A stretch of DNA of 64,000 nt, from contig NZ_JAYMGI010000002.1 of assembly GCF_035825295.1 (NCBI RefSeq), positions 4,822,501-4,886,500 of the forward strand, given 5' to 3'. The notes beneath the pieces were generated by a model, which had not been told where the DNA came from, searched no databases, and saw only the letters and a program-made list of their open reading frames with translations. The DNA is from Actinacidiphila sp. DG2A-62 (GTDB lineage: Bacteria > Actinomycetota > Actinomycetes > Streptomycetales > Streptomycetaceae). Made by a program: the position numbers and the translations under genes. The first letter of the stretch is position 1. Every line of letters begins with the position of its first letter. Shown piece by piece: positions 1 to 64,000 of the stretch.

Positions 1-1757
<1,757 letters not shown>

Positions 1758-1789
1758 CAAGACTGTGTGTTCGCGTCCACTGTGCGGTT

Positions 1790-1832
1790 CTGAAACAACC
1801 AGCCCCACCCGTTGGCGGGGTGGGTGTGTTTC
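1790..1832 (+). other. 23S-5S spacer hairpin
   Basis: The spacer between 23S and 5S contains CCCACCC (1804-1810) facing GGGTGGG (1818-1824), extended by GAAACA near 1791 and TGTTTC near 1827. This is probably a processing stem of the rRNA precursor. There is no tRNA in the spacer. Confidence 0.5.
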
Positions 1833-1837
1833 ATGGT

Positions 1838-1954
1838 GTTTCGGTGGTCATAGCGTGAGGGAAACGCCCGGTTACATTCCGAACCCGGAAGCTAAGCCTT
1901 TCAGCGCCGATGGTACTGCAGGGGGGACCCTGTGGGAGAGTAGGACACCGCCGA
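1838..1954 (+). rRNA. 5S ribosomal RNA
   Basis: A complete 5S gene of about 117 nt follows 23S by about 80 nt. It runs from GTTTCGGTGGTCATAGCG to GAGTAGGACACCGCCGA and contains the canonical CCGAACCCGGAAGCTAAGCC loop region. It is co-transcribed with 23S and ends shortly before a strong terminator. Confidence 0.95.
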
Positions 1955-1966
1955 ACAATCATTCAA

Positions 1967-2008
1967 AGCCCGGGTCCCCCGAGAAAGTCGGGGGACCCGG
2001 GCTTTTTT
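1967..2008 (+). terminator. rRNA operon intrinsic terminator
   Basis: A perfect 16-bp stem (left arm 1967-1982, right arm 1988-2003) with a GAAAG loop is followed by a run of T. It closes the rRNA operon only about 20 nt before the start of the next gene. Confidence 0.92.
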
Positions 2009-2026
2009 GCGTTGTACCGTCGGCTC

Positions 2027-2527
2027 ATGCGGTACGAGATACGGCCGGTCGCGCCGGCGGAGTGGAAGCAGAGCCGGGCCCTGCGACTGGAGGCGCTGCT
2101 CGATCCCGTCGCGTCCGTGGCCTTTGCCCGGACGTACGACGAAGAGTCGGCGATGAGCGACGACCAGTGGCGGCGGCGTGCTTCCGGGGAGGGGGCGCAG
2201 CAGGTCGTCGCGGTGCGGGTCGGCGGTGACGGCGACGAGTGGGTCGGGCTGGCCGTCGTCGTGGCCGAACGGGCCGACTACTACAGCATCAACTCCGTGT
2301 ATCTGAAGCCGGAGGTACGCGGGTCGGGCGTCGCCGAGAAGCTGTTCGCCGCGGCCATCGCCTGGACGTGGGACCGGGCCGACCGGGTGCACCTGTGGGT
2401 GCACGAGAAGAATCCGCGGGCGCAGGCGTTCTACCGGCGGTTGGGATTCCGGCCGACCGGGCGGACCATGGCCTCACCGCTGGACGCCGGATACACCGAG
2501 TACGAGTACGCGCTGGAGCGGGCCTGA
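2027..2527 (+). CDS. GNAT-family N-acetyltransferase
   Basis: This 166-residue protein has the single-domain GNAT fold. The acetyl-CoA loop is at about residues 97-106 (VRGSGVAEKL), followed by the beta5 segment HLWVHEKNPRAQAFYRRLGF at about 122-141, where the Asn and the YRRLGF motif are typical. The substrate is unknown. The open frame extends upstream into the 5S gene, so the ATG at 2027 was chosen. It has no ribosome-binding site, but TACCGT at 2015-2020 could be a -10 box placing the transcript start at or near the ATG, so the mRNA may be leaderless. The gene sits directly behind the rRNA terminator. Confidence 0.85.
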   Translation: MRYEIRPVAPAEWKQSRALRLEALLDPVASVAFARTYDEESAMSDDQWRRRASGEGAQQVVAVRVGGDGDEWVGLAVVVAERADYYSINSVYLKPEVRGSGVAEKLFAAAIAWTWDRADRVHLWVHEKNPRAQAFYRRLGFRPTGRTMASPLDAGYTEYEYALERA

Positions 2528-2555
2528 GCGGGGCAGGGCGGACGTCACGAGGACG

Positions 2556-3395
2556 TCACGAGGCCAGGTTGGCCAGGACGTTGCGGGCCGCGGCGATGAG
2601 CGGCTTGCGGTAGGCGCCGGTGACGTCGGGAGGTGTGCCGGTGGTGGTCGACTCGCCGATGGTGGTGCCGTCGGCGGGACTGACCGCGATCAGCGCGCTC
2701 TCGGCGGTGCCCTCGCGGTTGACGGTGTAGGCGAGCTGGAGGACCAGGCCGCCGTGCAGGACCTTGAGGTCGATCTGGTCCGGGTCGGTGACGAGGAAGT
2801 ACGCCTCGTCACCGAGGCCGGGGACCCGGATCACCCGGCTCGCGGGCACCAGCGTGGGCAGGATCAGGGCGCGTTGGTCGTCGAACTCCGCGCGGGGGTC
2901 GGTCTTCTTGTGCAGCTCCACGGTGACGGTGACCATGGAGGACTGGGGCTCGCTGGTCGTGGTGCGGTTCGCGACGGTGCCGGCGGAGCACTCCGCGCGG
3001 TCCAGGGCAGGCCCGTGAGAGAAGACCGCCGGGTTGGTGTAGGCGTGGCTCGGGGAGGTGCCCACCAGCGGGGCCAGGGAGCTGCGGGCGCAGGGGCTGC
3101 CGGCGAGTTGGTAGCCGTGCAGGTCGGGGCCGTCCGGCTGCGCGTGCTGCCAGACGGTGAGGCCGGCGGCCCACAGGGCGCAGGTGGCGGCGGTGGCGGT
3201 CAGCGCCCAGGTCCAGTGCCGGGGGAGTCTGCGGCGGGCGGGCGCCTCGGCGGGGCCCGCGCCTTCGACGAGGTCGAGGGCGGCGGCGTCTGCGGGGTCG
3301 GGATCGGTGAGGCGGGGCGCTTCCGGGCCGCGGGGCGCGGGCAGCCGTGCCGGGGCGGTCTGCGAGCCGCCGGTCATCTCGGGTTCTGATATCAC
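2556..3395 (-). CDS. single-pass membrane protein, extracytoplasmic C-terminus
   Basis: This 279-residue protein has a Pro/Ala-rich cytoplasmic N-terminus (1-60), one membrane segment at about 61-82 (Trp/Ala/Leu-rich) and an outside domain of about 190 residues. That domain contains Cys residues near 103 and 138 that could pair. The start is GTG at 3395, preceded by GGGGGAG seven bases upstream; the open frame runs further upstream but without support. I do not recognise a domain family. The general architecture resembles many streptomycete sensor-like or DUF3558-like envelope proteins, but no lipobox is present. Confidence 0.65.
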   Translation of the reverse strand: MISEPEMTGGSQTAPARLPAPRGPEAPRLTDPDPADAAALDLVEGAGPAEAPARRRLPRHWTWALTATAATCALWAAGLTVWQHAQPDGPDLHGYQLAGSPCARSSLAPLVGTSPSHAYTNPAVFSHGPALDRAECSAGTVANRTTTSEPQSSMVTVTVELHKKTDPRAEFDDQRALILPTLVPASRVIRVPGLGDEAYFLVTDPDQIDLKVLHGGLVLQLAYTVNREGTAESALIAVSPADGTTIGESTTTGTPPDVTGAYRKPLIAAARNVLANLAS

Positions 3396-3532
3396 GGGTG
3401 TTCTCCCCCTGCCGCGCGGTGCCGGGCCGCGCCCCCGAGCCCAGTATGCGCAGCGGGGGCGTTCGCGCCAGGGTGCGCGGCCGGGTGGTGCGGCCGGACG
3501 GTGCGGCCGGGCGGTGCGGCCGGGCGGTGCGG

Positions 3533-4552
3533 TCAGGCGATGCGGGCGAGGTCGTCCGCGCGTACCGCGCCGAGCAGGGGCTCGCCGAGGGTCCAGCGCT
3601 CCAGCTCGTCGACGGCGTATCCGCCCAGGCGCTGGACCTCGGTGCCCTGGCAGCCGGCGATGTGCGGGGTGAGGAGTACGTTGCGCAGGCGGTGCAGGGC
3701 GTGGTCGGGGGGCAGCGGCTCGGGGTCGGTCACGTCGAGGTAGGCGTCGAGGCGGCCGGTGGCGCATTCGGCGGTGAGGGCGGCGGTGTCGACCAGGCGG
3801 CCGCGAGCGGTGTTGATCACGGCGGCGCCGTCGGGGAGCAGGGCGAGGCGGCGGGCGTCGAGCAGGTGGTGCGTCTCGGGGAGGTCAGGGGCGTGGACGG
3901 TGACGATGTCGCTGCGCCGGCACAGCTCGTCCGGGTCGACGTGTTCGGCGCCGAGGGCTGCTGCTTCGGCCGCGGTGACGTAGGGGTCGGCGAGCAGGAT
4001 GCGGAAGCCGGTGGGGGCGGCGCGCAGGCGGTCGATGACGCCGCGGCCGATGCGGGACGCGCCGATGACGCCGATGGTCGCGCCGTCGGCGCCGCGGCGG
4101 CTGCGGTAGGTGGGCAGCTCGCCTCGGGCATAGGCGGCGGAGGCGCCGAGGGCGCCGCGGGCGGCGAGCCAGACGGTGGCGAGGGTGAACTCGACGACGG
4201 GCGCGGCGTTGGCGTCCGCGGCGGAGGAGACGGCGATGCCGCGCTGCCAGACCTCGGGGCGTACATGGCCCTTGACGGTGCCGGCGGCGTGCAGCACGGC
4301 GGCCAGGCGGGGCGCGCGGTCCAGCGCCGCGGCGTCCAGCGGGGGGCAGCCCCAGCCGGTGAGCAGGACGTCGGCGGCGGCCAGCGGCGCGGCGGCGTCC
4401 GGGGCGGCCCAGTCGGTGACGGGGGCGGGGTGGACGTCGGCGAGGGCGTCGAGCCGGGCGCGTACGGGCGCCGGGAGGACCAGGTCGAGGATGTCCGGGC
4501 GCATCGCCAGCACCAGCCGGGGCCGCCGTGGCGACGGGTCCGGTTCCGCCAT
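3533..4552 (-). CDS. D-isomer-specific 2-hydroxyacid dehydrogenase family protein
   Basis: This 339-residue NAD-dependent dehydrogenase belongs to the phosphoglycerate dehydrogenase-like superfamily. The dinucleotide motif is GVIGASRIG at about 161-169. The catalytic triad of the family is visible: Arg in NTARGRLVD (about 250), Glu in DPEPLP (about 278) and His in LTPHIAGC (about 297). It would oxidise or reduce a 2-hydroxy/2-oxo acid; the substrate cannot be told. The start ATG at 4552 has GAGGAG six bases upstream, better than the upstream in-frame start at 4594. Two palindromes in the leader suggest control by a LacI-type repressor, as for sugar-related genes. Confidence 0.85.
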   Translation of the reverse strand: MAEPDPSPRRPRLVLAMRPDILDLVLPAPVRARLDALADVHPAPVTDWAAPDAAAPLAAADVLLTGWGCPPLDAAALDRAPRLAAVLHAAGTVKGHVRPEVWQRGIAVSSAADANAAPVVEFTLATVWLAARGALGASAAYARGELPTYRSRRGADGATIGVIGASRIGRGVIDRLRAAPTGFRILLADPYVTAAEAAALGAEHVDPDELCRRSDIVTVHAPDLPETHHLLDARRLALLPDGAAVINTARGRLVDTAALTAECATGRLDAYLDVTDPEPLPPDHALHRLRNVLLTPHIAGCQGTEVQRLGGYAVDELERWTLGEPLLGAVRADDLARIA

Positions 4553-4581
4553 GTCCCGCTCCTCGTCCGCGTGTCGGGTCA

Positions 4582-4615
4582 GCACTTGGGCCAAGTGCGT
4601 GGAGTAAGCGCTTAC
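4582..4615 (-). promoter_or_regulatory. two adjacent palindromes upstream of the dehydrogenase
   Basis: GCACTTGG-G-CCAAGTGC (4582-4598) and GTAAGCGCTTAC (4604-4615) are both perfect inverted repeats, 30-63 bases before the dehydrogenase start codon. The second has the central CG and symmetry of LacI/CcpA-family operators. Which regulator binds is inference; a LacI-family gene lies at 43653-44675 in this window. Confidence 0.55.
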
Positions 4616-4715
4616 ATCCTTGCCGTTGGGACCCTAGGCCGGTGATCGGCGTGCGTCAACGCGCGGGCGGGGGTGAGGTGCGGGCGGCGCTCGGGGCCGG
4701 GGCCGGGGCGGGCGG

Positions 4716-6428
4716 TCAGCGCAGTCGGACCGCGTCCGGCACCGCGGGGTGCTCGTCGCCCAGCGCCAGGCGCAGGTCGGCGTGCTGCCACACCGGCGCT
4801 CCCCAGCGGGCCAGCGCCTGTTCGGGGGAGCGCAGGACGGCCAGGGCGGGCAGGCCGGCAGCGTGGCCCTCGGCGAGGAGGCCGGGCAGCTCGGGCAGCG
4901 GGGCGAGTGCCGCGATGTCGTCCAGGACGAAGGTCATTGGTGGGTCGAGCCGACCGGAGGATGACCCTGCGGCCATGCCCCGGCCGTGCTCGACCACGCT
5001 TGAGACGAGTGCGGTGAGCAGCGGCATCGCACCCGGGTGGGTCCTGGGTTCCTCGACCCGTTGTCCCACCACATAAAGAGTGCCCCGTTCCGCGGTGAAC
5101 GATTCCAGATCCAGGCCGCCGGTCCTGCCCGGGCTGCACGCGTCGCGGATGTGGACCGAGCCGAGCGGTTCGGTGATGCGGCGGATCACCGCGTGGGCGG
5201 CGTCGCGGCGTTCGGGGTGGGCGTGCAGCACCGACTCCAGTTCGCCGCTCCACCCCGAGGCGGCGTCGACGTCGGTGCGCAGGATGCGTACGGCCTCGCC
5301 GGCCGCGGCGCCGCCCGCCGCCCAGCGCTGGATCTGCCGGAACGGCAGCCCGCCGATCGCGGCGGCGTGCAGCCAGCAGCGCAGCAGTGTCGCGGCGGTG
5401 TCGTGGACGATCGCCTCGTCGGCGCGTTCGGTGCGCAGCGGTGCGAGCAGGGCGGCGGCCCGGGTGCGGGCGGTGGCGGGGCGTTCGCAGCCGCTGTGCG
5501 GCGCCCAGCGCAGCCGTCCGGGCACGTCGAGCAGGTGGGTGGGGTCGAAGACGTGGACGGGGCCGAGCTTGGCGCGGTTGCCGGCGGTCTGGTGGTACGT
5601 CTCGGGGTCCGCGGTGGTGACCACGACCGGTCCCGCGGCGGCGAGCACGGCGGGCTGCACGATCTGCTTGCCCTTGTCGCCGCGCGGGTCGGCGAAGAGC
5701 GCGTAGGTGCGGGAGACCTCGCCGTCGGCGAGGGCGGCGGACGCCGAGGAGGCGGCGGTCAGGAAGCCCGGGGCGGCGCCGGTGCTCGCGGGGGCCGGGT
5801 CGGCGCCGGGGCCCGCGCCGCCGGCGAGGGCCGCTGCGGGCAGGTGCGCGGTCGGCGGGTCCTGGGCGTAGCCGCCGCCGGGGGCGCCCGGCACGCCGGC
5901 GGCCCCTGTGGCGGCCGGCGCGGTCGCCGCCGGCGGTGTGGCCCGCGGCACGGTTCGGAACCAGGCGTCCAGGCTCTCGTCGTCCTTGGCGACCGCGGGA
6001 CCGCGGGCCCTGCGCTGGCGTGGCAGCGGCGCCGGCTGTTCCTGCTCCGGGGCGGGCGCGGGCGGGGCGTGCCGCCGCAGACCGCGGGTGCGCCAGCGGT
6101 TCAGGGCGTTGAAGAACCACACCGCGAGCACGAACAGCACCATGAACTGGGCGATGAACACGCCCCAGAACAGCCCGGAGTCGGAGAGGTCGGCGGGGTC
6201 GGTCTGCGGCCAGGCGGCCGGCATGTCGTGCGGTTCGGCGATCAGCGACCGCATGGCCTGCGGGGTGCGGGTGAAGTGCAGGCCGGACGGCCAGGAGCCG
6301 TGCGCGAGCAGCCCGGAGATGCCGGTGGCCGTCCACACCAGCAGTGTGACGCCCAGCAGCAGGGCGATGACCGAGACGACCAGGCCGTCCGGCAGTCCGC
6401 CCTGCTGCTGTTTCTTCCGCCCGGCCAC
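4716..6428 (-). CDS. VirD4/TraG-like type IV secretion coupling protein
   Basis: This 570-residue protein has two N-terminal membrane segments (about 14-40 and 86-108), a long Pro/Ala linker, and a C-terminal ATPase-like domain. Its segment AAGPVVVTTADPETYHQTAG followed by VHVFDPTH matches the VirD4/TraG pattern. A Walker B-like MTFVLDDIAALAPL is present near 500. The Walker A position reads DPRGDKGKQIV, lacking the usual Ser/Thr after GK, so nucleotide binding may be weakened. It is the last gene of the minus-strand cluster, and its GTG start lies 3 nt after the stop of the VirB4-like gene. It would couple substrate to the secretion channel at the membrane. Confidence 0.7.
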   Translation of the reverse strand: MAGRKKQQQGGLPDGLVVSVIALLLGVTLLVWTATGISGLLAHGSWPSGLHFTRTPQAMRSLIAEPHDMPAAWPQTDPADLSDSGLFWGVFIAQFMVLFVLAVWFFNALNRWRTRGLRRHAPPAPAPEQEQPAPLPRQRRARGPAVAKDDESLDAWFRTVPRATPPAATAPAATGAAGVPGAPGGGYAQDPPTAHLPAAALAGGAGPGADPAPASTGAAPGFLTAASSASAALADGEVSRTYALFADPRGDKGKQIVQPAVLAAAGPVVVTTADPETYHQTAGNRAKLGPVHVFDPTHLLDVPGRLRWAPHSGCERPATARTRAAALLAPLRTERADEAIVHDTAATLLRCWLHAAAIGGLPFRQIQRWAAGGAAAGEAVRILRTDVDAASGWSGELESVLHAHPERRDAAHAVIRRITEPLGSVHIRDACSPGRTGGLDLESFTAERGTLYVVGQRVEEPRTHPGAMPLLTALVSSVVEHGRGMAAGSSSGRLDPPMTFVLDDIAALAPLPELPGLLAEGHAAGLPALAVLRSPEQALARWGAPVWQHADLRLALGDEHPAVPDAVRLR

Positions 6429-6431
6429 GCG

Positions 6432-7904
6432 TCAGGCCACCGCGTCGCCGGCCATGCGTGGGGCGTGGTCGGGGCGGTCCGGATGGTCGGGGTGCTCGCC
6501 GTGCTGGGCCATGGCGACCTGGGCAGCGGCGTGCGCCTCGGCGCGGGCCTCGGCCTCCGCGTCGGCCTCCGCCTGGACGTCGGCGGCCCGATCCAGCGAG
6601 GACTCGGTCATCGCGCGGTCGGTGAAGACCAGGGGGCGTTCGGTCTCGGTGATCAGGTGCTTGACCACCTGGACGTTGCCGTTGACGTCCCACACCGCGA
6701 TGCCGGGGGTGAGCGTCGGGATGATCTCCACCGCCCAGCGGGGCAGGCCGAGCACCCGGCCGGTGGCGCGGGCCTCGTCGGCCTTCTGGGCGTAGATGGT
6801 GCGGGTGGAGGCCATCTTCAGGATCGCGGCGGCCTCCTTGGCCGCGGCGCCGTCGACCACGTCGGACAGGTGGTGGACGACGGCGACGAAGGACAGGCCG
6901 AGGCGGCGGCCGAACTTCAGCAGCCGCTGGAACAGCTGCGCGACGAACGGCGAGTTGATGATGTGCCAGGCCTCTTCCACCAGGAAGATCCGCTTCTTGC
7001 GGTCCGGCCTGATCCAGGTGTGCTCCAGCCACACGCCGACGATCGCCATCAGGATGGGCATGGCGATCGAGTTGCGGTCGATGTGCGAGAGGTCGAAGAC
7101 GATCAGCGGGGAGTCCAGGTCGATGCCGACGGTGGTCGGCCCGTCGAACATGCCGCGCAGGTCGCCGTCGACCAGCCGGTCCAGCACCAGGGCCACGTCG
7201 AGGCCCCAGGCGCGGACGTCGTCCACTTCGACGTTCATGCCCTCGGTGGACTCCGCCAGCGGGTGCCGCAGCCGGTCCACGATGTCGGTGAGGATCGGCT
7301 GGCGGTCCGTCACCGTCTCGGCGACGTGGGCGTGCGCGACCTTCAGGGCGAAGCCGGAGCGCTCGTCCAGGCCGTGGCCCATCGCGACCTCGATGATGGT
7401 GCGCAGCAGCGCCAGCTGTCCGGTCACGGTGATCGCCGGGTCCAGCGGGTTGAGCTTGATGCCGCCGTCCAGCGCGGCCATCGGGTCCAGCCGGATCGGG
7501 GTCAGGCCCATCGCGCGGGCGATGAGGTTCCACTCGCCGACGCCGTCCTCGCCCTGCGCGTCGAGCACCACGACCTGCCGGTCGCGGAACCGCAGCTGCC
7601 GCAGCACATACGTCTTCTCCAGCGCCGACTTGCCGTTGCCGGACTCGCCGAGCACCAGCCAGTGCGGGGCCGGCAGCTGCTGGCCGTAGAGCTGGAAGGG
7701 GTCGTAGATGTAGCCCTTGCCCGAGTAGACCTCGCGGCCGATGATCACCCCGGAGTCGCCCAGGCCGGGCGCGGCGGTCGGCAGGTAGACCGCCTGCGCC
7801 TGGCCGGTCGAGGTGCGCACCGGCAGCCGGGTGGTCTCCACGCGCCCGAACAGGAAGCTCGTGAAGGCGTCCGTGATCGCGGCGAGAGGGTCCAGCATCG
7901 GCAT
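6432..7904 (-). CDS. VirB4-like type IV secretion ATPase
   Basis: This 490-residue cytoplasmic ATPase has Walker A GESGNGKSALEK at about 75-86 and a Walker B region KRIFLVEEAWHI at about 295-306, the EEAW form typical of VirB4/TraC C-terminal domains. The family energises pilus or substrate transfer in type IV secretion. Only the motor domain is present; the N-terminal VirB4 domain seems to be supplied by the neighbouring SCO6880-type protein. The start ATG at 7904 has AAGGAGG eight bases upstream. It follows the SCO6880-type gene by about 30 nt and precedes the coupling-protein gene by 3 nt, so co-transcription is likely. Confidence 0.82.
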   Translation of the reverse strand: MPMLDPLAAITDAFTSFLFGRVETTRLPVRTSTGQAQAVYLPTAAPGLGDSGVIIGREVYSGKGYIYDPFQLYGQQLPAPHWLVLGESGNGKSALEKTYVLRQLRFRDRQVVVLDAQGEDGVGEWNLIARAMGLTPIRLDPMAALDGGIKLNPLDPAITVTGQLALLRTIIEVAMGHGLDERSGFALKVAHAHVAETVTDRQPILTDIVDRLRHPLAESTEGMNVEVDDVRAWGLDVALVLDRLVDGDLRGMFDGPTTVGIDLDSPLIVFDLSHIDRNSIAMPILMAIVGVWLEHTWIRPDRKKRIFLVEEAWHIINSPFVAQLFQRLLKFGRRLGLSFVAVVHHLSDVVDGAAAKEAAAILKMASTRTIYAQKADEARATGRVLGLPRWAVEIIPTLTPGIAVWDVNGNVQVVKHLITETERPLVFTDRAMTESSLDRAADVQAEADAEAEARAEAHAAAQVAMAQHGEHPDHPDRPDHAPRMAGDAVA

Positions 7905-7934
7905 GGCAGCGGCCTCCTTGGGTCGGTCCGAGCG

Positions 7935-9478
7935 TCAGCGGCGGATGCCGGTCGCGAACGGCAGCGTGTTCACGAAAGCCCTGTGGTGTTCACGATCGCA
8001 CCATTCGAGCTTCAGATACGACTTACCCGCGGAGGCGCGAATGGTTCGCTTGTCGCGCGCCAGCGCTTCGGGGAGCGCGAGGAGACGGTGATGTACCCCA
8101 CCAGGTTCACCCCCGCCGCGCCGCTGGCCAGGTCCTCGCCGCGCTGGTCGATCCGGCCGTGGTGGGCGATGTCGCGGGGGTCGACCACCCGGTTCATCTT
8201 CGCGGCCCGGCTGGCCTCGGCGTCGTCGTTGGTCTTCTCGGTCAGCATCCGCTCGATCGCCACGTCCGTCGGCTCCAGGTCCATGGTGACGGCCACCGTG
8301 CGGATCACGTCCGGGGTATGCACCAGCAGCGGGGCCAGGAAGTTCACGCCGACCGGCGTCATCGGCCACTCCTTGATCCAGGCGGTGGCGTGGTTCCAGG
8401 GCGCCCGGGTCATCGACTCGCGGGTCTTGGCCTGCAGGTACGTCGGCTCGGTGGCGTCGAGTTCGGCCTGCGAGGCGTTGCGGCGGCTCATCGCCTGGAT
8501 GTGGTCGATCGGGTGGTCCGGGTCGTACATCGAGTGGACCAGGGAGGCCAGCCGGGCCTGGCCGAGCGGCTGCCGGACCCGGATGTCGGCCTCGGCGAGC
8601 CGGGCGCAGATGTCGTTCAGCTCGCGGGCCATCACCGCGGCCAGGCCCGCGTCCTTGTCGACCTTCACCCCGCGGCCGGCGGTCGCGCGGGCCATCGCGT
8701 TGCCCTCGGCGGCCAGTTCGCGGGTGAAGTGCATGCAGGCCACGAGGTAGGCGCGGTGCTGCTCGGAGGAGGTGGAGACCATGGACTGCAGCTGCTCGTA
8801 GGAGTCCTTGAGCCAGCGTTCGGCGTCCGGGTCGCCGCGCTGGGCGACGTCCTTGGCGTGCGCGTCGGGGTCGGCGGGCAGCGTACGGGCCAGCATCTGC
8901 AGCCGGGTGACGAAACCGTCCCCGTTGGCGACGTGCTTGAGCAGGGTGCCGAACCGTTCCACCAGGGCTTCCTGGTCCTCGCTGTCGCGCAGTCCGACGC
9001 CCGGGCCCTCGATCTCGATGGCCGCGGTCACCGTCCGCCGGTCGACGTGCAGCAGCACGGCCATCTCGTCGGGGCCGAACGGCGCGGCCAGCCAGGTGAT
9101 CCGGCCGATCCCCGGGGGCGGCCCGACCTCGACCTCGCGGCCGTCCAGCCGGGTGCCGGCCTCCTGCACGCCGGACCGGTAGACCGGCGTGGTGCGCAGG
9201 GTGCGGCGGAAGGTGCGGTTGATCTCGAACCAGCGGTAGAACGTCCGCCGCCGGTACGGCATGTACACCGCGGCCAGGGCCAGCGTCGGCCAGCCGACCA
9301 GGCCGACGATGCGCAGCAGCAGCACCGGGATCAGCAGCCCGGAGAGCATGCCGAGGCCGGCGCCGAGGACGATCAGCGCGATCTCCCCGGTCTCGCGGTT
9401 CTTGCCGACGATCGCGTTCGGCCGCGCCTTGCCGATCAGATACGTGCGCCGAGGCTGGGTGAAGGGCTGGGTCGTCAC
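7935..9478 (-). pseudogene. SCO6880-family secretion protein, frameshifted near its 3' end
   Basis: The protein has two closely spaced membrane segments near the N-terminus (about 30-70, PrgI-like) followed by a large cytoplasmic VirB4-N-like domain. This matches the streptomycete SCO6880 family that pairs with the ATPase next door. The first frame reaches VGYITVSSRSP and then runs into a non-homologous tail ending at 8012. The neighbouring frame continues convincingly as EALARDKRTIRAS...WCDREHHRAF to a stop at 7935. One base seems lost in the G run at 8070-8073. Restored, it would be about 514 residues. The GTG start at 9478 overlaps the upstream gene's stop (GTGA) and has GGGAGGT upstream. 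An assembly error is likely. Confidence 0.75.
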
Positions 9479-10899
9479 CGGCGATCACCTCCCTGTCCCG
9501 GTGTGGTGCCGTTGTTGCCCGGTCCCGGGCCGCGCCCGGGGCCGCTCCTGAACGGTGAGCCGCTCATCGGTCCGCCCGAGCCGCCGCCGCGGCCGGTGGA
9601 GCCGCTGCCGCCCGAGCTGCCCGTACGGGAGCTGTGCGCGGCCATGCCGCCGGCCATCGGGTTGGCGGGCTGGGCGCCGCCGCCCTGGGCCTGCTCCTGC
9701 GGGCCGCCGCGGGCGCTGTGGGTCTTGATGCCCTGCTTGACCAGGGCGGCGGGCGAGGAGATCACGGCGGCGGCCTGTGCGGGGCTGCCGCCGCCCGCCG
9801 CCTTGCGGCCGTTGCGCAGGTTCACCACGTCGTCGCCGAAGCCCGGGACGAAGCGGTAGATCATGAAGCTCGCGAAGATCGCCAGCAGGATGATGGCCAG
9901 GCCCGAGACGACCGCGGAGAAGGCGTCCGGCCCGTCGTCGGAGGACGACAGCGCGCCGGCCAGGCCCAGCACGATCACGATCACCGGCTTGACCAGGATC
10001 ACCGCGATCATGATGCCCGCCCAGCGCCTGACGTGGTGCCACATGTTCTTGTCCACCAGGCCGGCGTACACCGCGGTGCCCAGCAGCGCGCCGACGTACA
10101 GCAGCGCGGCGCGGATCACCAGCTCCAGCCAGAGCACGCCGGCGGCGAGCACCGACACCATGGAGACCACGATCAGCATGATCGGTCCGCCGCCGATGTC
10201 GTCGCCCTTCTTCAGCGCGGCCGAGAACGACCCGAAGAACACGTCCGTGTCGGACTTGGTGCCCGAGGACACCACGGTGGTCACCGCGTCGGTGGCCGAC
10301 ACCACGGTGTACAGCACCAGCGGGGTGAACGCGGAGGCGAGCACGGTCAGCCACAGGAATCCGACGGCCTCGGTCAGCGCCTCGGTCAGCGGCACGCCGC
10401 GCACCGCGCGCTTGGCGACGGCGAGCAGCCACAGGATCAGCGTCAGGATCGTGGACGCGGCGAACACCACGGCGTACTGCCGCAGGAACGCGGTGTTCGT
10501 GAAGTCCACCTGCGTCGTCTTGGTCACCGCGGCGGCGAGCTTGTCGATCGTCCACGAGGCGGCTTCGGCGCAGCCCTTGCCGAGGGAGGTGAGGGGGTCG
10601 AGGGAGTCGGTGGGGTTGGTGCCCTTCGCCGGCGAGGAGGTGTCGCCCTTGGTGCAGTAGTCCTTGGCCGCGCCGATCAGTCCGTCGCACGGGTTGGACG
10701 TGACCACCGGGCCGCCGCCGACCTTGCCCGACGGGGTCGGGGTGGGGGTCGGGGTGTCGGCGAGGGCCGTGCCGGAGGCCAGCGCGACCAGCGCCCCCGC
10801 CAGCACACCGGTCAGCGCGGCGCGCAGCGGCAGACGGGACGGCGCCCGGTGCGGGACCGGGGCAGCCGCCCGTGTCGGGACACGCCTGCTACCTGGCAT
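9475..10899 (-). CDS. TrbL/VirB6-like conjugal transfer membrane protein
   Basis: This 474-residue polytopic protein starts with a signal-like segment (about 20-46) and a short Cys-containing periplasmic stretch (SNPCDGLIGAAKDYC). About six membrane helices lie between 140 and 370, and a Gly/Ser/Pro-rich cytoplasmic tail makes up the last 100 residues. This layout is that of TrbL/VirB6 channel components. The ATG at 10899 has GGAGGG seven bases upstream and overlaps the 3' end of the preceding gene by 11 nt. Its stop overlaps the next start as GTGA. It probably forms the inner-membrane channel of the apparatus. Confidence 0.78.
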   Translation of the reverse strand: MPGSRRVPTRAAAPVPHRAPSRLPLRAALTGVLAGALVALASGTALADTPTPTPTPSGKVGGGPVVTSNPCDGLIGAAKDYCTKGDTSSPAKGTNPTDSLDPLTSLGKGCAEAASWTIDKLAAAVTKTTQVDFTNTAFLRQYAVVFAASTILTLILWLLAVAKRAVRGVPLTEALTEAVGFLWLTVLASAFTPLVLYTVVSATDAVTTVVSSGTKSDTDVFFGSFSAALKKGDDIGGGPIMLIVVSMVSVLAAGVLWLELVIRAALLYVGALLGTAVYAGLVDKNMWHHVRRWAGIMIAVILVKPVIVIVLGLAGALSSSDDGPDAFSAVVSGLAIILLAIFASFMIYRFVPGFGDDVVNLRNGRKAAGGGSPAQAAAVISSPAALVKQGIKTHSARGGPQEQAQGGGAQPANPMAGGMAAHSSRTGSSGGSGSTGRGGGSGGPMSGSPFRSGPGRGPGPGNNGTTPGQGGDRR

Positions 10900-11716
10900 A
10901 GGTGAACCCTCCGTACTGCTGTACGGCACCCGAGATCTCGTCCGCCGTGGCGGCCTGGTCGTCGCCGTTGACCGGCGCGGGCCCCTGCTTCTGGGTGGAG
11001 GACTGGATCTTCCAGTCCCCCGCGGTCCACACCAGCTTCTCGCTGACGGTGAACCAGGATGACGACACCGGCTTGGTGGAGCCCTGGCCGGCCAGTCCGG
11101 ACAGCGCCGTGCACCACACGTCGACGCTCACCGCGTCGGGGGCCGAGGCGGTCACCTTGGCGCCGACCGGGACCGTACGGGAGACGAACGTCAGTCCGGC
11201 GGGCGCCGTGCCGTCGGAGGTGAGGCCGAGAGCCTTCTCCGCGTCGGCGGAGTACGCCCGGTCCAGGGTGCTCTGCAGGGCGGCGCTGACGGAGGGCGCG
11301 TAGACGGTGGCCACGATCTCGTGCCGCCGCCCCGCGTTGAACATGTCCACCCCGCCCAGCGCCACCGCGTAGTTCGCCGCCGCCGACTGCGCCCCCTGGA
11401 CGCTGTGCGCGAACCCCGCCGGGATGCCCGCGGTCTTCGACGTCACCGGCCGCTGCCCGGTCGGCGCGGTCGCGGAGGCCGCCGAGGAGCCCTTGGCGCC
11501 GCCGGCCTTGGTCCCTGACGTGCCGTCCGCCGCGGCGGAGCCGTCGCTCTTGCCGCCGCGGTTGGCGAACGCCAGCGCCGCGATCAGCAGCACCACCACG
11601 CCGACCACCGTCACCAGCGCGCGCCGCGGCTGCGGCTGGGTCCTGCGCCCGGTGCCGCCGGCGTGCTGCTCGGGCATCCGCGTCCTGGTGCCGGGCCCGT
11701 CCTCGCCGAGGCTCAT
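10889..11716 (-). CDS. membrane-anchored secretion-cluster protein
   Basis: This 275-residue protein has a short basic N-terminus, one membrane anchor at about 33-51, a low-complexity Ser/Ala/Gly linker to about 95, and an extracellular domain of about 170 residues. The position between the pilin-like gene and TrbL, and the single anchor followed by a compact domain, recall VirB8/TcpC-type proteins. I see no diagnostic motif, so that assignment is only inference. The start overlaps the small upstream gene as ATGA. Confidence 0.62.
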   Translation of the reverse strand: MSLGEDGPGTRTRMPEQHAGGTGRRTQPQPRRALVTVVGVVVLLIAALAFANRGGKSDGSAAADGTSGTKAGGAKGSSAASATAPTGQRPVTSKTAGIPAGFAHSVQGAQSAAANYAVALGGVDMFNAGRRHEIVATVYAPSVSAALQSTLDRAYSADAEKALGLTSDGTAPAGLTFVSRTVPVGAKVTASAPDAVSVDVWCTALSGLAGQGSTKPVSSSWFTVSEKLVWTAGDWKIQSSTQKQGPAPVNGDDQAATADEISGAVQQYGGFTYAR

Positions 11717-11880
11717 CGCTCCTCCACTCCGCGCGCCGCGGACGCCGCGGGCACGCGGCGGGCCCCCGGCACGCCGGGCGTCCCGGGTGCCGCGGGCATG
11801 CCGGGGCCGCCGCCGGGCATGCCGGGCATGCCGGGCCGGCGCGTGGCGCGGACGGCGCCGCTGCTTGGTTGAGTGGGCAT
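11713..11880 (-). CDS. small Met/Pro/Gly-rich protein of the secretion cluster
   Basis: A 55-residue frame contains MPGMPGGGPGMP-type repeats and ends in ATGA overlap with the next gene, which supports translation. ATG 11880 is used; a GTG six bases earlier is better spaced from GAGG. It has no membrane segment and no recognised family. It may be a cytoplasmic accessory, or only a coupling ORF. Confidence 0.45.
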   Translation of the reverse strand: MPTQPSSGAVRATRRPGMPGMPGGGPGMPAAPGTPGVPGARRVPAASAARGVEER

Positions 11881-11996
11881 CAGCACGCAGCCTCGATCGG
11901 AGCGATGGAGCCTGGGACGGGCTCCTGGACGTGGTCGGAGGCGCTGTACGGCCGCTGCGCGGGCCGCCGTACGGGCCCCCGGGTGGGCCGGGGCGG

Positions 11997-12305
11997 CTAC
12001 ACGGCCATCCCGTACACGATGGTGAACAGCGTGCCGAGCGATCCGATGATGAACACGCCGGTCAGTCCGGCGATGATCAGGCCCTTGCCCTGCTCCGCGC
12101 TGAAGGTGTCGCGCAGCGCCGTGGCGCCGATCCGCTGTTTCGCGGCACCCCAGATCGCGATGGCCAGGCACAGCAGGATCGCGGCGGCCATGACCACCTC
12201 GATCATCACACGTGCTTCGTTGCCGAGGGAACCGAAGGGTCCCCAGTCGGGGGCGATGCCACCGATGATGGTGTTGATGTCGCCCTTCGCGGCTGCCAGG
12301 AACAT
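11997..12305 (-). CDS. small two-helix membrane protein, possible VirB2/TrbC-like pilin
   Basis: This 102-residue protein has two hydrophobic helices (about 34-52 and 73-96) separated by a short basic loop (GAAKQRIG). That is the size and topology of VirB2/TrbC pilin subunits and of the first gene in actinomycete type IV-like clusters. ATG 12305 is preferred over a TTG at 12353 because GGTGGT precedes it. A gap of 116 nt separates it from the small downstream gene. Function as a pilus or channel subunit is inferred from position and topology. Confidence 0.62.
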   Translation of the reverse strand: MFLAAAKGDINTIIGGIAPDWGPFGSLGNEARVMIEVVMAAAILLCLAIAIWGAAKQRIGATALRDTFSAEQGKGLIIAGLTGVFIIGSLGTLFTIVYGMAV

Positions 12306-12650
12306 GTAACTCACCACCCCGCTCGACCAGTTGGCTCCCTCGCCGGGGCGCAAGGGGCCAGGTTCCAGTTTGACGGAGGATTCCGCTGTTGCATGTCGAC
12401 TGAGTGACTTTCTCGGCGGATCGTCCGTGTGATCCGGCCCGCAACCCCCAGACTGGGGTGTGGACCGGTGTTCGAAGGACAGAGACGACTACTCTGTGTA
12501 TCACGAGCATCACCCCAGGGCAACGATGAGAACGTGTGAGCGGGACATCCGGAAAGTCCGGGGTCGGCGCGGCCGCGGCGGCGGCCGCGCCGTCCGGCAC
12601 GGGCGGCGGCGTCGGCACGTCCGACGCGGACGGGAAGCGGGAGGGGCGTC
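12306..12650. promoter_or_regulatory. divergent intergenic region, secretion cluster / cell-wall hydrolase
   Basis: This 345-nt region separates the minus-strand secretion operon from the plus-strand hydrolase and must carry both promoters. It holds the short palindrome CCCCAGACTGGGG near 12447-12459. No convincing -35/-10 pair or extra gene was found; a frame starting at GTG 12536 is rejected. Confidence 0.4.
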
Positions 12651-13658
12651 GTGGCGCGCAAGGTCTGGCTGGCCGTCATCATCGGCGTGGGCCTGAGCTT
12701 TTCGTTCCTCGCGCTGCTCGTCGTGGGCACCTACTCCGCCGCGGCCGGGCTCGCCAAGGGCGGCGGCGGCCGGGTCACGCTCGCCAAGGGCACGGTGCCG
12801 GCCGTGTACCAGCCGCTGGTCCAGCAGTGGGGGAATCTGTGCCCCGCGCTGAACCCGGCGCTGCTGGCCGCCCAGCTGTATCAGGAGAGCGGCTGGGACG
12901 CCCGGGCGCAGAGTCCCGCGCAGGCGCAGGGGATAGCGCAGTTCATCCCCGGCACCTGGGCCACCCACGGCATCGACGCCAACGGCGACGGCAAGGCCGA
13001 CGTGTGGGACCCCGAGGACGCGATCCCCTCCGCCGCCTCCTACGACTGCGAACTCGCCTCGTACGTCAAGGACGTGCCGGGGAACATCACCGACAACATG
13101 CTCGCGTCGTACAACGCCGGCGCGTACGCGGTGATCAGGGCCGGCGGGGTGCCGCCGTTCGCCGAGACGCAGAACTACGTCAAGCGCATCCGCACCCTGG
13201 CCGGCAGCTTCGCCGCGCCGGCCGGCACCGTCGCGCCCTCGCAGCAGGCGGCCGCGGCGATCTACTACGCGCAGCAGCAGCTGGGCAAGAAGTACCTGTG
13301 GGGCGGCGAGGGCACGGCCGCGCAGGGCGGCAGGTTCGACTGCTCGGGCCTGACCCAGGCGTCGTACCGCTCGGTCGGGATCACGCTGCCGCGGGTGGCG
13401 AACGACCAGTGGAACGCCGGCCCGCACCCGGCGCGCAACCAACTGCTCCCCGGGGACCTGGTCTTCTTCGCCTACGATCTGAACGACCCGCGGTCCATCC
13501 ACCACGTCGGCATCTACGTCGGCGGCGGGTACATGATCGACGCGCCGCACACCGGCGCGGTGATCCGGTTCGACCCGATCGACTCGCCCGACTACATCGG
13601 CGCGACGCGGGTCACCCAGGCGGGCGCGCAGGCGCTGCCGACGGCCACGGGCGTGTGA
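12651..13658 (+). CDS. bifunctional lytic transglycosylase / NlpC-P60 peptidase
   Basis: This 335-residue peptidoglycan hydrolase has an N-terminal membrane anchor (5-28), a goose-lysozyme/SLT-like domain and a C-terminal NlpC/P60 domain. The SLT-like domain has catalytic Glu near 79 in YQESGWDARAQS, with QGIAQFIPGTW following. The NlpC/P60 domain has Cys 231 in RFDCSGLTQ and His near 285 in HHVGIYVGGGYMID. It would open the wall locally by cutting glycan strands and peptide stems. Such enzymes accompany type IV secretion systems in Gram-positive bacteria, and its divergent position fits that role. The GTG start has GGGAGGGG just upstream. Confidence 0.88.
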   Translation: MARKVWLAVIIGVGLSFSFLALLVVGTYSAAAGLAKGGGGRVTLAKGTVPAVYQPLVQQWGNLCPALNPALLAAQLYQESGWDARAQSPAQAQGIAQFIPGTWATHGIDANGDGKADVWDPEDAIPSAASYDCELASYVKDVPGNITDNMLASYNAGAYAVIRAGGVPPFAETQNYVKRIRTLAGSFAAPAGTVAPSQQAAAAIYYAQQQLGKKYLWGGEGTAAQGGRFDCSGLTQASYRSVGITLPRVANDQWNAGPHPARNQLLPGDLVFFAYDLNDPRSIHHVGIYVGGGYMIDAPHTGAVIRFDPIDSPDYIGATRVTQAGAQALPTATGV

Positions 13659-14101
13659 CGCCCGCGCGGTCCTGCGCCGCCCCGCTACCCGGCTACCCCG
13701 CTACTCCGTCATCCCGCCGCTGTGACGCGTGTGACGGGTGCGCACGGTGAGGTCTTGGCCTAAGCGTTGACCATCCGGGCGGATTTGTCCGTTCGGCCTG
13801 GTCACCCTTGCATAACGGCCTGGTGATCTTCTGGCGAAGACAGGAACGCTACATACCGTATCGGCCGTTGTACGGGGGAGAATGACGCGGGACGCAAGCG
13901 ACGGAGGTTGCAGACGAGTCGACGCACACCGGCTGTGCCGTCCGGGGGTCGTGAACCCGCGGACGCCGCGATCCGGCGGCTCGGCCCGTACGGCCCGTCA
14001 GGCACGCACGCGGGTGCGTACGCCGTGAGCGCGGCGTGCAGGACAGGGCAGGGCACGCAAGTGCATGTAGGTCATACATGTGGGTAAGGGGCACCACCGC
14101 C
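13659..14101. other. 443-nt stretch without a confident gene
   Basis: Between the hydrolase and the PAP2 gene I see promoter-like AT-richer sequence around 13770-13870 and one small candidate ORF listed separately. No clear terminator, RNA gene or repeat was found. Confidence 0.4.
13882..14028 (+). CDS. candidate small Arg-rich ORF
   Basis: A 48-codon frame beginning MTRDASDGGCRRVDAHRLC lies 74 nt before the PAP2 gene. GGGGGAG sits only one base before the ATG, which is too close to be a normal ribosome-binding site. It could be a leader peptide for the PAP2 gene or chance in GC-rich DNA. Confidence 0.2.
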   Translation: MTRDASDGGCRRVDAHRLCRPGVVNPRTPRSGGSARTARQARTRVRTP

Positions 14102-14854
14102 ATGGCAGAGGTCGCTAACGACAGCGTGAACCCCGACATCAGCCTGCTCCGCGACATCAACGGACTGGCCCGGCAGGCGCCGCACGGCGTGGACCGCGGC
14201 GTCGAGATCCTCGGCGAGTACGGCCTGGTCGCCCTGTGTCTGCTGCTGGCCGGCTGGTGCTGGTGGCGGGTGGCCCGCCGGGCGCCGCGCGCCGAGGCTC
14301 CGGTGGCCGTCGCCGGGGTGGCCTGGGCGGTGGCCGCGGGCGCGGTCGCCCTGCTGCTCGCCGTGCCGGTGCGCGCGCTGGTCCAGCGCCCCCGCCCGTA
14401 CACCGAGCACGACGGCCTCGACGTGCTGATCCGTCCCGGCCACCACTTCTCGTTCGTCAGCGACCACGCGGCCCTCACCGCGGCCGTGGCGGTGGGCCTG
14501 TTCATGGTCAGCCGCGGCTGGGGCACGGTCGTTATAGTGCTCGCGCTCGCGGAGGGCTTCACCCGGGTCTACCTCGGCGTGCAGTACCCCACCGACGTGA
14601 TCGGCGGGTTCGCGCTCGGCGCGGCGACGGCGCTGCTGCTCGCGCCGCTGGGGCTGGCGCTGTTCACGGCGCTCGCGCGGAGGGTCGCGGGGACGCGGGC
14701 GGCGCCCCTGGTCCACGCGGCGCGCGCGGGCGCGGGCGGCGGCGGGGGCACGGCCGCCGCGTCGGGGTCTGCGGCGTCCGCGTCGGCGTCGGCGGCGACT
14801 CCGCCGGGCGCGGCGGCGCGGCCGAGCGCGGCGGACAACGACTTGGCGGCGTGA
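14102..14854 (+). CDS. PAP2-superfamily phosphatase-like membrane protein
   Basis: This 250-residue protein has about five membrane helices. The three PAP2 motifs are recognisable: RALVQRPRP at about 91-99, FVSDHAAL at about 118-125, and TRVYLGVQYPTD at about 154-165. In motif 3 the family's nucleophilic His is replaced by Gln 161 (codon CAG), which should reduce or remove lipid-phosphate phosphatase activity. The Ala/Ser-rich C-terminal tail (about 200-250) is low complexity. ATG 14102 is the probable start; ATG 14078 is an alternative closer to TATA-like sequence. Substrate (undecaprenyl pyrophosphate or another lipid phosphate) is unknown. Confidence 0.8.
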   Translation: MAEVANDSVNPDISLLRDINGLARQAPHGVDRGVEILGEYGLVALCLLLAGWCWWRVARRAPRAEAPVAVAGVAWAVAAGAVALLLAVPVRALVQRPRPYTEHDGLDVLIRPGHHFSFVSDHAALTAAVAVGLFMVSRGWGTVVIVLALAEGFTRVYLGVQYPTDVIGGFALGAATALLLAPLGLALFTALARRVAGTRAAPLVHAARAGAGGGGGTAAASGSAASASASAATPPGAAARPSAADNDLAA

Positions 14855-14900
14855 AGCGCCCGGCGGGAGGGCGGGCTGCGGCGCGGGCGCCGGCGGCCGG

Positions 14901-15536
14901 TCAGCTCTTGCCGATCGTGCTGGGGATGCAACGGATGCCGTGCATGAACCGGTCGAGGTCAGGGAGTGCTTCGACGAACCGGTCGTGGTCGTTGGCCATC
15001 AGGAACGCGTGCACGTCGGTGGCGAAGGCCTCGTTGCGGAAGATGTAGTTGACCTGGTCGTAGGGGCCTTCGAGCTCGCCGTGCCAGGATGCCCGGACGC
15101 CGGTGCCCAGGTTCTCCGTGGTGATCCAGTCCGCGACGGGCGTCGTCGTCGCCGTCTTGGTGCCGCCGTACGCGTAGTACTGGATGGCCTCCTCCCAGGT
15201 GCCCATGGTTTTCCACAGGCCCACGGCGAGCAGCAGCGGAACTTTGGTGTAATCGGGGCAGTGCAGATAGAGCATGTGTCCGGCGATGTGTCCGGCGGCT
15301 TCGTGGTGGGCCCGCACCAGCCGCTCGGCGAAGGGGAGGACTTCTTTCTTGACGACCTTTTTGGTGAGCGTCCGCCCGCCGCGCAGGAAGCGGTCGCAGG
15401 CGTTTTCGTAAGCCCACTCCGCGGCGTCCGGCCATTTGATGCCCTTGAAGGCCAGCGGCATGAGAAACCACCGGTCCCGGTCGTAGTCGATCTCGGCCCA
15501 GTTGTCGGTCGTCGTGCGGTGGTCGAAGTCCGTCAT
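14901..15536 (-). CDS. hypothetical protein of the type VII secretion unit
   Basis: This 211-residue soluble protein is rich in Trp, Tyr and charged residues and has no signal peptide or membrane segment. I do not recognise the family. Its ATG overlaps the stop of the preceding gene (ATGA), so it is the fourth gene of a tightly coupled operon with a WXG100-like protein and a T7SS-signal protein. A chaperone, immunity or effector role is possible, but the sequence does not decide. The gene ends convergent with the PAP2 gene, 46 nt away. Confidence 0.68.
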   Translation of the reverse strand: MTDFDHRTTTDNWAEIDYDRDRWFLMPLAFKGIKWPDAAEWAYENACDRFLRGGRTLTKKVVKKEVLPFAERLVRAHHEAAGHIAGHMLYLHCPDYTKVPLLLAVGLWKTMGTWEEAIQYYAYGGTKTATTTPVADWITTENLGTGVRASWHGELEGPYDQVNYIFRNEAFATDVHAFLMANDHDRFVEALPDLDRFMHGIRCIPSTIGKS

Positions 15537-16138
15537 GCCGTCTCCTCCTGCCTGACCCACCGGAAGGTGCCCATGATCGCGTCGAACAACGCGCACAGCA
15601 GCTTGGCCGTACGGTCGTCCGGATCGCCCTCGCCCACGGTGGAGAAGGACGAGACGAGCCAGCTGTCGGGCGTGGCCGGCACCGGGAGGATGTACTCCAC
15701 CCGCCGCGACGGGTGGTCGACGTCGCGGGCCGGATCGGCGTCGTACGTCCGCTCGGTGCGCAGGCCGGAGGTGCCGTCCAGCTCCACCGGCTCGCCCGCG
15801 CCGGCGCTGGTGGCCAGGACCTCGGCGAGGACGTGCCGCGGATCGGGGGCGTCGGGCTTGCCGAACTCGGCGTACGACACGAGGAAGGAGGCCGGCAGGT
15901 TGCGTTCCGGCCGCCCGAAGGGGAGGTACAGATCCACTCCGGCGTTCTGCCGCGCCTGAGCCACGAGTGACTGCAGCCGGTTCGCCAGCTCCCGGCGGTA
16001 CTGCGCGACCTGGTCACGGCTGTGCTTGGCGAAGGCCTCGTCCAGCAGGGCCGCGATCGCGCGGTCGGCGCCGCGCCGCACCGGGATCTTGCGCCATTCC
16101 CTCGGTACCACGAGCCGGTAGCCGCTCACGGGGATCAT
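15533..16138 (-). CDS. hypothetical protein, type VII secretion accessory
   Basis: This 201-residue protein begins MIPVSGYRLVVPREWRKIPV, with no signal sequence and a mixed alpha/beta composition. Proteins with this kind of N-terminus commonly sit beside WXG100-like genes in streptomycetes and are thought to be cytoplasmic ESX accessory proteins (EspG-like position); this is recalled, not checked. Its start overlaps the upstream gene by 4 nt and its stop overlaps the downstream start by 4 nt. Confidence 0.66.
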   Translation of the reverse strand: MIPVSGYRLVVPREWRKIPVRRGADRAIAALLDEAFAKHSRDQVAQYRRELANRLQSLVAQARQNAGVDLYLPFGRPERNLPASFLVSYAEFGKPDAPDPRHVLAEVLATSAGAGEPVELDGTSGLRTERTYDADPARDVDHPSRRVEYILPVPATPDSWLVSSFSTVGEGDPDDRTAKLLCALFDAIMGTFRWVRQEETA

Positions 16139-17484
16139 GAGCCGATCTCCCGGGTGGTCAGTTGCTTCAGCCGGCCGAAAGTGTCCCAGTGCGGGGAGGT
16201 GTCGCCCTCCAGTTGCGGGTGGCTCACACCGCCTTCGAAGTCGTTGCCGATCCAGTTGATGAGGTCGCTGCCGCCCGCCCAGTGGCCGAACTCGTCGGCG
16301 ACGTTGGCGGCCCCGTTGGCGAACCGCACCGCGTGGAGCACGCTGGCGCTGCGGGCGAGGGCGTTGGGGAAGAGCCGGGTGTCGGGGAACTCCTCGGCGA
16401 GCGCGCGGAGTTTGGCGAGGTGCTCGACGACTTCCTTCTCGCCGCCGGCGAGGAACTTCTGCCCGACGGCGCGGCCGTAGTCGGAGAGGGCGGAGGCGGC
16501 GCGCTGTCCGATGGTCTGGCTGACGTCGAGCGGCAGCTCCAACCTCTCCGTCAGTGTCCTGGCGACGTCTTCACCGATGTCCTCCACCGGCGTCCGCACC
16601 GTCTTCGCGACGGACTCGGCGAACTCGGTGGAGTTCTTGAGCAGCCCCTTGGCCCAGGTCGCGGTGCCCAGGGTCGCGAGCGCGACGATGTCGAGGCCGA
16701 CGTCGATCCAGGAACCGTCGCCGGCCAGGGCGAGCGAGGTGTGGCCGAGGAGGGCGGTCAGCATCAGGCCGGCGAGCAGACCGGTGGCGATGTCGAGGCC
16801 GGGGATGAAGAGGGAGGCGATCACCAGGGCGGTGACGATCCAGGTGCAGACATCGGCGAGCAGCTTGATGAGCTCGGCGTGTTCGTGGACGAAGTCCTTG
16901 AACTTGTCCCAGCGGCTGTCCTTGAGCCCGTCGTGCTCGGTGTCCTCGATCTTCTGCTTCCAGTGGCTTGCGCGTTCGTCCCGCTGTTCCTTGATGCGGG
17001 CCAACTGGTGTTTGGCGGCGTCGAGTTCGCCCTGCGCGGCGTGACGGGCGCGGTCGGCGGCGTCCTGCTGCTGCTTCTCCTCGGTGGTGAGGTGCGGTGC
17101 GGGTGAGCCGGGTGCGGGCTCGGCCTCCGGTGCGGTGGCGGTGGTCGCGACGGCCTGGGCACGGGCGAGCGCCTTGAGGGAGTCCGCCTGGCACTGGTCG
17201 AGGTCGTCGGCCCAGCTGCCGAGGTAGCCGGAGACGTGCTCGTAGCGGGCGGCGACCTTGTCCAGGCCGTCGCGCAGGTCGGTCGCGGTCTCCCGCATCG
17301 TGTCGGCGAACTTCCCGATGTTCTCGTCGCCGGCGATCGCCTTGAGCAGGGTGATCTGGTCACGGATGGTTCCGGCCATCCGGCCCAGCCGGTTCGCCTC
17401 CTCGCGTATCTCCTGCGGATCGCCCGGCACCGGGTCCGCGCTCTCGCCGAGGACGGCCCACTCCGCGTCGGACGGCCTGCTCAT
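16135..17484 (-). CDS. putative type VII-secreted protein (T7SS signal domain)
   Basis: This 449-residue protein has an N-terminal helical region with ADPVPGDPQEI at about 16-26, the signature of the T7SS-signal domain of actinobacterial substrates. Long coiled-coil helices follow (about 30-200, with a Glu/Lys/Gln-rich stretch at 130-175), then a hydrophobic segment (about 220-265) and a C-terminal region with no recognised toxin motif. It would be exported with the WXG100-like partner encoded just upstream. The start overlaps the partner gene (4 nt). It may be a structural substrate or a polymorphic-toxin scaffold whose toxic domain is unknown. Confidence 0.72.
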   Translation of the reverse strand: MSRPSDAEWAVLGESADPVPGDPQEIREEANRLGRMAGTIRDQITLLKAIAGDENIGKFADTMRETATDLRDGLDKVAARYEHVSGYLGSWADDLDQCQADSLKALARAQAVATTATAPEAEPAPGSPAPHLTTEEKQQQDAADRARHAAQGELDAAKHQLARIKEQRDERASHWKQKIEDTEHDGLKDSRWDKFKDFVHEHAELIKLLADVCTWIVTALVIASLFIPGLDIATGLLAGLMLTALLGHTSLALAGDGSWIDVGLDIVALATLGTATWAKGLLKNSTEFAESVAKTVRTPVEDIGEDVARTLTERLELPLDVSQTIGQRAASALSDYGRAVGQKFLAGGEKEVVEHLAKLRALAEEFPDTRLFPNALARSASVLHAVRFANGAANVADEFGHWAGGSDLINWIGNDFEGGVSHPQLEGDTSPHWDTFGRLKQLTTREIGS

Positions 17485-17786
17485 TCCCCGTGCCGCGCCT
17501 TCGCAGGCCGGTCGAGCCCGTCCTTCAGCTTCTTGTCGACGTCCTTGAAGGCTTCCAGGGTCTTCTCCGTCATCTCGCCCATGGCCTGGATCTTGTCCAG
17601 CAGCTTGTGCCGGTGGTAGTCCCAGTTGCTCGCGAAGTCGTGCATCGCGTGCGCCATGTCGCCGGAGCCGAGCGAGTCCTTGATGTCCGCCTGGTGGTGC
17701 TTCGTGTCGTCCAACTCGCGTTGTATGGCTTTCAGGTGGCGCGAGGACTCCTCGAGCGTTTCGTACGAGACCCTGAGATCCGTCAT
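17481..17786 (-). CDS. WXG100/ESX-like small secreted protein
   Basis: This 101-residue all-helical protein has the helix-turn-helix pattern of the WXG100 superfamily. The turn region reads FASNWDYHRHKL at about 52-63, with Trp at the expected position but no strict W-x-G. ATG 17786 is chosen; the open frame upstream has no support. It heads a four-gene operon with 4-nt overlaps throughout, which implies stoichiometric co-translation with the T7SS-signal protein. No ESX ATPase (EccC) is in this window. Confidence 0.7.
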   Translation of the reverse strand: MTDLRVSYETLEESSRHLKAIQRELDDTKHHQADIKDSLGSGDMAHAMHDFASNWDYHRHKLLDKIQAMGEMTEKTLEAFKDVDKKLKDGLDRPAKARHGE

Positions 17787-17984
17787 ATGAACCAGGCTTT
17801 CAATCCTACGGAACTCGAACAAGCGCTTCCGGGGAAAGGGCGGGCAAAGAAGCAGCCGTCCCGGCCCGCCGCTCGGCGCGCACGGCGCGGCCTCCCGGCG
17901 CGCCGGCCCGTGAAGGCGTTGTGAATCGTGCTGCAAACCCGTACCGATCGTGGGACGGCACTACAGCCGCGTGCGGGCCGCCGG

Positions 17985-17990
17985 TACTGT
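17985..17990 (+). promoter_or_regulatory. -10-like element of cassette 1
   Basis: TACTGT lies in GCCGGTACTGTCGGTGTC, 80 nt before the lipoprotein start. The same block recurs as GCCGGTAGTGTCGATG at 19776-19781 and 20719-20724, about 70 nt before the starts of cassettes 2 and 3. Conservation between cassettes suggests a shared promoter; no clear -35 is visible. Confidence 0.4.
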
Positions 17991-18034
17991 CGGTGTCCAG
18001 GCGTACGGCATCGTCGGCGACGATCCGCGCGCCG

Positions 18035-18276
18035 ACTCGACACACCGGACACTCACGGGGGACCGCAACGTGACTCGCTCTTCCCTGCCCGTCGCCGTCG
18101 CACTCGCGGCCGCGGGGGGCCTGCTGCTGACCGCTTGCGGCGGGGGCGGTTCGGACAGCTCCGACAAGATCGCGACCTCCGCCCCGCCGGCCACCTCGGC
18201 GGCACCGACGACCACCGCCCCGCCCACCCAGCCCGCCGGCCGAAGGCCCCGACGTTCGCCCTGCCGCCGGACGCCA
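18035..18276 (+). repeat. direct repeat copy A (5' end of lipoprotein gene)
   Basis: About 240 nt, from GACTCGACACACCGGACACT through the leader, signal peptide, Thr/Pro linker and CTGCCGCCGGAC, is nearly identical to 19817-20075. After this point the two genes diverge. The likely cause is a recent duplication or gene conversion of the 5' part only. Confidence 0.75.
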
Positions 18277-18725
18277 AGGTGGAGTTCGAGGGTTTCGAAG
18301 ACCCCGACGCCGCCAAGCAGTCGGTGCTGCGTGACGTGAAGAACGTGATCATGACCATGCAGGAGGCCGAGGGAGAAGGCAAGGGGAGCACGCCCAACAT
18401 CAAGCGGTACTTCACCCAGCTTCAGGGTGCCAAGTTCTCCGACGACGTCATCGCCTATCGCAAGCAGGGCCTGACCATCACCGGCACCGTGAAGGACTAC
18501 CGGCCGATCGTGTCATTCGACGCCAAGGACCGTGCGCAGGTCAGCTACTGCGAGGACGAGAGCAAGGCGTTCGACAAGGTGATCGCCACCGGGCAGGTGC
18601 GCCGCACCAGTCCGTCCCTCAAGGACTTCAGCCTGTGGCACATGGGTCTGTCCAAGAACGCCGCCGGGGACTGGCAGTTGGTGGATTACTCCCAGCAGAA
18701 GGGTGTGGGCAAATGCGCAGTGTGA
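18070..18725 (+). pseudogene. lipoprotein of cassette 1, frameshifted
   Basis: The GTG start at 18070 gives a lipoprotein signal with lipobox LLTACGGG (Cys about 22) and a Ser/Thr/Pro linker. The frame then changes by -1 near 18230-18245 (CCCGCCGGCCGAAGG). The downstream frame is clearly coding: KAPTFALPPDAKVEFEGF, a conserved YCEDESKAF block and a C-terminal KC. Restored, it would be about 218 residues, an NTF2-like-sized extracellular domain with two Cys residues that could pair. It is paralogous to the genes at 19853 and 20794. Its 3' end overlaps the secreted-protein gene by 13 nt. Function unknown; an assembly error or true pseudogene cannot be separated here. Confidence 0.65.
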
Positions 18726-19717
18726 TGCGCCGTCGCGCTCCGTTCGCCGCGCTGCTGGCGGGGGTGCTGCTCGGAGTGCTGGCCGGCCCGGCGTGGGCAG
18801 ACCGGGGCAGTGCGCCGACCCAACCGCCCACGCGCACGCCGGAGATACACAACGGGGAACTGTCCTCGCGAGTGTCCGTGACGGGCACCGGGACCCAGAG
18901 CGACGACAGCACGCAGCCCATCACCTCGGTGAACGCGAGCTTCACGCCGCCCGACTGCTGGTACGAGGCCCTGACCCCGGCCGAATTCGAGGCGTACCTG
19001 AACCAGCGTTACGACGACGCCGGCAACGCGATGGAAGACACCGTGTACGACTACCTGTACCAAATCAGGTCGGACATGAACGCCATCCACTACCACCAGG
19101 ACGACAAGGGCGCCTGGTGGGTCCTCGCGTACAACCCTGATCTGCCCGAGTACAGTGCGGGCACCTGCACCCTCAGCAATCCGTGGGAGTGGGTCAAGGC
19201 GGGCGATCCACCGCCTCCCGCGAGCGTGACCCCCGAAATGCTTTCCAAGGTGGCCTATGGTGCGACGCATCTGCGCAAGGGAAAGGTCGAGCTGAGCCCG
19301 GCGGCAGGCAATCAGAAGGTCAACCTCGCCACGTACTTGAAGTTCGAGGCGGCCCTGCCGGAGGTGTACGTCACCGCTCAGGTGCCGAACCCGCCGGTGG
19401 CGGCGACGGTGGTCGCCGATCCGTACTCCCTGCACGTCGAAGCGGGTACGAAGTGGGCCGACCCCTCGTCCTGCGACTACAAGTTCGTGAAGAACGGCGA
19501 CACCTACAACATCGACACCTCGGGTGCGGGGTGCAACATCACCTATCGCAAGTCCAGTAACGGCGGAACGTATCAACTCACGGCACAGATCACCTGGCAC
19601 GTCCACTGGACGGCGACCGCCGATCCGCACGGACCGGCGGCCGGGACCATGGACGACGGTTACACGACCGCTGTCCAGAACGTCACCGTCCGCGAGATCC
19701 AGTCCGTGAACCGCTGA
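18713..19717 (+). CDS. secreted protein of cassette 1, C-terminal beta domain
   Basis: This 334-residue protein has a Sec signal peptide (basic start, hydrophobic 10-26, AWA cleavage site near 28-30) and a Thr-rich spacer. A conserved FTPPDCWYEAL block (about 79-89) is followed by a C-terminal domain reading ITYRKSSNGGTYQLTAQI and ending in VTVREIQSVNR. The cassette 3 partner at 21447 has the same blocks. It contains four or five Cys residues. ATG 18713 lies 13 nt before the lipoprotein stop, as in cassette 3, after GAAGGG; ATG 18725 is the alternative. I do not recognise a function; it is likely to work with the lipoprotein at the cell surface. Confidence 0.7.
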   Translation: MRSVMRRRAPFAALLAGVLLGVLAGPAWADRGSAPTQPPTRTPEIHNGELSSRVSVTGTGTQSDDSTQPITSVNASFTPPDCWYEALTPAEFEAYLNQRYDDAGNAMEDTVYDYLYQIRSDMNAIHYHQDDKGAWWVLAYNPDLPEYSAGTCTLSNPWEWVKAGDPPPPASVTPEMLSKVAYGATHLRKGKVELSPAAGNQKVNLATYLKFEAALPEVYVTAQVPNPPVAATVVADPYSLHVEAGTKWADPSSCDYKFVKNGDTYNIDTSGAGCNITYRKSSNGGTYQLTAQITWHVHWTATADPHGPAAGTMDDGYTTAVQNVTVREIQSVNR

Positions 19718-19816
19718 TCGGACCTCCGAACAGAGGCGGCAGGGGAGCGGGCCACGGAGGCACGTCCTCCGCCGGTAGTGTCGATGCCGGGGCGTGACGA
19801 CGCGGTCACGACCGCT

Positions 19817-20075
19817 GACTCGACACACCGGACACTCACGGGGGACCGCAACGTGACTCGCTCTTCCTTGCCCGTCGCCGTCGCCGTCGCCGTCGCACTC
19901 GCGGCCGCGGGGGGGGGGGGGGGTTGCTGCTGACCGCTTGCGGCGGGGGCGGTTCGGACAGCTCCGACAAGATCGCGACCTCCGCCCCGCCGGCCACCTC
20001 GGCGGCGCCGACGACCACCGCCCCGCCCACCCAGCCCGCCGGCCGAAGGCCCCGACGTTCGCCCTGCCGCCGGAC
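19817..20075 (+). repeat. direct repeat copy B (5' end of lipoprotein gene)
   Basis: The second copy of the block at 18035-18276. It differs by an added GTCGCC repeat in the signal peptide and by a long G tract, and carries the same downstream frame change near CCCGCCGGCCGAAGG. Confidence 0.75.
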
Positions 20076-20534
20076 ATCACGACGGATTTCCGCGGATTCA
20101 CCAGCAGTGATCCGAAGCAGCAGGCGATCCTGACCGACGCCCGGTACGCGGCCACCGCGGTCCTGGAGTTCGAGGCGAAGATCTACACGAAGGAAACGCC
20201 GAACTTCAAGCGGTTCTGGACCGGTGAGCACGGTGCGGAGTTCGCCGACTCGATCATCGCGCAGGGCAAGGACGGCAGCGTGATCACCGGCTCGTACCCG
20301 TACTACAACCCCGTGGTGAAGCCCTTCTCCAACGGGAACGTGTCGGTGCGGTACTGCGAGGACCAGCGGAAGGCGTACGCCAAGGACTCCAAGACCGGCA
20401 CGGTGACGGTCACCACGCCCTCGCTCTCCGACTTCCGGTTGTGGACGCTGCTCATGATGAAGAGTCCTTCCGGGGATTGGACGGTTTACCACCACAGTTG
20501 GGTCCAGGGGGCGAAGCAATGCCAGGTCGCGTGA
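19853..20534 (+). pseudogene. lipoprotein of cassette 2, two frame changes
   Basis: From GTG 19853 the signal peptide reads into a tract of 15 G (19909-19923) and stops soon after. The lipobox part LLLTACGGGG is in another frame, and the mature domain (KAPTFALPPDITTDFRGF, YCEDQRKAYAKD, final KQCQVA) is in a third. The second change is at the same place as in cassette 1. Restored, it would be a lipoprotein of about 226 residues, paralogous to those of cassettes 1 and 3. Either the gene has decayed, or the G tract is hypervariable or mis-sequenced. Its 3' end overlaps a 29-codon remnant of the secreted partner. Confidence 0.62.
19909..19923 (+). repeat. homopolymer of 15 G in a signal-peptide coding region
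   Basis: Fifteen consecutive G replace the GGGGGG found at the same place in cassette 1. The length puts the lipobox out of frame with the start codon; 13 or 16 G would restore it. The tract is preceded by four GTCGCC-like units, another slippage-prone repeat. Confidence 0.85.
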
Positions 20535-20608
20535 GCATACGGAGCATGACCAGAGCGGCGACGGCCGCGGCGCTTTCCACCGACGCGTCGTCGCCGGCGG
20601 CGGCGTGA
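20519..20608 (+). pseudogene. 29-codon remnant of the cassette 2 secreted-protein gene
   Basis: ATG 20519 overlaps the end of the cassette 2 lipoprotein by 16 nt, as the partner genes of cassettes 1 and 3 do (13 nt). It reads MPGRVSIRSMTRAATAAA, a signal-peptide-like start, and ends at TGA 20606-20608. No partner domain follows before cassette 3. It is best explained as the leftover of a deleted secreted-protein gene. Confidence 0.5.
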
Positions 20609-20718
20609 CTGGACGCCGGCGCGTCTGCTCCGCCGCGTCCGGGGACTGGCTGAGACCGTCTGGCCGCGGTGTGGCGCATCGCAAGCCGAGCGGGCTACGG
20701 AGGCTCGTGTTCCGCCGG

Positions 20719-20724
20719 TAGTGT
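20719..20724 (+). promoter_or_regulatory. -10-like element of cassette 3
   Basis: TAGTGT in CCGCCGGTAGTGTCGATGTC is identical in context to the cassette 2 element at 19776-19781 and lies 70 nt before the GTG start of the intact lipoprotein gene. Confidence 0.4.
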
Positions 20725-20793
20725 CGATGTCGGGGCGTAGCCGTACGGCTACGCTCGCCGGCCTGATATCGGACACCCACGGGGGACTTCGAC

Positions 20794-21459
20794 GTGACCC
20801 GCTCTTCCCTGCCCCTTGCCGTCGCTCTCGCCGCGTCGGCGGGCCTGCTGTTGTCCGCTTGCGGCGGGGGCGGTTCGGACAGCTCCGACAAGATCGCGAC
20901 GTCGTCGACCGGACCGGCCGCCACGGCGGCTGCCACGACGACGGCGAGCGCCACCGCGTCGGATGAGGTCAAGCGGCCGTCCACGGCGCTGCCGAAGGAT
21001 CTCACGATGACCTTCGACTGGCCGCGTACGGGTGACGCGACGAAGGACGCGGTGCTCAGGGATGGTGAGCAGTACGTCAGGGCCCTCAAGCGAGCCAGCG
21101 CCGAAGGCGACATCAAGGACCCCGCGTACCTGTTCTACTCGCGCGACGACGCCCTGTCGTACGCGCACGACCAGATCAAGGCGAACATCGATGGCGGCTG
21201 GGCCCCGACGGGGCACGATCACTACTACGCCGCCAAGGTCGGTGTCGTGAACAGCGGCTCCGCGACGCTGAGCTTCTGCCGGGACCAGAGCAAGGTGTTC
21301 AGCAAGAACGTCAAGACCGGCAAGGTCGTGCGCGGCACGCCGAACGCCGACAGTTTCATCCTCTACAACCTGCTGCTCGTTCACGACAGCGCGTCGAACG
21401 GCGTCTGGCAGTCCTCTCGGATCACGGTCATCGAGGGGGCCAAGCAGTGCCGGATCTGA
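20794..21459 (+). CDS. lipoprotein of cassette 3 (intact)
   Basis: This 221-residue lipoprotein has a signal peptide of about 22 residues with lipobox LLLSACGGGG and a Ser/Thr/Ala linker (to about 55). The extracellular domain contains the family block LSFCRDQSKVF, a KTGKVVRGTP loop and a C-terminal KQC; the two Cys could form a disulfide. It is the only unbroken member of the three. The GTG start follows the conserved leader CACGGGGGAC. The 3' end overlaps the secreted-protein gene by 13 nt, indicating translational coupling. The domain size and pattern resemble NTF2-like/Mce-associated lipoproteins, but this is a guess. Confidence 0.75.
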   Translation: MTRSSLPLAVALAASAGLLLSACGGGGSDSSDKIATSSTGPAATAAATTTASATASDEVKRPSTALPKDLTMTFDWPRTGDATKDAVLRDGEQYVRALKRASAEGDIKDPAYLFYSRDDALSYAHDQIKANIDGGWAPTGHDHYYAAKVGVVNSGSATLSFCRDQSKVFSKNVKTGKVVRGTPNADSFILYNLLLVHDSASNGVWQSSRITVIEGAKQCRI

Positions 21460-22466
21460 GCAGGCCCCGCGCGTTGGTCTTCGCTGCGGCTGCCGGCCTC
21501 GTCGTGGCGCTCGTGCCGGCAGCCGACGCGGCGGCCAACGAGATTCCCAGCCAGGGGCACAACGCGGGCAGCCACGATCACACCCTCGACGCCTCCGCCT
21601 ATGCCGTCACGTATGAGCCGGCGGAGCCGCCCGCGGGGCATCCGATCGGGGCGGTCAGCGGGTGGACGCCGCCGGCGTGTTGGGTGGCTCCGGTGGCGAA
21701 GCCGGAGGAGTTGAAGGCGGAGCGCGAGGCGGTGTGGGCCGAGGGGTCGCCGGGGCCGGACTGGGTCGCGGGGCAGAAGGACTATTACGTCAACGGGCAC
21801 CCGCACAAGGACTTCGAGATCGCGAACTCCGGCAAGGGCTTCTGGTGGGACGGTCAGGTCAATCCCAACAGGCGTGGTGACCCCGCGTCGTTGACGTGCT
21901 TCAAGGAGCGCGACGACTGGGTGCCGACCGGGGACAGGCCGCCGGCCGGGCCGGTGGTCACGCCGGAGATCCTCGCGGAGTCGGCGTACGACCGGGTGCG
22001 CATCCCGGACAAGGTGGTGAACCTGTCGCCGGACGCCCTGCACACGCAGACCGTGAACGTGAACATCTGGGCCTGGCTGGACAGCGCGGACATCCCCCCG
22101 GTGTCGGTCACCGCCCGGCTGAACTCACTCGGCATCTGGGCCACCACCACGGCCACGCCGGTCGGCCTGCACCTGGACGCGGGCACGCCGTACGCCGAAC
22201 GCTTCCCGGCCTCGGGCGACTGCCCGATCGCCGAGGACGGCTCGGTGGGCGAGAGGTACCAGCCGCGCGACGGCAATACGGTGCTGCCGCCATGCGGCCT
22301 GGTCTACCGCAAGTCCTCCGACGGCGGGACGTACACCCTGACGGCCACGATCAGGTGGCGGGTCACGTGGAAGGGCAGCGGCGGCACCGGCGGGAGGCTG
22401 GACGACGGTGTCTTCGACCTTCCGCAGCAGGTCACGGTGAAGGAGTACCAGGCCGTCAACCGGTGA
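21447..22466 (+). CDS. secreted protein of cassette 3
   Basis: This 339-residue secreted protein has a signal peptide (hydrophobic 8-27, ADA cleavage near 26-29), a conserved GWTPPACWVAP block (about 72-82), a central region with GFWWDGQVNPN, and a C-terminal domain with LVYRKSSDGGTYTLTATIRW ending VTVKEYQAVNR. It is clearly paralogous to the protein at 18713. GTG 21447 has GAGGGGG upstream and lies inside the end of the lipoprotein gene. Function unknown. Proteins with this PPACW pattern occur as multicopy secreted proteins in streptomycetes, as far as I recall, without an assigned role. Confidence 0.72.
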   Translation: MPDLSRPRALVFAAAAGLVVALVPAADAAANEIPSQGHNAGSHDHTLDASAYAVTYEPAEPPAGHPIGAVSGWTPPACWVAPVAKPEELKAEREAVWAEGSPGPDWVAGQKDYYVNGHPHKDFEIANSGKGFWWDGQVNPNRRGDPASLTCFKERDDWVPTGDRPPAGPVVTPEILAESAYDRVRIPDKVVNLSPDALHTQTVNVNIWAWLDSADIPPVSVTARLNSLGIWATTTATPVGLHLDAGTPYAERFPASGDCPIAEDGSVGERYQPRDGNTVLPPCGLVYRKSSDGGTYTLTATIRWRVTWKGSGGTGGRLDDGVFDLPQQVTVKEYQAVNR

Positions 22467-22478
22467 CCCGCCCCCGAC

Positions 22479-22503
22479 CCGGGCGTTCGGGCGGCGCCCG
22501 GGG
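22479..22503. terminator. hairpin between convergent genes
   Basis: CCCGGGCG (22479-22486) faces CGCCCGGG (22496-22503) across a 9-nt loop in the 46-nt gap between the convergent secreted-protein and FAD-oxidase genes. It has no T run, as is usual for streptomycete terminators. Confidence 0.55.
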
Positions 22504-22512
22504 GCGGGGGGC

Positions 22513-24252
22513 TTACAGGGACTGGGGGTAGACGAACAGGCGGGTCGGGTCCAGGGTGGACTTCAGGGCGGCCAGGCGCGGGGCGTTCGGCCCGTAGTAG
22601 GCGGTGCGCCAGTCGGTCAGGGTGGGGTCGGTGTAGTTCGCGTAGGCGCCGCCGGACGCGTGGCGGCGCATCGCGGCGTGCAGGGTGTCCAGCCAGGACG
22701 TCGACGACAGGCCGTCCGAGGCGATGTACTGCGCGAGCACCCGCGAACGCCGGTGCGGGAACGCGGTGTCCGTGGGCGCCGGGCGGTTGACCGCGCCGCC
22801 GAGCGCGGTCAGCGCGACCGAGCCCGTACCGCTGCCCGACCGCGAGGACAGCCGCGCGACCTGGGAGAGCAGGGTGTCGACGCCGGCCGCGGACAGGTCC
22901 GCGTCGTAGAAGTCCGAGCGCGCGGTGTACGTCTCGCGGCCCAGGTCGCCCGCCGGCGGCAGGTGGCACTGCGCGACCGAGCGGCTCTCGCAGCCCGCGT
23001 AGGAGAACATCGCCTCCACGAAGCCGTGCGTGTGCACCGAGACCGACGAGGCGGGGGAGCCCGAGGCGTCGGCGAGCGCGTCGGCCGCCGCGGACAGGCC
23101 GGAGCGCGACCCGGTGGACAGCATCGGCACCGAGACGGTCGGCGCGCCGCCCGCGTCGCAGTCCAGGTGCAGCGCGGACCACAGGTGGTCCGGCTGGTCC
23201 GGCCCCCAGGACTGCCACGCCCTGACCACCGCGGCGGCCCGTGACCACGGCCAGGTGAGGTAGCCGGTGACGACCGAGGACGGCGCCGGGTGCGTGGTGA
23301 ACCGCAGCGAGGTGACGACGCCGAAGTTGCCGTTGCCCGCGCCGCGCAGCGCCCAGAACAGGTCGGGCTCGGCGTCCGCGGAGACCGCACGGGTCCGGCC
23401 GTCAGCCGTCACGATCGTCGCGCCGATCAGGTTGTCGCAGGTCAGGCCCATGGACCGGCTGAGCACGCCGTGCCCGCCGCCCAGTGTCAGACCGGAGATC
23501 GCCACGGACGGGCAGGAGCCGCCGGGGACGGTGCGGCCGCGGGCGCCCAGCGTGCTGTAGACGTCGATCAGCCGCGCGCCGGCGCCGATCGTGGCGACCG
23601 TGCCGTCCAGGCGGATCGAGTCGAGCTTGGAGACGTCGACGATCAGCTTCTTGTCGCCGCTGGACCAGCCCGCGTACGAGTGGCCGCCGCTGCGGATCGC
23701 CAGCGGCGTGGCGGTGCGCCGCGCGAAGTCCAGGCAGGCGCGGACGTCGTCCTCGCCGGTGACGTACGCGATCGCGGCCGGGCGCAGTCCGTCGAAGCGG
23801 GTGTTGTACAGCCGGCGGTCGGTCGGGTACGCCTGGTCCTGGGGGCGGACCAGCGTGCCGTGCAGGGACGAACCCAGCGCGGACCAGTCGGCCTTGGCCG
23901 GCGGCGCGGTCGTGGTACGGGTGGCGGTCGCGCCGGCGCCCGTGCCGGTGGTCGCGGAGGCGCTCGGGCCGCGCGGGGCGTCGTCGGTGCTGCCGCCGTC
24001 GTCGGTGCACGCGGTCAGCAGCGCGCCGGCGAGCACCGCGCCGCCGGCCAGCAGCGCGCCGCGGCGGTCGGCCCGCAGCGAGGTGACGCCCCTTCGGTCC
24101 GCGCGGGGCGGCGCGCCGGGGCCGGGCGTCGCGGTCGCGCCGGGAGCGGCGGCCGGGACCGTGCCCGGGAACAGGTCCGTGCCGGAGGCGGCGTCCGCCC
24201 CCGGGAGGGCGCCCGGGACCGCGTCCTCGCTCGGGTTCGTCCCGGTCTTCAC
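22513..24252 (-). CDS. FAD-linked oxidoreductase (berberine-bridge type) with lipobox
   Basis: The protein contains an FAD-binding PCMH domain with RSGGHSYAGWSSG, whose His is the usual site of covalent FAD, and GLTLGGGHGVLSR. It ends with the BBE domain (GAYANYTDP...DWRTAYYGPN...FVYPQSL). Upstream, AGGAVLAGALLTACTDDG is a lipobox, so the enzyme is probably exported and lipid-anchored. The start is uncertain: GTG 24252 (579 residues) is used, with a possible extension to GTG 24453 through a Tyr/Pro-rich stretch, and later starts nearer the signal peptide are possible. It would oxidise an unknown alcohol or sugar with O2. No partner gene is adjacent. Confidence 0.8.
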   Translation of the reverse strand: MKTGTNPSEDAVPGALPGADAASGTDLFPGTVPAAAPGATATPGPGAPPRADRRGVTSLRADRRGALLAGGAVLAGALLTACTDDGGSTDDAPRGPSASATTGTGAGATATRTTTAPPAKADWSALGSSLHGTLVRPQDQAYPTDRRLYNTRFDGLRPAAIAYVTGEDDVRACLDFARRTATPLAIRSGGHSYAGWSSGDKKLIVDVSKLDSIRLDGTVATIGAGARLIDVYSTLGARGRTVPGGSCPSVAISGLTLGGGHGVLSRSMGLTCDNLIGATIVTADGRTRAVSADAEPDLFWALRGAGNGNFGVVTSLRFTTHPAPSSVVTGYLTWPWSRAAAVVRAWQSWGPDQPDHLWSALHLDCDAGGAPTVSVPMLSTGSRSGLSAAADALADASGSPASSVSVHTHGFVEAMFSYAGCESRSVAQCHLPPAGDLGRETYTARSDFYDADLSAAGVDTLLSQVARLSSRSGSGTGSVALTALGGAVNRPAPTDTAFPHRRSRVLAQYIASDGLSSTSWLDTLHAAMRRHASGGAYANYTDPTLTDWRTAYYGPNAPRLAALKSTLDPTRLFVYPQSL

Positions 24253-24528
24253 TCGCACCACCGCCGCATCAGGTTCCACCGGAATCGTCGGTATCCCAAG
24301 ACGCCGAAGCAAGGGTTCCGGTTGCCGGTGGGCTGTGACGCCCGACACGTGCGGCGGGGAGGCGTACGGATACGGATACGGGTGTGGATACGGCGCACCC
24401 GCGCGCGGTACGGAACGCCGGCGGCCGGTGCGCGGCGCCGGCCGCCCCGTCACGCGTCCTGCCCGGCCAATGCGTCCTGCCCGGTCACGCGTCCTGCCCG
24501 GCCGCGCGCCGCCCCCGCGGCGACCCGC

Positions 24529-24819
24529 TCAGCCCGCCGCGTGGTCCGTCGCGTCCCGCCGCGCGCGGTCGCGGGCGCGCCGCGCCGGGCCCTTCCAGCC
24601 GCAGGAGCACCGGGCCACCGCGAACGAGCCGCGCTCCACGACCGAGATGGCGTGCGCGGAACCCCCGCCCCCGCCGGCCGTGCCGCCCGCCGCGCCGCCG
24701 CCCCCGCCCGCCGCGCCGGCCCCGCCGCCCCCGCCTCCGCCGTCCGCCGGACCGGCTCCGCCCGCGTCCGTACCCGCCACGTCCGCCCAGCTGGTCCCGC
24801 GGGCTCGTACCTCACGCAC
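24529..24819 (-). CDS. small Gly-rich protein with CSCGW motif
   Basis: This 96-residue frame has an Ala/Gly-rich middle (about 17-52) and a conserved-looking C-terminal part SVVERGSFAVARCSCGWKG followed by an Arg-rich helix. The CxCGW element looks like half of a zinc ribbon or a redox Cys pair. The GTG at 24819 is poorly spaced from GGAG; the real start may differ. Low-complexity Gly tracts make the exact reading fragile. No known function. Confidence 0.5.
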   Translation of the reverse strand: MREVRARGTSWADVAGTDAGGAGPADGGGGGGGAGAAGGGGGAAGGTAGGGGGSAHAISVVERGSFAVARCSCGWKGPARRARDRARRDATDHAAG

Positions 24820-24944
24820 GGCTCCACGGTAACGGGCGCGGGTGACGGGCGTGACGGCCTGCTCGGGACCGTCGTTATCCGGCTGAGGCCCCGACGAGGC
24901 CGCGGCCGGTGCGGGGGCCGGGGCGGGCCGACAGGGATGGATGA

Positions 24945-26009
24945 GTGATGGCACCGGTCTCCAGCAGGACACGGCGGGCGCACGAGCACGACGCCCCGCC
25001 GACCCACCCGCCGCGCCCCGCGCCCGTCGCGGCAGCCGCGTCCCCGGCCCACCCGCCGCGTCCCGCGCCCGTCGCGGCGGCCGCGTCCCCGACCCACCCG
25101 CCGCGTCCCGCGCCCGCCACCGCCACCGCCGTCGCGGCGCTCGGCGCGCTCGCCGCCCTCGCCGCGCTGACCGGGTGCGGCGGCCGGGGCGCCGCGGCCA
25201 CCGTGCCCGCGGACGGCGCCGCGGTCGCCGCCGAGGGCAGGACGCCGGCGTCCGCGGTGGCCGGCGCGGCGGACACGCTGGTGCGCGAGGGCAGTTCGCG
25301 GGTGTCGACGTCGATGCGGATGGCCAGCGGCGGCACCTGGGTGACCATCTCCGGCACCGGCGACTTCGACTACGCCGGCGGGCGCGGCCGACTGCGCCTG
25401 GTGCTGCCGCGGGACGCGGTCGGCGCGCAGGAGCACAAGCCGATCACCGAACTGCTCATGCCGGGCGCGCTGTACATGAAGGACCGCGGCGAGGGCGTGC
25501 CGGACGGCAAGTGGGTGCGGGTGGACACCACCCGCGTCGCCGACGGCAATCTGGTCACCGGCGGCGCCACCGAGCCGCTGGCCGCCGCCGAACTCCTGCG
25601 CGGCGCGGCGGACGTGGCGTACGCGGGCGAGGAGACCGAGCAGGGGCTGACGCTGCGGCACTACCGCGGCGTCGCCGACATCGCCAGGGCCGCGGCGGCC
25701 GCGCCCTCCGCCCGGCGCGGCCCGCTGGCCGCCGCGGCGAAGGGCTTCACGGTGACGACCGTGCCGTTCGACGTCTGGCTCGACGCGCAGGGCCGGCCGC
25801 GGCGGCTCACCGAGAGCTTCACCTACGGCCCGCCCGCCGAGCCGTCCGGGCAGCGCGCCGCCGAGCCGTCCGGAGGGCGGGCCCCCGCCCGCGGGCTCAC
25901 TGTGGTCTGTACCACGTCCTACGACGGCTTCGGCGCGGCCGTCCCGGTGACCCTGCCGCGAGCTGCGGACATCTGGACCGGCAAGATCGTTTCTCCTCGG
26001 GTGTCGTAA
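24945..26009 (+). CDS. LppX/LprG-like lipoprotein with N-terminal 15-residue repeats
   Basis: This 354-residue protein has a lipobox LAALTGCGG at about 71-79 and an extracellular domain of about 270 residues. That domain shows the pattern SSRVSTSMRM...GDFDYAGGRGRL...DGKWVRVDTT of streptomycete LppX/LprAFG-like lipoproteins, which bind lipid-like ligands. Before the signal peptide lies an unusual 60-residue extension built from three 45-nt tandem repeats (HPPRPAPVAAAASP units, 25001-25135). Starts GTG 24945 or ATG 24948 follow AGGGA. Later starts just before the hydrophobic stretch cannot be excluded. Confidence 0.7.
   Translation: MMAPVSSRTRRAHEHDAPPTHPPRPAPVAAAASPAHPPRPAPVAAAASPTHPPRPAPATATAVAALGALAALAALTGCGGRGAAATVPADGAAVAAEGRTPASAVAGAADTLVREGSSRVSTSMRMASGGTWVTISGTGDFDYAGGRGRLRLVLPRDAVGAQEHKPITELLMPGALYMKDRGEGVPDGKWVRVDTTRVADGNLVTGGATEPLAAAELLRGAADVAYAGEETEQGLTLRHYRGVADIARAAAAAPSARRGPLAAAAKGFTVTTVPFDVWLDAQGRPRRLTESFTYGPPAEPSGQRAAEPSGGRAPARGLTVVCTTSYDGFGAAVPVTLPRAADIWTGKIVSPRVS
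25001..25135 (+). repeat. three 45-nt tandem repeats in a coding region
   Basis: Units start at 25001, 25046 and 25091 with GACCCACCCGCCGCG or GGCCCACCCGCCGCG. Together they encode a Pro/Ala-rich extension before the lipoprotein signal; the last unit is incomplete. Confidence 0.8.
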
Positions 26010-26118
26010 CGGGTCGCCTGATCGGGCCTCATCGAAATGGTCCATCCGTGCCATGCGCCGGGGCACACATGGTCCCTACGCTTGAGGCGGCCGTTCGGGA
26101 TGAGGAGGTGGTGCACGC

Positions 26119-26295
26119 ATGGTGCCGTCGCCCTTGGCTTCGGTCCAGGACGATCCGGTCGCCCTCGCCGAGATCGAGTGGTGCGGCGAGCTGATGATCG
26201 CCGCGTCCGCCGCCGACGAGGAGCGGCTCAGCGCCGCGCGGATCGACGAGGTCCTGGAGGTCGCGCGCGCCGCCCGCGTCCCGGCCGCCGGCTGA
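26119..26295 (+). CDS. small conserved protein, 58 residues
   Basis: This short soluble protein reads MVPSPLASVQDDPVALAEIE then WCGELMIAASAADEERLS, with a predicted two-helix fold. ATG 26119 is preceded by GAGGAGG at 26102-26108. I recall close relatives beside the pit locus in other streptomycetes, but none with a function. It is convergent with csoR. Confidence 0.72.
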   Translation: MVPSPLASVQDDPVALAEIEWCGELMIAASAADEERLSAARIDEVLEVARAARVPAAG

Positions 26296-26383
26296 ACCGG
26301 GCCGAGCCCGCCCGCCGCGCCGGCCGCTGACCGCCGGCCGGATCGACCGACCGCCGGATCGCGCCGCCGGCCGGGCCCGCCCC

Positions 26384-26734
26384 TCAGGTCCGCAGCAGCC
26401 GCGCTATCGCCGCCGTCGCCTCCGCGACCTTCTCGTCGATCTCCGGGCCGCCGCCGACCGCCGCCGCGGCCACGCAGTGCCGCAGGTGCTCCTCCAGCAG
26501 CTGCAGGGCGAACGACTGCAGCCCCTTGGTGCTCGCGGAGACCTGGGTGAGGATGTCGATGCAGTAGACGTCCTCCTCGACCATCCGCTGCAGGCCGCGC
26601 AGCTGTCCCTCGATCCGGCGCAGCCGCTTCAGATGGGACTCTTTGTCATGGCTGTAGCCATGAGGACCGTGCGGCTCCACAATCTCCCCGGAGACGCTTT
26701 CCGCGACGCTTCCCCCAGCGCTCTCGGTGGTCAT
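26384..26734 (-). CDS. csoR: CsoR-type copper-sensing repressor
   Basis: This 116-residue all-helical DUF156-family repressor keeps the Cu(I) ligand set: Cys 58 (DVYCIDIL), His 83 and Cys 87 (EEHLRHCV). The HLKRLRRIEGQLRGLQRMVE segment is the family's DNA-contacting helix. Cu(I) binding releases it from a GC-rich palindrome; such a site lies 26 bp before its own start codon, so autoregulation is likely. No copper ATPase or chaperone gene is adjacent, so other targets lie elsewhere. The ATG at 26734 has only a weak ribosome-binding site (GAAGGG far upstream). Confidence 0.88.
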   Translation of the reverse strand: MTTESAGGSVAESVSGEIVEPHGPHGYSHDKESHLKRLRRIEGQLRGLQRMVEEDVYCIDILTQVSASTKGLQSFALQLLEEHLRHCVAAAAVGGGPEIDEKVAEATAAIARLLRT

Positions 26735-26759
26735 CCGCGTTGCCGCCCTTCTGTCCCGT

Positions 26760-26778
26760 TATACCCCCGGCGGGTATA
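26760..26778 (-). promoter_or_regulatory. CsoR operator
   Basis: TATACCC-CCGGC-GGGTATA is a perfect inverted repeat with the TACCC/GGGTA halves of CsoR sites. It overlaps TATAAC (minus strand, 26763-26758), a good -10 box for csoR, so binding would block transcription. Confidence 0.8.
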
Positions 26779-26869
26779 TCTTACCGAATCGATACGATGT
26801 GCGAGGCATCCCCGCTGCGGGGGACTTCGCCCCATGGGCGACACTGGTGACGCCGGTTAGCCGTGGCCG

Positions 26870-26890
26870 GATGATGCGCCTAGCATCATC
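26870..26890 (+). promoter_or_regulatory. hairpin in the leader of the phosphate permease operon
   Basis: GATGATGC (26870-26877) and GCATCATC (26883-26890) form a perfect 8-bp inverted repeat 33 nt before the DUF47 gene. It may be an operator or an RNA stem in the leader; no U run follows. Confidence 0.45.
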
Positions 26891-26923
26891 GAGACCGAAT
26901 CCCATGCACCCCGAGGACCAAAC

Positions 26924-27544
26924 GTGCGCTTTCGTCTGACCCCCAGGGAGACGAGCTTCTACGACATGTTCGCCGCATCCGCGGACAACATCGTCACCGG
27001 TTCAAAGCTCCTCATGGAACTCCTCGGAGCCGATTCGGCCACCAGGACGGAGATCGCCGAGCGGATGCGGGCGGCCGAGCACGCCGGCGACGACGCGACG
27101 CACGCGATCTTCCACCAGCTCAACTCCTCCTTCATCACGCCCTTCGACCGCGAGGACATCTACTCCCTCGCCGGCTCGCTCGACGACATCATGGACTTCA
27201 TGGAGGAGGCCGTCGACCTGGTCGTCCTGTACAACATCGAGGAGCTGCCCAAGGGCGTCGAGCAGCAGATCGAGGTGCTGGCCAGGGCCGCGGAGCTGAC
27301 CGCGGAGGCGATGCCCAACCTGCGCACGATGGCGAACCTCACCGAGTACTGGATCGAGGTCAACCGGCTGGAGAACCAGGCCGACCAGATCCACCGCAAG
27401 CTCCTCGCGCACCTGTTCAACGGCAAGTACGACGCCATCGAGGTGCTCAAGCTCAAGCAGATCGTGGACGTCCTGGAAGAGGCCGCCGACGCGTTCGAGC
27501 ACGTCGCCAACACGGTGGAGACCATCGCGGTCAAGGAGTCCTGA
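26924..27544 (+). CDS. DUF47/PhoU-like Pit accessory protein
   Basis: This 206-residue all-helical cytoplasmic protein has the family pattern (RLTPRETSFYDMF at 3-15, NSSFITPFDREDIY at 67-80, LKQIVDVLEEAADAFEHVAN near the end). These proteins are encoded next to Pit permeases and are thought to modulate them. It lies 5 nt upstream of the permease and is clearly in the same operon. The GTG at 26924 is used; a hairpin sits in the leader. Confidence 0.88.
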   Translation: MRFRLTPRETSFYDMFAASADNIVTGSKLLMELLGADSATRTEIAERMRAAEHAGDDATHAIFHQLNSSFITPFDREDIYSLAGSLDDIMDFMEEAVDLVVLYNIEELPKGVEQQIEVLARAAELTAEAMPNLRTMANLTEYWIEVNRLENQADQIHRKLLAHLFNGKYDAIEVLKLKQIVDVLEEAADAFEHVANTVETIAVKES

Positions 27545-27549
27545 CCCAC

Positions 27550-28545
27550 GTGGACACCTTCGCCCTGGTGGTGACCGTCGCGGTCGCCCTCTTCTTCACC
27601 TACACCAACGGATTCCACGACTCCGCGAACGCCATCGCCACCTCGGTGTCCACCCGGGCGCTCACGCCCAGGGCGGCGCTGGCCATGGCCGCGGTGATGA
27701 ACCTGCTCGGCGCGTTCCTCGGCAGCGGCGTCGCCAAGACCGTCAGCAAGGGGCTGATCGCCACCCCGCACGGCCGGCAGGGCATGGGCATCCTCTTCGC
27801 GGGGCTGGCCGGCGCGGTGGTCTGGAACCTGATCACCTGGTACTTCGGGCTGCCCTCCAGCTCCACCCACGCGCTGTTCGGCGGGCTGGTCGGCGCGGCG
27901 CTGGCCGGCGGCACGACGGTGCACTGGAACGGCGTGGTGGACAAGGTCATCGTGCCGATGTTCCTGTCGCCGGTGGTCGGCATCGTGGTCGGCTATCTGA
28001 TCATGCTGGCGATCCTGTGGTTCTTCCGCCGCTCCAACCCGCACAAGGCCAAGCGCGGCTTCCGGATCGCGCAGACCATCTCGGCCGCCGCGATGGCCCT
28101 CGGGCACGGCCTGCAGGACGCGCAGAAGACCATGGGCGTGGTGGTGCTCGCGCTGGTCATCCACGACCCGTCGCGCGGCTTCGGCATCCCGGTGTGGGTC
28201 AAGATCGTCTGCGCGGTGATGATGTCGCTGGGCACCTACGCGGGCGGCTGGCGGATCATGCGCACCCTGGGCCGGCGGATCATCGAGCTGGACCCGCCGC
28301 AGGGCTTCGCCGCCGAGACGACCTCGGCGGGCATCCTCTACGCCACCTCGTACCTGTTCAAGGTGCCGGTCTCCACCACCCATGTGATCACCTCCGCGAT
28401 CATGGGCGTCGGCGCGACCAAGCGGGTCAAGGCGGTGCGCTGGGGCGTCGCCAAGAACATCGTGGCCGGCTGGTTCATCACGATGCCGGCGGCCGGCGTG
28501 GTCGGCGCCGTCTGCTACTGGATCGTCAAGCTCTGCTTCGGCTGA
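27550..28545 (+). CDS. pit: low-affinity inorganic phosphate transporter (Pit)
   Basis: This 331-residue permease has about nine membrane helices and the duplicated PiT signature: TNGFHDSANAIATSVSTRAL at about 18-37 and SSTHALFGG, then VSTTHVITSAIMGVGATKR in the second half. The family imports metal-phosphate complexes using the proton gradient. It ends convergent with pstB, so the low- and high-affinity phosphate systems lie tail to tail. Confidence 0.92.
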   Translation: MDTFALVVTVAVALFFTYTNGFHDSANAIATSVSTRALTPRAALAMAAVMNLLGAFLGSGVAKTVSKGLIATPHGRQGMGILFAGLAGAVVWNLITWYFGLPSSSTHALFGGLVGAALAGGTTVHWNGVVDKVIVPMFLSPVVGIVVGYLIMLAILWFFRRSNPHKAKRGFRIAQTISAAAMALGHGLQDAQKTMGVVVLALVIHDPSRGFGIPVWVKIVCAVMMSLGTYAGGWRIMRTLGRRIIELDPPQGFAAETTSAGILYATSYLFKVPVSTTHVITSAIMGVGATKRVKAVRWGVAKNIVAGWFITMPAAGVVGAVCYWIVKLCFG

Positions 28546-28615
28546 TCCGGGCCCCGGCAGGCGCGGCGCAAAGGCCCGCGGCGGCGCGCCCGGTGCGGCC
28601 CCGCGGAGGTGCGCC

Positions 28616-28646
28616 GGGCCCCGCCCCCGTCAGGGGAGCGGGGCCC
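28616..28646. terminator. bidirectional hairpin between pit and pstB
   Basis: GGGCCCCG (28616-28623) pairs with CGGGGCCC (28639-28646), with an inner CCCC/GGGG stem. It lies in the gap between the two convergent operons and could serve both. Confidence 0.6.
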
Positions 28647-28692
28647 ACGCCGTACGGTGGCACCGCCATGCAGCACCGCACGGCGGTCCTTG

Positions 28693-29469
28693 TCACCCGA
28701 AGCGGCCGGAGATGTAGTCCTCGGTGGCCTGCACGGACGGGTTGGCGAAGATCCGCTCGGTGTCGTCGATCTCGATCAGCTTGCCGGGCTGGCCCACGCC
28801 CGCCAGGTTGAAGAAGGCGGTGCGGTCCGACACGCGGGCCGCCTGCTGCATGTTGTGCGTCACGATGACGATGGTGAAGCGGGTCTTCAGCTCGCCGATC
28901 AGGTCCTCGATGGCGAGGGTGGAGATCGGGTCGAGCGCCGAGCAGGGCTCGTCCATCAGCAGCACCTGCGGCTCGACCGCGATCGCGCGGGCGATGCACA
29001 GCCGCTGCTGCTGGCCGCCGGACAGGCCGGAACCGGGCTTGTTCAGCCGGTCCTTGACCTCGTTCCAGAGGTTGGCGCCCTTGAGCGACTTCTCCACGAT
29101 GGCGTCCAGCTCGCTCTTCTTGCGGGTGCCGTTCAGCCGCAGCCCGGCCGCCACGTTGTCGTAGATCGACATGGTGGGGAACGGGTTGGGGCGCTGGAAC
29201 ACCATGCCGACGGTGCGGCGCACGGTGACCGGGTCGACGCCGGCGCCGTAGAGGTTCTCGTCGTCCAGCATCACCTTGCCCTCGACACGGCCGCCGGGGG
29301 TGACCTCGTGCATGCGGTTCAGGGTGCGCAGGAAGGTGGACTTGCCGCAGCCGGACGGGCCGATGAAGGCGGTCACGGAGCGGGGCTCGACGGTCATCGA
29401 GATGTCGTCGATGGCACGGTGGTTGCCGTAGAAGGCGGAGAGGCCGCTGACGTCGATGCGCTTGGCCAT
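28693..29469 (-). CDS. pstB: phosphate ABC transporter ATP-binding protein
   Basis: This 258-residue ABC ATPase has Walker A GPSGCGKS at 37-44, a Q-loop (VFQRPNPFP), signature LSGGQQQR, Walker B VLLMDEP and the switch His in IVTHNMQQA. The [13 protein letters not shown] segment is typical of PstB. It drives phosphate import through PstC-PstA and is the last gene of pstSCAB, with a 102-nt gap after pstA and normal family length. Confidence 0.95.
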
Positions 29470-29571
29470 GGGATCACTTCTTTTCTGCGGGTCTGCCAGG
29501 TCTGCCGACTGCTGACGGGGGTTGCCGGGATGCCGGGCGGCCGGGATGCGGCCGGGCCGGCCGGGGTCGCG

Positions 29572-30648
29572 TCAGCGACCTGTCTTGGGCGCCTTCCAGC
29601 GGGCGATGCCGCGGGCGATCAGGTTCAGGATCATCACGAACGCGATCAGCACCAGCGCCGCACCCCACGCGCGGGAGTACGAGGCGTCGTTGCCGTTGCC
29701 GTACTGCTCGTAGATGAAGTACGGCAGCGAGGACTGCGGGTGCTGGAACGGGTTGGTGTTGATCATGTTGCTGCCGAAGACCAGCAGGGCGATCGGCGCG
29801 CTCTCGCCGGCGATGCGGGCGATGGCCAGCATGACGCCGGTGGTGATGCCGCCGATCGCGGTCGGCACGACGACCCGGGTGATCGTGCGCCACTTGGGCA
29901 CGCCCAGCGCCAGCGACGCCTCGCGCAGCTCGTTCGGCACCAGCTTGAGCATCTCCTCGGTGGAGCGCACCACGACCGGCACCATCAGGATGGCCAGCGC
30001 CAGCGAGCCGGCGAAGCCGGAGGCCGGGGCCTTGCCGAGGAACTCGAACCAGACCGACAGGATGAACAGACCGGCCACGATCGAGGGGATGCCGGTCATC
30101 ACGTCGACGAAGAAGGTGACCCACTTCGCCAGCGCGCCCTTGCCGTACTCCACGAGGTAGATCGCGGTGAAGATGCCGATCGGGGCGGCGATGACGGTGG
30201 CGATGCCGACCTGCTCCAGCGTGCCGATGATGGCGTGGTAGACGCCGCCGCCCTTCTCCAGGGTCAGCACGTTGTTCATGGAGTGGGTCAGGAAGGTGCC
30301 GTCGATGACGCCGGCGCCCTTGCTGATGGTGGTCTCCACCAGCGAGTACAGCGGCACCACGGCGAGGATGAAGCTGGCCCACACCAGGCTGGTGGCGACC
30401 CGGTCCTTGGCCTGCCGGCGGCCCTCGACGCGGGCGGTGATCACGTACGACCCGGCGACGAAGAGGATCAGCGCGATCAGGCCCCACTGGATGTGGCTGG
30501 ACAGGCCGGCGCCGGCGCCGATGCCGCAGCCGACCGCGATCGCGCCGACGGCTATGGCCGCGGGGCTCCAGCGGGGCAGCCGGCGGCTGGCCAGCTTCGG
30601 GGACGCGGGGGCGTCGGAGGGGACGGTGTCCATCACGGTGTCGGTCAT
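29572..30648 (-). CDS. pstA: phosphate ABC transporter permease
   Basis: This 358-residue permease has the BPD-type inner-membrane domain in its last 230 residues. The EAA-like loop reads NELREASLALGVPKWRTI, followed by ARIAGESAPI. An N-terminal extension with three extra hydrophobic segments (about 28-95) is common in actinobacterial PstA. The ATG at 30648 overlaps the pstC stop (ATGA); the longer open frame upstream is the shadow of pstC. Confidence 0.94.
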   Translation of the reverse strand: MTDTVMDTVPSDAPASPKLASRRLPRWSPAAIAVGAIAVGCGIGAGAGLSSHIQWGLIALILFVAGSYVITARVEGRRQAKDRVATSLVWASFILAVVPLYSLVETTISKGAGVIDGTFLTHSMNNVLTLEKGGGVYHAIIGTLEQVGIATVIAAPIGIFTAIYLVEYGKGALAKWVTFFVDVMTGIPSIVAGLFILSVWFEFLGKAPASGFAGSLALAILMVPVVVRSTEEMLKLVPNELREASLALGVPKWRTITRVVVPTAIGGITTGVMLAIARIAGESAPIALLVFGSNMINTNPFQHPQSSLPYFIYEQYGNGNDASYSRAWGAALVLIAFVMILNLIARGIARWKAPKTGR

Positions 30649-31631
30649 GCGTTGGCCCCCGAGTACTCCTTGCGGCGGGCGATGATCATCCGGGCCGCGC
30701 CGTTCACCAGCAGGGTGATGACGAACAGCACCAGGCCGGAGGCGATCAGCGCGTCCCGGCCGAACTCGTCGGCCTCGCCGAACTTGGCGACGATGTTCTG
30801 CGAGAAGGTGCCGCCCTGCGGGTCCAGGATGTGCGCGGACAGCTGCGGCGAGGCGGACAGCACGGTGGCCACCGCCATCGTCTCGCCGAGCGCGCGGCCC
30901 AGGCCCAGCATGGAGGCGCTGATGATGCCGGAGCGGGCGAAGGGCAGCACCGACAGCCGGATGACCTCCCAGCGGGTGGCGCCGAGCGCCAGCGCCGCCT
31001 CCTGGTGCATCTTCGGCACCTGGCTGATGACCTCGCGGCTGACGTTGGTGATGATCGGCAGGATCATGATCGCCAGCAGGATGCCCACGGTGAACAGCGA
31101 GCGGGCCGCGGAGTTGGGGTCGGCCTTGTGGAAGACGACGGTCCAGCCGAGGTACTTCGTCAGCCACAGGTTGAGCCCGCGCAGGTGCGGGACCAGGAAG
31201 AGCGCGCCCCACAGGCCGTAGATGATGCTGGGGACGGCGGCGAGCAGGTCGATCACGTACGCGATCGGGCCGCCGAGCCGGCGCGGCGCGTAGTGGGTGA
31301 TGAACAGCGCGATGCCTATCGCGATCGGGACCGCGATGATCATCGCGATGATCGCGCTGACCACGGTGCCGTAGGCCAGGACCGCGATGCCGAAGGTCGG
31401 CGGGTTCAGGCTCGGCGTCCACTCGAAGGTGGTCAGGAAGTTGGTGTGGTCCTTGGAGATCGCTTGGACCGCGCGGACGGTGAGGAAGACCGCGATGGCG
31501 GCCATCACCACGAGCAGCAGGATGCCCGAGCCGCGGGACAGGCCGGAGAAGATCCGGTCGCCGGGGCGGGTCACGGTGCCGGCCTTGCGCGACGGCACCC
31601 GGGTGTCGGGGGGCGGAGCGGTGGTTGTCAT
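30645..31631 (-). CDS. pstC: phosphate ABC transporter permease
   Basis: This 328-residue permease has six membrane helices. Its EAA loop reads KMHQEAALALGATRWEVI, followed by LGRALGETMAV, which is typical of PstC. The periplasmic loop carries FEWTPSLNPPTFGI. It forms the channel with PstA. The gene follows pstS by 112 nt and overlaps pstA by 4 nt. Confidence 0.95.
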   Translation of the reverse strand: MTTTAPPPDTRVPSRKAGTVTRPGDRIFSGLSRGSGILLLVVMAAIAVFLTVRAVQAISKDHTNFLTTFEWTPSLNPPTFGIAVLAYGTVVSAIIAMIIAVPIAIGIALFITHYAPRRLGGPIAYVIDLLAAVPSIIYGLWGALFLVPHLRGLNLWLTKYLGWTVVFHKADPNSAARSLFTVGILLAIMILPIITNVSREVISQVPKMHQEAALALGATRWEVIRLSVLPFARSGIISASMLGLGRALGETMAVATVLSASPQLSAHILDPQGGTFSQNIVAKFGEADEFGRDALIASGLVLFVITLLVNGAARMIIARRKEYSGANA

Positions 31632-31743
31632 GGGGGTGTCTCCGGTCTGGATGGGGGAGTGTGCGGTTCCCCCGGCGGCGGTGCACCGGATGTACGGCGG
31701 GCCCCGCGGTCGCCCTGTGCGGCCGCGGGGCCCGCCGTCGGGG

Positions 31744-32904
31744 TCAGGACAGCGTGCTGATGGTGCTGCGGACCTTGGTGGCGATCTCGGTCGGCAGCGG
31801 CGCGTAGCCCGCGGTGGACAGCTTCGCCTGGCCGGCGTCGCTGGCGATGTAGTTCAGGAAGGACTTGGTCAGCGGCAGGGTGCCGGCCTTGTTGCCCTTG
31901 TCGCAGGCGATCTCGTACGTCACCAGGACGATCGGGTAGGCGTTGTCCGCCTTGGTGGTGTACGCGGCGCTGAGGTCCAGCGCCAGGTCGGAGCCGGTGC
32001 CGACGACCTTGGCCTGCGCGATGCCCGCGGAGGCGTTGGCGGTGGTGGCCTCGACCGGCTGGGAGGCGCCGGTGTTGATCTTGACGGTCGGGATGTTCTC
32101 CGAGGTCGCGTAGGACAGCTCGAAGTAGCCGATGGAGCCCTCGGTCTGCTTGACCAGCGCGGCCACGCCGGAGGACTTCGCGGCGGCCTGGCCGCCCTTG
32201 CCCGCCCACGCCTTGGCGTGCGGGTACGGCCAGTCGGCCTTGGCCGCGCCGCCCAGGTACTTGGTGAGGTTGTCGGTGGTGCCGGAGTCGTCCTGGCGGT
32301 GCACCGACTGGATCTTGGTGCTCGGCAGGTTCACACCCGAGTTCAGGGCCTTGATCGCCGGGTCGTTCCAGGTGGTGATCTTGTTGTTGAAGATCTTCGC
32401 CAGGGTCGGGGCGTCCAGCACCAGGTTGTTCACGCCGGGCAGGTTGTAGCCGATGGCGATCGGGCCGCCGACCATCGGGATGTTGATGCCCTCGCCGCCC
32501 GCGCAGACCTTCTTGGAGGAGGCGACCTCCTCCGGCTTCAGCGGGGAGTCGGAGCCGGCGAAGGCGTCCGTGCCCTGGTTGAAGTCGACGATGCCCTCAC
32601 CGGAGGACGACGGCTTGTAGTTGATCGTCGCGCCGGGGCAGGCCTGCTGGTAGTCCTTGACCCACTGCTCGATCGCGTTCTGCTGTGCGGTGGAGCCGGA
32701 CGAGAGGATCTGGCCCTTCTCGCAGGAGATGCCGGACGCGTTGGCGCTGCTGCTGCTCGACTGGCCGCCGGCGCTCGGGCTGGAAGAGCTGTTGTCGCTG
32801 CCGCTGTTGTCGTCCGAACCGCAGGCGGTCAGGACCAGCGCCCCGGTAATCGCGACCGCGCCGACGGTCAGGGCCCGCAGCCCGCTCTTACGCTGAAGCT
32901 TCAC
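31744..32904 (-). CDS. pstS: phosphate ABC transporter substrate-binding lipoprotein
   Basis: This 386-residue lipoprotein has a signal peptide with lipobox LVLTACGSD (Cys about 28), a Ser-rich linker (30-55) and the PstS fold. Phosphate-contact segments are visible: SSGSTAQQNAIEQW, YKPSSSGEGIVDF, SDSPLK and HRQDDSGTTDNL. GTG 32904 is preceded by GGAAGGA. A PHO box upstream implies PhoR-PhoP induction during phosphate starvation. In this family the protein binds phosphate outside the membrane and passes it to PstC-PstA. Confidence 0.95.
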   Translation of the reverse strand: MKLQRKSGLRALTVGAVAITGALVLTACGSDDNSGSDNSSSSPSAGGQSSSSSANASGISCEKGQILSSGSTAQQNAIEQWVKDYQQACPGATINYKPSSSGEGIVDFNQGTDAFAGSDSPLKPEEVASSKKVCAGGEGINIPMVGGPIAIGYNLPGVNNLVLDAPTLAKIFNNKITTWNDPAIKALNSGVNLPSTKIQSVHRQDDSGTTDNLTKYLGGAAKADWPYPHAKAWAGKGGQAAAKSSGVAALVKQTEGSIGYFELSYATSENIPTVKINTGASQPVEATTANASAGIAQAKVVGTGSDLALDLSAAYTTKADNAYPIVLVTYEIACDKGNKAGTLPLTKSFLNYIASDAGQAKLSTAGYAPLPTEIATKVRSTISTLS

Positions 32905-33018
32905 CTTCGTGTGTTCCTTCCGAGAGCCCGCCGGTGGACGGCGAAGCAGAGGGTCGTGTGTTTCTGCATCCACCCGGCGGCATGATGCGCACCGGTACGG
33001 CCGAAATTAGGCAGATCA

Positions 33019-33058
33019 GGTGAAGCGCCCGGCCGGTGGGAATGAACACGAGGTGAAC
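33019..33058 (-). promoter_or_regulatory. PHO box upstream of pstS
   Basis: On the minus strand, GTTCACC (33058-33052), GTTCATT (33047-33041) and CTTCACC (33025-33019) lie at 11- and 22-bp intervals. They match the 11-bp direct-repeat units of streptomycete PhoP sites. The box is 115-155 nt before the pstS start. The rest of 32905-33226 holds the pstS leader and nothing else I can identify. Confidence 0.8.
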
Positions 33059-33226
33059 CTCGTGCGTCGGTGCGGTAGCACGTCGTGCGCCGCCCGGGAA
33101 AACGCACGTCGCGCACCACGGGTCACACCCGTCGCGCAGCCGGCCCGGCGCTACGCGCGTCGACGCGCCCGCCGTACGGAGCCCGGACGCCCTCCGTGGC
33201 CGCGCGCCCGGCCCGCCCGGCCCGCC

Positions 33227-33679
33227 TTACGCGGCCGGGCCCTCGGGCCCGAGCGGCGGCGCCGCGTCCAGCACCGGGCGGTCCCGGTCGTGGGTCAGGC
33301 GCAGGCGCGCGGTGGCGAGCGGCAGCCAGGCTATCCGGTCCACCTCGCGCGAGGGCGTGAAGTCGCCGCCGACCGCCTCGGCGGCCCAGTAGCGGACGAC
33401 CTTGGGACGGCCCTCGACGCGGTAGCGGATCGTGGTCAGCTCCTGGCCGAGCACGCACTCCATGCCGGTCTCCTCCCAGGTCTCGCGCCGCGCCGCCGCG
33501 GCGAAGTCCTCGCCACGCTTCAGCTTGCCCTTGGGAAGGCTCCAGTCGTCGTAGCGCGGCCGGTGCACCAGGGCGATCTCGACGCCGCGGCCGGCCGCGG
33601 AGCGGCGCCACAGCACGGTGCCGGCCGCGCGCACCAGGTCGTGCGGCTCCGGTCCGGGGCCCGGGTGCGCGGAGGTCAC
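33227..33679 (-). CDS. Nudix hydrolase (MutT-like)
   Basis: This 150-residue protein has a complete Nudix box, GKLKRGEDFAAAARRETWEE then TGM (about 49-71), binding the Mg2+ needed to cleave nucleoside-diphosphate linkages. Its position after CHAD and ppk suggests a polyphosphate or diphosphoinositol-like substrate, or nucleotide sanitation; the sequence does not decide. GTG 33679 overlaps the CHAD gene stop as GTGA. It is shorter than MutT1-type fusions that carry a phosphatase domain. Confidence 0.85.
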   Translation of the reverse strand: MTSAHPGPGPEPHDLVRAAGTVLWRRSAAGRGVEIALVHRPRYDDWSLPKGKLKRGEDFAAAARRETWEETGMECVLGQELTTIRYRVEGRPKVVRYWAAEAVGGDFTPSREVDRIAWLPLATARLRLTHDRDRPVLDAAPPLGPEGPAA

Positions 33680-35106
33680 CGGGCCCTGGCCCCCGGCACG
33701 GCGGGCTGCGGCGCGGGTCCGGCCGCGCTCCCTCGGCGGACGGCCGCCTGGGCCCGGTCGCCCGCCTCGGGCCGGCCGCCCTCGGCGGGGTCGTCCTCGG
33801 CGCGGTCGTCCTCGGCACGCTCGCCGGCCTCCGGGAGCGGCTGCCACAGCCGGGAGAAGGCGAAGCGCGCGGCCTCCACCTCGTGCCGCTGGTCGGCGTG
33901 GAGCACCCCCAGCGCGTACGCGGTCGCCGGGGCGATCCGCGGGGTGCGCGCCGCGGCGGCCACCGCCGAGGCGCACTCGGCCGCCTCGTAGTGCCGCGAC
34001 AGCAGCGCCGACGCCTCGGCCAGGCGCGACGCGTCACCAGTTGCCGCGCCCGGCACCTCGGCGGCGTAGCGGGCCAGCCGCAGCAGCACCCGCACCTGGT
34101 GCCAGGGCGCGTCCTGGAGGTCGGCGGCCAGGTCCGCGCCGAGCGCGGCCTGCACCGCCTCGGCGTTGTACGGGTGCCCGGCGCGGTGCAGCGGCAGCGC
34201 GGCGGCGGCGTCGGCGAGCCGGGCGTGCGCCGCGGCGGCCAGCGGCGGCAGCGCGTCGGCGGCGGGCCGCGCGGCGGCCGGCGCCAGCGGCACCTCGGAG
34301 GCGAGCACCGCGACGGCGTCGGCCAGCGCGTGGAAGCGGGAGGAGCCCATCGCCTGCAGCGTCGCGGAGTGCGCGCGGGTCCGGGCCAAGGTGAGCTGCC
34401 GCTCCAGCAGCGCGGCGGCCCGCGCCGCGCCCAGCGCCGGCGGCTCGTCGGCCGCGGACAGCCGGCGCAGCGCCTCCAGCAGCCGGTCGAGCCGGCCGGT
34501 GTACTCCGGCTCGCGGCCCAGCGTCGCGGCCAGCCAGCCCAGCTCGGTGCGCAGCGGCTCGGCCCACGCCTCGTCCACCAGCGGCGCGTACGTGCGCAGC
34601 GCCCCGGACAGCCGCCGGGCGCTCCGGGCCAGCTGCGGCTCCGCCTGGCCGTCGGCCTCGGCGCGCAGGCCCAGGGCCCGCAGGAAGGCGGTGGCCTGGC
34701 CGCGCAGGTACGCGCCGAGCACGTCGCCGGCCGCCCCGGAGCCCGGGTCCGCGCCGCCGGGGGCGCGGCCCGCGTCGCCCGCGCCACCGCTCCTGTCGCC
34801 CGTAGCCCCCGTGTCGCCCGTAGCCCCGGTGCCGCCCGTAGCCCCGGTGCCGCCCGTGCCGTGGGCGCCCGGGGCCGCGCCCGGGTCGGGGTGCGGCGGG
34901 CGGAGGAGGCCCGGCGGCGGGCCGTCGTCGGCCATGTCGCGGTTCACCACTGCTGCGCTCCCCGTGTCCCCGTCGTCCGCGGGGCGACGGCCGCCGCGGG
35001 TGCTCGTCGTGCCCGGCCGGCCGGGACGGCCGCTCCGGTCGCGGATCTGCGGTGCGGGGACCGCGGTCCCCGCACCGGCCGTGTCATGTCGCTGCTGACG
35101 GGCCAC
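33676..35106 (-). CDS. CHAD-domain polyphosphate-binding protein
   Basis: This 476-residue protein has a C-terminal CHAD domain (about 125-420) of paired helices with conserved His/Arg/Lys ([28 protein letters not shown]). CHAD domains bind polyphosphate, fitting the adjacent ppk. The N-terminal 120 residues are low complexity and include collagen-like T-G-x triplets encoded by 18-nt repeats around 34795-34860. GTG 35106 lies 23 nt inside the ppk 3' end; ATG 34935 is an alternative. It may localise to polyphosphate granules. Confidence 0.8.
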
Positions 35107-37335
35107 GCCGGCGCCTCCGGGCGTCGATCAGCATCTCCTGCACGTTGCGCAGCGGCCGCCCGTCGGCGTCCGTGCTGTGCCGGGTCCAGTCCCCGTCGGC
35201 CGCCAGGTGCCAGGAGGACGTGGTGTCCGACATCCCGGTCTCCAGCAGGCGGTTGAGGGTCGAGCGGTGCGCCGGGTCGGCGACCCGGACCAGCGCCTCG
35301 ATCCGGCGGTCGAGGTTGCGGTGCATCATGTCGGCGCTGCCCAGCCACACCTCGGGCTCGCCGCCGTTGCCGAACACGAACACCCGCGAGTGCTCCAGGA
35401 ACCTGCCGAGGACGCTGCGCACCCTGATGTGCTCCGACAGGCCCGGCACGCCCGGGCGCACCGCGCAGATGCCGCGCACCCAGATGTCCACCGGCACCCC
35501 GGCCTGCGAGGCGCGGTAGAGGGCGTCCACCACCGCCTCGTCGACGATCGAGTTGACCTTGATCCGCACGTACGCGGGCCGGCCCGGTGGTGCTGGATCT
35601 CGGCCATGATCCGCGAGATCAGCCCGTCGCGCAGGCTGCGCGGCGCGACCAGCAGCCGGTTGTACGCCTCGCGCCGGGAGTAGCCGGACAGCCGGTTGAA
35701 CAGGTGCGAGAGGTCGGCGCCGACCTGCTGGTCGGCGGTGAGCAGGCCCAGGTCCTCGTACAGCCGCGCGGTCTTCGGGTGGTAGTTGCCGGTGCCCACG
35801 TGGCTGTAGCGGCGCAGCGTGTCGCCCTCCTGGCGGACCACCAGCGACAGCTTGCAGTGCGTCTTCAGGCCCACCAGGCCGTAGACGACGTGGCAGCCGG
35901 CCTCCTCCAGCTTGCGGGCCCACTTGATGTTGGCCTGCTCGTCGAAGCGCGCCTTGATCTCGACCAGCACCAGCACCTGCTTGCCGGCCTCGGCGGCGTC
36001 GATCAGCGCGTCGACGATCGGCGAGTCGCCGGAGGTGCGGTACAGCGTCTGCTTGATCGCCAGCACGTCCGGGTCCGCGGCCGCCTGGTCCAGGAACGCC
36101 TGCACGGAGGTGGAGAAGGAGTCGTACGGGTGGTGCAGCAGGATGTCCCGCTCGCGCATCGCGGCGAAGATGTCCGGCGCGGTCGCGGACTCCACCTCGG
36201 CCAGGTCGCGGTGGGTGCCGGCGATGAACGCGGGGAACTTCAGCTCCGGGCGGTCCAGGCGGGCGATGGCGAACAGCCCGGTCAGGTCCAGCGGGCCGGG
36301 CAGCGGGTAGACCTCGTCCGCCTTCATCTTCAGCTCGCGCACCAGCAGGTCCAGCACCCGCGGCGCGATGGACTCCTCGACCTCCAGCCGCACCGGCGGG
36401 CCGAAGCGGCGGCGCATCAGCTCGCGCTCCAGCGCCTGCAGCAGGTTCTCCGCGTCGTCCTCCTCGACCTCCAGGTCCTCGTTCCGGGTGACGCGGAACA
36501 TGTGGTGGTCGAGCACCTCCATGCCGGGGAACAGCTCGTCCAGGTGCGCGGCGATCACGTCCTCCAGCGGGACGTAGCGCTGCGGGCCGGCCTCCAGGAA
36601 GCGCGACAGGATCGGCGGGACCTTCACCCGGGCGAAGTGCTCGTGCCCGGAGACGGGGTTGCGCACCACGACCGCGAGGTTCAGCGACAGGCCGGAGATG
36701 TACGGGAAGGGATGTGCCGGGTCCACCGCCAAAGGAGTGAGGACCGGGAAGATCTGCTGGCGGAACAGCGTCGCCAGCCGTGCCTGCTCCTTGCCGGTCA
36801 GCTCGCCCCAGCGGATGACGTGGATGCCCTCGTCGGCCAGCTGCGGCGCGACCTCGCCCTGGAAGCAGGCGGCGTGCCGGGCCATGAGCTCGCGCGAGCG
36901 GGTCAGGATGCCGTCCAGCACGTCCCGCGGCTGCAGGCCGGAGGCGGACCGGGTGGCCACGCCGGTGGCCATGCGGCGCTTGAGGCCCGCGACCCGGACC
37001 ATGAAGAACTCGTCCAGGTTGCTGGCGAATATCGCCAGGAAGTTGGCGCGCTCCAGCAGCGGCGTGCTGGGGTCCTCGGCCAGTTCCAGCACGCGCTCGT
37101 TGAACGCCAGCCAGCTGCGCTCGCGGTCCAGGAAGCGGCCCTGCGGCAGTTCCTCGCCGAACTCCTCGCCGGCCTGGTCCAGCGCCGGCGGCTCGGGCTC
37201 CAGGTCGGGCACGACCCGCGGCCGGAAGGCGCCCTCGGGCTCCTCGCCCGCGTCGCCGCGCGCGAGGGCCCGGCCTGCTTCGGGCGCGGGGTGCGGGGGC
37301 TGGACGGGCACGCCCGGGTGGTTCGTCTGGGCCAT
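35084..37335 (-). pseudogene. ppk: polyphosphate kinase, frameshifted
   Basis: Nearly all of Ppk1 is present. The N-terminal domain has [16 protein letters not shown], the catalytic region has HPYDSF and the [15 protein letters not shown] segment with the autophosphorylated His, and the C-terminus has [19 protein letters not shown] and [13 protein letters not shown]. The frame changes at GGGCCGGCCC (35576-35585), where [10 protein letters not shown] should continue as RPAYVRIK; one or four bases are missing. Restored, it would be about 750 residues. It polymerises ATP phosphate into polyphosphate. ATG 37335 follows GGAGGAGGG. The shift lies in a GC repeat, so an assembly error is likely. Confidence 0.85.
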
Positions 37336-37488
37336 GGTCTACGCGCCCTCCTCCGGCTCCGACACACACAGCATCCGGCCGGCGGCCGCGCGACGGCGTC
37401 CGGCCGTGCGTCCATTGTCCCGTCTCACGGGAGGTTTCGGCAGGTCGGGCGGGTGCGTGGGGGTAGGGGCGGCGGGCTGCATCCTGCG

Positions 37489-37510
37489 ATGGTCGCAAGG
37501 TCGGTTGAAC
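37489..37510 (-). promoter_or_regulatory. possible degenerate PHO box upstream of ppk
   Basis: On the minus strand GTTCAACCGAC and CTTGCGACCAT form two imperfect 11-bp units 155-175 nt before the ppk start. They are weaker than the pstS box; PhoP control of ppk is known in streptomycetes. Confidence 0.35.
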
Positions 37511-37574
37511 CGTTGGTAACGACGGCATGGACGTACGGCGTCCAGCACGCCCCCGGGGGGCTCGACGCCCGGCG

Positions 37575-38510
37575 TCAGGTCTCCGTGCGGTACATGAGGT
37601 CGGTCTCGTGGGTGGTGAAGCCGAGCCGCTCGTAGACGGTGACCGCCGGGACGTTGTCGGCGTCGACGTAGAGCATCGCCGTGCGCAGCCCGCGGTCGCG
37701 CGCGAGGTGGCGCAGCCCGATGGCGGTGAGCGCGCCGCCCAGGCCGCCGCCCTGCTCCGCCGGCGCCACGCCGACCACGTAGACCTCGCCCAGCCCCTGC
37801 GGCTGGTGCACCTTCGTCCAATGGAAGCCGACCAGCGCCCCGCCGCGCTCGGCGAGGAAGAAGCCCGCCGGGTCGAACCACGGCTCGCCCTCGCGGTCCA
37901 GCAGGTCCCGCAGCGTCATCGAGCCCTGCTCGGGGTGGTGCGCGAACGCCGCCGCGTTGAGCGCGAGCCACGCCTGCTCGTCCTGCCCGGGGACGAAGGT
38001 CCGCACCGTCACCCCCTCGGGCAGCCGCGGCTCGGACAGCCCGGTGAGTCCGGCGTCCAGCGGGCGGCGCAGCTGCCGCAGCTCGCGGAAGAGCTCCAGG
38101 CCGAGCCGTACGGCCAGGTGGCGGGCCGCCGGGTGGCCGCCGTGCGCCCACACCCGCAGCCGCTTGCCGGTGGCCGCGAGCAGTTCCCGGCCGAGCGCCC
38201 GCCCGTGCCCGCGCAGCCGGTGCCCGGGGTGCACCACGAACTCCGCGGCGGGCGCCTCGACCGGGTCGGTGCCGTCGATCTGCCCGTACCCGGCCAGCTC
38301 GCCGCGGCCTCCCGCGTCCCCGGCCGCGCCGGGGGCGAAGAGCAGCACGTGCCGCACGCCCTCGCGGCTGCCCGGGCGCAGCCGCAGCCGGCCCTGCTCG
38401 GAGATGGCGGGCTGGCCGTCGGCCGCGGCGGCGGCCTGGATCAGGTCGGTCACCGCGGCGGCGTCGGCCGCGGTCAGTTCGGTCAGTTCCTCGATCCGCC
38501 GGTCGCTCAT
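37575..38510 (-). CDS. mshD: mycothiol synthase (acetyltransferase)
   Basis: This 311-residue protein has two tandem GNAT domains. The C-terminal one carries the MshD signature: [45 protein letters not shown] and the [20 protein letters not shown] block. It acetylates Cys-GlcN-Ins in the last step of mycothiol synthesis, the main low-molecular thiol of actinobacteria. The ATG at 38510 overlaps the stop of the MFS gene (ATGA). Confidence 0.92.
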
Positions 38511-39766
38511 GCCGAGATCGTACGGCCCGGCCCCGCGCCCGCGGCGGCGGCCTGAGCCGGGGCCGCGGGCGGTGTCACCGGGATGAGCGCGGCCGACACG
38601 CACGCCGTCGCCGCGGCCAGGGCGAAGCCCGGCCAGTATGCGGTCGCCGAGATCACCGCGGCCATCGCCGGCGGCACCAGCGCGGCGGTGAGGTTCTGCC
38701 CGGTGTTGTGGACGCCGAGCGCCCGGCCGGACCAGGCGGGCCCGGCGTGCTCGGCGGTGGAGGTGAAGGACAGGCCGTTGGTGCTGGAGGTCAGCGCGAT
38801 CGCGGCGACCAGGAAGACCGCCGTCAACGGCGAGGGGAACGCGGTGGTCAGCGCCGTCGCCGCGACCAGGACGGCGGTGGCGGCGGCGAGCTGCCGCATC
38901 GGCCGCAGCCGGTGGCCGACCCGGTCCGACCAGCGGCCGACCGCGATCCGCGACAGCGCGCCGAGTCCCTGCGCGACCGCGATGAGCTGCCCGGCGTGCA
39001 CCGGCGACCAGTGCCGTACGTCGGTCAGCAGCACCAGCGCGAAGGCCCCCGCGGTGAACTGCGGGACCACCAGCAGCGCGGCCGAGCCGTGGATGCGCCA
39101 CAGCACCGTCGACCCGCGGTACGGGTTCGGGGCCGGCTCCGCGCCGCGGGCCGGCGGCCTGGCGGGATCGGCGGCGAACAGCGCGATCAGCGCGGCGATC
39201 ACCGCGCACACCACGGCCAGGAAGCCGAACGCGCCGCCCAGGCCGTGGTGCGCGGCCAGCGGCGGCATGGCCAGCGCGGCCACGCCCATGCCCAGCGGCG
39301 TCGACGTCTGCCGGATGCCCATCGCCAGGCCGCGCTCGCGGGCGGAGAACCAGCCCATTACCAGCCGTCCGCTGGCCGAGTACACCGACGCGCCCGCGGC
39401 CCCGGCGAGCACCAGCAGCAGGCCGAGCGCGGCCATGCCGTGCGCCCACCAGGCCGCCGCGGCCAGCGCCGCCGCCGCGGCGCCCAGGCCCAGCGCGATG
39501 ACCACCCGCTCGCCCCACCGGTCGGCGGCGGCCCCCCACAGGTAGAGCGCGAGCACCAGACCGGTGGTCGGGCAGGCCACCAGCAGGCCCACCTGCGTGA
39601 GCGACAGCGCCTCCCTGCCGCGCAGCTCGTCGGCGAGGTACGGCACCCCGTAGACGAACGCGCACGCCGCGGTCTGCGCCGCGGTCCCCAACGCCAGCAT
39701 CACCCAACGCAGCACCGGCTCCGCACCTCCCGATCCCCAGGGCCACGTGCGCGCGGCCCGGTCCAT
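38507..39766 (-). CDS. major facilitator superfamily transporter
   Basis: This 419-residue protein has 12 predicted membrane helices. The A-motif-like loop GAAADRWGERVVI follows helix 2, and its counterpart VGRWSDRVGHRLRP lies after helix 8. The substrate is unknown. Coupling to mshD by a 4-nt overlap may be only regulatory convenience. The N-terminal start at 39766 (ATG) has no strong ribosome-binding site; a later start near residue 14 is possible. Confidence 0.85.
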   Translation of the reverse strand: MDRAARTWPWGSGGAEPVLRWVMLALGTAAQTAACAFVYGVPYLADELRGREALSLTQVGLLVACPTTGLVLALYLWGAAADRWGERVVIALGLGAAAAALAAAAWWAHGMAALGLLLVLAGAAGASVYSASGRLVMGWFSARERGLAMGIRQTSTPLGMGVAALAMPPLAAHHGLGGAFGFLAVVCAVIAALIALFAADPARPPARGAEPAPNPYRGSTVLWRIHGSAALLVVPQFTAGAFALVLLTDVRHWSPVHAGQLIAVAQGLGALSRIAVGRWSDRVGHRLRPMRQLAAATAVLVAATALTTAFPSPLTAVFLVAAIALTSSTNGLSFTSTAEHAGPAWSGRALGVHNTGQNLTAALVPPAMAAVISATAYWPGFALAAATACVSAALIPVTPPAAPAQAAAAGAGPGRTISA

Positions 39767-39883
39767 GGTGGTGCCAAGTATCCGCCGAATCCGATGGATG
39801 AGACGCAGTGTTCCGTATCATGAGACACTGTACGGCCCGGCCGCACGGGTGCGGGCCTTGGGGGAGCGCCGCGGGAGAGGGGG

Positions 39884-39958
39884 TCAGCGCGGCCCGATGA
39901 GGCGGATCAGCAGCAGCACGGCCACCAGGACGACCGCGACGAGGATGTTGGGGAGCAT
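39884..39958 (-). CDS. 24-residue hydrophobic peptide after the histidine kinase
   Basis: ATG 39958 gives MLPNILVAVVLVAVLLLIRL followed by IGPR and a stop: one membrane helix with a basic end. It begins 16 nt after the histidine-kinase stop, on the same strand, with GGACGG upstream. Size, hydrophobicity and operon position suggest a small membrane protein that may act on the kinase. Confidence 0.4.
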   Translation of the reverse strand: MLPNILVAVVLVAVLLLIRLIGPR

Positions 39959-39974
39959 GCCGGGCCGTCCGCGC

Positions 39975-41390
39975 TCAGGGGAGGTCGGGCGGCGCGGTCG
40001 GCGCGCCGGGCAGGGTGAGCGTGGCCAGGGTGCCGCCGCCGGCCGCGCGGGTCAGCGAGACCTCGCCGCCGGACTGCTGCACGGTGCGCGCGACGATCGA
40101 CAGGCCCAGCCCGCTGCCGGGCAGGCTGCGCGCCGAGGGCGAGCGCCAGAACCGCTCGAAGACGTGCGGCAGTTCCTCGGCGGCGATGCCCGGGCCGTGG
40201 TCGCGCACGGTCAGCGTGCCGCCGTGCAGCCGCACCTCGATCGCGCCGCCGGCCGGGCTGAACTTCACCGCGTTGTCCATCAGATTGACGATGGCCCGCT
40301 CCAGCGCGGCGCCCTCGCCGCGCACGAACCACGGCGCCACGTCCGCGACGATCTTCAGGTCGGGGCCGCGCAGCCGGGCCCGGCGCAGCGCCGTCTCCGT
40401 CACCTCGTGCAGCGGCACCACCTCCAGCGCGGGCGACGCCGCGTCCGGCCGGGACAGCTCCTGGAGGTCGCCGATCAGCAGCGCCAGCTCGGTCACCTGC
40501 GCCTTCACCGACGCCAGCAGCGCCCGGCGGTCCTCCGGCGGCAGCGCCCGCCCGGTCGCCTCGCTGCGCTCCAGCAGCTCGATGTTGGTCCGCAGCGAGG
40601 TCAGCGGGGTGCGCAGCTCGTGCCCGGCGTCGGCGATCAGCTGCTGCTGGCGCTCGCGGGAGGACGCCAGCGCGCCGGTCATCGCGTTGAACGACTCGCT
40701 CAGCCGGGCGATCTCGTCCTGTCCCTCGACCGGGATGCGCACGCTCAGGTCCTCGGTGCGGGCGATGTGCTCGACCGTCCCGGTCAGCCGGTCCACCGGC
40801 CGCAGCCCGGCCCGGGCGACGAGCGTGCCCACGGTCGCCGCGCCCAGGACGCCCGCGCCGGCGACCGCCAGCAGCAGCCAGGCCAGCTTCGTCAGCGGCC
40901 CGGTCACGTCGCTGGTCGGGCGGGCGACCGAGAGCGCCGAGGTCTGTCCGCCGACGATGTACGGGATGGAGGTGGTGCGCACCCGCAGGCCGCGGTCGCC
41001 CTGCCGGACCGTGTGGGTCACCGAGATCTGCGGTCCGCCGGGCGCGGTGCCGGCGACCTCCTTGTCCTCGTCGGTCGTGCGGAAGGTCCCCGAGCCGCTG
41101 AGCCAGCAGGTGGTGCCGTCGGCGAGGACGATCTGCGCGGTGACGTTCGACGGATTGACGCCGTACTGCCCCCGGTCGGCAGGCGGGCCCTGGTCGCAGC
41201 GGATGTTCCCGACCGGGTGCGGCAGCTGCTTGACGGCGTCCGCCTGTGCTTGGCTCAGCGAGGCGTCGAGCTGGGAGTTCAGCTGGTCGCGGGTGATCAG
41301 CCAGCACGCCAGTGCCGCCGCGGCGACCGCGACCGCCACCGCGGCCGCGGTGAGGATCGCCAGACGCGAGCGCAGCGGCAGGCGGTTCAC
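39975..41390 (-). CDS. sensor histidine kinase
   Basis: This 471-residue kinase has helix 1 (about 8-33), an extracytoplasmic sensor domain (35-160) with two Cys (65 and 95) and helix 2 (about 168-192). HAMP, a HisKA box with His 257 ([14 protein letters not shown]) and an HATPase domain ([26 protein letters not shown]) follow. The two outside Cys could form a redox-sensitive disulfide. The GTG start overlaps the response-regulator stop (GTGA). With the upstream HtrA-like protease it resembles MprAB/CutRS-type envelope-stress systems. Confidence 0.9.
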
Positions 41391-42130
41391 GCGTGACCGC
41401 CGTCGGGGGCGCGCAGCACGTACCCCACCCCCCGCACCGTGTGCACGACCCGCGGCAGGCCGCCGCCCTCGGTCTTGCGGCGCAGGTACATCACGTACAC
41501 GTCGAGGGAGTTGGAGGACGGCTCGAAGTCGAAGCCCCACACGGCCTTGAGGATCTGCTCGCGGGTGAGCACCTGCCGCGGGTGGGTCAGGAACAGCTCC
41601 AGCAGGGTGTACTCGGTGCGGGTCAGCTCCACCGGGCGGCCGGCCCGGGTCACCTCGCGCGTGCTGGTGTCCATCCGCAGGTCGGCGAAGGCCAGGATGT
41701 GGCTGTCCTCCGCGCCCGCCCGGCCGGCGCCGGAGGCGTAGGAGCTGCGCCGCAGCAGCGCGCGCAGCCGGGCCAGCAGCTCGTCCAGTTCGAACGGCTT
41801 GACCAGGTAGTCGTCCGCCCCCGCGTCGAGCCCGGTGACGCGGTCGCCGACGGTGTCGCGCGCGGTGAGCATCAGGATCGGCGTGGTCACGCCCGACTGC
41901 CGCAGCCGCCGGGCGGTGGTCAGGCCGTCCATCCGCGGCATCAGCACGTCGAGCACGATCGCGTCCGGCCGGTAGGCGTCCGTCTGCTCCAGCGCGGCGA
42001 GGCCGTCGGCGGCCAGCGCGGTGTCGTAGCCCTCGAAGACCAGGGTGCGGCGCAGCGCCTCGCGCACCGCGGGCTCGTCGTCCACGATCAGGATGCGGGC
42101 GGGCGCCTCGCCGCTGTCGCCGGGACTCAT
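41387..42130 (-). CDS. OmpR-family response regulator
   Basis: This 247-residue regulator has a receiver domain (Asp 19/20, phospho-acceptor Asp 61 in [11 protein letters not shown], Lys in LVKPF) and a C-terminal winged helix ([36 protein letters not shown]). It pairs with the kinase at 39975. Direct repeats at 11-bp spacing before the protease gene are a probable target, so the operon may be self-induced. It is preceded by a 121-nt gap after the protease gene. Confidence 0.92.
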
Positions 42131-42251
42131 GGTCGGTCTGCCTCGTCTGTCGCTCGTGTCGTCGGTGGATCGGCCGGGGCCGGCCCGGGGTCGGCCGCGG
42201 TGGGCCGGGGCCGGCCGGGGGTCTTGCGGGGTGGTCCCAGCGTCTCACGCG

Positions 42252-43460
42252 TCAGCTGTTCGAGCCGCCGGCCCGCAGGTTCGCCAGGTCCGCCTTCACG
42301 GTGTTGATCGGGATCGCGAAGCCGAGGCCCACGCTGCCGGCGCTGGAGGAGTCGCTGCTGGTGTCGGAGGACGAGGAGTACATCGCCGCGTTGATGCCGA
42401 CGATCTGGCCGCTCATGTTGATCAGCGCGCCGCCGGAGTTGCCGGGGTTGAGCGAGGCGTCGGTCTGGATCGCCTTGTAGGTGGTGGTGGAGCTGCCGGT
42501 GGAGCCGTTGTACTGGTTGCCGCCGAAGGAGAACGGCCAGCGGCCGTCGCTGCCGCCGCTCCCGAAGCCGCCGAAGCCGCCGCTCTGGTCCTGCGGGCTC
42601 TGGCCGTCCTCGACCGGCACGGTCACGTCGCGGTCCAGCGCCGAGACGATGCCGCTGGTGACGGTGTTGCTCAGGCCCTCGGGGGAGCCGATGGCCACGA
42701 CCTGGTCGCCGACCGCGACCGTGCTGGAGTCGCCGAGCGTCGCCGCGGCCAGCCCACTGGCGCCCCGCACCTTGATCAGCGCGAGGTCCTTCTGCGGGTC
42801 CGCGCCGACCAGGCTCGCGGTCGCGGTCTTGCCGTTGGTGTACGTCACGGAGATCTGCGAGGCGCCCGCGATCACGTGGTTGTTGGTGACGATCTGGCCG
42901 TCGCCGGTGATGATGACGCCGGAGCCGGTGGACTTGCCGTCGGCGGAGGTCGCGTTGATCTCCACCACGCTCGGGTCGACGGCCTTGACCACGCTCGCGA
43001 CCGTGCCGTCCAGCTTGGCGGAGGCGTTGACGGCGCTGTTGGCGCCGCTCGTCGCGGCGGCGCTGGTCGAGTGGTCGGTGGCGTTGCCGATCAGGGCGCC
43101 CGCGCCGCCGCCGATGACGCCGGCCGCCACGGCCACCGCGGCGAACACCGCGACCGGCCGGCGGGCCCTGCGCCGCGCGTGCGGGGTGGGGGCGGGCACC
43201 GGCCCGGCGCCGAACCCGGCGGGCCGCGGCTGCGCCGGGTCGTACGGGGGCGGCGGCGGGGCGGCGGCGCCGTAGGGCGCGGGCGGGTAGGCGAGCGGGG
43301 GCTGCTGCGAGGACTCCGGGGCCTGCCCCGGGTGCGTGCCGTGCCCCGGGTGCGTGCCGTGCGCCGGGTGCGGGCTCTGCGCGGACGGCCCGGCGGTCCG
43401 GGGGTCCTGGGGGTCCTGCGGGTCCTGGGGGTCCTGGGGAAGGTGGCTGCTCTCGGTCAT
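42252..43460 (-). CDS. HtrA-like trypsin-type serine protease without PDZ domain
   Basis: This 402-residue protein has a long Pro/Gln/Gly-rich cytoplasmic N-terminus with QDP repeats, one membrane anchor (about 103-125), and an extracellular chymotrypsin-fold domain with His 195 (TNNHVI), Asp 225 (KDLALIKV) and Ser 342 (NPGNSGGAL). It has a Gly/Ser-rich insertion at about 285-325. The protein ends right after the protease domain, so there is no PDZ domain as in most HtrA proteins. It probably handles misfolded surface proteins. Three 11-bp-phased repeats lie upstream of the start. Confidence 0.9.
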   Translation of the reverse strand: MTESSHLPQDPQDPQDPQDPRTAGPSAQSPHPAHGTHPGHGTHPGQAPESSQQPPLAYPPAPYGAAAPPPPPYDPAQPRPAGFGAGPVPAPTPHARRRARRPVAVFAAVAVAAGVIGGGAGALIGNATDHSTSAAATSGANSAVNASAKLDGTVASVVKAVDPSVVEINATSADGKSTGSGVIITGDGQIVTNNHVIAGASQISVTYTNGKTATASLVGADPQKDLALIKVRGASGLAAATLGDSSTVAVGDQVVAIGSPEGLSNTVTSGIVSALDRDVTVPVEDGQSPQDQSGGFGGFGSGGSDGRWPFSFGGNQYNGSTGSSTTTYKAIQTDASLNPGNSGGALINMSGQIVGINAAMYSSSSDTSSDSSSAGSVGLGFAIPINTVKADLANLRAGGSNS

Positions 43461-43482
43461 GTCTATGACTGTGCGGCCGTTT

Positions 43483-43515
43483 CATGAGAGCTTCCTGAGC
43501 GCACACTGAGAAGCC
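43483..43515 (-). promoter_or_regulatory. three 11-bp-phased direct repeats upstream of the protease
   Basis: On the plus strand ATGAG (43484), CTGAG (43495) and CTGAG (43506) recur at exact 11-bp spacing, 24-50 nt before the protease start codon. One-helical-turn spacing is typical of OmpR-family binding sites, and such a regulator is encoded two genes downstream. Confidence 0.6.
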
Positions 43516-43652
43516 CGACAGAAGGAGGTATGCCCGATATAAGGAAGATCCCTGGTCAGCGGGGCCGTTCCTTACGCGGCCCCAACGCCCGCGCACGGGA
43601 CCGCCGTTCGGGTGAACGCCAGGGGCGGTCGGCCGCGGGCGCAAGCCGCTGG

Positions 43653-44675
43653 TCAGCCGCAGCCGCAGGACGCCCTGACCACCAGCCGGGACGGGAACTG
43701 CCGCAGCCGCTCGCGGCGCGCACCGGGCACCCGCAGCGAGTCGTCCAGCACCGCGTCGACCGCGGCCCGGGCCATCGCCTGCCGGTCCGAGGCGACCGTG
43801 GTCAGCGGCGGATCGGCGAGCGCCGCCTCCTTCACGTCGTCGAACCCGGCCACCGCCAGCTCGCCGGGCACGTCGATGCGCAGCTCGCGGGCCGCCCGCA
43901 GCACCCCGATCGCCTGGTCGTCGGTGGCGCAGAAGATGGCCGGCGGCCGGTCCGGGCCGGCCAGCAGCTCCAGCGCGACCCGGTAGGCGTCGTAGCGGTT
44001 GTACGGGGCCTGGAAGAGGCGGCCCTCGGTGGACCGCCCGGCCTCCTGCATGGCCCGCTGCCAGCCGACCACGTGGTCGGTCACCGGGTCGCCGACCACC
44101 GGCGTCTTCTCGATGCCGCCGAGGCAGGCCACGTACGGGTGGCCGTGCTCCAGCAGGTGCCGGGTGGCCAACTGGGCGCCGCCGATGTCGTCGGTGACCA
44201 CGGCGATGTCGTCGATGGCCTCGGGCCGCTCGTGCAGCAGCACCACCCGGGCGTCCCACGCCTCGATCTCGGTGGCCGCGTTCTCGCTCGGCCCCTGGCT
44301 GATCAGGATCAGCCCGGACACCCGCATGCCGAGGAACGCCCGCAGGTAGTGCACCTCGCGCTCGTCGAGGTAGTCGGAGTTGCCGACCAGCACCATCTTG
44401 CCGCGCTCGGACGCGGCCTGCTCCACGGCGTGCGCCATCTCCGCGAAGAACGGCTGCCGCGCGTCCGGCACGATCAGGCCGATCAGGTCGGTCCGCCGGC
44501 TGGCCATCGCCTGGGCCACGCGGTCCGGGCGGTAGCCGAGCTGCTTGATGGCCGCGAGGACACGCTCGCGGGTGGCCGGGGCGACCGGCCGGGGTCCGTT
44601 GTTGATGACGTAGCTGACGACCGCGGTCGAGGTCCCCGCAAGCCTGGCCACGTCGTCGCGCGTCACCTTGGGCAC
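43653..44675 (-). CDS. LacI-family transcriptional regulator
   Basis: This 340-residue regulator has an N-terminal helix-turn-helix ([20 protein letters not shown]), the hinge [13 protein letters not shown] and a periplasmic-binding-like effector domain ([34 protein letters not shown]). It would repress carbohydrate-related genes until a sugar binds. It has no adjacent catabolic operon. A LacI-like palindrome lies before the dehydrogenase at 3533-4552. The GTG start is 51 nt downstream of glnR, on the same strand. Confidence 0.9.
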
Positions 44676-44726
44676 GTCGCGCAGTCTACGCGGGTGTACC
44701 GCCCCGTCACATGGATCGTGGGATCG

Positions 44727-45524
44727 TCATACGGTCTGTTCCGCCTGCTCCGCGGGGTCGGGTGCGGCGCCGGCGGCGGGGCTCGCGGCGGCGCCCTGGG
44801 CACGGCCCTGCGCGGCCTCGCTCCTGGCGGCCTCCTCGGCGGCCCGCTCGACCTTCTCCGGCGTCACGAACCGGTAGCCGACGTTGCGCACGGTGCCGAT
44901 CAGCGACTCGTGCTCCACGCCGAGCTTGGCCCGCAGCCGCCGCACGTGGACGTCCACGGTGCGGGTGCCGCCGAAGTAGTCGTAGCCCCACACCTCCTGG
45001 AGCAGCTGGGCCCGGGTGAACACCCGGCCGGGGTGCTGCGCCAGGTACTTCAGCAGCTCGAACTCCTTGAAGGTCAGGTCGAGCACCCGGCCCTTGAGCT
45101 TGGCGCTGTAGGTGGCCTCGTCCACCGACAGGTCGCCGTTGCGGATCTCCATCGGGCTGTCGTCCGCGGTGATCTGCTGGCGGCCCATCGCCAGCCGCAG
45201 CCGGGCCTCGACCTCGGCCGGGCCCGCGGTGTCCAGCAGGACGTCGTCGATGCCCCAGTCCGCGGTGACCGCGGCCAGGCCGCCCTCGGTGACCACCAGC
45301 ACCAGCGGGCAGCCGGGGCCGGTGGAGCGCAGCAGCTGGCACAGGCTTCGCACCTGCGGCAGGTCGCGGCGGCCGTCGATCAGTATGACGTCGGCGCCCG
45401 GGGTGTCGACCAGGGCGGGGCCCTCGGCGGGCGCCACCCGGACGTTGTGCAGCAGCAGCCCGAGCGCGGGCAGCACCTCGGTGGACGGCTGGAGGGCGTT
45501 GGTCAGAAGAAGGAGTGAACTCAC
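44727..45524 (-). CDS. glnR: GlnR nitrogen-response regulator
   Basis: This 265-residue orphan OmpR-type regulator begins [19 protein letters not shown] and has the atypical receiver ([15 protein letters not shown], with Asp near 50 and incomplete acidic pocket). Its C-terminal winged helix has [40 protein letters not shown] and [11 protein letters not shown]. It matches streptomycete GlnR, which controls glnA, amtB and nitrate genes without a partner kinase. The Ala-rich tail (about 230-265) is variable. GTG 45524 has GGGAG upstream and overlaps the stop of a short leader ORF. Confidence 0.93.
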
Positions 45525-45646
45525 CGGGCGCTCCCGTCGGTCGTCGTCCGGCCAGGACGCGGTGCCGGCGCCGCGGGCGTCGTCGTCGACGCTGGCGCCG
45601 GGCTCGTTTCGGTCGTCGTGGTCGTAGCGGTCTCGAACTGGCTCAA
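45521..45646 (-). CDS. putative leader ORF overlapping glnR
   Basis: A TTG codon at 45646 with AAGGGG six bases upstream opens a 41-codon Thr/Ala/Pro-rich frame ([15 protein letters not shown]...). Its TGA overlaps the glnR GTG as GTGA. The good ribosome-binding site and exact overlap suggest translational coupling or a regulatory uORF. The TTG start and low-complexity sequence leave doubt. Confidence 0.4.
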
Positions 45647-45702
45647 AGTGAACCCCTTGTCGGTCCGTGCGAGGCGACGCGCCTGTGCCGGAAAGCACGA
45701 AA

Positions 45703-45730
45703 GGACCCGGGGGCGACATTGCCCAGGTCC
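45703..45730 (-). promoter_or_regulatory. hairpin in the presumed glnR leader
   Basis: On the minus strand GGACCTGGG and CCCGGGTCC form a 9-bp stem with one G-T pair and a 10-nt loop, followed by TTTC, upstream of the leader ORF. It may be an attenuator-like terminator or the terminator of a short transcript from the divergent promoter region. Confidence 0.4.
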
Positions 45731-45753
45731 TCTTGAAGGGAACAATAGCCCAC

Positions 45754-46740
45754 ATGGACAGCCATGCCGAGACCGCGGACGATCGTATACGTGTCCCTGT
45801 GATCACATCGGGTGGCGACCGGGCGATTCTGTTGACGGCGGACGGCGTGGCGGTCGAAGCCGAACACCTGCCGGGGACCGCGGGAATCAGCCGTACGGGT
45901 GGGCCCGGTGAATCCGGTGGGTCCGCTGAATCCGGTGAAGCCGGTGGGCCCGGTGAATCCGGTGAATCCGGTGAAGCCGGTGGGCCCGGCGGGTCGGGCG
46001 CGGACGGGCTCGCGATCGTCATCGCGCACGGCTTCAGCGGCGCGCTGGCCCGGCCCGCGGTGCGCCGCGCGGCCCGCGACCTGAGCCGGTACGGCGGGGT
46101 GGTCACCTTCTCCTTCCGCGGCCACGGCCGCTCCGGCGGCCGCTCGACGGTCGGCGACCTGGAGGTCCTGGACCTGGACGCGGCGGTGCGCTGGGCGCGG
46201 TCGCTGGGGTACGCGCGGGTGGCCGCGCTCGGCTTCTCGATGGGCGGGTCGGTGGTGCTGCGGCACGCGGGCGCGGCCAACGCGGCGGCGCGCGCGCAGC
46301 ACCCCGGCGCGGGCGGACTGCTGCCGGTGGACGCCGTGGTCGCGGTCAGCTCGCCCGCGCGCTGGTACTACCGCGGCACCGCGCCCATGCGCCGGCTGCA
46401 CTGGGCGGTGACCCGGCCGTCCGGCCGGCTGGTGACCCGGCTCGGCCTGCGGACCCGCATCCACCCCCGCGACTGGGACCCGGTGCCGGCCTCGCCGGTC
46501 GAGTCGGTCCCGGCCGTGCCGCCCACCCCGCTGCTGATCGTGCACGGCGACCGGGACGCCTACTTCCCGCTGGACCACCCGCTGTCGCTGGCCGAGGCGG
46601 CCGGCCCGGGCGGCGCCGAGCTGTGGATCGAGCCCGGCTTCGGCCACGCGGAGAACGCCGCGGACGCCGCGCTGCTCGCCCGGATCGGGGACTGGCTGGC
46701 CGCCCGCGTTTGCCATGATGGACGCCGGCACGACGCATGA
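45754..46740 (+). CDS. alpha/beta-hydrolase with a Gly/Glu/Ser repeat insertion
   Basis: This 328-residue serine hydrolase has an oxyanion region IVIAHGFSG, nucleophile elbow GFSMGGS and [12 protein letters not shown] with the acid; the catalytic His is likely in [10 protein letters not shown]. The family pattern [10 protein letters not shown] is also present. Residues about 48-85 are an insertion of P-G-E-S-G-like units encoded by short tandem repeats (45895-46000), splitting the N-terminal strands from the core. Substrate unknown. It lies divergent from glnR. ATG 45754 follows GAAGGGAA at rather long spacing. Confidence 0.8.
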
Positions 46741-46901
46741 GCCCCGCCGGCCCGCCGCACGGGCCCGCCCCGCGCACCGGCGGACGGCGCCGCGCACGGC
46801 CCCACCCGCGGCACGACGCGGTACGCAGTAACAGGCACGACGTCAGCACGTACGACGCACGCAGCACGCCAGCACGACGCAGCACGAGGGACGGAGCCGC
46901 G

Positions 46902-47181
46902 ATGGCCGCACCACGGACGGCCGTGGGCACGATCCGCTACTGGGCGGCGGCGAAGGCCGCGGCGGGCACGGCGGAGGAGCCGTACCGCGCCGCCACGCTC
47001 GCCGAGGCGCTCGACGCGGCGCGCGAACGCCACGCCGGGCGGCCGGAGTTCACCCGGGTGCTGCTGCGCTGCTCCTTCCTGGTCGACGGCGACCCCGTCG
47101 GCACCCGCGACCACACCGCCGTGCCGCTCCGCGAGGGCGGCACGGTCGAGGTCCTTCCCCTTCGCCGGAGGCGCCCGATGA
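46902..47181 (+). pseudogene. MoaD/ThiS-family sulfur carrier, frameshift at C-terminus
   Basis: The frame from ATG 46902 (GGAG five bases upstream) reads TIRYWAAAKAAAG...LREGGTVEVLP, a ubiquitin-like sulfur-carrier fold of about 90 residues. It then runs into the next gene's frame. With two more C in the CCCC run at 47157-47160 the end would be VEVLPPFAGGAR followed by TGA at 47179-47181. That gives the family's Gly-Gly element near the C-terminus and an ATGA overlap with the next start. This makes an indel error very likely. It would carry sulfur for molybdopterin, thiamine or cysteine-type synthesis. Confidence 0.65.
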
Positions 47182-49018
47182 CCACTCCCGACGGCGCCGC
47201 GAACGGCCCGCACGACCCCGACGCCCCCCGCGAGTCCGGCTACGGCCCCGGCGCCAGCCGGCGCCCGGGACACGCCGGGGGACAGCCGTACGACCCGCAG
47301 CAGGGCTACCCCGCCGACGCCGGCCAGGCGTACGGCGCGGGCGCGGGCTCCAGCTACGGCGACGGCTACGGCGACGGCTCCGGCGACGGCTCCGGCTACG
47401 ACGACGGCTACGGCGACGGCTCCGGCTACGGCGACGCGGGCGGCTACAGCCCGCACCAGGCGCAGCCGTACCCCGGCGTCGAGCACGGCGCCGCGCCCTC
47501 GTACGGGCAGCAGCAGGGCGCGGACCACCCGCAGGGCTGGGCCTACGTCCCCGAGCCGCTCAGCGGACAGCTCCCCCGCAGGCGGAGTCCGGCGCGGCCT
47601 ACGGCGTCCCGGCCTCCGGCGACGCGTGGCAGCCCGGCGCGTACCACGACCGGCCCGGCGCCCCCGGCCACGACGGCCGGTACGGCGCGCAGCCCGGCGG
47701 GTACGGCCAGGAGCACGGCCGCCCCTACGGCGCCGCCGCGCCCGGCGCCCAGCCCCACGCGGCCCCCCAGCCCTACGCCCCCGGCAGCGCCGCCCCCCAC
47801 GCCGGCAACCCGTACGGCTCCGGAGGCCCCGGACACGCGGGCGGCTCCCCGGCAGCGGGCGGCGGCTACGCCTCGGGCGCGCCCGCCGGCCCCGGGTACG
47901 CCGGCGGCCCCGGCGCGGCGGGCGACGCCTACGCCCCCGGCGGCGCGGACCGGGCCGGCGCCCAGCCGTACGGCGGCGCCGCGCAGTACGGCAGCGGCGG
48001 CTACGGGGGCGACGGTTACGCCGGCGGTCGCGGCGGCGACGGACACGGCGCCGGCTACGACCCGTACGACCCCGCGGGCCGCGCCGGCGGCGGCGCGCAG
48101 CCCTACCCGCACGCCTATGCCGAGCCGCAGGCGCCCCGCGGGGCCGAGCACACCGCGGTGCTGCCCGCCTACGCGGGGGACGCGGAGGAGCTGCCGCAGC
48201 AGCCCGGGCCGTGGGACGAGGCGTCCGCGCGGGCCGCGGCGCAGGGCACACCCGCGCCGCCGGCCAGGACCGGCTCGCCGATCATCCCGCCGGGCGTCCA
48301 GCCCGCCGCGCTGACCGCCGTCCTCGGCCTGCTGCTGGCCGGCGCCGCCGCGCTCGGCGACCCGGTCCTGGCGGTCGCCCTGCTCCCGCTGGAGGCACTG
48401 ACCGCGGCCGGCTGGTTCCGGCTGAACGGCATGTGGCCGGCCCGCCAGGGCATCATGCTGGCCTTCCTCGGCGGCGTCACCGCCGACGTCGCGCTGCTCG
48501 CCGCCGACGGCGGCCATGCCACCGAGGTGCTGCTCGGCACCCTGGGCGTGTGGCTGCTGCTGGTCCTGGTGCTGCAACTGCGCCACCACGGCTCCGCCGA
48601 CGAGCGGCTGTCCTCGCTCACCGCGACCTCGGTGTCCACGCTGCTGACCGTGGTCGCCGCGAGCCTGCTCGCGACCGCGGTGTCCGGGCCGGGCAGCGAC
48701 CCGGTGGTGGTCGGCACGGTCGCGGCGGCCGCCGCGACGCTGGTGCGCGCGGTCCGGCTGCCCGGCGGCGAGCCGGTCTCGCTGGTGCTGTCGCTCGCGG
48801 TCGGCGCGGCCACCGCGTGGCTCACCGCGCCGGCCACCGGCTACGGCTCCGGGGACGCCGCCGTGCTCGCGCTCGCCTGCGCCGCCGCCGCGCTGATCGG
48901 CCTGCGGGTGGCCAGCTACGACTTCCCGTCGCGCTTCGTCCACTTCACCGCGGGCGTCGCCCTCCCGCTGACCGCCGCCGCGCCGGTCGTCTACGCGCTC
49001 GGCACCGCGCTGAGCTGA
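47178..49018 (+). pseudogene. membrane protein with long Gly/Tyr/Pro-rich N-terminus, frameshifted
   Basis: ATG 47178 has GGAGG six bases upstream. The first 130 codons are rich in Gly, Tyr, Asp and Pro (YGDGYGDGSG repeats). At the C run 47573-47577 the frame is lost by one base (QLPPQAESGAAYG expected). The continuing frame stays Gly/Pro/Tyr-rich to about 330 and then has about eight membrane helices from 48290 to 49010. Restored, it would be about 613 residues. I do not recognise the family; the disordered cytoplasmic half and polytopic C-terminal half are common in streptomycete membrane proteins of unknown role. Confidence 0.65.
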
Positions 49019-49256
49019 GCCCCGCCCGGGGCGCCGCCCGAGCCTGCGCGCCCCGCGTGACGCGTGGGACGGGAGGCGGCTCGCGGGAACCGCCCGCGTA
49101 ACGGATCGGTACCCGCGGGAACCACCGGGCACGCGGGCCCGTCAGCCGTATGCGGACGAGTGAACGATCAACCGGCGCGTCGGCGGCCGGGCGGTGGACC
49201 AGGGACCATCGCCGCGGACCGGGACCGGCGCGGACGACATGCGGGGAGCGGTACGG

Positions 49257-49958
49257 ATGCGGGTGGCGCGGATCGTGCTGATCGTGGTGGTGGTCCTCGG
49301 CGGGCTGTTCGTCGCCGCGGACCGCGTGGGGGTGCACCTGGCCGAGTCGAAGGCCGCCAAGCAGGCCCAGGTCACCGAGGACCTCGACGCGCGCCCGAAG
49401 GTGTCCATCGAGGGCTTCCCGTTCCTGACCCAGGTGGCCGGCGGCAAGCTCGACGACGTGAAGGTCTCCGCGCAGGACATCAACGCCGGCGGCGGCGCCG
49501 ACTCGCTGCGCATCGACAGCTTCCACGCCGACCTGCACGGCGTGAAGCTCTCCAACGGCTTCAGCCGCGCGGTCGCCGACAGCGCCGACGGCCTGGCCTT
49601 CATCACCTTCGACGACCTGACGAAGGCCGCGCCGCAGGGCATCACCGTCTCGTACGGCGGCGCGACCCAGGACGGGAAGACCTTCGTCAAGCTGTCCGGC
49701 GCGGTCCCCGGCATCGGCGGCAGCATCAGCGTGCTCAGCCAGATCACCGTGCGCGGCGCCGACTCGATCGGGCTGCACGCGAACCCGCTGCCGAAGGCGT
49801 TCACCGCGCTGGGCCTGGAGGACGACATCCGGCAGCGCATCGACTTCACCCGGCAGCTCACCCACCTGCCCGCGGGCATCGCGCTGACCTCGGTCACCTC
49901 GACCCCGGAGGGCATATCCGTGGCGGCGGGCGGGAAGCATGTGGTTCTCGCCAACTGA
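49257..49958 (+). CDS. DUF2993 (LmeA-like) phospholipid-binding protein
   Basis: This 233-residue protein has an N-terminal membrane anchor (about 5-22) and the DUF2993 pattern PKVSIEGFPFLTQVAGGKLD followed by DVKVSAQDI. That is a beta-rich lipid-binding fold found in mycobacterial LmeA, where it supports envelope lipoglycan or MmpL function. ATG 49257 with GGGGAG eight bases upstream is chosen over earlier starts. It stands alone between divergently composed regions. Confidence 0.82.
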   Translation: MRVARIVLIVVVVLGGLFVAADRVGVHLAESKAAKQAQVTEDLDARPKVSIEGFPFLTQVAGGKLDDVKVSAQDINAGGGADSLRIDSFHADLHGVKLSNGFSRAVADSADGLAFITFDDLTKAAPQGITVSYGGATQDGKTFVKLSGAVPGIGGSISVLSQITVRGADSIGLHANPLPKAFTALGLEDDIRQRIDFTRQLTHLPAGIALTSVTSTPEGISVAAGGKHVVLAN

Positions 49959-50180
49959 GACGGCGGTGTCCGTAACCGCGGACCCGGTCCGCCGCGGCAC
50001 ACCGCCGGCCGGCCGTCCGCGCGGCCGGGCGGATCGGCTCGAACGCGCGGACGAGGCGTTTTGCGGGGATCGTCGCCCCACGGCGGTCCACGGCCGGGCG
50101 CGCCGTGCCGCCGCCGGTGCGCCGCACCTGAGCCCTGTGACCGGGATACGGACAATCTTGTCTCACTATGCGACACGGCG

Positions 50181-50210
50181 GTGACACCGGTCGGGTCGCT
50201 TCCCTACGAT
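50181..50210 (+). promoter_or_regulatory. promoter of the leader peptide / sulfurtransferase unit
   Basis: GTGACA (50181-50186), an 18-nt spacer and TACGAT (50205-50210) lie 8 nt before the leader ATG. The predicted transcript would start at or just before the ATG, so the leader peptide is probably leaderless. Confidence 0.6.
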
Positions 50211-50218
50211 CGGTACCC

Positions 50219-50299
50219 ATGAGGCGACAGGCGGATCTCACGAAGCGGCGGGCAGTCGACCTGTGCCGCGTCGCCGCCATGCTCTGTCGCATGCCCTAG
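50219..50299 (+). CDS. cysteine-containing leader peptide
   Basis: A 26-codon ORF reads MRRQADLTKRRAVDLCRVAA then MLCRMP. The MRRQADLTKRRAVDLCRVA pattern recurs upstream of sulfur-metabolism genes in streptomycetes. Two Cys codons and GC-rich inverted sequence after the stop (50305-50345) suggest cysteine-dependent attenuation of the downstream sulfurtransferase gene. The peptide itself probably has no enzyme role. Confidence 0.8.
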   Translation: MRRQADLTKRRAVDLCRVAAMLCRMP

Positions 50300-50486
50300 G
50301 GGCGACAGCCCTCCCGCGCCGACGCGGGGCCCCGGCCCCGGCGCGGCCCTGTCCGCCCCGCTCTCCCCGTGCCCCGGCACCACCCGCGCGCCGACGCGCA
50401 CCGCGCCCGCAGCGCGGCCCGCGAGCCCCGCGCGCCCGCCCCGCACCACCGCACCGCACATCCGTACTGCCCCGGAGGAGAACAGC

Positions 50487-51323
50487 ATGAGCCGCAGTGA
50501 CGTCCTGGTGGACGCCGACTGGGTCGAGGCCCACATCGACGACCCCAAGGTGGTCATCGTCGAGGTGGACGAGGATACGTCCGCCTACGACAAGAACCAC
50601 ATCAAGAACGCGGTCAGGATCGACTGGAAGAAGGACCTGCAGGACCCGGTCCGCCGCGACTTCGTCGACAAGGCCGGCTTCGAGGCGCTGCTGTCCGCCA
50701 AGGGCATCGCCAACGACGACACGGTCGTGCTCTACGGCGGCAACAACAACTGGTTCGCGTCCTACGCCTACTGGTACTTCAAGCTCTACGGCCACGAGGA
50801 CGTCAAGCTCCTCGACGGCGGCCGCAAGAAGTGGGAGCTGGACTCGCGCGACCTGGTCGCCGCGGTGCCCGAGCGCCCCGCCACCACGTACACCGCCAAG
50901 GAGCAGAACGCCGAGATCCGCGCGTTCCGCGACGACGTGGTCGCCGCGATCGGCTCGCTGAACCTGGTCGACGTGCGCTCGCCCGACGAGTTCTCCGGCA
51001 AGCTGCTCGCCCCGGCGCACCTGCCGCAGGAGCAGTCGCAGCGCCCCGGCCACGTGCCGACCGCGCGCAACATCCCGTGGTCGAAGTCGGCCAACGACGA
51101 CGGCACCTTCAAGTCCGACGAGGAGCTCAAGGAGCTCTACGAGGGCGAGGGCGTGGACCTGTCCAAGGACACCATCGCCTACTGCAGGATCGGGGAGCGC
51201 TCCGCGCACACCTGGTTCGTGCTGCACGAGCTGCTCGGGCAGCCGAACGTGAAGAACTACGACGGATCGTGGACCGAGTACGGCTCGCTGGTCGGCGTGC
51301 CGATCGAGCTCGGCGCCAACTGA
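50487..51323 (+). CDS. cysA2: thiosulfate sulfurtransferase (rhodanese)
   Basis: This 278-residue protein has two rhodanese domains. The C-terminal one is catalytic, with Cys 233 in YCRIGERSAHTWFVL; the CRxGxR loop is the thiosulfate-sulfurtransferase type. It moves sulfane sulfur from thiosulfate to a thiol acceptor. The N-terminal domain carries DTSAYDKNHIKNAVRIDW. ATG 50487 follows GGAGGA. A DUF1416 gene follows by 43 nt, a pair conserved in actinobacteria, and a Cys leader peptide lies upstream. Confidence 0.92.
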   Translation: MSRSDVLVDADWVEAHIDDPKVVIVEVDEDTSAYDKNHIKNAVRIDWKKDLQDPVRRDFVDKAGFEALLSAKGIANDDTVVLYGGNNNWFASYAYWYFKLYGHEDVKLLDGGRKKWELDSRDLVAAVPERPATTYTAKEQNAEIRAFRDDVVAAIGSLNLVDVRSPDEFSGKLLAPAHLPQEQSQRPGHVPTARNIPWSKSANDDGTFKSDEELKELYEGEGVDLSKDTIAYCRIGERSAHTWFVLHELLGQPNVKNYDGSWTEYGSLVGVPIELGAN

Positions 51324-51366
51324 CGGCCACCAGACACACACTGCTGACGCGGAGGACGGAACCCAT

Positions 51367-51657
51367 ATGTGTGGAGCGAAGGCCGGCGGCCCCGACCTGG
51401 CCGGAGTCGACGTGGCGGGCGAGACGATCATCCAGGGGTCGGTGACCCGTGACGGCGAGCCGGTCAGCGGCTACGTGCGGCTGCTGGACGGCGGCGGCGA
51501 GTTCACCGCCGAGGTGCCGACCTCGGCGACCGGGCAGTTCCGCTTCTTCGCGGCGCCCGGCACCTGGACGCTGCGGGCGCTCGTCCCGGGCGCCACGGTG
51601 GACCGCACCGTCGTGGCCCAGCAGGGCGCGGCGGCCGAGGTCGCCATCGCGGTCTGA
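51367..51657 (+). CDS. DUF1416 protein
   Basis: This 96-residue protein begins MCGAKAGGPDLAGVDVAGET and has a transthyretin-like beta pattern (GSVTRDGEPVSGYVRLLD, GQFRFFAAPGTWTLRAL). The N-terminal MCGA Cys is conserved in the family. It is nearly always encoded after the sulfurtransferase and probably assists it; the mechanism is unknown. Confidence 0.88.
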   Translation: MCGAKAGGPDLAGVDVAGETIIQGSVTRDGEPVSGYVRLLDGGGEFTAEVPTSATGQFRFFAAPGTWTLRALVPGATVDRTVVAQQGAAAEVAIAV

Positions 51658-51706
51658 GCACCCGGACCGCGGGCGCGCCGGTCGCGCGCCGGCCGCCGTA
51701 CGACCC

Positions 51707-51741
51707 GAGGGCCGCACCCCGCGCAAGGGGGTGCGGCCCTC
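51707..51741 (+). terminator. strong hairpin after the sulfurtransferase-DUF1416 unit
   Basis: A perfect 14-bp stem, GAGGGCCGCACCCC (51707-51720) with GGGGTGCGGCCCTC (51728-51741), lies 50 nt after the stop codon. No T run follows, which is usual in streptomycetes. Confidence 0.8.
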
Positions 51742-51764
51742 GTACGTCGCAGCCCGCCCGCAGT

Positions 51765-51850
51765 CGCCCACCGTCCGCCCGCCGTCCGCCCGCCGTCCGC
51801 CCGCCGTGCGCCTGCCGTCTGTCCGCCTGCCGTCCGTCCGCCCGCCGCGG
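51765..51850 (+). repeat. 11-bp GC-rich tandem repeat
   Basis: CCGTCCGCCCG recurs about three times in exact 11-bp steps and then more loosely to about 51850, in the gap before the DUF3099 gene. The rest of 51742-51911 holds nothing else recognisable. Confidence 0.7.
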
Positions 51851-51911
51851 CGACCGGTTTCCGCGGGCCCGGCGTGTTCCGGTACGCGGCGGCGCGACGT
51901 ACCGTGGAAGT

Positions 51912-52229
51912 GTGTACGCGCGCCGCAGGCACTGGTACTTCGCCATGATGGGCACCTGCGTGGTGCTCTTCGTCCTGGCGTGGGCGGTCGTGCGCATCTG
52001 GTCCGTCCCCGCGGCCATCGCGATGTGCGTGGTGGCGATGGTCATCCCGCCGGCCGCGGCGATCGTGGCGAACCGGCGCGGCCCCGACGACCACTGGTGG
52101 GACGAGGAGACCGGGGACCCCGAGTCCGACCGATGGTGGGCCGAGCTGGACGGCAAGACCCCCACGGACGGCACCCGCGATCCGCGCGACCAGCACGGCC
52201 ACCACCGGCAGCCGCCGCCCGGCCCCTGA
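51912..52229 (+). CDS. DUF3099 membrane protein
   Basis: This 105-residue protein has two membrane helices (about 8-25 and 30-48) and an acidic/Trp tail (DDHWWDEETGDPESDRWWAE) typical of DUF3099. The GTG start is used. The stop codon lies in a 13-bp tandem repeat that recreates the TGA twice more. Function unknown. Confidence 0.8.
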   Translation: MYARRRHWYFAMMGTCVVLFVLAWAVVRIWSVPAAIAMCVVAMVIPPAAAIVANRRGPDDHWWDEETGDPESDRWWAELDGKTPTDGTRDPRDQHGHHRQPPPGP

Positions 52230-52324
52230 GCGCGGGCTCTGAGCGCGGGCTCTGAGCGCGGCCCCAGCGAGGGTCGGCGCGGGCCGAGGCGCGGCCCGCG
52301 GACCGAGTCCGCGGCCTCGCGACC

Positions 52325-52687
52325 TCAGTAGACGAGCGCCCGCACGCCCTCCGGCATGATCTCGCTCACGAAGACCTGGGCGCCCGCGATCCGCACGCCC
52401 TCCAGCACGTCCTGCTCGCCGATGCCGCGGCGGGCCGCGCACTGCGTGCACAAGGTCACCTGCCCGGCCCCGAGCACCGATTCCAGCAGGTCCGGCAGCG
52501 GCGCGGCGTGCGGCAGCTCGAACTCCGCGGCCCGCCCCGGCAGCGCGAACCACGCCGACTCGCCGGTCAGCCACAGCGAGACCTGCACCCCGCTGGCCAC
52601 GGCCACCGCCGCCACCGTGAACGCTTGCGAGCAGCGCTCGGGCGCGTCCGCCCCCGCCGTCACCTTGATCACCAGCTTGTTCGCCAT
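52325..52687 (-). CDS. DsrE-family-like protein
   Basis: This 120-residue protein has a Rossmann-like DsrE/DsrF pattern (KLVIKVTAGADAPERCSQAF, VASGVQVSLWLTGESAW) and a CTQCAARRG motif. The two Cys could act in sulfur relay or thiol chemistry. ATG 52687 is preferred to GTG 52693. It is convergent with the DUF3099 gene and divergent from the small membrane protein gene. Confidence 0.78.
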   Translation of the reverse strand: MANKLVIKVTAGADAPERCSQAFTVAAVAVASGVQVSLWLTGESAWFALPGRAAEFELPHAAPLPDLLESVLGAGQVTLCTQCAARRGIGEQDVLEGVRIAGAQVFVSEIMPEGVRALVY

Positions 52688-52830
52688 GCCCACAGCCTAG
52701 GACCGGGGACGGCGGACCCGGCCGGGGCCCGGGGCCGCCGGGCCCGCGGCCGGGCCGCGCACTAGACTCGGGTGCGGCCGAGGCAGCCGGCCGCCCGGCC
52801 ACCACCGATCGTCCGAGGAGCACCGCTTCC

Positions 52831-52935
52831 GTGGAAATCCAGTACTACTTCGACGCCCTGCTCGTCCTCGTCTGCGTGGGCGTGGCCGCGTTCGCGTTCT
52901 ACGCGGTGAAGAAGCTCTACCAGGGCCAGCGCTGA
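52831..52935 (+). CDS. 34-residue single-helix membrane protein
   Basis: GTG 52831 with GAGGAG upstream opens VEIQYYFDALLVLVCVGVAA followed by FAFYAVKKLYQGQR: one membrane helix and a basic C-terminus. It ends 1 nt before the ATG of the FABP-like gene, so the two are translated together. I recall a similar small ORF in this position in other streptomycetes. Function unknown. Confidence 0.7.
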   Translation: MEIQYYFDALLVLVCVGVAAFAFYAVKKLYQGQR

Positions 52936-52936
52936 C

Positions 52937-53500
52937 ATGATCGAGATCCCCTCCGAGCTGCAGCCCGGCCTGGTCCCGCTGGCGTTCCTGCTGGGCCGCT
53001 GGACGGGCGCGGGCGTGCACGACTTCCCCGGCGCCGAGAAGTGCAACTTCGGGCAGGAGGTCGAGTTCACGCACGACGGCCGGCCGTTCCTGGAGTACGC
53101 CTCGCACACCTGGGTGCTGGACGCGGAGGGCAGGAAGGTCAGGCCGCTGGAGAGCGAGCACGGCTACTGGCGGATCGACGCCGACCGCAAGGTCGACGTG
53201 ACCGTCACCCGCGACGAGGGCGTGGTGGAGATCTGGACCGGCGAGCTGGCCGACGGCAAGCCGCAGATCGACCTGGTCACCGACGCCGTCGCCCGGCTCG
53301 CCGCCGCCCCCGAGTACAGCGGCGGCAAGCGGCTGTACGGCTACGTGGGCGGCGACCTGATGTGGGTCGGCGAGAAGTCCACGCCCTCGGTGCCGATGCG
53401 CGCCTACATGTCCGCGCACCTGAAGAAGGTGGTGGACCCGCGCGAGTGGGCCGCCGACGTCAAGGACCTGCCGGACGACGGGATCGCCTTCTTCAGGTAG
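52937..53500 (+). CDS. FABP-like beta-barrel protein (nitrobindin family)
   Basis: This 187-residue protein has the THAP4/nitrobindin-type heme or fatty-acid-binding barrel. LAFLLGRWTGAG at 15-26 is the GxWxGxG signature, and EYASHTWV and ESEHGYWRI follow. The proximal heme His of nitrobindins is near the C-terminus, where this protein has MSAHLKKV. A role in heme-nitrosyl or lipid binding is inferred. It forms a unit with the small membrane protein, and nur follows 40 nt later. Confidence 0.85.
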   Translation: MIEIPSELQPGLVPLAFLLGRWTGAGVHDFPGAEKCNFGQEVEFTHDGRPFLEYASHTWVLDAEGRKVRPLESEHGYWRIDADRKVDVTVTRDEGVVEIWTGELADGKPQIDLVTDAVARLAAAPEYSGGKRLYGYVGGDLMWVGEKSTPSVPMRAYMSAHLKKVVDPREWAADVKDLPDDGIAFFR

Positions 53501-53540
53501 CGCCGCCGGGTCCGCGCCGGGGCCGTCCTACACTGGCGGT

Positions 53541-53978
53541 GTGGCGGGCACCGACTGGAAGAGCGATCTGAGGCAGCGCGGCTACCGGCTGACGCCCCAG
53601 CGCGAGCTTGTCCTGGAGGCGGTCGACCACCTCGAGCACGCGACGCCCGACGGCATCCTGTGCGAGGTGCGCAAGACCGCGTCCGGCATCAACATCTCCA
53701 CCGTCTACCGCACGCTGGAGCTGCTGGAGGAGCTGGGCCTGGTCAGCCACGCCCACCTCGGGCACGGTGCCCCGACGTACCACCTGGCCGACCGGCACCA
53801 CCACATGCACCTGGTGTGCCGGGACTGCGACGTGGTGACCGAGGCCGACATCGAGCTGGCCGCGCCGCTGCGCGACAGCCTCCAGGCCGCCTTCGGCTTC
53901 GAGACCGACATGAAGCACTTCGCGATCTTCGGCCGCTGCCGGGACTGCGCGCTCAAGGCGGCCGGCGCCCAGGGCTGA
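53541..53978 (+). CDS. nur: Fur-family regulator, Nur-type
   Basis: This 145-residue regulator has a winged helix (SDLRQRGYRLTPQRELVLEA, ISTVYRTLELLEELGLV) and a dimer domain with metal ligands in YHLADRHHHMHLVCRDC, DMKHFAIFGRC and CRDC. The sequence is close to the nickel-responsive Nur of S. coelicolor as I recall it, rather than Fur or Zur. Nur represses nickel uptake and sodF when nickel is present. No nickel transporter or sodF is in this window. Confidence 0.85.
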   Translation: MAGTDWKSDLRQRGYRLTPQRELVLEAVDHLEHATPDGILCEVRKTASGINISTVYRTLELLEELGLVSHAHLGHGAPTYHLADRHHHMHLVCRDCDVVTEADIELAAPLRDSLQAAFGFETDMKHFAIFGRCRDCALKAAGAQG

Positions 53979-54055
53979 CCGCCGAGGTGCCCGCGCGGCC
54001 CGGGCACGAGGGCTGGCCGCCCGCCGCCGGCCCGCCCGGTCGTACGCTGGACGGC

Positions 54056-55024
54056 ATGACGAAGAGCCCTTTGCTGTCGCTGCCCGGCGCCGTCCCCGCA
54101 GAAGGCCCTGACGAGGGGGTCGCCGCCCACTACGGCGACCTGTTCCGCGAGCAGCGCTCGCTCGCGGACGGCACCGGATTCGTGGACCTGTCCCACCGCG
54201 GCGTCGTGACGGTCAGCGGCCCCGACCGCCTGCCCTGGCTGCACCTGCTGCTCACGCAAGCCGTCGAGCAACTGCCGCCGCACCAGGCCACCGAGGCGCT
54301 GATCCTGTCCGCGCACGGACACATCGAGCACGCCCTCTACCTCGTCGACGACGGTGAGACGACGTGGATGCACGTCGAGCCGGGGACCCAGGGCGCGCTG
54401 CTCGCCTACCTGGAGAGCATGAGGTTCTTCTACCGCGTGGAGACCGCCGACGTCACCGACCGGTACGCGGTGGTGCACCTGCCCGCCGGCTCGATCACCC
54501 GGCTCGACCCGGCCTGGACGGTACGGGAGACGGCGTACGGCCGCGACGTGTTCGTGCCGCGCGACCGGCTGGAGTCCTGGGCGGCCGGGGCGGGCCCGGC
54601 GATCGGCGTGCTCGCGTACGAAGCACTGCGGATCGAGGCGCACCGGCCGCGGCTCGGCCTGGAGACCGACCACCGGACCATCCCGCACGAGGTCGGCTGG
54701 CTGGACACCGCGGTGCACCTGAGCAAGGGCTGCTACCGCGGCCAGGAGACCGTGGCCCGGGTGCACAACCTCGGCCGGCCGCCGCGCCGCCTGGTCTTCC
54801 TGCACCTGGACGGCAGCGAGGTGCGGCTGCCCGGGCACGGCGCTGCGGTGCGGGTGGCCGAGGAGGGCGAGGAGGGCCGCGCGGTCGGCTTCATCACCTC
54901 CTCGGCGCGGCACTGGGAGCTGGGGCCGATCGCGCTGGCGCTGGTGAAGCGGAACACGCCGGAGCGGGCGACGCTGCTCGCGGAGGAGACGGCGGCGGCG
55001 CAGGAGACGGTGGTCGCGCCGTAG
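54056..55024 (+). CDS. YgfZ/GcvT-like folate-binding protein
   Basis: This 322-residue protein has the GcvT-like fold and the YgfZ signature KGCYRGQETVARVHNLG with its reactive Cys. Members bind tetrahydrofolate and support assembly or repair of iron-sulfur clusters. LGLETDHRTIPHEVGWLD precedes the signature as usual. ATG 54056 is chosen; the longer open frame overlaps nur. Confidence 0.88.
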   Translation: MTKSPLLSLPGAVPAEGPDEGVAAHYGDLFREQRSLADGTGFVDLSHRGVVTVSGPDRLPWLHLLLTQAVEQLPPHQATEALILSAHGHIEHALYLVDDGETTWMHVEPGTQGALLAYLESMRFFYRVETADVTDRYAVVHLPAGSITRLDPAWTVRETAYGRDVFVPRDRLESWAAGAGPAIGVLAYEALRIEAHRPRLGLETDHRTIPHEVGWLDTAVHLSKGCYRGQETVARVHNLGRPPRRLVFLHLDGSEVRLPGHGAAVRVAEEGEEGRAVGFITSSARHWELGPIALALVKRNTPERATLLAEETAAAQETVVAP

Positions 55025-55121
55025 CCCGAGGCCGGGCCGGTGGGCCCGGGGTCCTGGCGGCCGGGCCGGGGGAGTCGGGCGGGCCGGGAGTCCCGGCGGC
55101 CGGGCCGGCCCGGCGGTCCGG

Positions 55122-55547
55122 CTACAGCTCCAGGACGACGGTGAAGGGGCCGTCGTTGGTGAGCGTGACCTTCATGTCCGCGCCGAACACGCCGGTCTCG
55201 ACGGTCGCGCCGAGCGCCCGCAGCTGGGAGACGACCTCCTGGGCCAGCGGCTCGGCGAGGTGGCCGGGCGCGGCGGCGTTCCAGGTGGGGCGGCGACCCT
55301 TGCGGGCGTCACCGTAAAGCGTGAACTGGCTGACCACCAGCAGCGGTCCGTCGACGTCGGAGCACGACTGCTCGTCGGGCAGGATGCGCAGCGTCCACAG
55401 CTTGCGGGCCAGCGCCGCCGCCTTCTCCTTGGTGTCGTCGTGCGTGACGCCGACCAGGACGCACAACCCCGGTCCCGTCACCGCGCCGACCGTCTCGCCG
55501 TCGACGACGACCTTCGCCTCGCTCACCCGTTGGGCCACCGCTCGCAT
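55122..55547 (-). CDS. dtd: D-aminoacyl-tRNA deacylase
   Basis: This 141-residue protein matches DTD along its length: [18 protein letters not shown] at the start, the catalytic SQFTLYGD motif, and [11 protein letters not shown] at the end in place of the usual NxGPVT motif. It hydrolyses D-amino acids mischarged on tRNA. ATG 55547 fits the family start. It is convergent with the ygfZ-like gene. Confidence 0.93.
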
Positions 55548-55743
55548 GCGGCCATTGTGGCGCGTCCCGGGCGGCGTCACTCACACGGGTGAGCGGAGGC
55601 GCGCGTTCGCCGCCGTACGCCCGGTCGGCGGCCTCGCACACCAGTTGCGACGGCCGTTCGGGTGCAGAGTCGCTGTGCCGTGTCAGCGGCAAGTGGCAGC
55701 ATCGAAGCGCGGCTCGGGCGCCGCGGCGGAGGGGACGGCAGGC

Positions 55744-56591
55744 ATGATCACCACAGGCGCGGGAGAGAATTCGGGCGCGGACGCGAGTCCGCGGCCGGCG
55801 GCGACCGCTTCCGCGACCGGTTCCGTGACCGGTTCCGTGACCGGCGCGGCGGCCGAGCGGGCGACCGGCGCGGCGGCCGAGTCGGCGGCCGCGTCCGGTC
55901 CCGCGTCCGCGACCGAACCCACGGCCGCGCCCGTGTCCGCGACCGCATTCACGGCGGCACCCACCAGGAAGGCCCCGCACATGCTGAAGGCCGACGCTCT
56001 GGGCCCGCTGCGCCCGCCCGCGCCGCGCAGCCCGCTCGCCGACACCTCCGAGCCCGACTTCGGCGGCCTCGACCTGGCGGCGCTGCGCACCCTGCGGCGC
56101 GAGGCGCAGCAGGAGGAGGCGGACCTGTCGTACCTGCGGCGCATGCTGCACGGCAGGATCGACATCCTGCGCGCGGAGGTGGAGCGGCGCGGCTCCGGCG
56201 AGCCGGGGCCGCAGGGGCCGGCGCGGCGGCCGCGCCGGCGGTCGCGGTGGCCGCGGTGGACGGGCCGGTGGTCGACCGGCTCTCCGAGATCCTGCGCGAC
56301 GGGCCCTCCCGGGTGCGGTCCTCCGCGCGCCACGTCACGCTCGGCACGCCGCTGACCGAGCGGGTGCGGGCGCTGGCCGAGGAGATGCTGTCCGAGGTCG
56401 AGCTGTCCGACCTGGGCGCGCGCACGGACGCGGAGCTGCGCGAGGCGATGGGGCGGCTGGCGCGGCACGAGCAGCAGGTCTCGCGGCGCCGCCTCGCGCT
56501 CCAGCGCACGGTCGACTGCTGTTCCGCGGAGATCACCCGGCGCTATCGCGACGGCGAGGCCCACGTCGACGACCTCCTCGCGGAGGGTTGA
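55744..56591 (+). pseudogene. rsiG: RsiG-type c-di-GMP-binding anti-sigma factor, frameshifted
   Basis: Two antiparallel helices carry the RsiG motif E-x3-S-x2-R-x3-Q-x3-D. The C-terminal copy is exact (EQQVSRRRLALQRTVD). The N-terminal copy reads EADLSYLRRMLHGRID, with His at the Q position. RsiG with c-di-GMP holds the sporulation sigma factor WhiG inactive. The frame changes in the G run at 56214-56217, between the two helices; one added G restores about 282 residues. Two starts are possible: ATG 55744 (GGAGGGG upstream, Ala/Ser-rich repeat extension) or ATG 55981 (AGGAAGG upstream), which gives the usual RsiG size. Confidence 0.75.
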
Positions 56592-57265
56592 GCCCATCCA
56601 GCGCATCACGGCGCGCCCCCGTCGTGCCTCCCGCCCCGACACCCGGGCATGCGTCCCGCGCGCGCTCGGGTGCCGCGACCTGCGGGTCGCCACCGCCCCG
56701 AAGGGGGTTGTCGCTGCCGTGCCCGGCCCACCGGCCGGCGGCCCGCTGAGCGCGCAGTTCCCCGCGCCCCCCTACGACGTGACGTCGACCGTCGGCGCGG
56801 AGCCGTGGCAGCCGGGCGTGCGTCCCGCCGACGACGAGCCTGTACGCCGGGGGCGCCGGGAGCTGCTACCCCCAAGCCCACCACCGGCTGGGGGTACCTC
56901 CCAGGCGAAGCTCTGGGGGAGGTCCGTGAGCGACGGCAACAGCCCCTTCGGGCCGGTGGCGCCTGCCGCGCCGCGGGGGCTGGTCGCGCCGTTCCCCGCG
57001 CCCCTGAAGCGTGACGTCGACCGTCGGCTTGAAGCCGTGGCAGCCGGGCGTGCGTCCCGCCGGCGCTGGGCGTGATGTTCAGGGGCGCGGGGAACGGCTC
57101 CCCCAGACTCCGTCCGGGAGGTACCCCCACAGCCCACCACCGGGCAGGGGGTCCGTGGGCGACAGCGACAACCCCTTCGGGGCGGGAGCGGCGGCCGCGG
57201 GCGTCCGGCGCTGAGGGGGCGTAAATGGGGTGCGGGGCAGGCGGAGCCGTTCTAGCGTCCGGGGG
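56592..57265. repeat. 674-nt intergenic block of nested direct and inverted repeats
   Basis: Two related units of about 80 nt (about 56752-56832 and 56986-57062) share CGTGACGTCGACCGTCGGC and GCCGTGGCAGCCGGGCGTGC. GTTCCCCGCGCCCCTGAA (56991-57008) faces its exact complement at 57078-57095. The outer ends CCGCCCCGAAGGGGG (56693-) and CCCCTTCGGGGCGG (57172-57185) are also inverted, continuing inward for about 22 bp with one base difference. No gene is supported inside. Similar CGCGCAGTTCCCCGCGCCCC elements are common between streptomycete genes. Confidence 0.75.
57253..57258 (+). promoter_or_regulatory. -10 box of the Eis-like gene, leaderless start
   Basis: TAGCGT lies 7 nt before ATG 57266, so transcription should start at the ATG. 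The GGGGG before the ATG is too close to act as a ribosome-binding site. Confidence 0.5.
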
Positions 57266-58648
57266 ATGGGAGAAGAGGGCGTTGACGCCGCGCGCGGTCG
57301 TGGCCGGGACGGCGGGGCCGGGAGCGGCGCGGCCGGGGGCCCGGGGGCGCGGGCCCACGAGGCGACGGGGCGGACGCTCGGCGCCAGCGTGGGCGCGGAC
57401 CTGGACGTGCGGACGCTCAGCGCGAGCGACGACGTGGGGGACTGGCTCCGCGCCCTGCACACCGGCTTCCACCTGGGCCCGACGCTGACCGCCGAGGAGA
57501 TCGAGGTCCGCGCCCAGGTCGTGGACCGGACCCGTACGCAGGGCGCGTTCGACCGCGGCCGCTGTGTCGCCACCTTCCGCAGCATGCCGCGCCGCCTCAC
57601 CGTCCCCGGCGGCGCCGCCCTGAACGCCTCGGCGATCACCAACGTCTCGGTGAGCGCCACGCACCGCCGCCGCGGCCTGGCCGGCACGATGATGGCCGCC
57701 GAACTGTCCGCCGCCAGGGACCGCGGTGAGCCCGTCGCGATCCTGGTCGCCGCCGAGTACCCGATCTACGGCCGCTTCGGCTTCGGCCCGGCCACCTGGG
57801 TGGCGAACTGGGAGGTCGACGTGCCGCGCGCCGCGGTCGACCGCCGGTACGCCGGCCCCTCCGACGGCGGCCGGGTCGACTTCGCGCCGCTGGCCGAGGT
57901 GCGCGAGACCGGCCCCGGGCTGCACGAGCGGGTGCGCGCCCGCACCCCGGGCGCGATCGACCGCGACCGGGTCTGGTGGCAGATCCAGACCGGCGAGCGC
58001 GTCGTCGCCTCCCGGCCGTGGACCGAGCCCTTCCACGTGGTGTACCGCGACGCCTCGGGCCGCGTCGACGGCCTGGTCGCGTACACCACGCAGGAGGAGC
58101 ACTGGCCGAACAAGCTGCCCAAGGTCGAGGTGTCCGTGCGGCAGCTGATCGCCGCGACCCCCGCCGCCGAGCGCGCGCTGTGGCGGTTCCTGCTGTCGCT
58201 GGACTGGGTGACGCTGATCAGGACCGGGTACCGGGCCCCGGACGACGTGCTGCCGCTGTTGCTCGGCGACCCGCGCGCGGCCCGCACCGAGGCGCTCGCG
58301 GACTTCATGTGGCTGCGGCTGCTGGACGTGCCGGCCGCGCTGTCGGCCCGCACGTACGCCGGCGGCCCGGCCGCGCTGAGGCTGGAGGTGCTGGACCCCC
58401 AGGGCCACGCCGCCGGCCGCTTCCTGCTGGAGACCGACGCCTCGGGCGTCGCGTCCTGCGCGCCGACCACCGCCCCCGCCGACCTGACGGTGACCGCCGC
58501 GGACCTGGCCTGCCTGTATCTGGGCGACGAGTCCGCGGTCCGGCTCGCCGCGCTCGACCGCCTGACCGAGCACCGCCCCGGCGCGGCCGACACGGCCACC
58601 GCCCTCTTCCGTACCCCCCGTCGCCCCTGGTGCCCTGACATCTTCTGA
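57266..58648 (+). CDS. Eis-like multi-acetylating GNAT
   Basis: This 460-residue protein has the three-part Eis architecture: GNAT domain 1 with ITNVSVSATHRRRGLAGTMM (the V-x-x-x-RRRGLA CoA loop), degenerate GNAT domain 2 (about 200-310) and a sterol-carrier-like C-terminal domain. It ends in Phe, as Eis proteins do, where the C-terminal carboxylate takes part in catalysis. YPIYGRFGFG is also typical. Eis enzymes acetylate aminoglycosides or peptides; the natural substrate here is unknown. The first 45 residues are Gly-rich and may be partly non-coding. Confidence 0.85.
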   Translation: MGEEGVDAARGRGRDGGAGSGAAGGPGARAHEATGRTLGASVGADLDVRTLSASDDVGDWLRALHTGFHLGPTLTAEEIEVRAQVVDRTRTQGAFDRGRCVATFRSMPRRLTVPGGAALNASAITNVSVSATHRRRGLAGTMMAAELSAARDRGEPVAILVAAEYPIYGRFGFGPATWVANWEVDVPRAAVDRRYAGPSDGGRVDFAPLAEVRETGPGLHERVRARTPGAIDRDRVWWQIQTGERVVASRPWTEPFHVVYRDASGRVDGLVAYTTQEEHWPNKLPKVEVSVRQLIAATPAAERALWRFLLSLDWVTLIRTGYRAPDDVLPLLLGDPRAARTEALADFMWLRLLDVPAALSARTYAGGPAALRLEVLDPQGHAAGRFLLETDASGVASCAPTTAPADLTVTAADLACLYLGDESAVRLAALDRLTEHRPGAADTATALFRTPRRPWCPDIF

Positions 58649-58715
58649 CGGCGGCCCGGCCGCCGGGCCGGCCCCGAGCCCCCCCGGGCCGGCGCGGCCA
58701 CCGCGCCCGACCGGA

Positions 58716-58883
58716 TCACTGCGCCAGCAGCAGCGCCAGCGCGGTGAGTCCGATCGCGGTGCAGGTCGCGTTGCGCGCCTTGTGCCCCACCGTGACGAGC
58801 CCGATCGCGATCACCCCGACCGCCCCGAACCGCCACTGCACGATCTCCTCGAACGCGTATGCACACAAGCTGAGTACGAGCAT
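58716..58883 (-). CDS. small two-helix membrane protein
   Basis: ATG 58883 with GGAGGG six bases upstream gives 55 residues: MLVLSLCAYAFEEIVQWRFG, a second hydrophobic stretch and a C-terminal helix ending LALLLAQ. No family is recognised. It is divergent from the GntR-type gene across a region with operator-like repeats. Confidence 0.68.
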   Translation of the reverse strand: MLVLSLCAYAFEEIVQWRFGAVGVIAIGLVTVGHKARNATCTAIGLTALALLLAQ

Positions 58884-59064
58884 GACCGGCCCTCCTTCAC
58901 GGCCTCGTACCGGCCGTGCCCCGGTGCGGCGGGGCACGGCCCTGCGGAAGGCGGTGGCTGCGTGCGTCCCCGTACGCCCTCGAACGGGAAGTCGGCACCC
59001 CCGACGCCGAGTTGGATCAGTCAACTCCGTCCGACCGGCTCAACTTTGCCCGAGGTTGAAGGAG

Positions 59065-59086
59065 TTGAATGACTCTTCTCATTCAA
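59065..59086. promoter_or_regulatory. palindromic operator candidate between divergent genes
   Basis: TTGAATGA-CTCTTC-TCATTCAA is a perfect inverted repeat. Related TCAAC/GTTGA halves cluster just before it (about 59010-59065). It lies about 80 nt before the GntR start, so autoregulation is plausible. Confidence 0.55.
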
Positions 59087-59155
59087 GGGTGTGCCCGGTT
59101 GCATGAGATCGGTAAACAAGCCTCTTCCAAGCAGTGCGGTTGTGGGGGAAGTTGG

Positions 59156-59161
59156 TAGAGT
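59156..59161 (+). promoter_or_regulatory. -10 box of the GntR-type gene
   Basis: TAGAGT ends 6 nt before GTG 59168 with no ribosome-binding site between, which suggests a leaderless mRNA. Confidence 0.45.
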
Positions 59162-59167
59162 CGGCGT

Positions 59168-60094
59168 GTGGACGAGGACGACTCTCCTGATACGGGCACC
59201 GATCTCCCGCCGTACCTGCACATCGCCGACGTGCTGCGGCAGGAGATTCACGAGGGACTCTTCCGGGTGGGCGAGCGCATCCCGGCGCAGGCGGTGCTGG
59301 AGGAGCGCTTCCACGTCTCCCGGCCCACAGTGCAGCGCGCGCTGAAGGAGCTGTACCGGGACGGCTACATCGACAACCAGCGCGGCCGTCCGTCCGAGGT
59401 GCTCGACTGGCGGCACGCCCCCTCGCGCGGCGGCGCGCCGCGCACCGGCGGCGGCCGGCCCTCGGACGGGCCGGAACCGGCGTTCGCCGCGCTCGGCCCG
59501 CACGTCGCGGAGGCGTTCCAGGAGCGTCGCGTCACCATCGACTCGTTCTCGCTCACCGCCGAGACCCTCAACGCGGTGCTCGCCGAGCCGATCACCCGGG
59601 TGATGAGCGGGGAGCTGAACCCCGAGTCGATCCGGGTCCGCATCCTGCTGCCCAGCCTGGACGCCTCGCTCGCCATCCCCAAGGTGCGGGACGACCCGGA
59701 CGCGGACTGGCCGCTGGTCCGGCTGCGGCAGCTGGTCGGCGCCCACGTGGTGGTGATGAACGGCTTCTTCGCCCAGATCGCCGGCGTGCGCGGCGGTGAC
59801 GTCTCGCTGACGCTTGAGTTCAGGACCGTCCCGCTCACCCCGATGCACAAGCTCTACCTGCTCAACGGCAGGACCGCGCTCTTCGGCTACTACCGGGTGG
59901 TGCCGCGGCCGGTCGTCTACGGCGAGCACCAGGGCGACATCTGGGACGTGCTCGGGCTCGGCGCGACGCTCTTCGCGCACCGGGCGAGCCCGCAGCACCC
60001 GGACAGCACCGCGTCGCGTTACGTCGGCGAAGCACAGGCGTGGTTCGATTCGCTGTGGGCGACGATCAGCACGCCGCTGGACCTCGCCGAATGA
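59168..60094 (+). CDS. GntR-family transcriptional regulator
   Basis: This 308-residue regulator has an N-terminal GntR winged helix (LPPYLHIADVLRQEI, FHVSRPTVQRALKELYRDGY, NQRGRPSEV) and a C-terminal effector domain of about 200 residues without the usual UTRA or FCD signature. The effector is unknown. The HAD gene starts inside its stop codon (ATGA), so the two act together. It is probably autoregulated from the repeats upstream. Confidence 0.85.
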   Translation: MDEDDSPDTGTDLPPYLHIADVLRQEIHEGLFRVGERIPAQAVLEERFHVSRPTVQRALKELYRDGYIDNQRGRPSEVLDWRHAPSRGGAPRTGGGRPSDGPEPAFAALGPHVAEAFQERRVTIDSFSLTAETLNAVLAEPITRVMSGELNPESIRVRILLPSLDASLAIPKVRDDPDADWPLVRLRQLVGAHVVVMNGFFAQIAGVRGGDVSLTLEFRTVPLTPMHKLYLLNGRTALFGYYRVVPRPVVYGEHQGDIWDVLGLGATLFAHRASPQHPDSTASRYVGEAQAWFDSLWATISTPLDLAE

Positions 60095-60915
60095 GCACGG
60101 CGCAGCCGCGCCCCCACCGACCTCGGACCCCTGGACGCTATTCCATGACTTCCGGCCGGCCCCACGACGGCAGGACCGCTTCCCCGGCCGCTCTCACCAC
60201 GCTGCTGGCAGGCGCGGAGCACGTGCTGTTCGACTTCGACGGCCCGCTGGCGCACCTGTTCGCCGGGCACCCGGCGCCGCAGGTGGCGGCGGTGCTGCGC
60301 GAGCGCGTGGCGTCCTGGGAGACGCCCGGCCGTCCGCCCGGCGACCCGGCCGGCGACCCGGCCGGCATCCGCCTCACCTCGCCCACCGACCCGTTCCAGG
60401 TGCTGGCCGACGTGGCGCGGGCCTACCGGGGCCGGCCCGCGTACGACTACCGCGTCGCCGAGCTGGACAAGCTGCTCGGCGAGCACGAGGCGATCGCGGC
60501 CGGGAGCGCACAGCCCACGGCCCACGCGCGCGACCTGGTCAGGGCGCTGGTGAACCAGGGCCGGGTGCTCTCGGTGACCACCAACAACACCGCGGCGGCC
60601 GTCTCCGGCTACCTGGAGGCCCAGGGCCTGGCCGACTGCTTCGGCGCCAGGGTGCACGGCCGGCGGCACGCCCGGCCCGAGCTGATGAAGCCGCACCCCT
60701 CCTGCCTGCGCGAGGCCATGCGGCGCACCGGCGCCACGGCGGACTCGTGCCTGATGGTCGGCGACTCCGTGAGCGACTTCGAGGCCGCGCGCGCGGTGGG
60801 CGTGCCCTTCCTCGGCTTCGCGCGCACCGCCCGCAAGCGCGGGCTGCTGGCCGACGCGGGCGCCGCGCACGTCGTGGCCGGCCTGGCGCCGGTGCTGGAC
60901 GCGGTGAAGGCGTAG
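60091..60915 (+). CDS. HAD-superfamily phosphatase
   Basis: This 274-residue protein has HAD motif I FDFDGPLAHL (nucleophile Asp), motif II VTTNN (Thr), motif III Lys in ELMKPHPS and motif IV VGDSVSDFEAA. The helical cap between motifs I and II suggests a small phosphorylated substrate, perhaps a sugar phosphate. Start ATG 60091 overlaps the GntR stop; ATG 60145 is an alternative. The stop codon lies in a 21-bp tandem repeat. Confidence 0.85.
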   Translation: MSTAQPRPHRPRTPGRYSMTSGRPHDGRTASPAALTTLLAGAEHVLFDFDGPLAHLFAGHPAPQVAAVLRERVASWETPGRPPGDPAGDPAGIRLTSPTDPFQVLADVARAYRGRPAYDYRVAELDKLLGEHEAIAAGSAQPTAHARDLVRALVNQGRVLSVTTNNTAAAVSGYLEAQGLADCFGARVHGRRHARPELMKPHPSCLREAMRRTGATADSCLMVGDSVSDFEAARAVGVPFLGFARTARKRGLLADAGAAHVVAGLAPVLDAVKA

Positions 60916-60966
60916 CGCCCGCAGGCGAGGGCGTAGCGCCCGCAGGCGAGGGCGTAGCGCCCGCCG
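60910..60966 (+). repeat. 21-bp tandem repeat spanning the HAD stop codon
   Basis: GCGTAGCGCCCGCAGGCGAG plus G starts at 60910, 60931 and 60952 (the third copy is partial). Each copy repeats the TAG stop of the HAD gene. Confidence 0.85.
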
Positions 60967-60968
60967 GG

Positions 60969-61379
60969 TCACTGCAGGCCGAGCGCCATCCACTTCTGCG
61001 GCTCGGCGAGCGGCTCGAAGCCGAGGCGGGCGTAGACGCCGTGTGCGTCGTTCGTGGCCAGCAGCACCCGCCGCAGGCCGTACGGCGCCAGGTGGTCGCG
61101 GGCGGCGGCGACCAGCGCGGTGCCCAGGCCCCGGCCGCGCGCGGCGGGGTCCACGTAGACGTCGCACAGCCAGGCGAACGTCGCCCGGTCGGTGACCACG
61201 CGGGCGTAGGCGTGCTGCTCGCCGGTCTCCTCGTGGTAGGCGCCGAAGTTCAGGGAGCCGGCTATCGCGGCCTCCTGCTTGGCGAGCGGGCGGCCGAGCG
61301 CCCAGTACGCGTCGGTGGACAGCCAGCGGTGGATCCGGGGGACGTCGAGGCGGGCCGGATCGGCGGAGATCTCGTACAT
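60969..61379 (-). CDS. GNAT-family N-acetyltransferase
   Basis: This 136-residue GNAT protein has motif A VYVDPAARGRGLGTALVAAA and the DAHGVYARLGFEPL end. The start MYEISADPARLDVPRIHRWL is typical of the small acetyltransferases annotated as YedL/YvbK-like. The substrate is unknown. ATG 61379 is preferred to the upstream start because the family begins there. It is convergent with the HAD gene. Confidence 0.85.
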   Translation of the reverse strand: MYEISADPARLDVPRIHRWLSTDAYWALGRPLAKQEAAIAGSLNFGAYHEETGEQHAYARVVTDRATFAWLCDVYVDPAARGRGLGTALVAAARDHLAPYGLRRVLLATNDAHGVYARLGFEPLAEPQKWMALGLQ

Positions 61380-61388
61380 GCGCCGTAG

Positions 61389-62760
<1,372 letters not shown>

Positions 62761-62869
62761 CCGCGCGCCGGACGCCGCGGCACGGCACGGATCGACCCGA
62801 ACGGCAGCGGCACGGCTCCCGCACGGCGGAGGCGGGGCCGCGGGTCCGGTCGGCGAGCAGACCGCCGCT

Positions 62870-64000
62870 CTAGTCGGTGAGCAGGCGGAAGGCGGCCAGC
62901 ACGCTCTCCGCCTGCAGATCCACCTGCTCCGGCACCGGAATCCAGGCCAGATCGTGGCCGGCGGTCAACTCGGCCGCCCAGGCGGCCAGTTGCGCCTCGC
63001 AGGCGATGCGGGCCGCCGGGGCGCCGGGCAGCGCGGGCGGCAGCCCGTCCAGGAGCCGCAGCAGCGTGCCCGCGGCCCGCAGCGAGATGCGGCGGGCCGC
63101 GATGTCCAGCGCGGCCAGGTGCGCGCGGGTCAGCGGCACCGGCGAGGGGTGCAGCGCCTCCCAATCCGCCGCCACCTGCGGGCAGATCGCGGCCAGGCCC
63201 TCCGCCAGGCGCAGCAGCGGCGGGAGTTCGGAGTCCGAGGGCCTGCCCGGCAGCGTGTCGCGCACCTGCGCGAGCAACAGCCGCGCCCGGTCGGACTGGT
63301 GGCGCAGCAGCGCGCCCAACTGCGCGAGCGCGCGCGCCGGATCGGGGTGCGGCTCGGTGTCCGCGACCTTGCGGCTGGCCCACATCGGGACCTCGAACAG
63401 CGCGGTCATCCCGCCGTAGCGGTGCGGGCGCACCCAGGTGGAGCGGTTGACGTCCTCCGGCAGGCTGGCGAACTGCGTGGGCTCGCCCGGCTCCGGCATC
63501 ACATAGACCCCGGGCCCGGAGACCGTCCAGTACATCGCGTCGTAGGTGCCGGTCTGCACCGGCACGTCGCGCTCGGCGGACAGCTTGCCCAGCGGCTCGG
63601 CGAGCCCCGGCACGTCCCGGGTCAGCTGGATCCACGAACCGCCCAGGTCGTTGCCGTGCAACGAGCACTGCAGGAACGGCTCCAGCTCGTCGATGACGTC
63701 CACCAGCGCCTGGGACTCCGGCAGTTGGTCGTCGGCCGCCCTGATCGACGGCGCCCACTCGGGCTGTTCCTCGGCCGGCGGCCGGTAGGAGTGCCGGAAG
63801 TGCTCGGCCGGGGTGCGCCGCACCGCGGGGCCCTGCTCGCTGCGCGCGGTGCCGTCGGGGTCCAGGCAGAGCAGGAAGTGCCAGCGGGCGTCGGCGCGCG
63901 CGTGCAGCCACGGGTCGGCGGCCACCCGCTCGGCCAGCCGCAGCGCGGTCGCCGCGCCGATCCGCTCGTCGGAGTGCGGGCCGGCCACCACCAGGACGCT
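62870..64000 (-). CDS. M14-family zinc carboxypeptidase-like protein, 5' end outside window
   Basis: The readable part (about 377 residues) contains the M14 zinc motif HSDE in VAGPHSDERIG near the cut end, the second His ligand in CSLHGNDLG, a Tyr in QTGTYDAMYW and a helical C-terminal extension of about 150 residues. The enzyme would remove C-terminal amino acids or act on peptidoglycan peptides. The start lies beyond 64000. It is convergent with asd. Confidence 0.82.
   Translation of the reverse strand, partial: SVLVVAGPHSDERIGAATALRLAERVAADPWLHARADARWHFLLCLDPDGTARSEQGPAVRRTPAEHFRHSYRPPAEEQPEWAPSIRAADDQLPESQALVDVIDELEPFLQCSLHGNDLGGSWIQLTRDVPGLAEPLGKLSAERDVPVQTGTYDAMYWTVSGPGVYVMPEPGEPTQFASLPEDVNRSTWVRPHRYGGMTALFEVPMWASRKVADTEPHPDPARALAQLGALLRHQSDRARLLLAQVRDTLPGRPSDSELPPLLRLAEGLAAICPQVAADWEALHPSPVPLTRAHLAALDIAARRISLRAAGTLLRLLDGLPPALPGAPAARIACEAQLAAWAAELTAGHDLAWIPVPEQVDLQAESVLAAFRLLTD

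Follow-up and report, generated by a model that had tools for sequence, protein, structure and literature searches.

Lipoprotein and secreted-protein gene pairs that accompany one class of Tad pilus ATPase in a Streptomyces-like bacterium and its relatives

Introduction

The Tad (Flp) pilus is a hair-like surface appendage, and the outer parts of single-membrane Tad machines are little defined. Here we describe an array in a Streptomyces-like bacterium in which copies of a gene for a lipoprotein (A) are linked to a gene for a secreted protein (B). The closest described systems are the actinobacterial Tad/Flp (type IVc) loci: loci with T2SSE, T2SSF, TadE and TadE/G genes contain or adjoin A-B pairs or more remote relatives of them. 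Unlike the known components of those loci, neither A nor B matches a pilin or Tad family, and the A-B cassettes are multi-copy and often distant from the Tad locus. The available text on the tad gene order of M. luteus names no such pair (PMC4322843).

Three other systems share some features with the array, as far as the accessible parts of their descriptions go. In the Kil system of Myxococcus xanthus, one Tad machine has several alternative gene sets that expose variable domains, and it is tied to a second, secretion-like apparatus; the Kil tips are minor pilins, whereas A is a lipoprotein and B is Sec-exported without a prepilin site (PMC12075869). In the T7SSg and T7SSh systems of Gram-positive bacteria, Tad genes always adjoin an EccC/EssC-type system, a link that the authors left open; the T7SSg hosts are Acetivibrio and Paenibacillus, unlike ours, and the text available mentions neither 'lipoprotein' nor 'Streptomyces' (PMC11217815). 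In the RcpC-RcpA alignment complex of P. aeruginosa an Ig-fold domain acts beside RcpC, but RcpA is an outer-membrane secretin, and no such membrane is expected in the host of the array (PMC12307814).

Results

The array lies in the window (the whole stretch of DNA analysed, 64,000 nucleotides) and has the following features, most of them from reading the open reading frames (ORFs) and from motif scans.

17980..17990, forward: GCCGGTACTGT block 5' of lipoprotein gene A1, with the -10-like hexamer TACTGT (motif scan; putative promoter)
18070..18339, forward: A1 N-terminal frame with signal peptide, lipobox LTAC and linker (ORF reading)
18237..18725, forward: A1 globular domain in a different frame; the gene is frame-broken as sequenced (ORF reading)
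18713..19717, forward: secreted protein B1, 334 aa, 13-nt overlap with A1 (ORF reading)
19771..19781, forward: GCCGGTAGTGT block 5' of lipoprotein gene A2 (motif scan)
19853..19933, forward: A2 start and part of the signal peptide, frame lost at a 15-G run (ORF reading)
19909..19923, forward: the 15-G run, the sole run of at least 9 G or C in the window
20049..20534, forward: A2 globular domain in a third frame (ORF reading)
20519..20608, forward: 29-codon stub replacing B2, 16-nt overlap with A2 (ORF reading)
20714..20724, forward: GCCGGTAGTGT block 5' of lipoprotein gene A3 (motif scan)
20794..21459, forward: A3, 221 aa, intact, with lipobox LSAC and a predicted NTF2-like domain (ORF and predicted structure)
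21447..22466, forward: B3, 339 aa, intact, 13-nt overlap with A3; C-terminal half predicted Ig-like (weak match)
15533..17786, reverse: divergent trio with products of 101, 449 and 201 aa

The A starts proposed in the first-pass annotation (18070, 19853 and 20794) are all GTG codons followed by near-identical lipobox N-termini. Its three lipoprotein genes stand as far as starts and lipoboxes go, but A1 and A2 are not single frames, and only cassette 3 (20794-22466) is clearly intact within the window. The annotated A/B overlaps of 13-16 nt were recovered (13 nt in cassettes 1 and 3, 16 nt in cassette 2), as were the PPxCW and YRKSSxGGTYxLTA blocks that B1 and B3 were said to have in common. 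The GCCGGTA[GC]TGT block described for each cassette occurs three times in the window when both strands are scanned, 80-90 nt 5' of each start, and the TA[GC]TGT hexamer inside it reads like a -10 element. Because the genome carries a fourth, intact pair at another site (C2:5864142-5865862) and the pair recurs in relatives, the array is more than a chance arrangement.

The pairing is real and old. The complex idea of the annotation was to fail if relatives of the two proteins were rarely adjacent, and the opposite is seen: an A gene is directly upstream of B in 82 of 85 B copies (79 named loci), usually with an overlap of 13 or 4 nt. One such locus, L138, belongs to S. albidoflavus NRRL B-1271. 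Of the A copies in the named loci, 87 of 90 have a lipobox, and all 81 B copies there have a VxEIQxV-type end; 19 B N-termini inspected by eye have Sec signals and no prepilin site. A and B distances are correlated (r = 0.765, as high in 0 of 2000 permutations), which linkage alone could produce, and a putative two-protein complex, as the annotation had proposed, is plausible. The pair is frequently multiplied: at least two A matches occur in 37 of the 40 genomes with the type-1 TadA of the 150-genome set described below, with 17 A matches in G255, and B matches number at least 13 in G054. In the open-licence literature of PubMed Central we recognized no publication describing the pair, which is no proof of absence.

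Neither protein belongs to a Pfam or NCBIfam family at cut-off, no solved structure was matched over either domain by sequence search, and family searches gave no WXG100, T7SS_signal or Ecc domain. The model of the A domain (pLDDT 89) resembles NTF2-like domains in Foldseek (E 1.6e-5, prob 1.00) and in VIA (Z 12.3, rmsd 3.1, 125 residues aligned), so that A is predicted to carry an NTF2-like domain, the structural match covering the domain. It also resembles, at Z ~9, VirB8-type proteins, known as scaffold components in envelope machines. The C-terminal half of B gave a weak match to an Ig sandwich (VIA best Z 6.9, rmsd 3.0, 92 aligned) and no Foldseek match at E <= 0.001. Streptomyces plasmid entries named ATP/GTP-binding protein are distant relatives of B; Pfam scans of our B proteins, a set without those plasmid relatives, gave no nucleotide-binding domain, and the name is put in doubt.

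We compared the distribution of A with that of the Tad ATPase, TadA, in 91 genomes from the bacterium's genus and family (set 1, G000-G090) and in 150 genomes of a second genus (set 2), using 'type 1' as our own label for the Tad class tied to A. With cut-offs chosen after inspecting the gaps in E-values, A is present in 34 of 91 genomes of set 1 and in 40 of 150 of set 2, and type-1 TadA is present in the same 34 and the same 40, with no discordant genome in either set. These counts leave out, in set 1, TadA matches weaker than 1e-130 and, in seven genomes (G005, G008, G020, G036, G046, G056 and G066), A matches weaker than 1e-10 (E 1e-4 to 1e-3, N-terminal part only), as well as, in set 2, four genomes whose sole TadA match lies at 1e-101 to 1e-106 (G151, G203, G239 and G263). 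A tree of another gene, covering 80 of the 150 genomes, shows no fewer than 16 changes of state, with 10 on independent supported paths. The two genes share a contig in eight genomes, 196-1449 kb apart, and in the own genome the Tad pilus locus is 1.45 Mb from the array. Judged by coordinates, without a count, many pairs of set 2 look Tad-linked, so part of the match there is due to co-inheritance. At the order and class level, A below 1e-10 was found in G093, G094 and G112, all among 19 genomes with TadA below 1e-130, the other 16 being without A at that cut. A second TadA, 'type 2' (L155), was rejected as the partner, as it is found in 146 of 150 genomes regardless of A.

A or an A-B pair adjoins a Tad cluster in L071, L073, L078, L079, L081, L084, L091, L099, L103 and L107 and in several further loci; in L071 the cluster is identified by T2SSE, two T2SSF, two TadE and one TadE/G. 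Such proximity holds for part of the family only. A Tad-cluster gene falls within the fetched stretch in only 20 of 78 named A-B loci, and no A or B stands alongside the own Tad locus (L110) or seven further ones. Distant relatives of B are found in other actinobacterial Tad loci. Among the matches listed, 59 B matches start at residue 130 or later, and 57 of them were used, leaving out two close-family fragments (G014:C114 and G054:C166:32274); these 57, which match the C-terminal half of B more weakly, have a TadA-like ATPase within 6 kb in at least 44 cases. After exclusion of three further close-family fragments (G016, G003:C81 and G004:C15), an A-like gene is directly upstream in 51 of the 54 distant B-like loci among the matches listed. 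Profile comparison gave 98.3% (E 2e-14) for A-like against A and 99.9% (E 2e-35) for B-like against B, versus 0.2% and 0.1% for the crossed controls.

Discussion

We consider it probable that the array represents copies of a two-gene accessory module of actinobacterial Tad/Flp pili, amplified and dispersed, and perhaps providing exchangeable end or exit pieces. On this reading A is a lipoprotein anchored on the external side of the cell membrane and bearing the predicted NTF2-like domain, and B, probably co-translated with A, is exported by Sec and has a more variable N-terminal half and a predicted Ig-like C-terminal half. The two would most likely make up a complex at the exit point of the pilus or at the pilus end. 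Many other Tad loci have one such pair each. In the type-1 class the pair would have multiplied, diverged and become dispersed, which could let a single pilus machine use alternative, putatively interchangeable pairs, and several A-B sets may serve one type-1 machine. The pair gives a direct handle on the outer side of these machines, as its genes, which have no family name, come and go with one Tad class and are distantly related to genes of many tad loci in actinobacteria. It also makes the literature question of why Tad pili adjoin type VII genes testable in Streptomyces.

A narrower form of the accessory-module reading, without exchangeable ends, is possible but rather doubtful. In a single-membrane cell the pair would take the place of the secretin side of Gram-negative Tad systems, with the Ig domain of B docking on an RcpC-like ring, A anchoring like a pilotin, and the extra copies being duplicates of a basal part. 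The VirB8-type resemblance of the A model would suit such a conduit, and in three other Tad loci (L090, L093 and L095) the pair is next to a putative rcpC. That gene was labelled by position and reading, however, and neither Pfam nor NCBIfam names its product. In the accessible text on P. aeruginosa, RcpC is a dodecameric conduit that binds the Ig-fold N-domain of RcpA (PMC12307814), but Ig folds are common, and a search of 79 B and 94 A rows gave no Pfam match to a secretin domain or TPR pilotin (RcpA/TadD) at E <= 0.1. The sources consulted in part disagree on rcpC: rcpC/cpaB is absent from Gram-positive tad loci according to PMC8467076, citing Tomich et al., contrary to PMC3244431, which lists rcpC among Gram-positive tad operon genes. 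A basal part would also rarely be amplified and diverged, yet the copy numbers in G255 and G054 are high.

It is improbable that A-B serves the ESX/type VII system neighbouring the type-1 Tad locus, for example as a surface for effector docking or delivery, with the Tad match being secondary. All 40 genomes of set 2 that have A also have an EccC-like ATPase (Fisher 1.5e-19, p-values here taking genomes as independent), but so do 25 genomes without A, unlike type-1 TadA, which never occurs without A in these samples. T7SS-like clusters of our own clustering, several of whose representatives have no Pfam match, occur no more than 4 genes from A-B in 26 of 78 named loci, compared with 26 of 266 positions farther off in the same loci. 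In L159 one neighbour of A-B is a WXG100_2-RHS-nuclease protein. No EccC cluster member was called in the loci with distant pairs L090, L092-L095, L104 and L109. The annotation's hint at type VII secretion has some substance. In the divergent trio the 101-aa product is WXG-like by reading (Pfam WXG100 just E 0.18), and the 449-aa product has a Pfam T7SS_signal match under the cut-off (E 1.7e-4). Relatives of the trio are neighbours of A-B in G024 and G021 and border the own Tad locus, and the tie of A-B to type VII secretion is suggestive only. The reported type IV-like cluster is present as a conjugation-like set of the VirB4/SCO6880 type; it was rejected as the partner of A-B, the partner indicated here being the Tad locus, and pairs elsewhere have other surroundings.

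An extension of the accessory-module reading, which we regard as unlikely, is that Streptomyces and relatives have a composite contact apparatus, in which one type-1 Tad machine is genetically joined to ESX and dispersed, interchangeable lipoprotein-Ig pairs choose the contacts of the pilus and hence the sites of T7SS effectors. If true, Gram-positive bacteria would have an equivalent of the Myxococcus Kil tips made from non-pilin parts.

That the array consists of decaying remnants of duplicated surface genes with no present role is also improbable. As sequenced, two of the three A genes have broken frames and B2 is reduced to a stub. On the other hand, neither pair 3 nor the remote fourth pair is broken, the A1 and A2 globular domains are stop-free, and indel errors could account for the breaks, as EccC of the same assembly is likewise split across two frames. 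In both A1 and A2 the lipobox frame differs from that of the globular domain, with the change in the same linker stretch, and A2 has its additional frame change at the G run. A programmed frameshift in A1 and A2 was considered and found no support, and gene conversion or an indel error would account for the site that they share. Identity between cassettes 1 and 2 is 98% over the 5' coding part and 66% in the domain, a pattern as after recent gene conversion. Phase variation through the 15-G run is possible, on the basis of this one locus.

Conservation of the A-B pair

An ordinary-looking array in the window, where a secreted-protein gene (B) lies directly 3' of a lipoprotein gene (A), leads to a gene pair that is conserved and appears to serve actinobacterial Tad pili as an accessory module. 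The link is strong, and the mechanism is what we infer. Neither A nor B matched a family above cut-off in Pfam and NCBIfam, and no family name was found for the pair.

The first-pass annotation had read the overlapping genes as a two-protein surface complex. Adjacency was borne out in other genomes: among the B copies scored in named loci (n = 85, profile span of at least 200), 82 have A directly upstream. One exception (L199) lies at a contig edge, and two (L168, L176) lack A. The loci with record names, at least 79, came from a scan of GTDB species genomes. At E ≤ 0.001, 72/150 related genomes have a B match and 56/150 an A match, the weakest of the latter covering only the N-terminal part. 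Elsewhere in the own genome lies a fourth pair, which is intact (C2:5864142-5865862). For pairs with a candidate start, the A/B overlap is 13 nt in 40/81 and 4 nt in 25/81, with the start nearest to the A end chosen, which biases toward overlaps. The pair is real and conserved. A and B distances over 78 pairs are correlated (r = 0.765, reached by 0 of 2000 permutations), which linkage by itself could produce. Additional A genes 3' of B recur elsewhere (e.g. L136, L144, L155), as in the window. In Streptomyces iakyrus (L163, 9998-11677), a B gene and the A gene after it form one continuous reading frame, a natural read-through from B to A.

Association with Tad pili

Genes were called and clustered in 40 fetched stretches, L038, L040, and the window. 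A, mostly with B, directly adjoins one gene cluster, which by Pfam is Tad in the locus L071 (T2SSE, two T2SSF, two TadE, and one TadE/G). Its ATPase matches the NCBIfam TadA model TIGR03819 at 3.9e-69, under the cut-off, and the names RcpC, TadZ, and Flp for three more genes are our own labels.

In searches with this ATPase as query, the TadA of this class (our type 1) and A occur in the same set of genomes, 34/91 of the own genus and family in the first sample of 150 (A, E < 1e-10; TadA, E < 1e-130) and 40/150 of genus g9 in the second (A, E ≤ 1e-8; TadA, E < 1e-200), with eight genomes common to both samples. Linkage is not the sole cause of this match, since A and TadA lie 196 to 1449 kb apart on one contig in eight genomes. 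A rapid tree was built from the type-2 TadA, which is near-universal, for 80/150 g9 genomes (39 with and 41 without A and type-1 TadA; one further positive genome lacks the type-2 gene); on it, presence and absence alternate in 16 or more changes, of which 10 fall on independent supported paths. Counting against the link, eight of the fetched Tad loci (the own locus L110 and L112-L118) have no adjacent A or B, and only 20 of the 78 named loci with a called A or B contain any Tad-cluster gene within the stretch.

Type VII secretion genes and surroundings of the array

In the named loci, a gene resembling those of type VII secretion (T7SS) lies no more than four genes away from A or B in 26/78, versus 26/266 positions further off in the same loci, the T7SS-like clusters being our own grouping with several representatives without a Pfam match. 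Of the g9 genomes, 40/40 with A and 25/110 without it encode an EccC-like ATPase (match to the FtsK part at E ≤ 1e-60). One related genome (G016) has the order Tad, A-B-A, one gene, A-B, EccC, WXG-like gene, and one A-B neighbour is a WXG100_2-RHS-nuclease protein. Relatives of a trio in the window (15533-17786, minus strand) adjoin A-B in G024 and G021 and also the own Tad locus. According to a study of T7SS variants (PMC11217815), two of the variants always adjoin Tad genes, and its authors leave the cause open.

Surroundings of the array in the window:
4716-13658, conjugation-like cluster (VirB4/TraC-like ATPase, SCO6880 family, weak SCO6881 and TraG matches, NlpC/P60-SLT protein)
14854-22513, gap between a PAP2 gene and an FAD oxidase; also in L075, L076, L077, L088, and L129

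A-B also lies near relatives of the conjugation-like cluster in L072, L075-L077, L088, and L129. The PAP2-FAD oxidase gap holds one A-B pair, A plus A-B, the trio plus A-B, or, in the window, the trio plus five genes; by this content it is evidently a site of turnover.

Distant relatives

Weaker matches cover only the C-terminal half of B (at least 59 listed, 57 used), and at least 44 of the 57 have a TadA-like ATPase within 6 kb. By profile fit, an A-like lipoprotein gene lies directly upstream on the same strand in 51/54 of these loci; this count is not independent of the profile, which was built from 48 of the 54, nor does it represent 54 separate cases, since some loci are near-identical. 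Three loci miss it: L239, L225, which is at the start of a contig, and L237, which has an ordinary A gene in the upstream position. Kinship of A-like with A (98.3%, E 2.2e-14) and of B-like with B (99.9%, E 1.8e-35) is supported by comparing the profiles, versus 0.2% and 0.1% in crossed controls. Among the best 20 of 45 records, B relatives on plasmids are annotated as ATP/GTP-binding, ATP-binding, or hypothetical proteins.

Predicted folds and proposed mechanism

The model of A (pLDDT 89) matches domains of the NTF2-like kind (CaMKII hub, Foldseek 1.6e-5; ARC6, VIA Z 12.3; VirB8-type proteins, VIA Z about 9). In the B model (pLDDT 88), the C-terminal half weakly resembles an Ig sandwich (best VIA Z 6.9, filamin); Foldseek returned nothing for it at 0.001. 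Residues 156-309 of mature B have a mean pairwise identity of 0.54-0.58, versus 0.40-0.42 for 21-125. In the named loci, a VxEIQxV-type motif ends 81/81 B copies reaching the C-terminus, and 87/90 A copies have a lipobox.

A would be anchored at the outer face of the membrane. B would be exported, and the gene overlap makes it likely that B is produced alongside A and binds it. The pair may act at the exit of the pilus, which would fit because the RcpC ring of P. aeruginosa is bound by an Ig-fold domain of RcpA (PMC12307814). It may instead act at the end of the pilus, as in the Kil pilus of Myxococcus, whose tips are exchangeable (PMC12075869). Several diverged, dispersed pairs per genome, with two or more A matches in 37/40 genomes, favour A-B pairs as putative exchangeable parts.

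State of the array in the window

Features of the array:
18070, 19853, 20794, A starts of cassettes 1, 2, and 3
18070-18236 and 19853-20047, almost identical 5' portions of the first two lipoprotein genes, with diverged domains
18713-19717 and 21447-22466, the two full-length B genes
19909-19923, run of 15 G in the signal-peptide region of lipoprotein 2

The starts, both full-length B genes, motifs, and overlaps claimed earlier are all present, but of the three claimed cassettes only the third is intact. The first two cassettes each encode the lipobox in one frame and the globular domain in another, and in both the switch lies in the same part of the linker. The second cassette changes frame again at the 15-G run, and its B position holds no more than a stub of 29 codons. 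The window copies are partly degenerate as sequenced.

From start to linker, cassettes 1 and 2 share 98% identity (163/167 aligned), against 66% in the domain (304/464), which points to a likely recent gene conversion; this would copy one frame break into both. Indel errors in the assembly may also cause the breaks, because EccC of the own genome is likewise split over two frames (L110, upstream of and including 17603-19258). Apart from a contig-start stretch in L192 and overlapping copies of 19909-19923, the 3.0 Mb of fetched loci contain no other run of at least 12 G or C. An A gene of S. afghaniensis (L154, 11716-12365) has a frame break in the same linker region.
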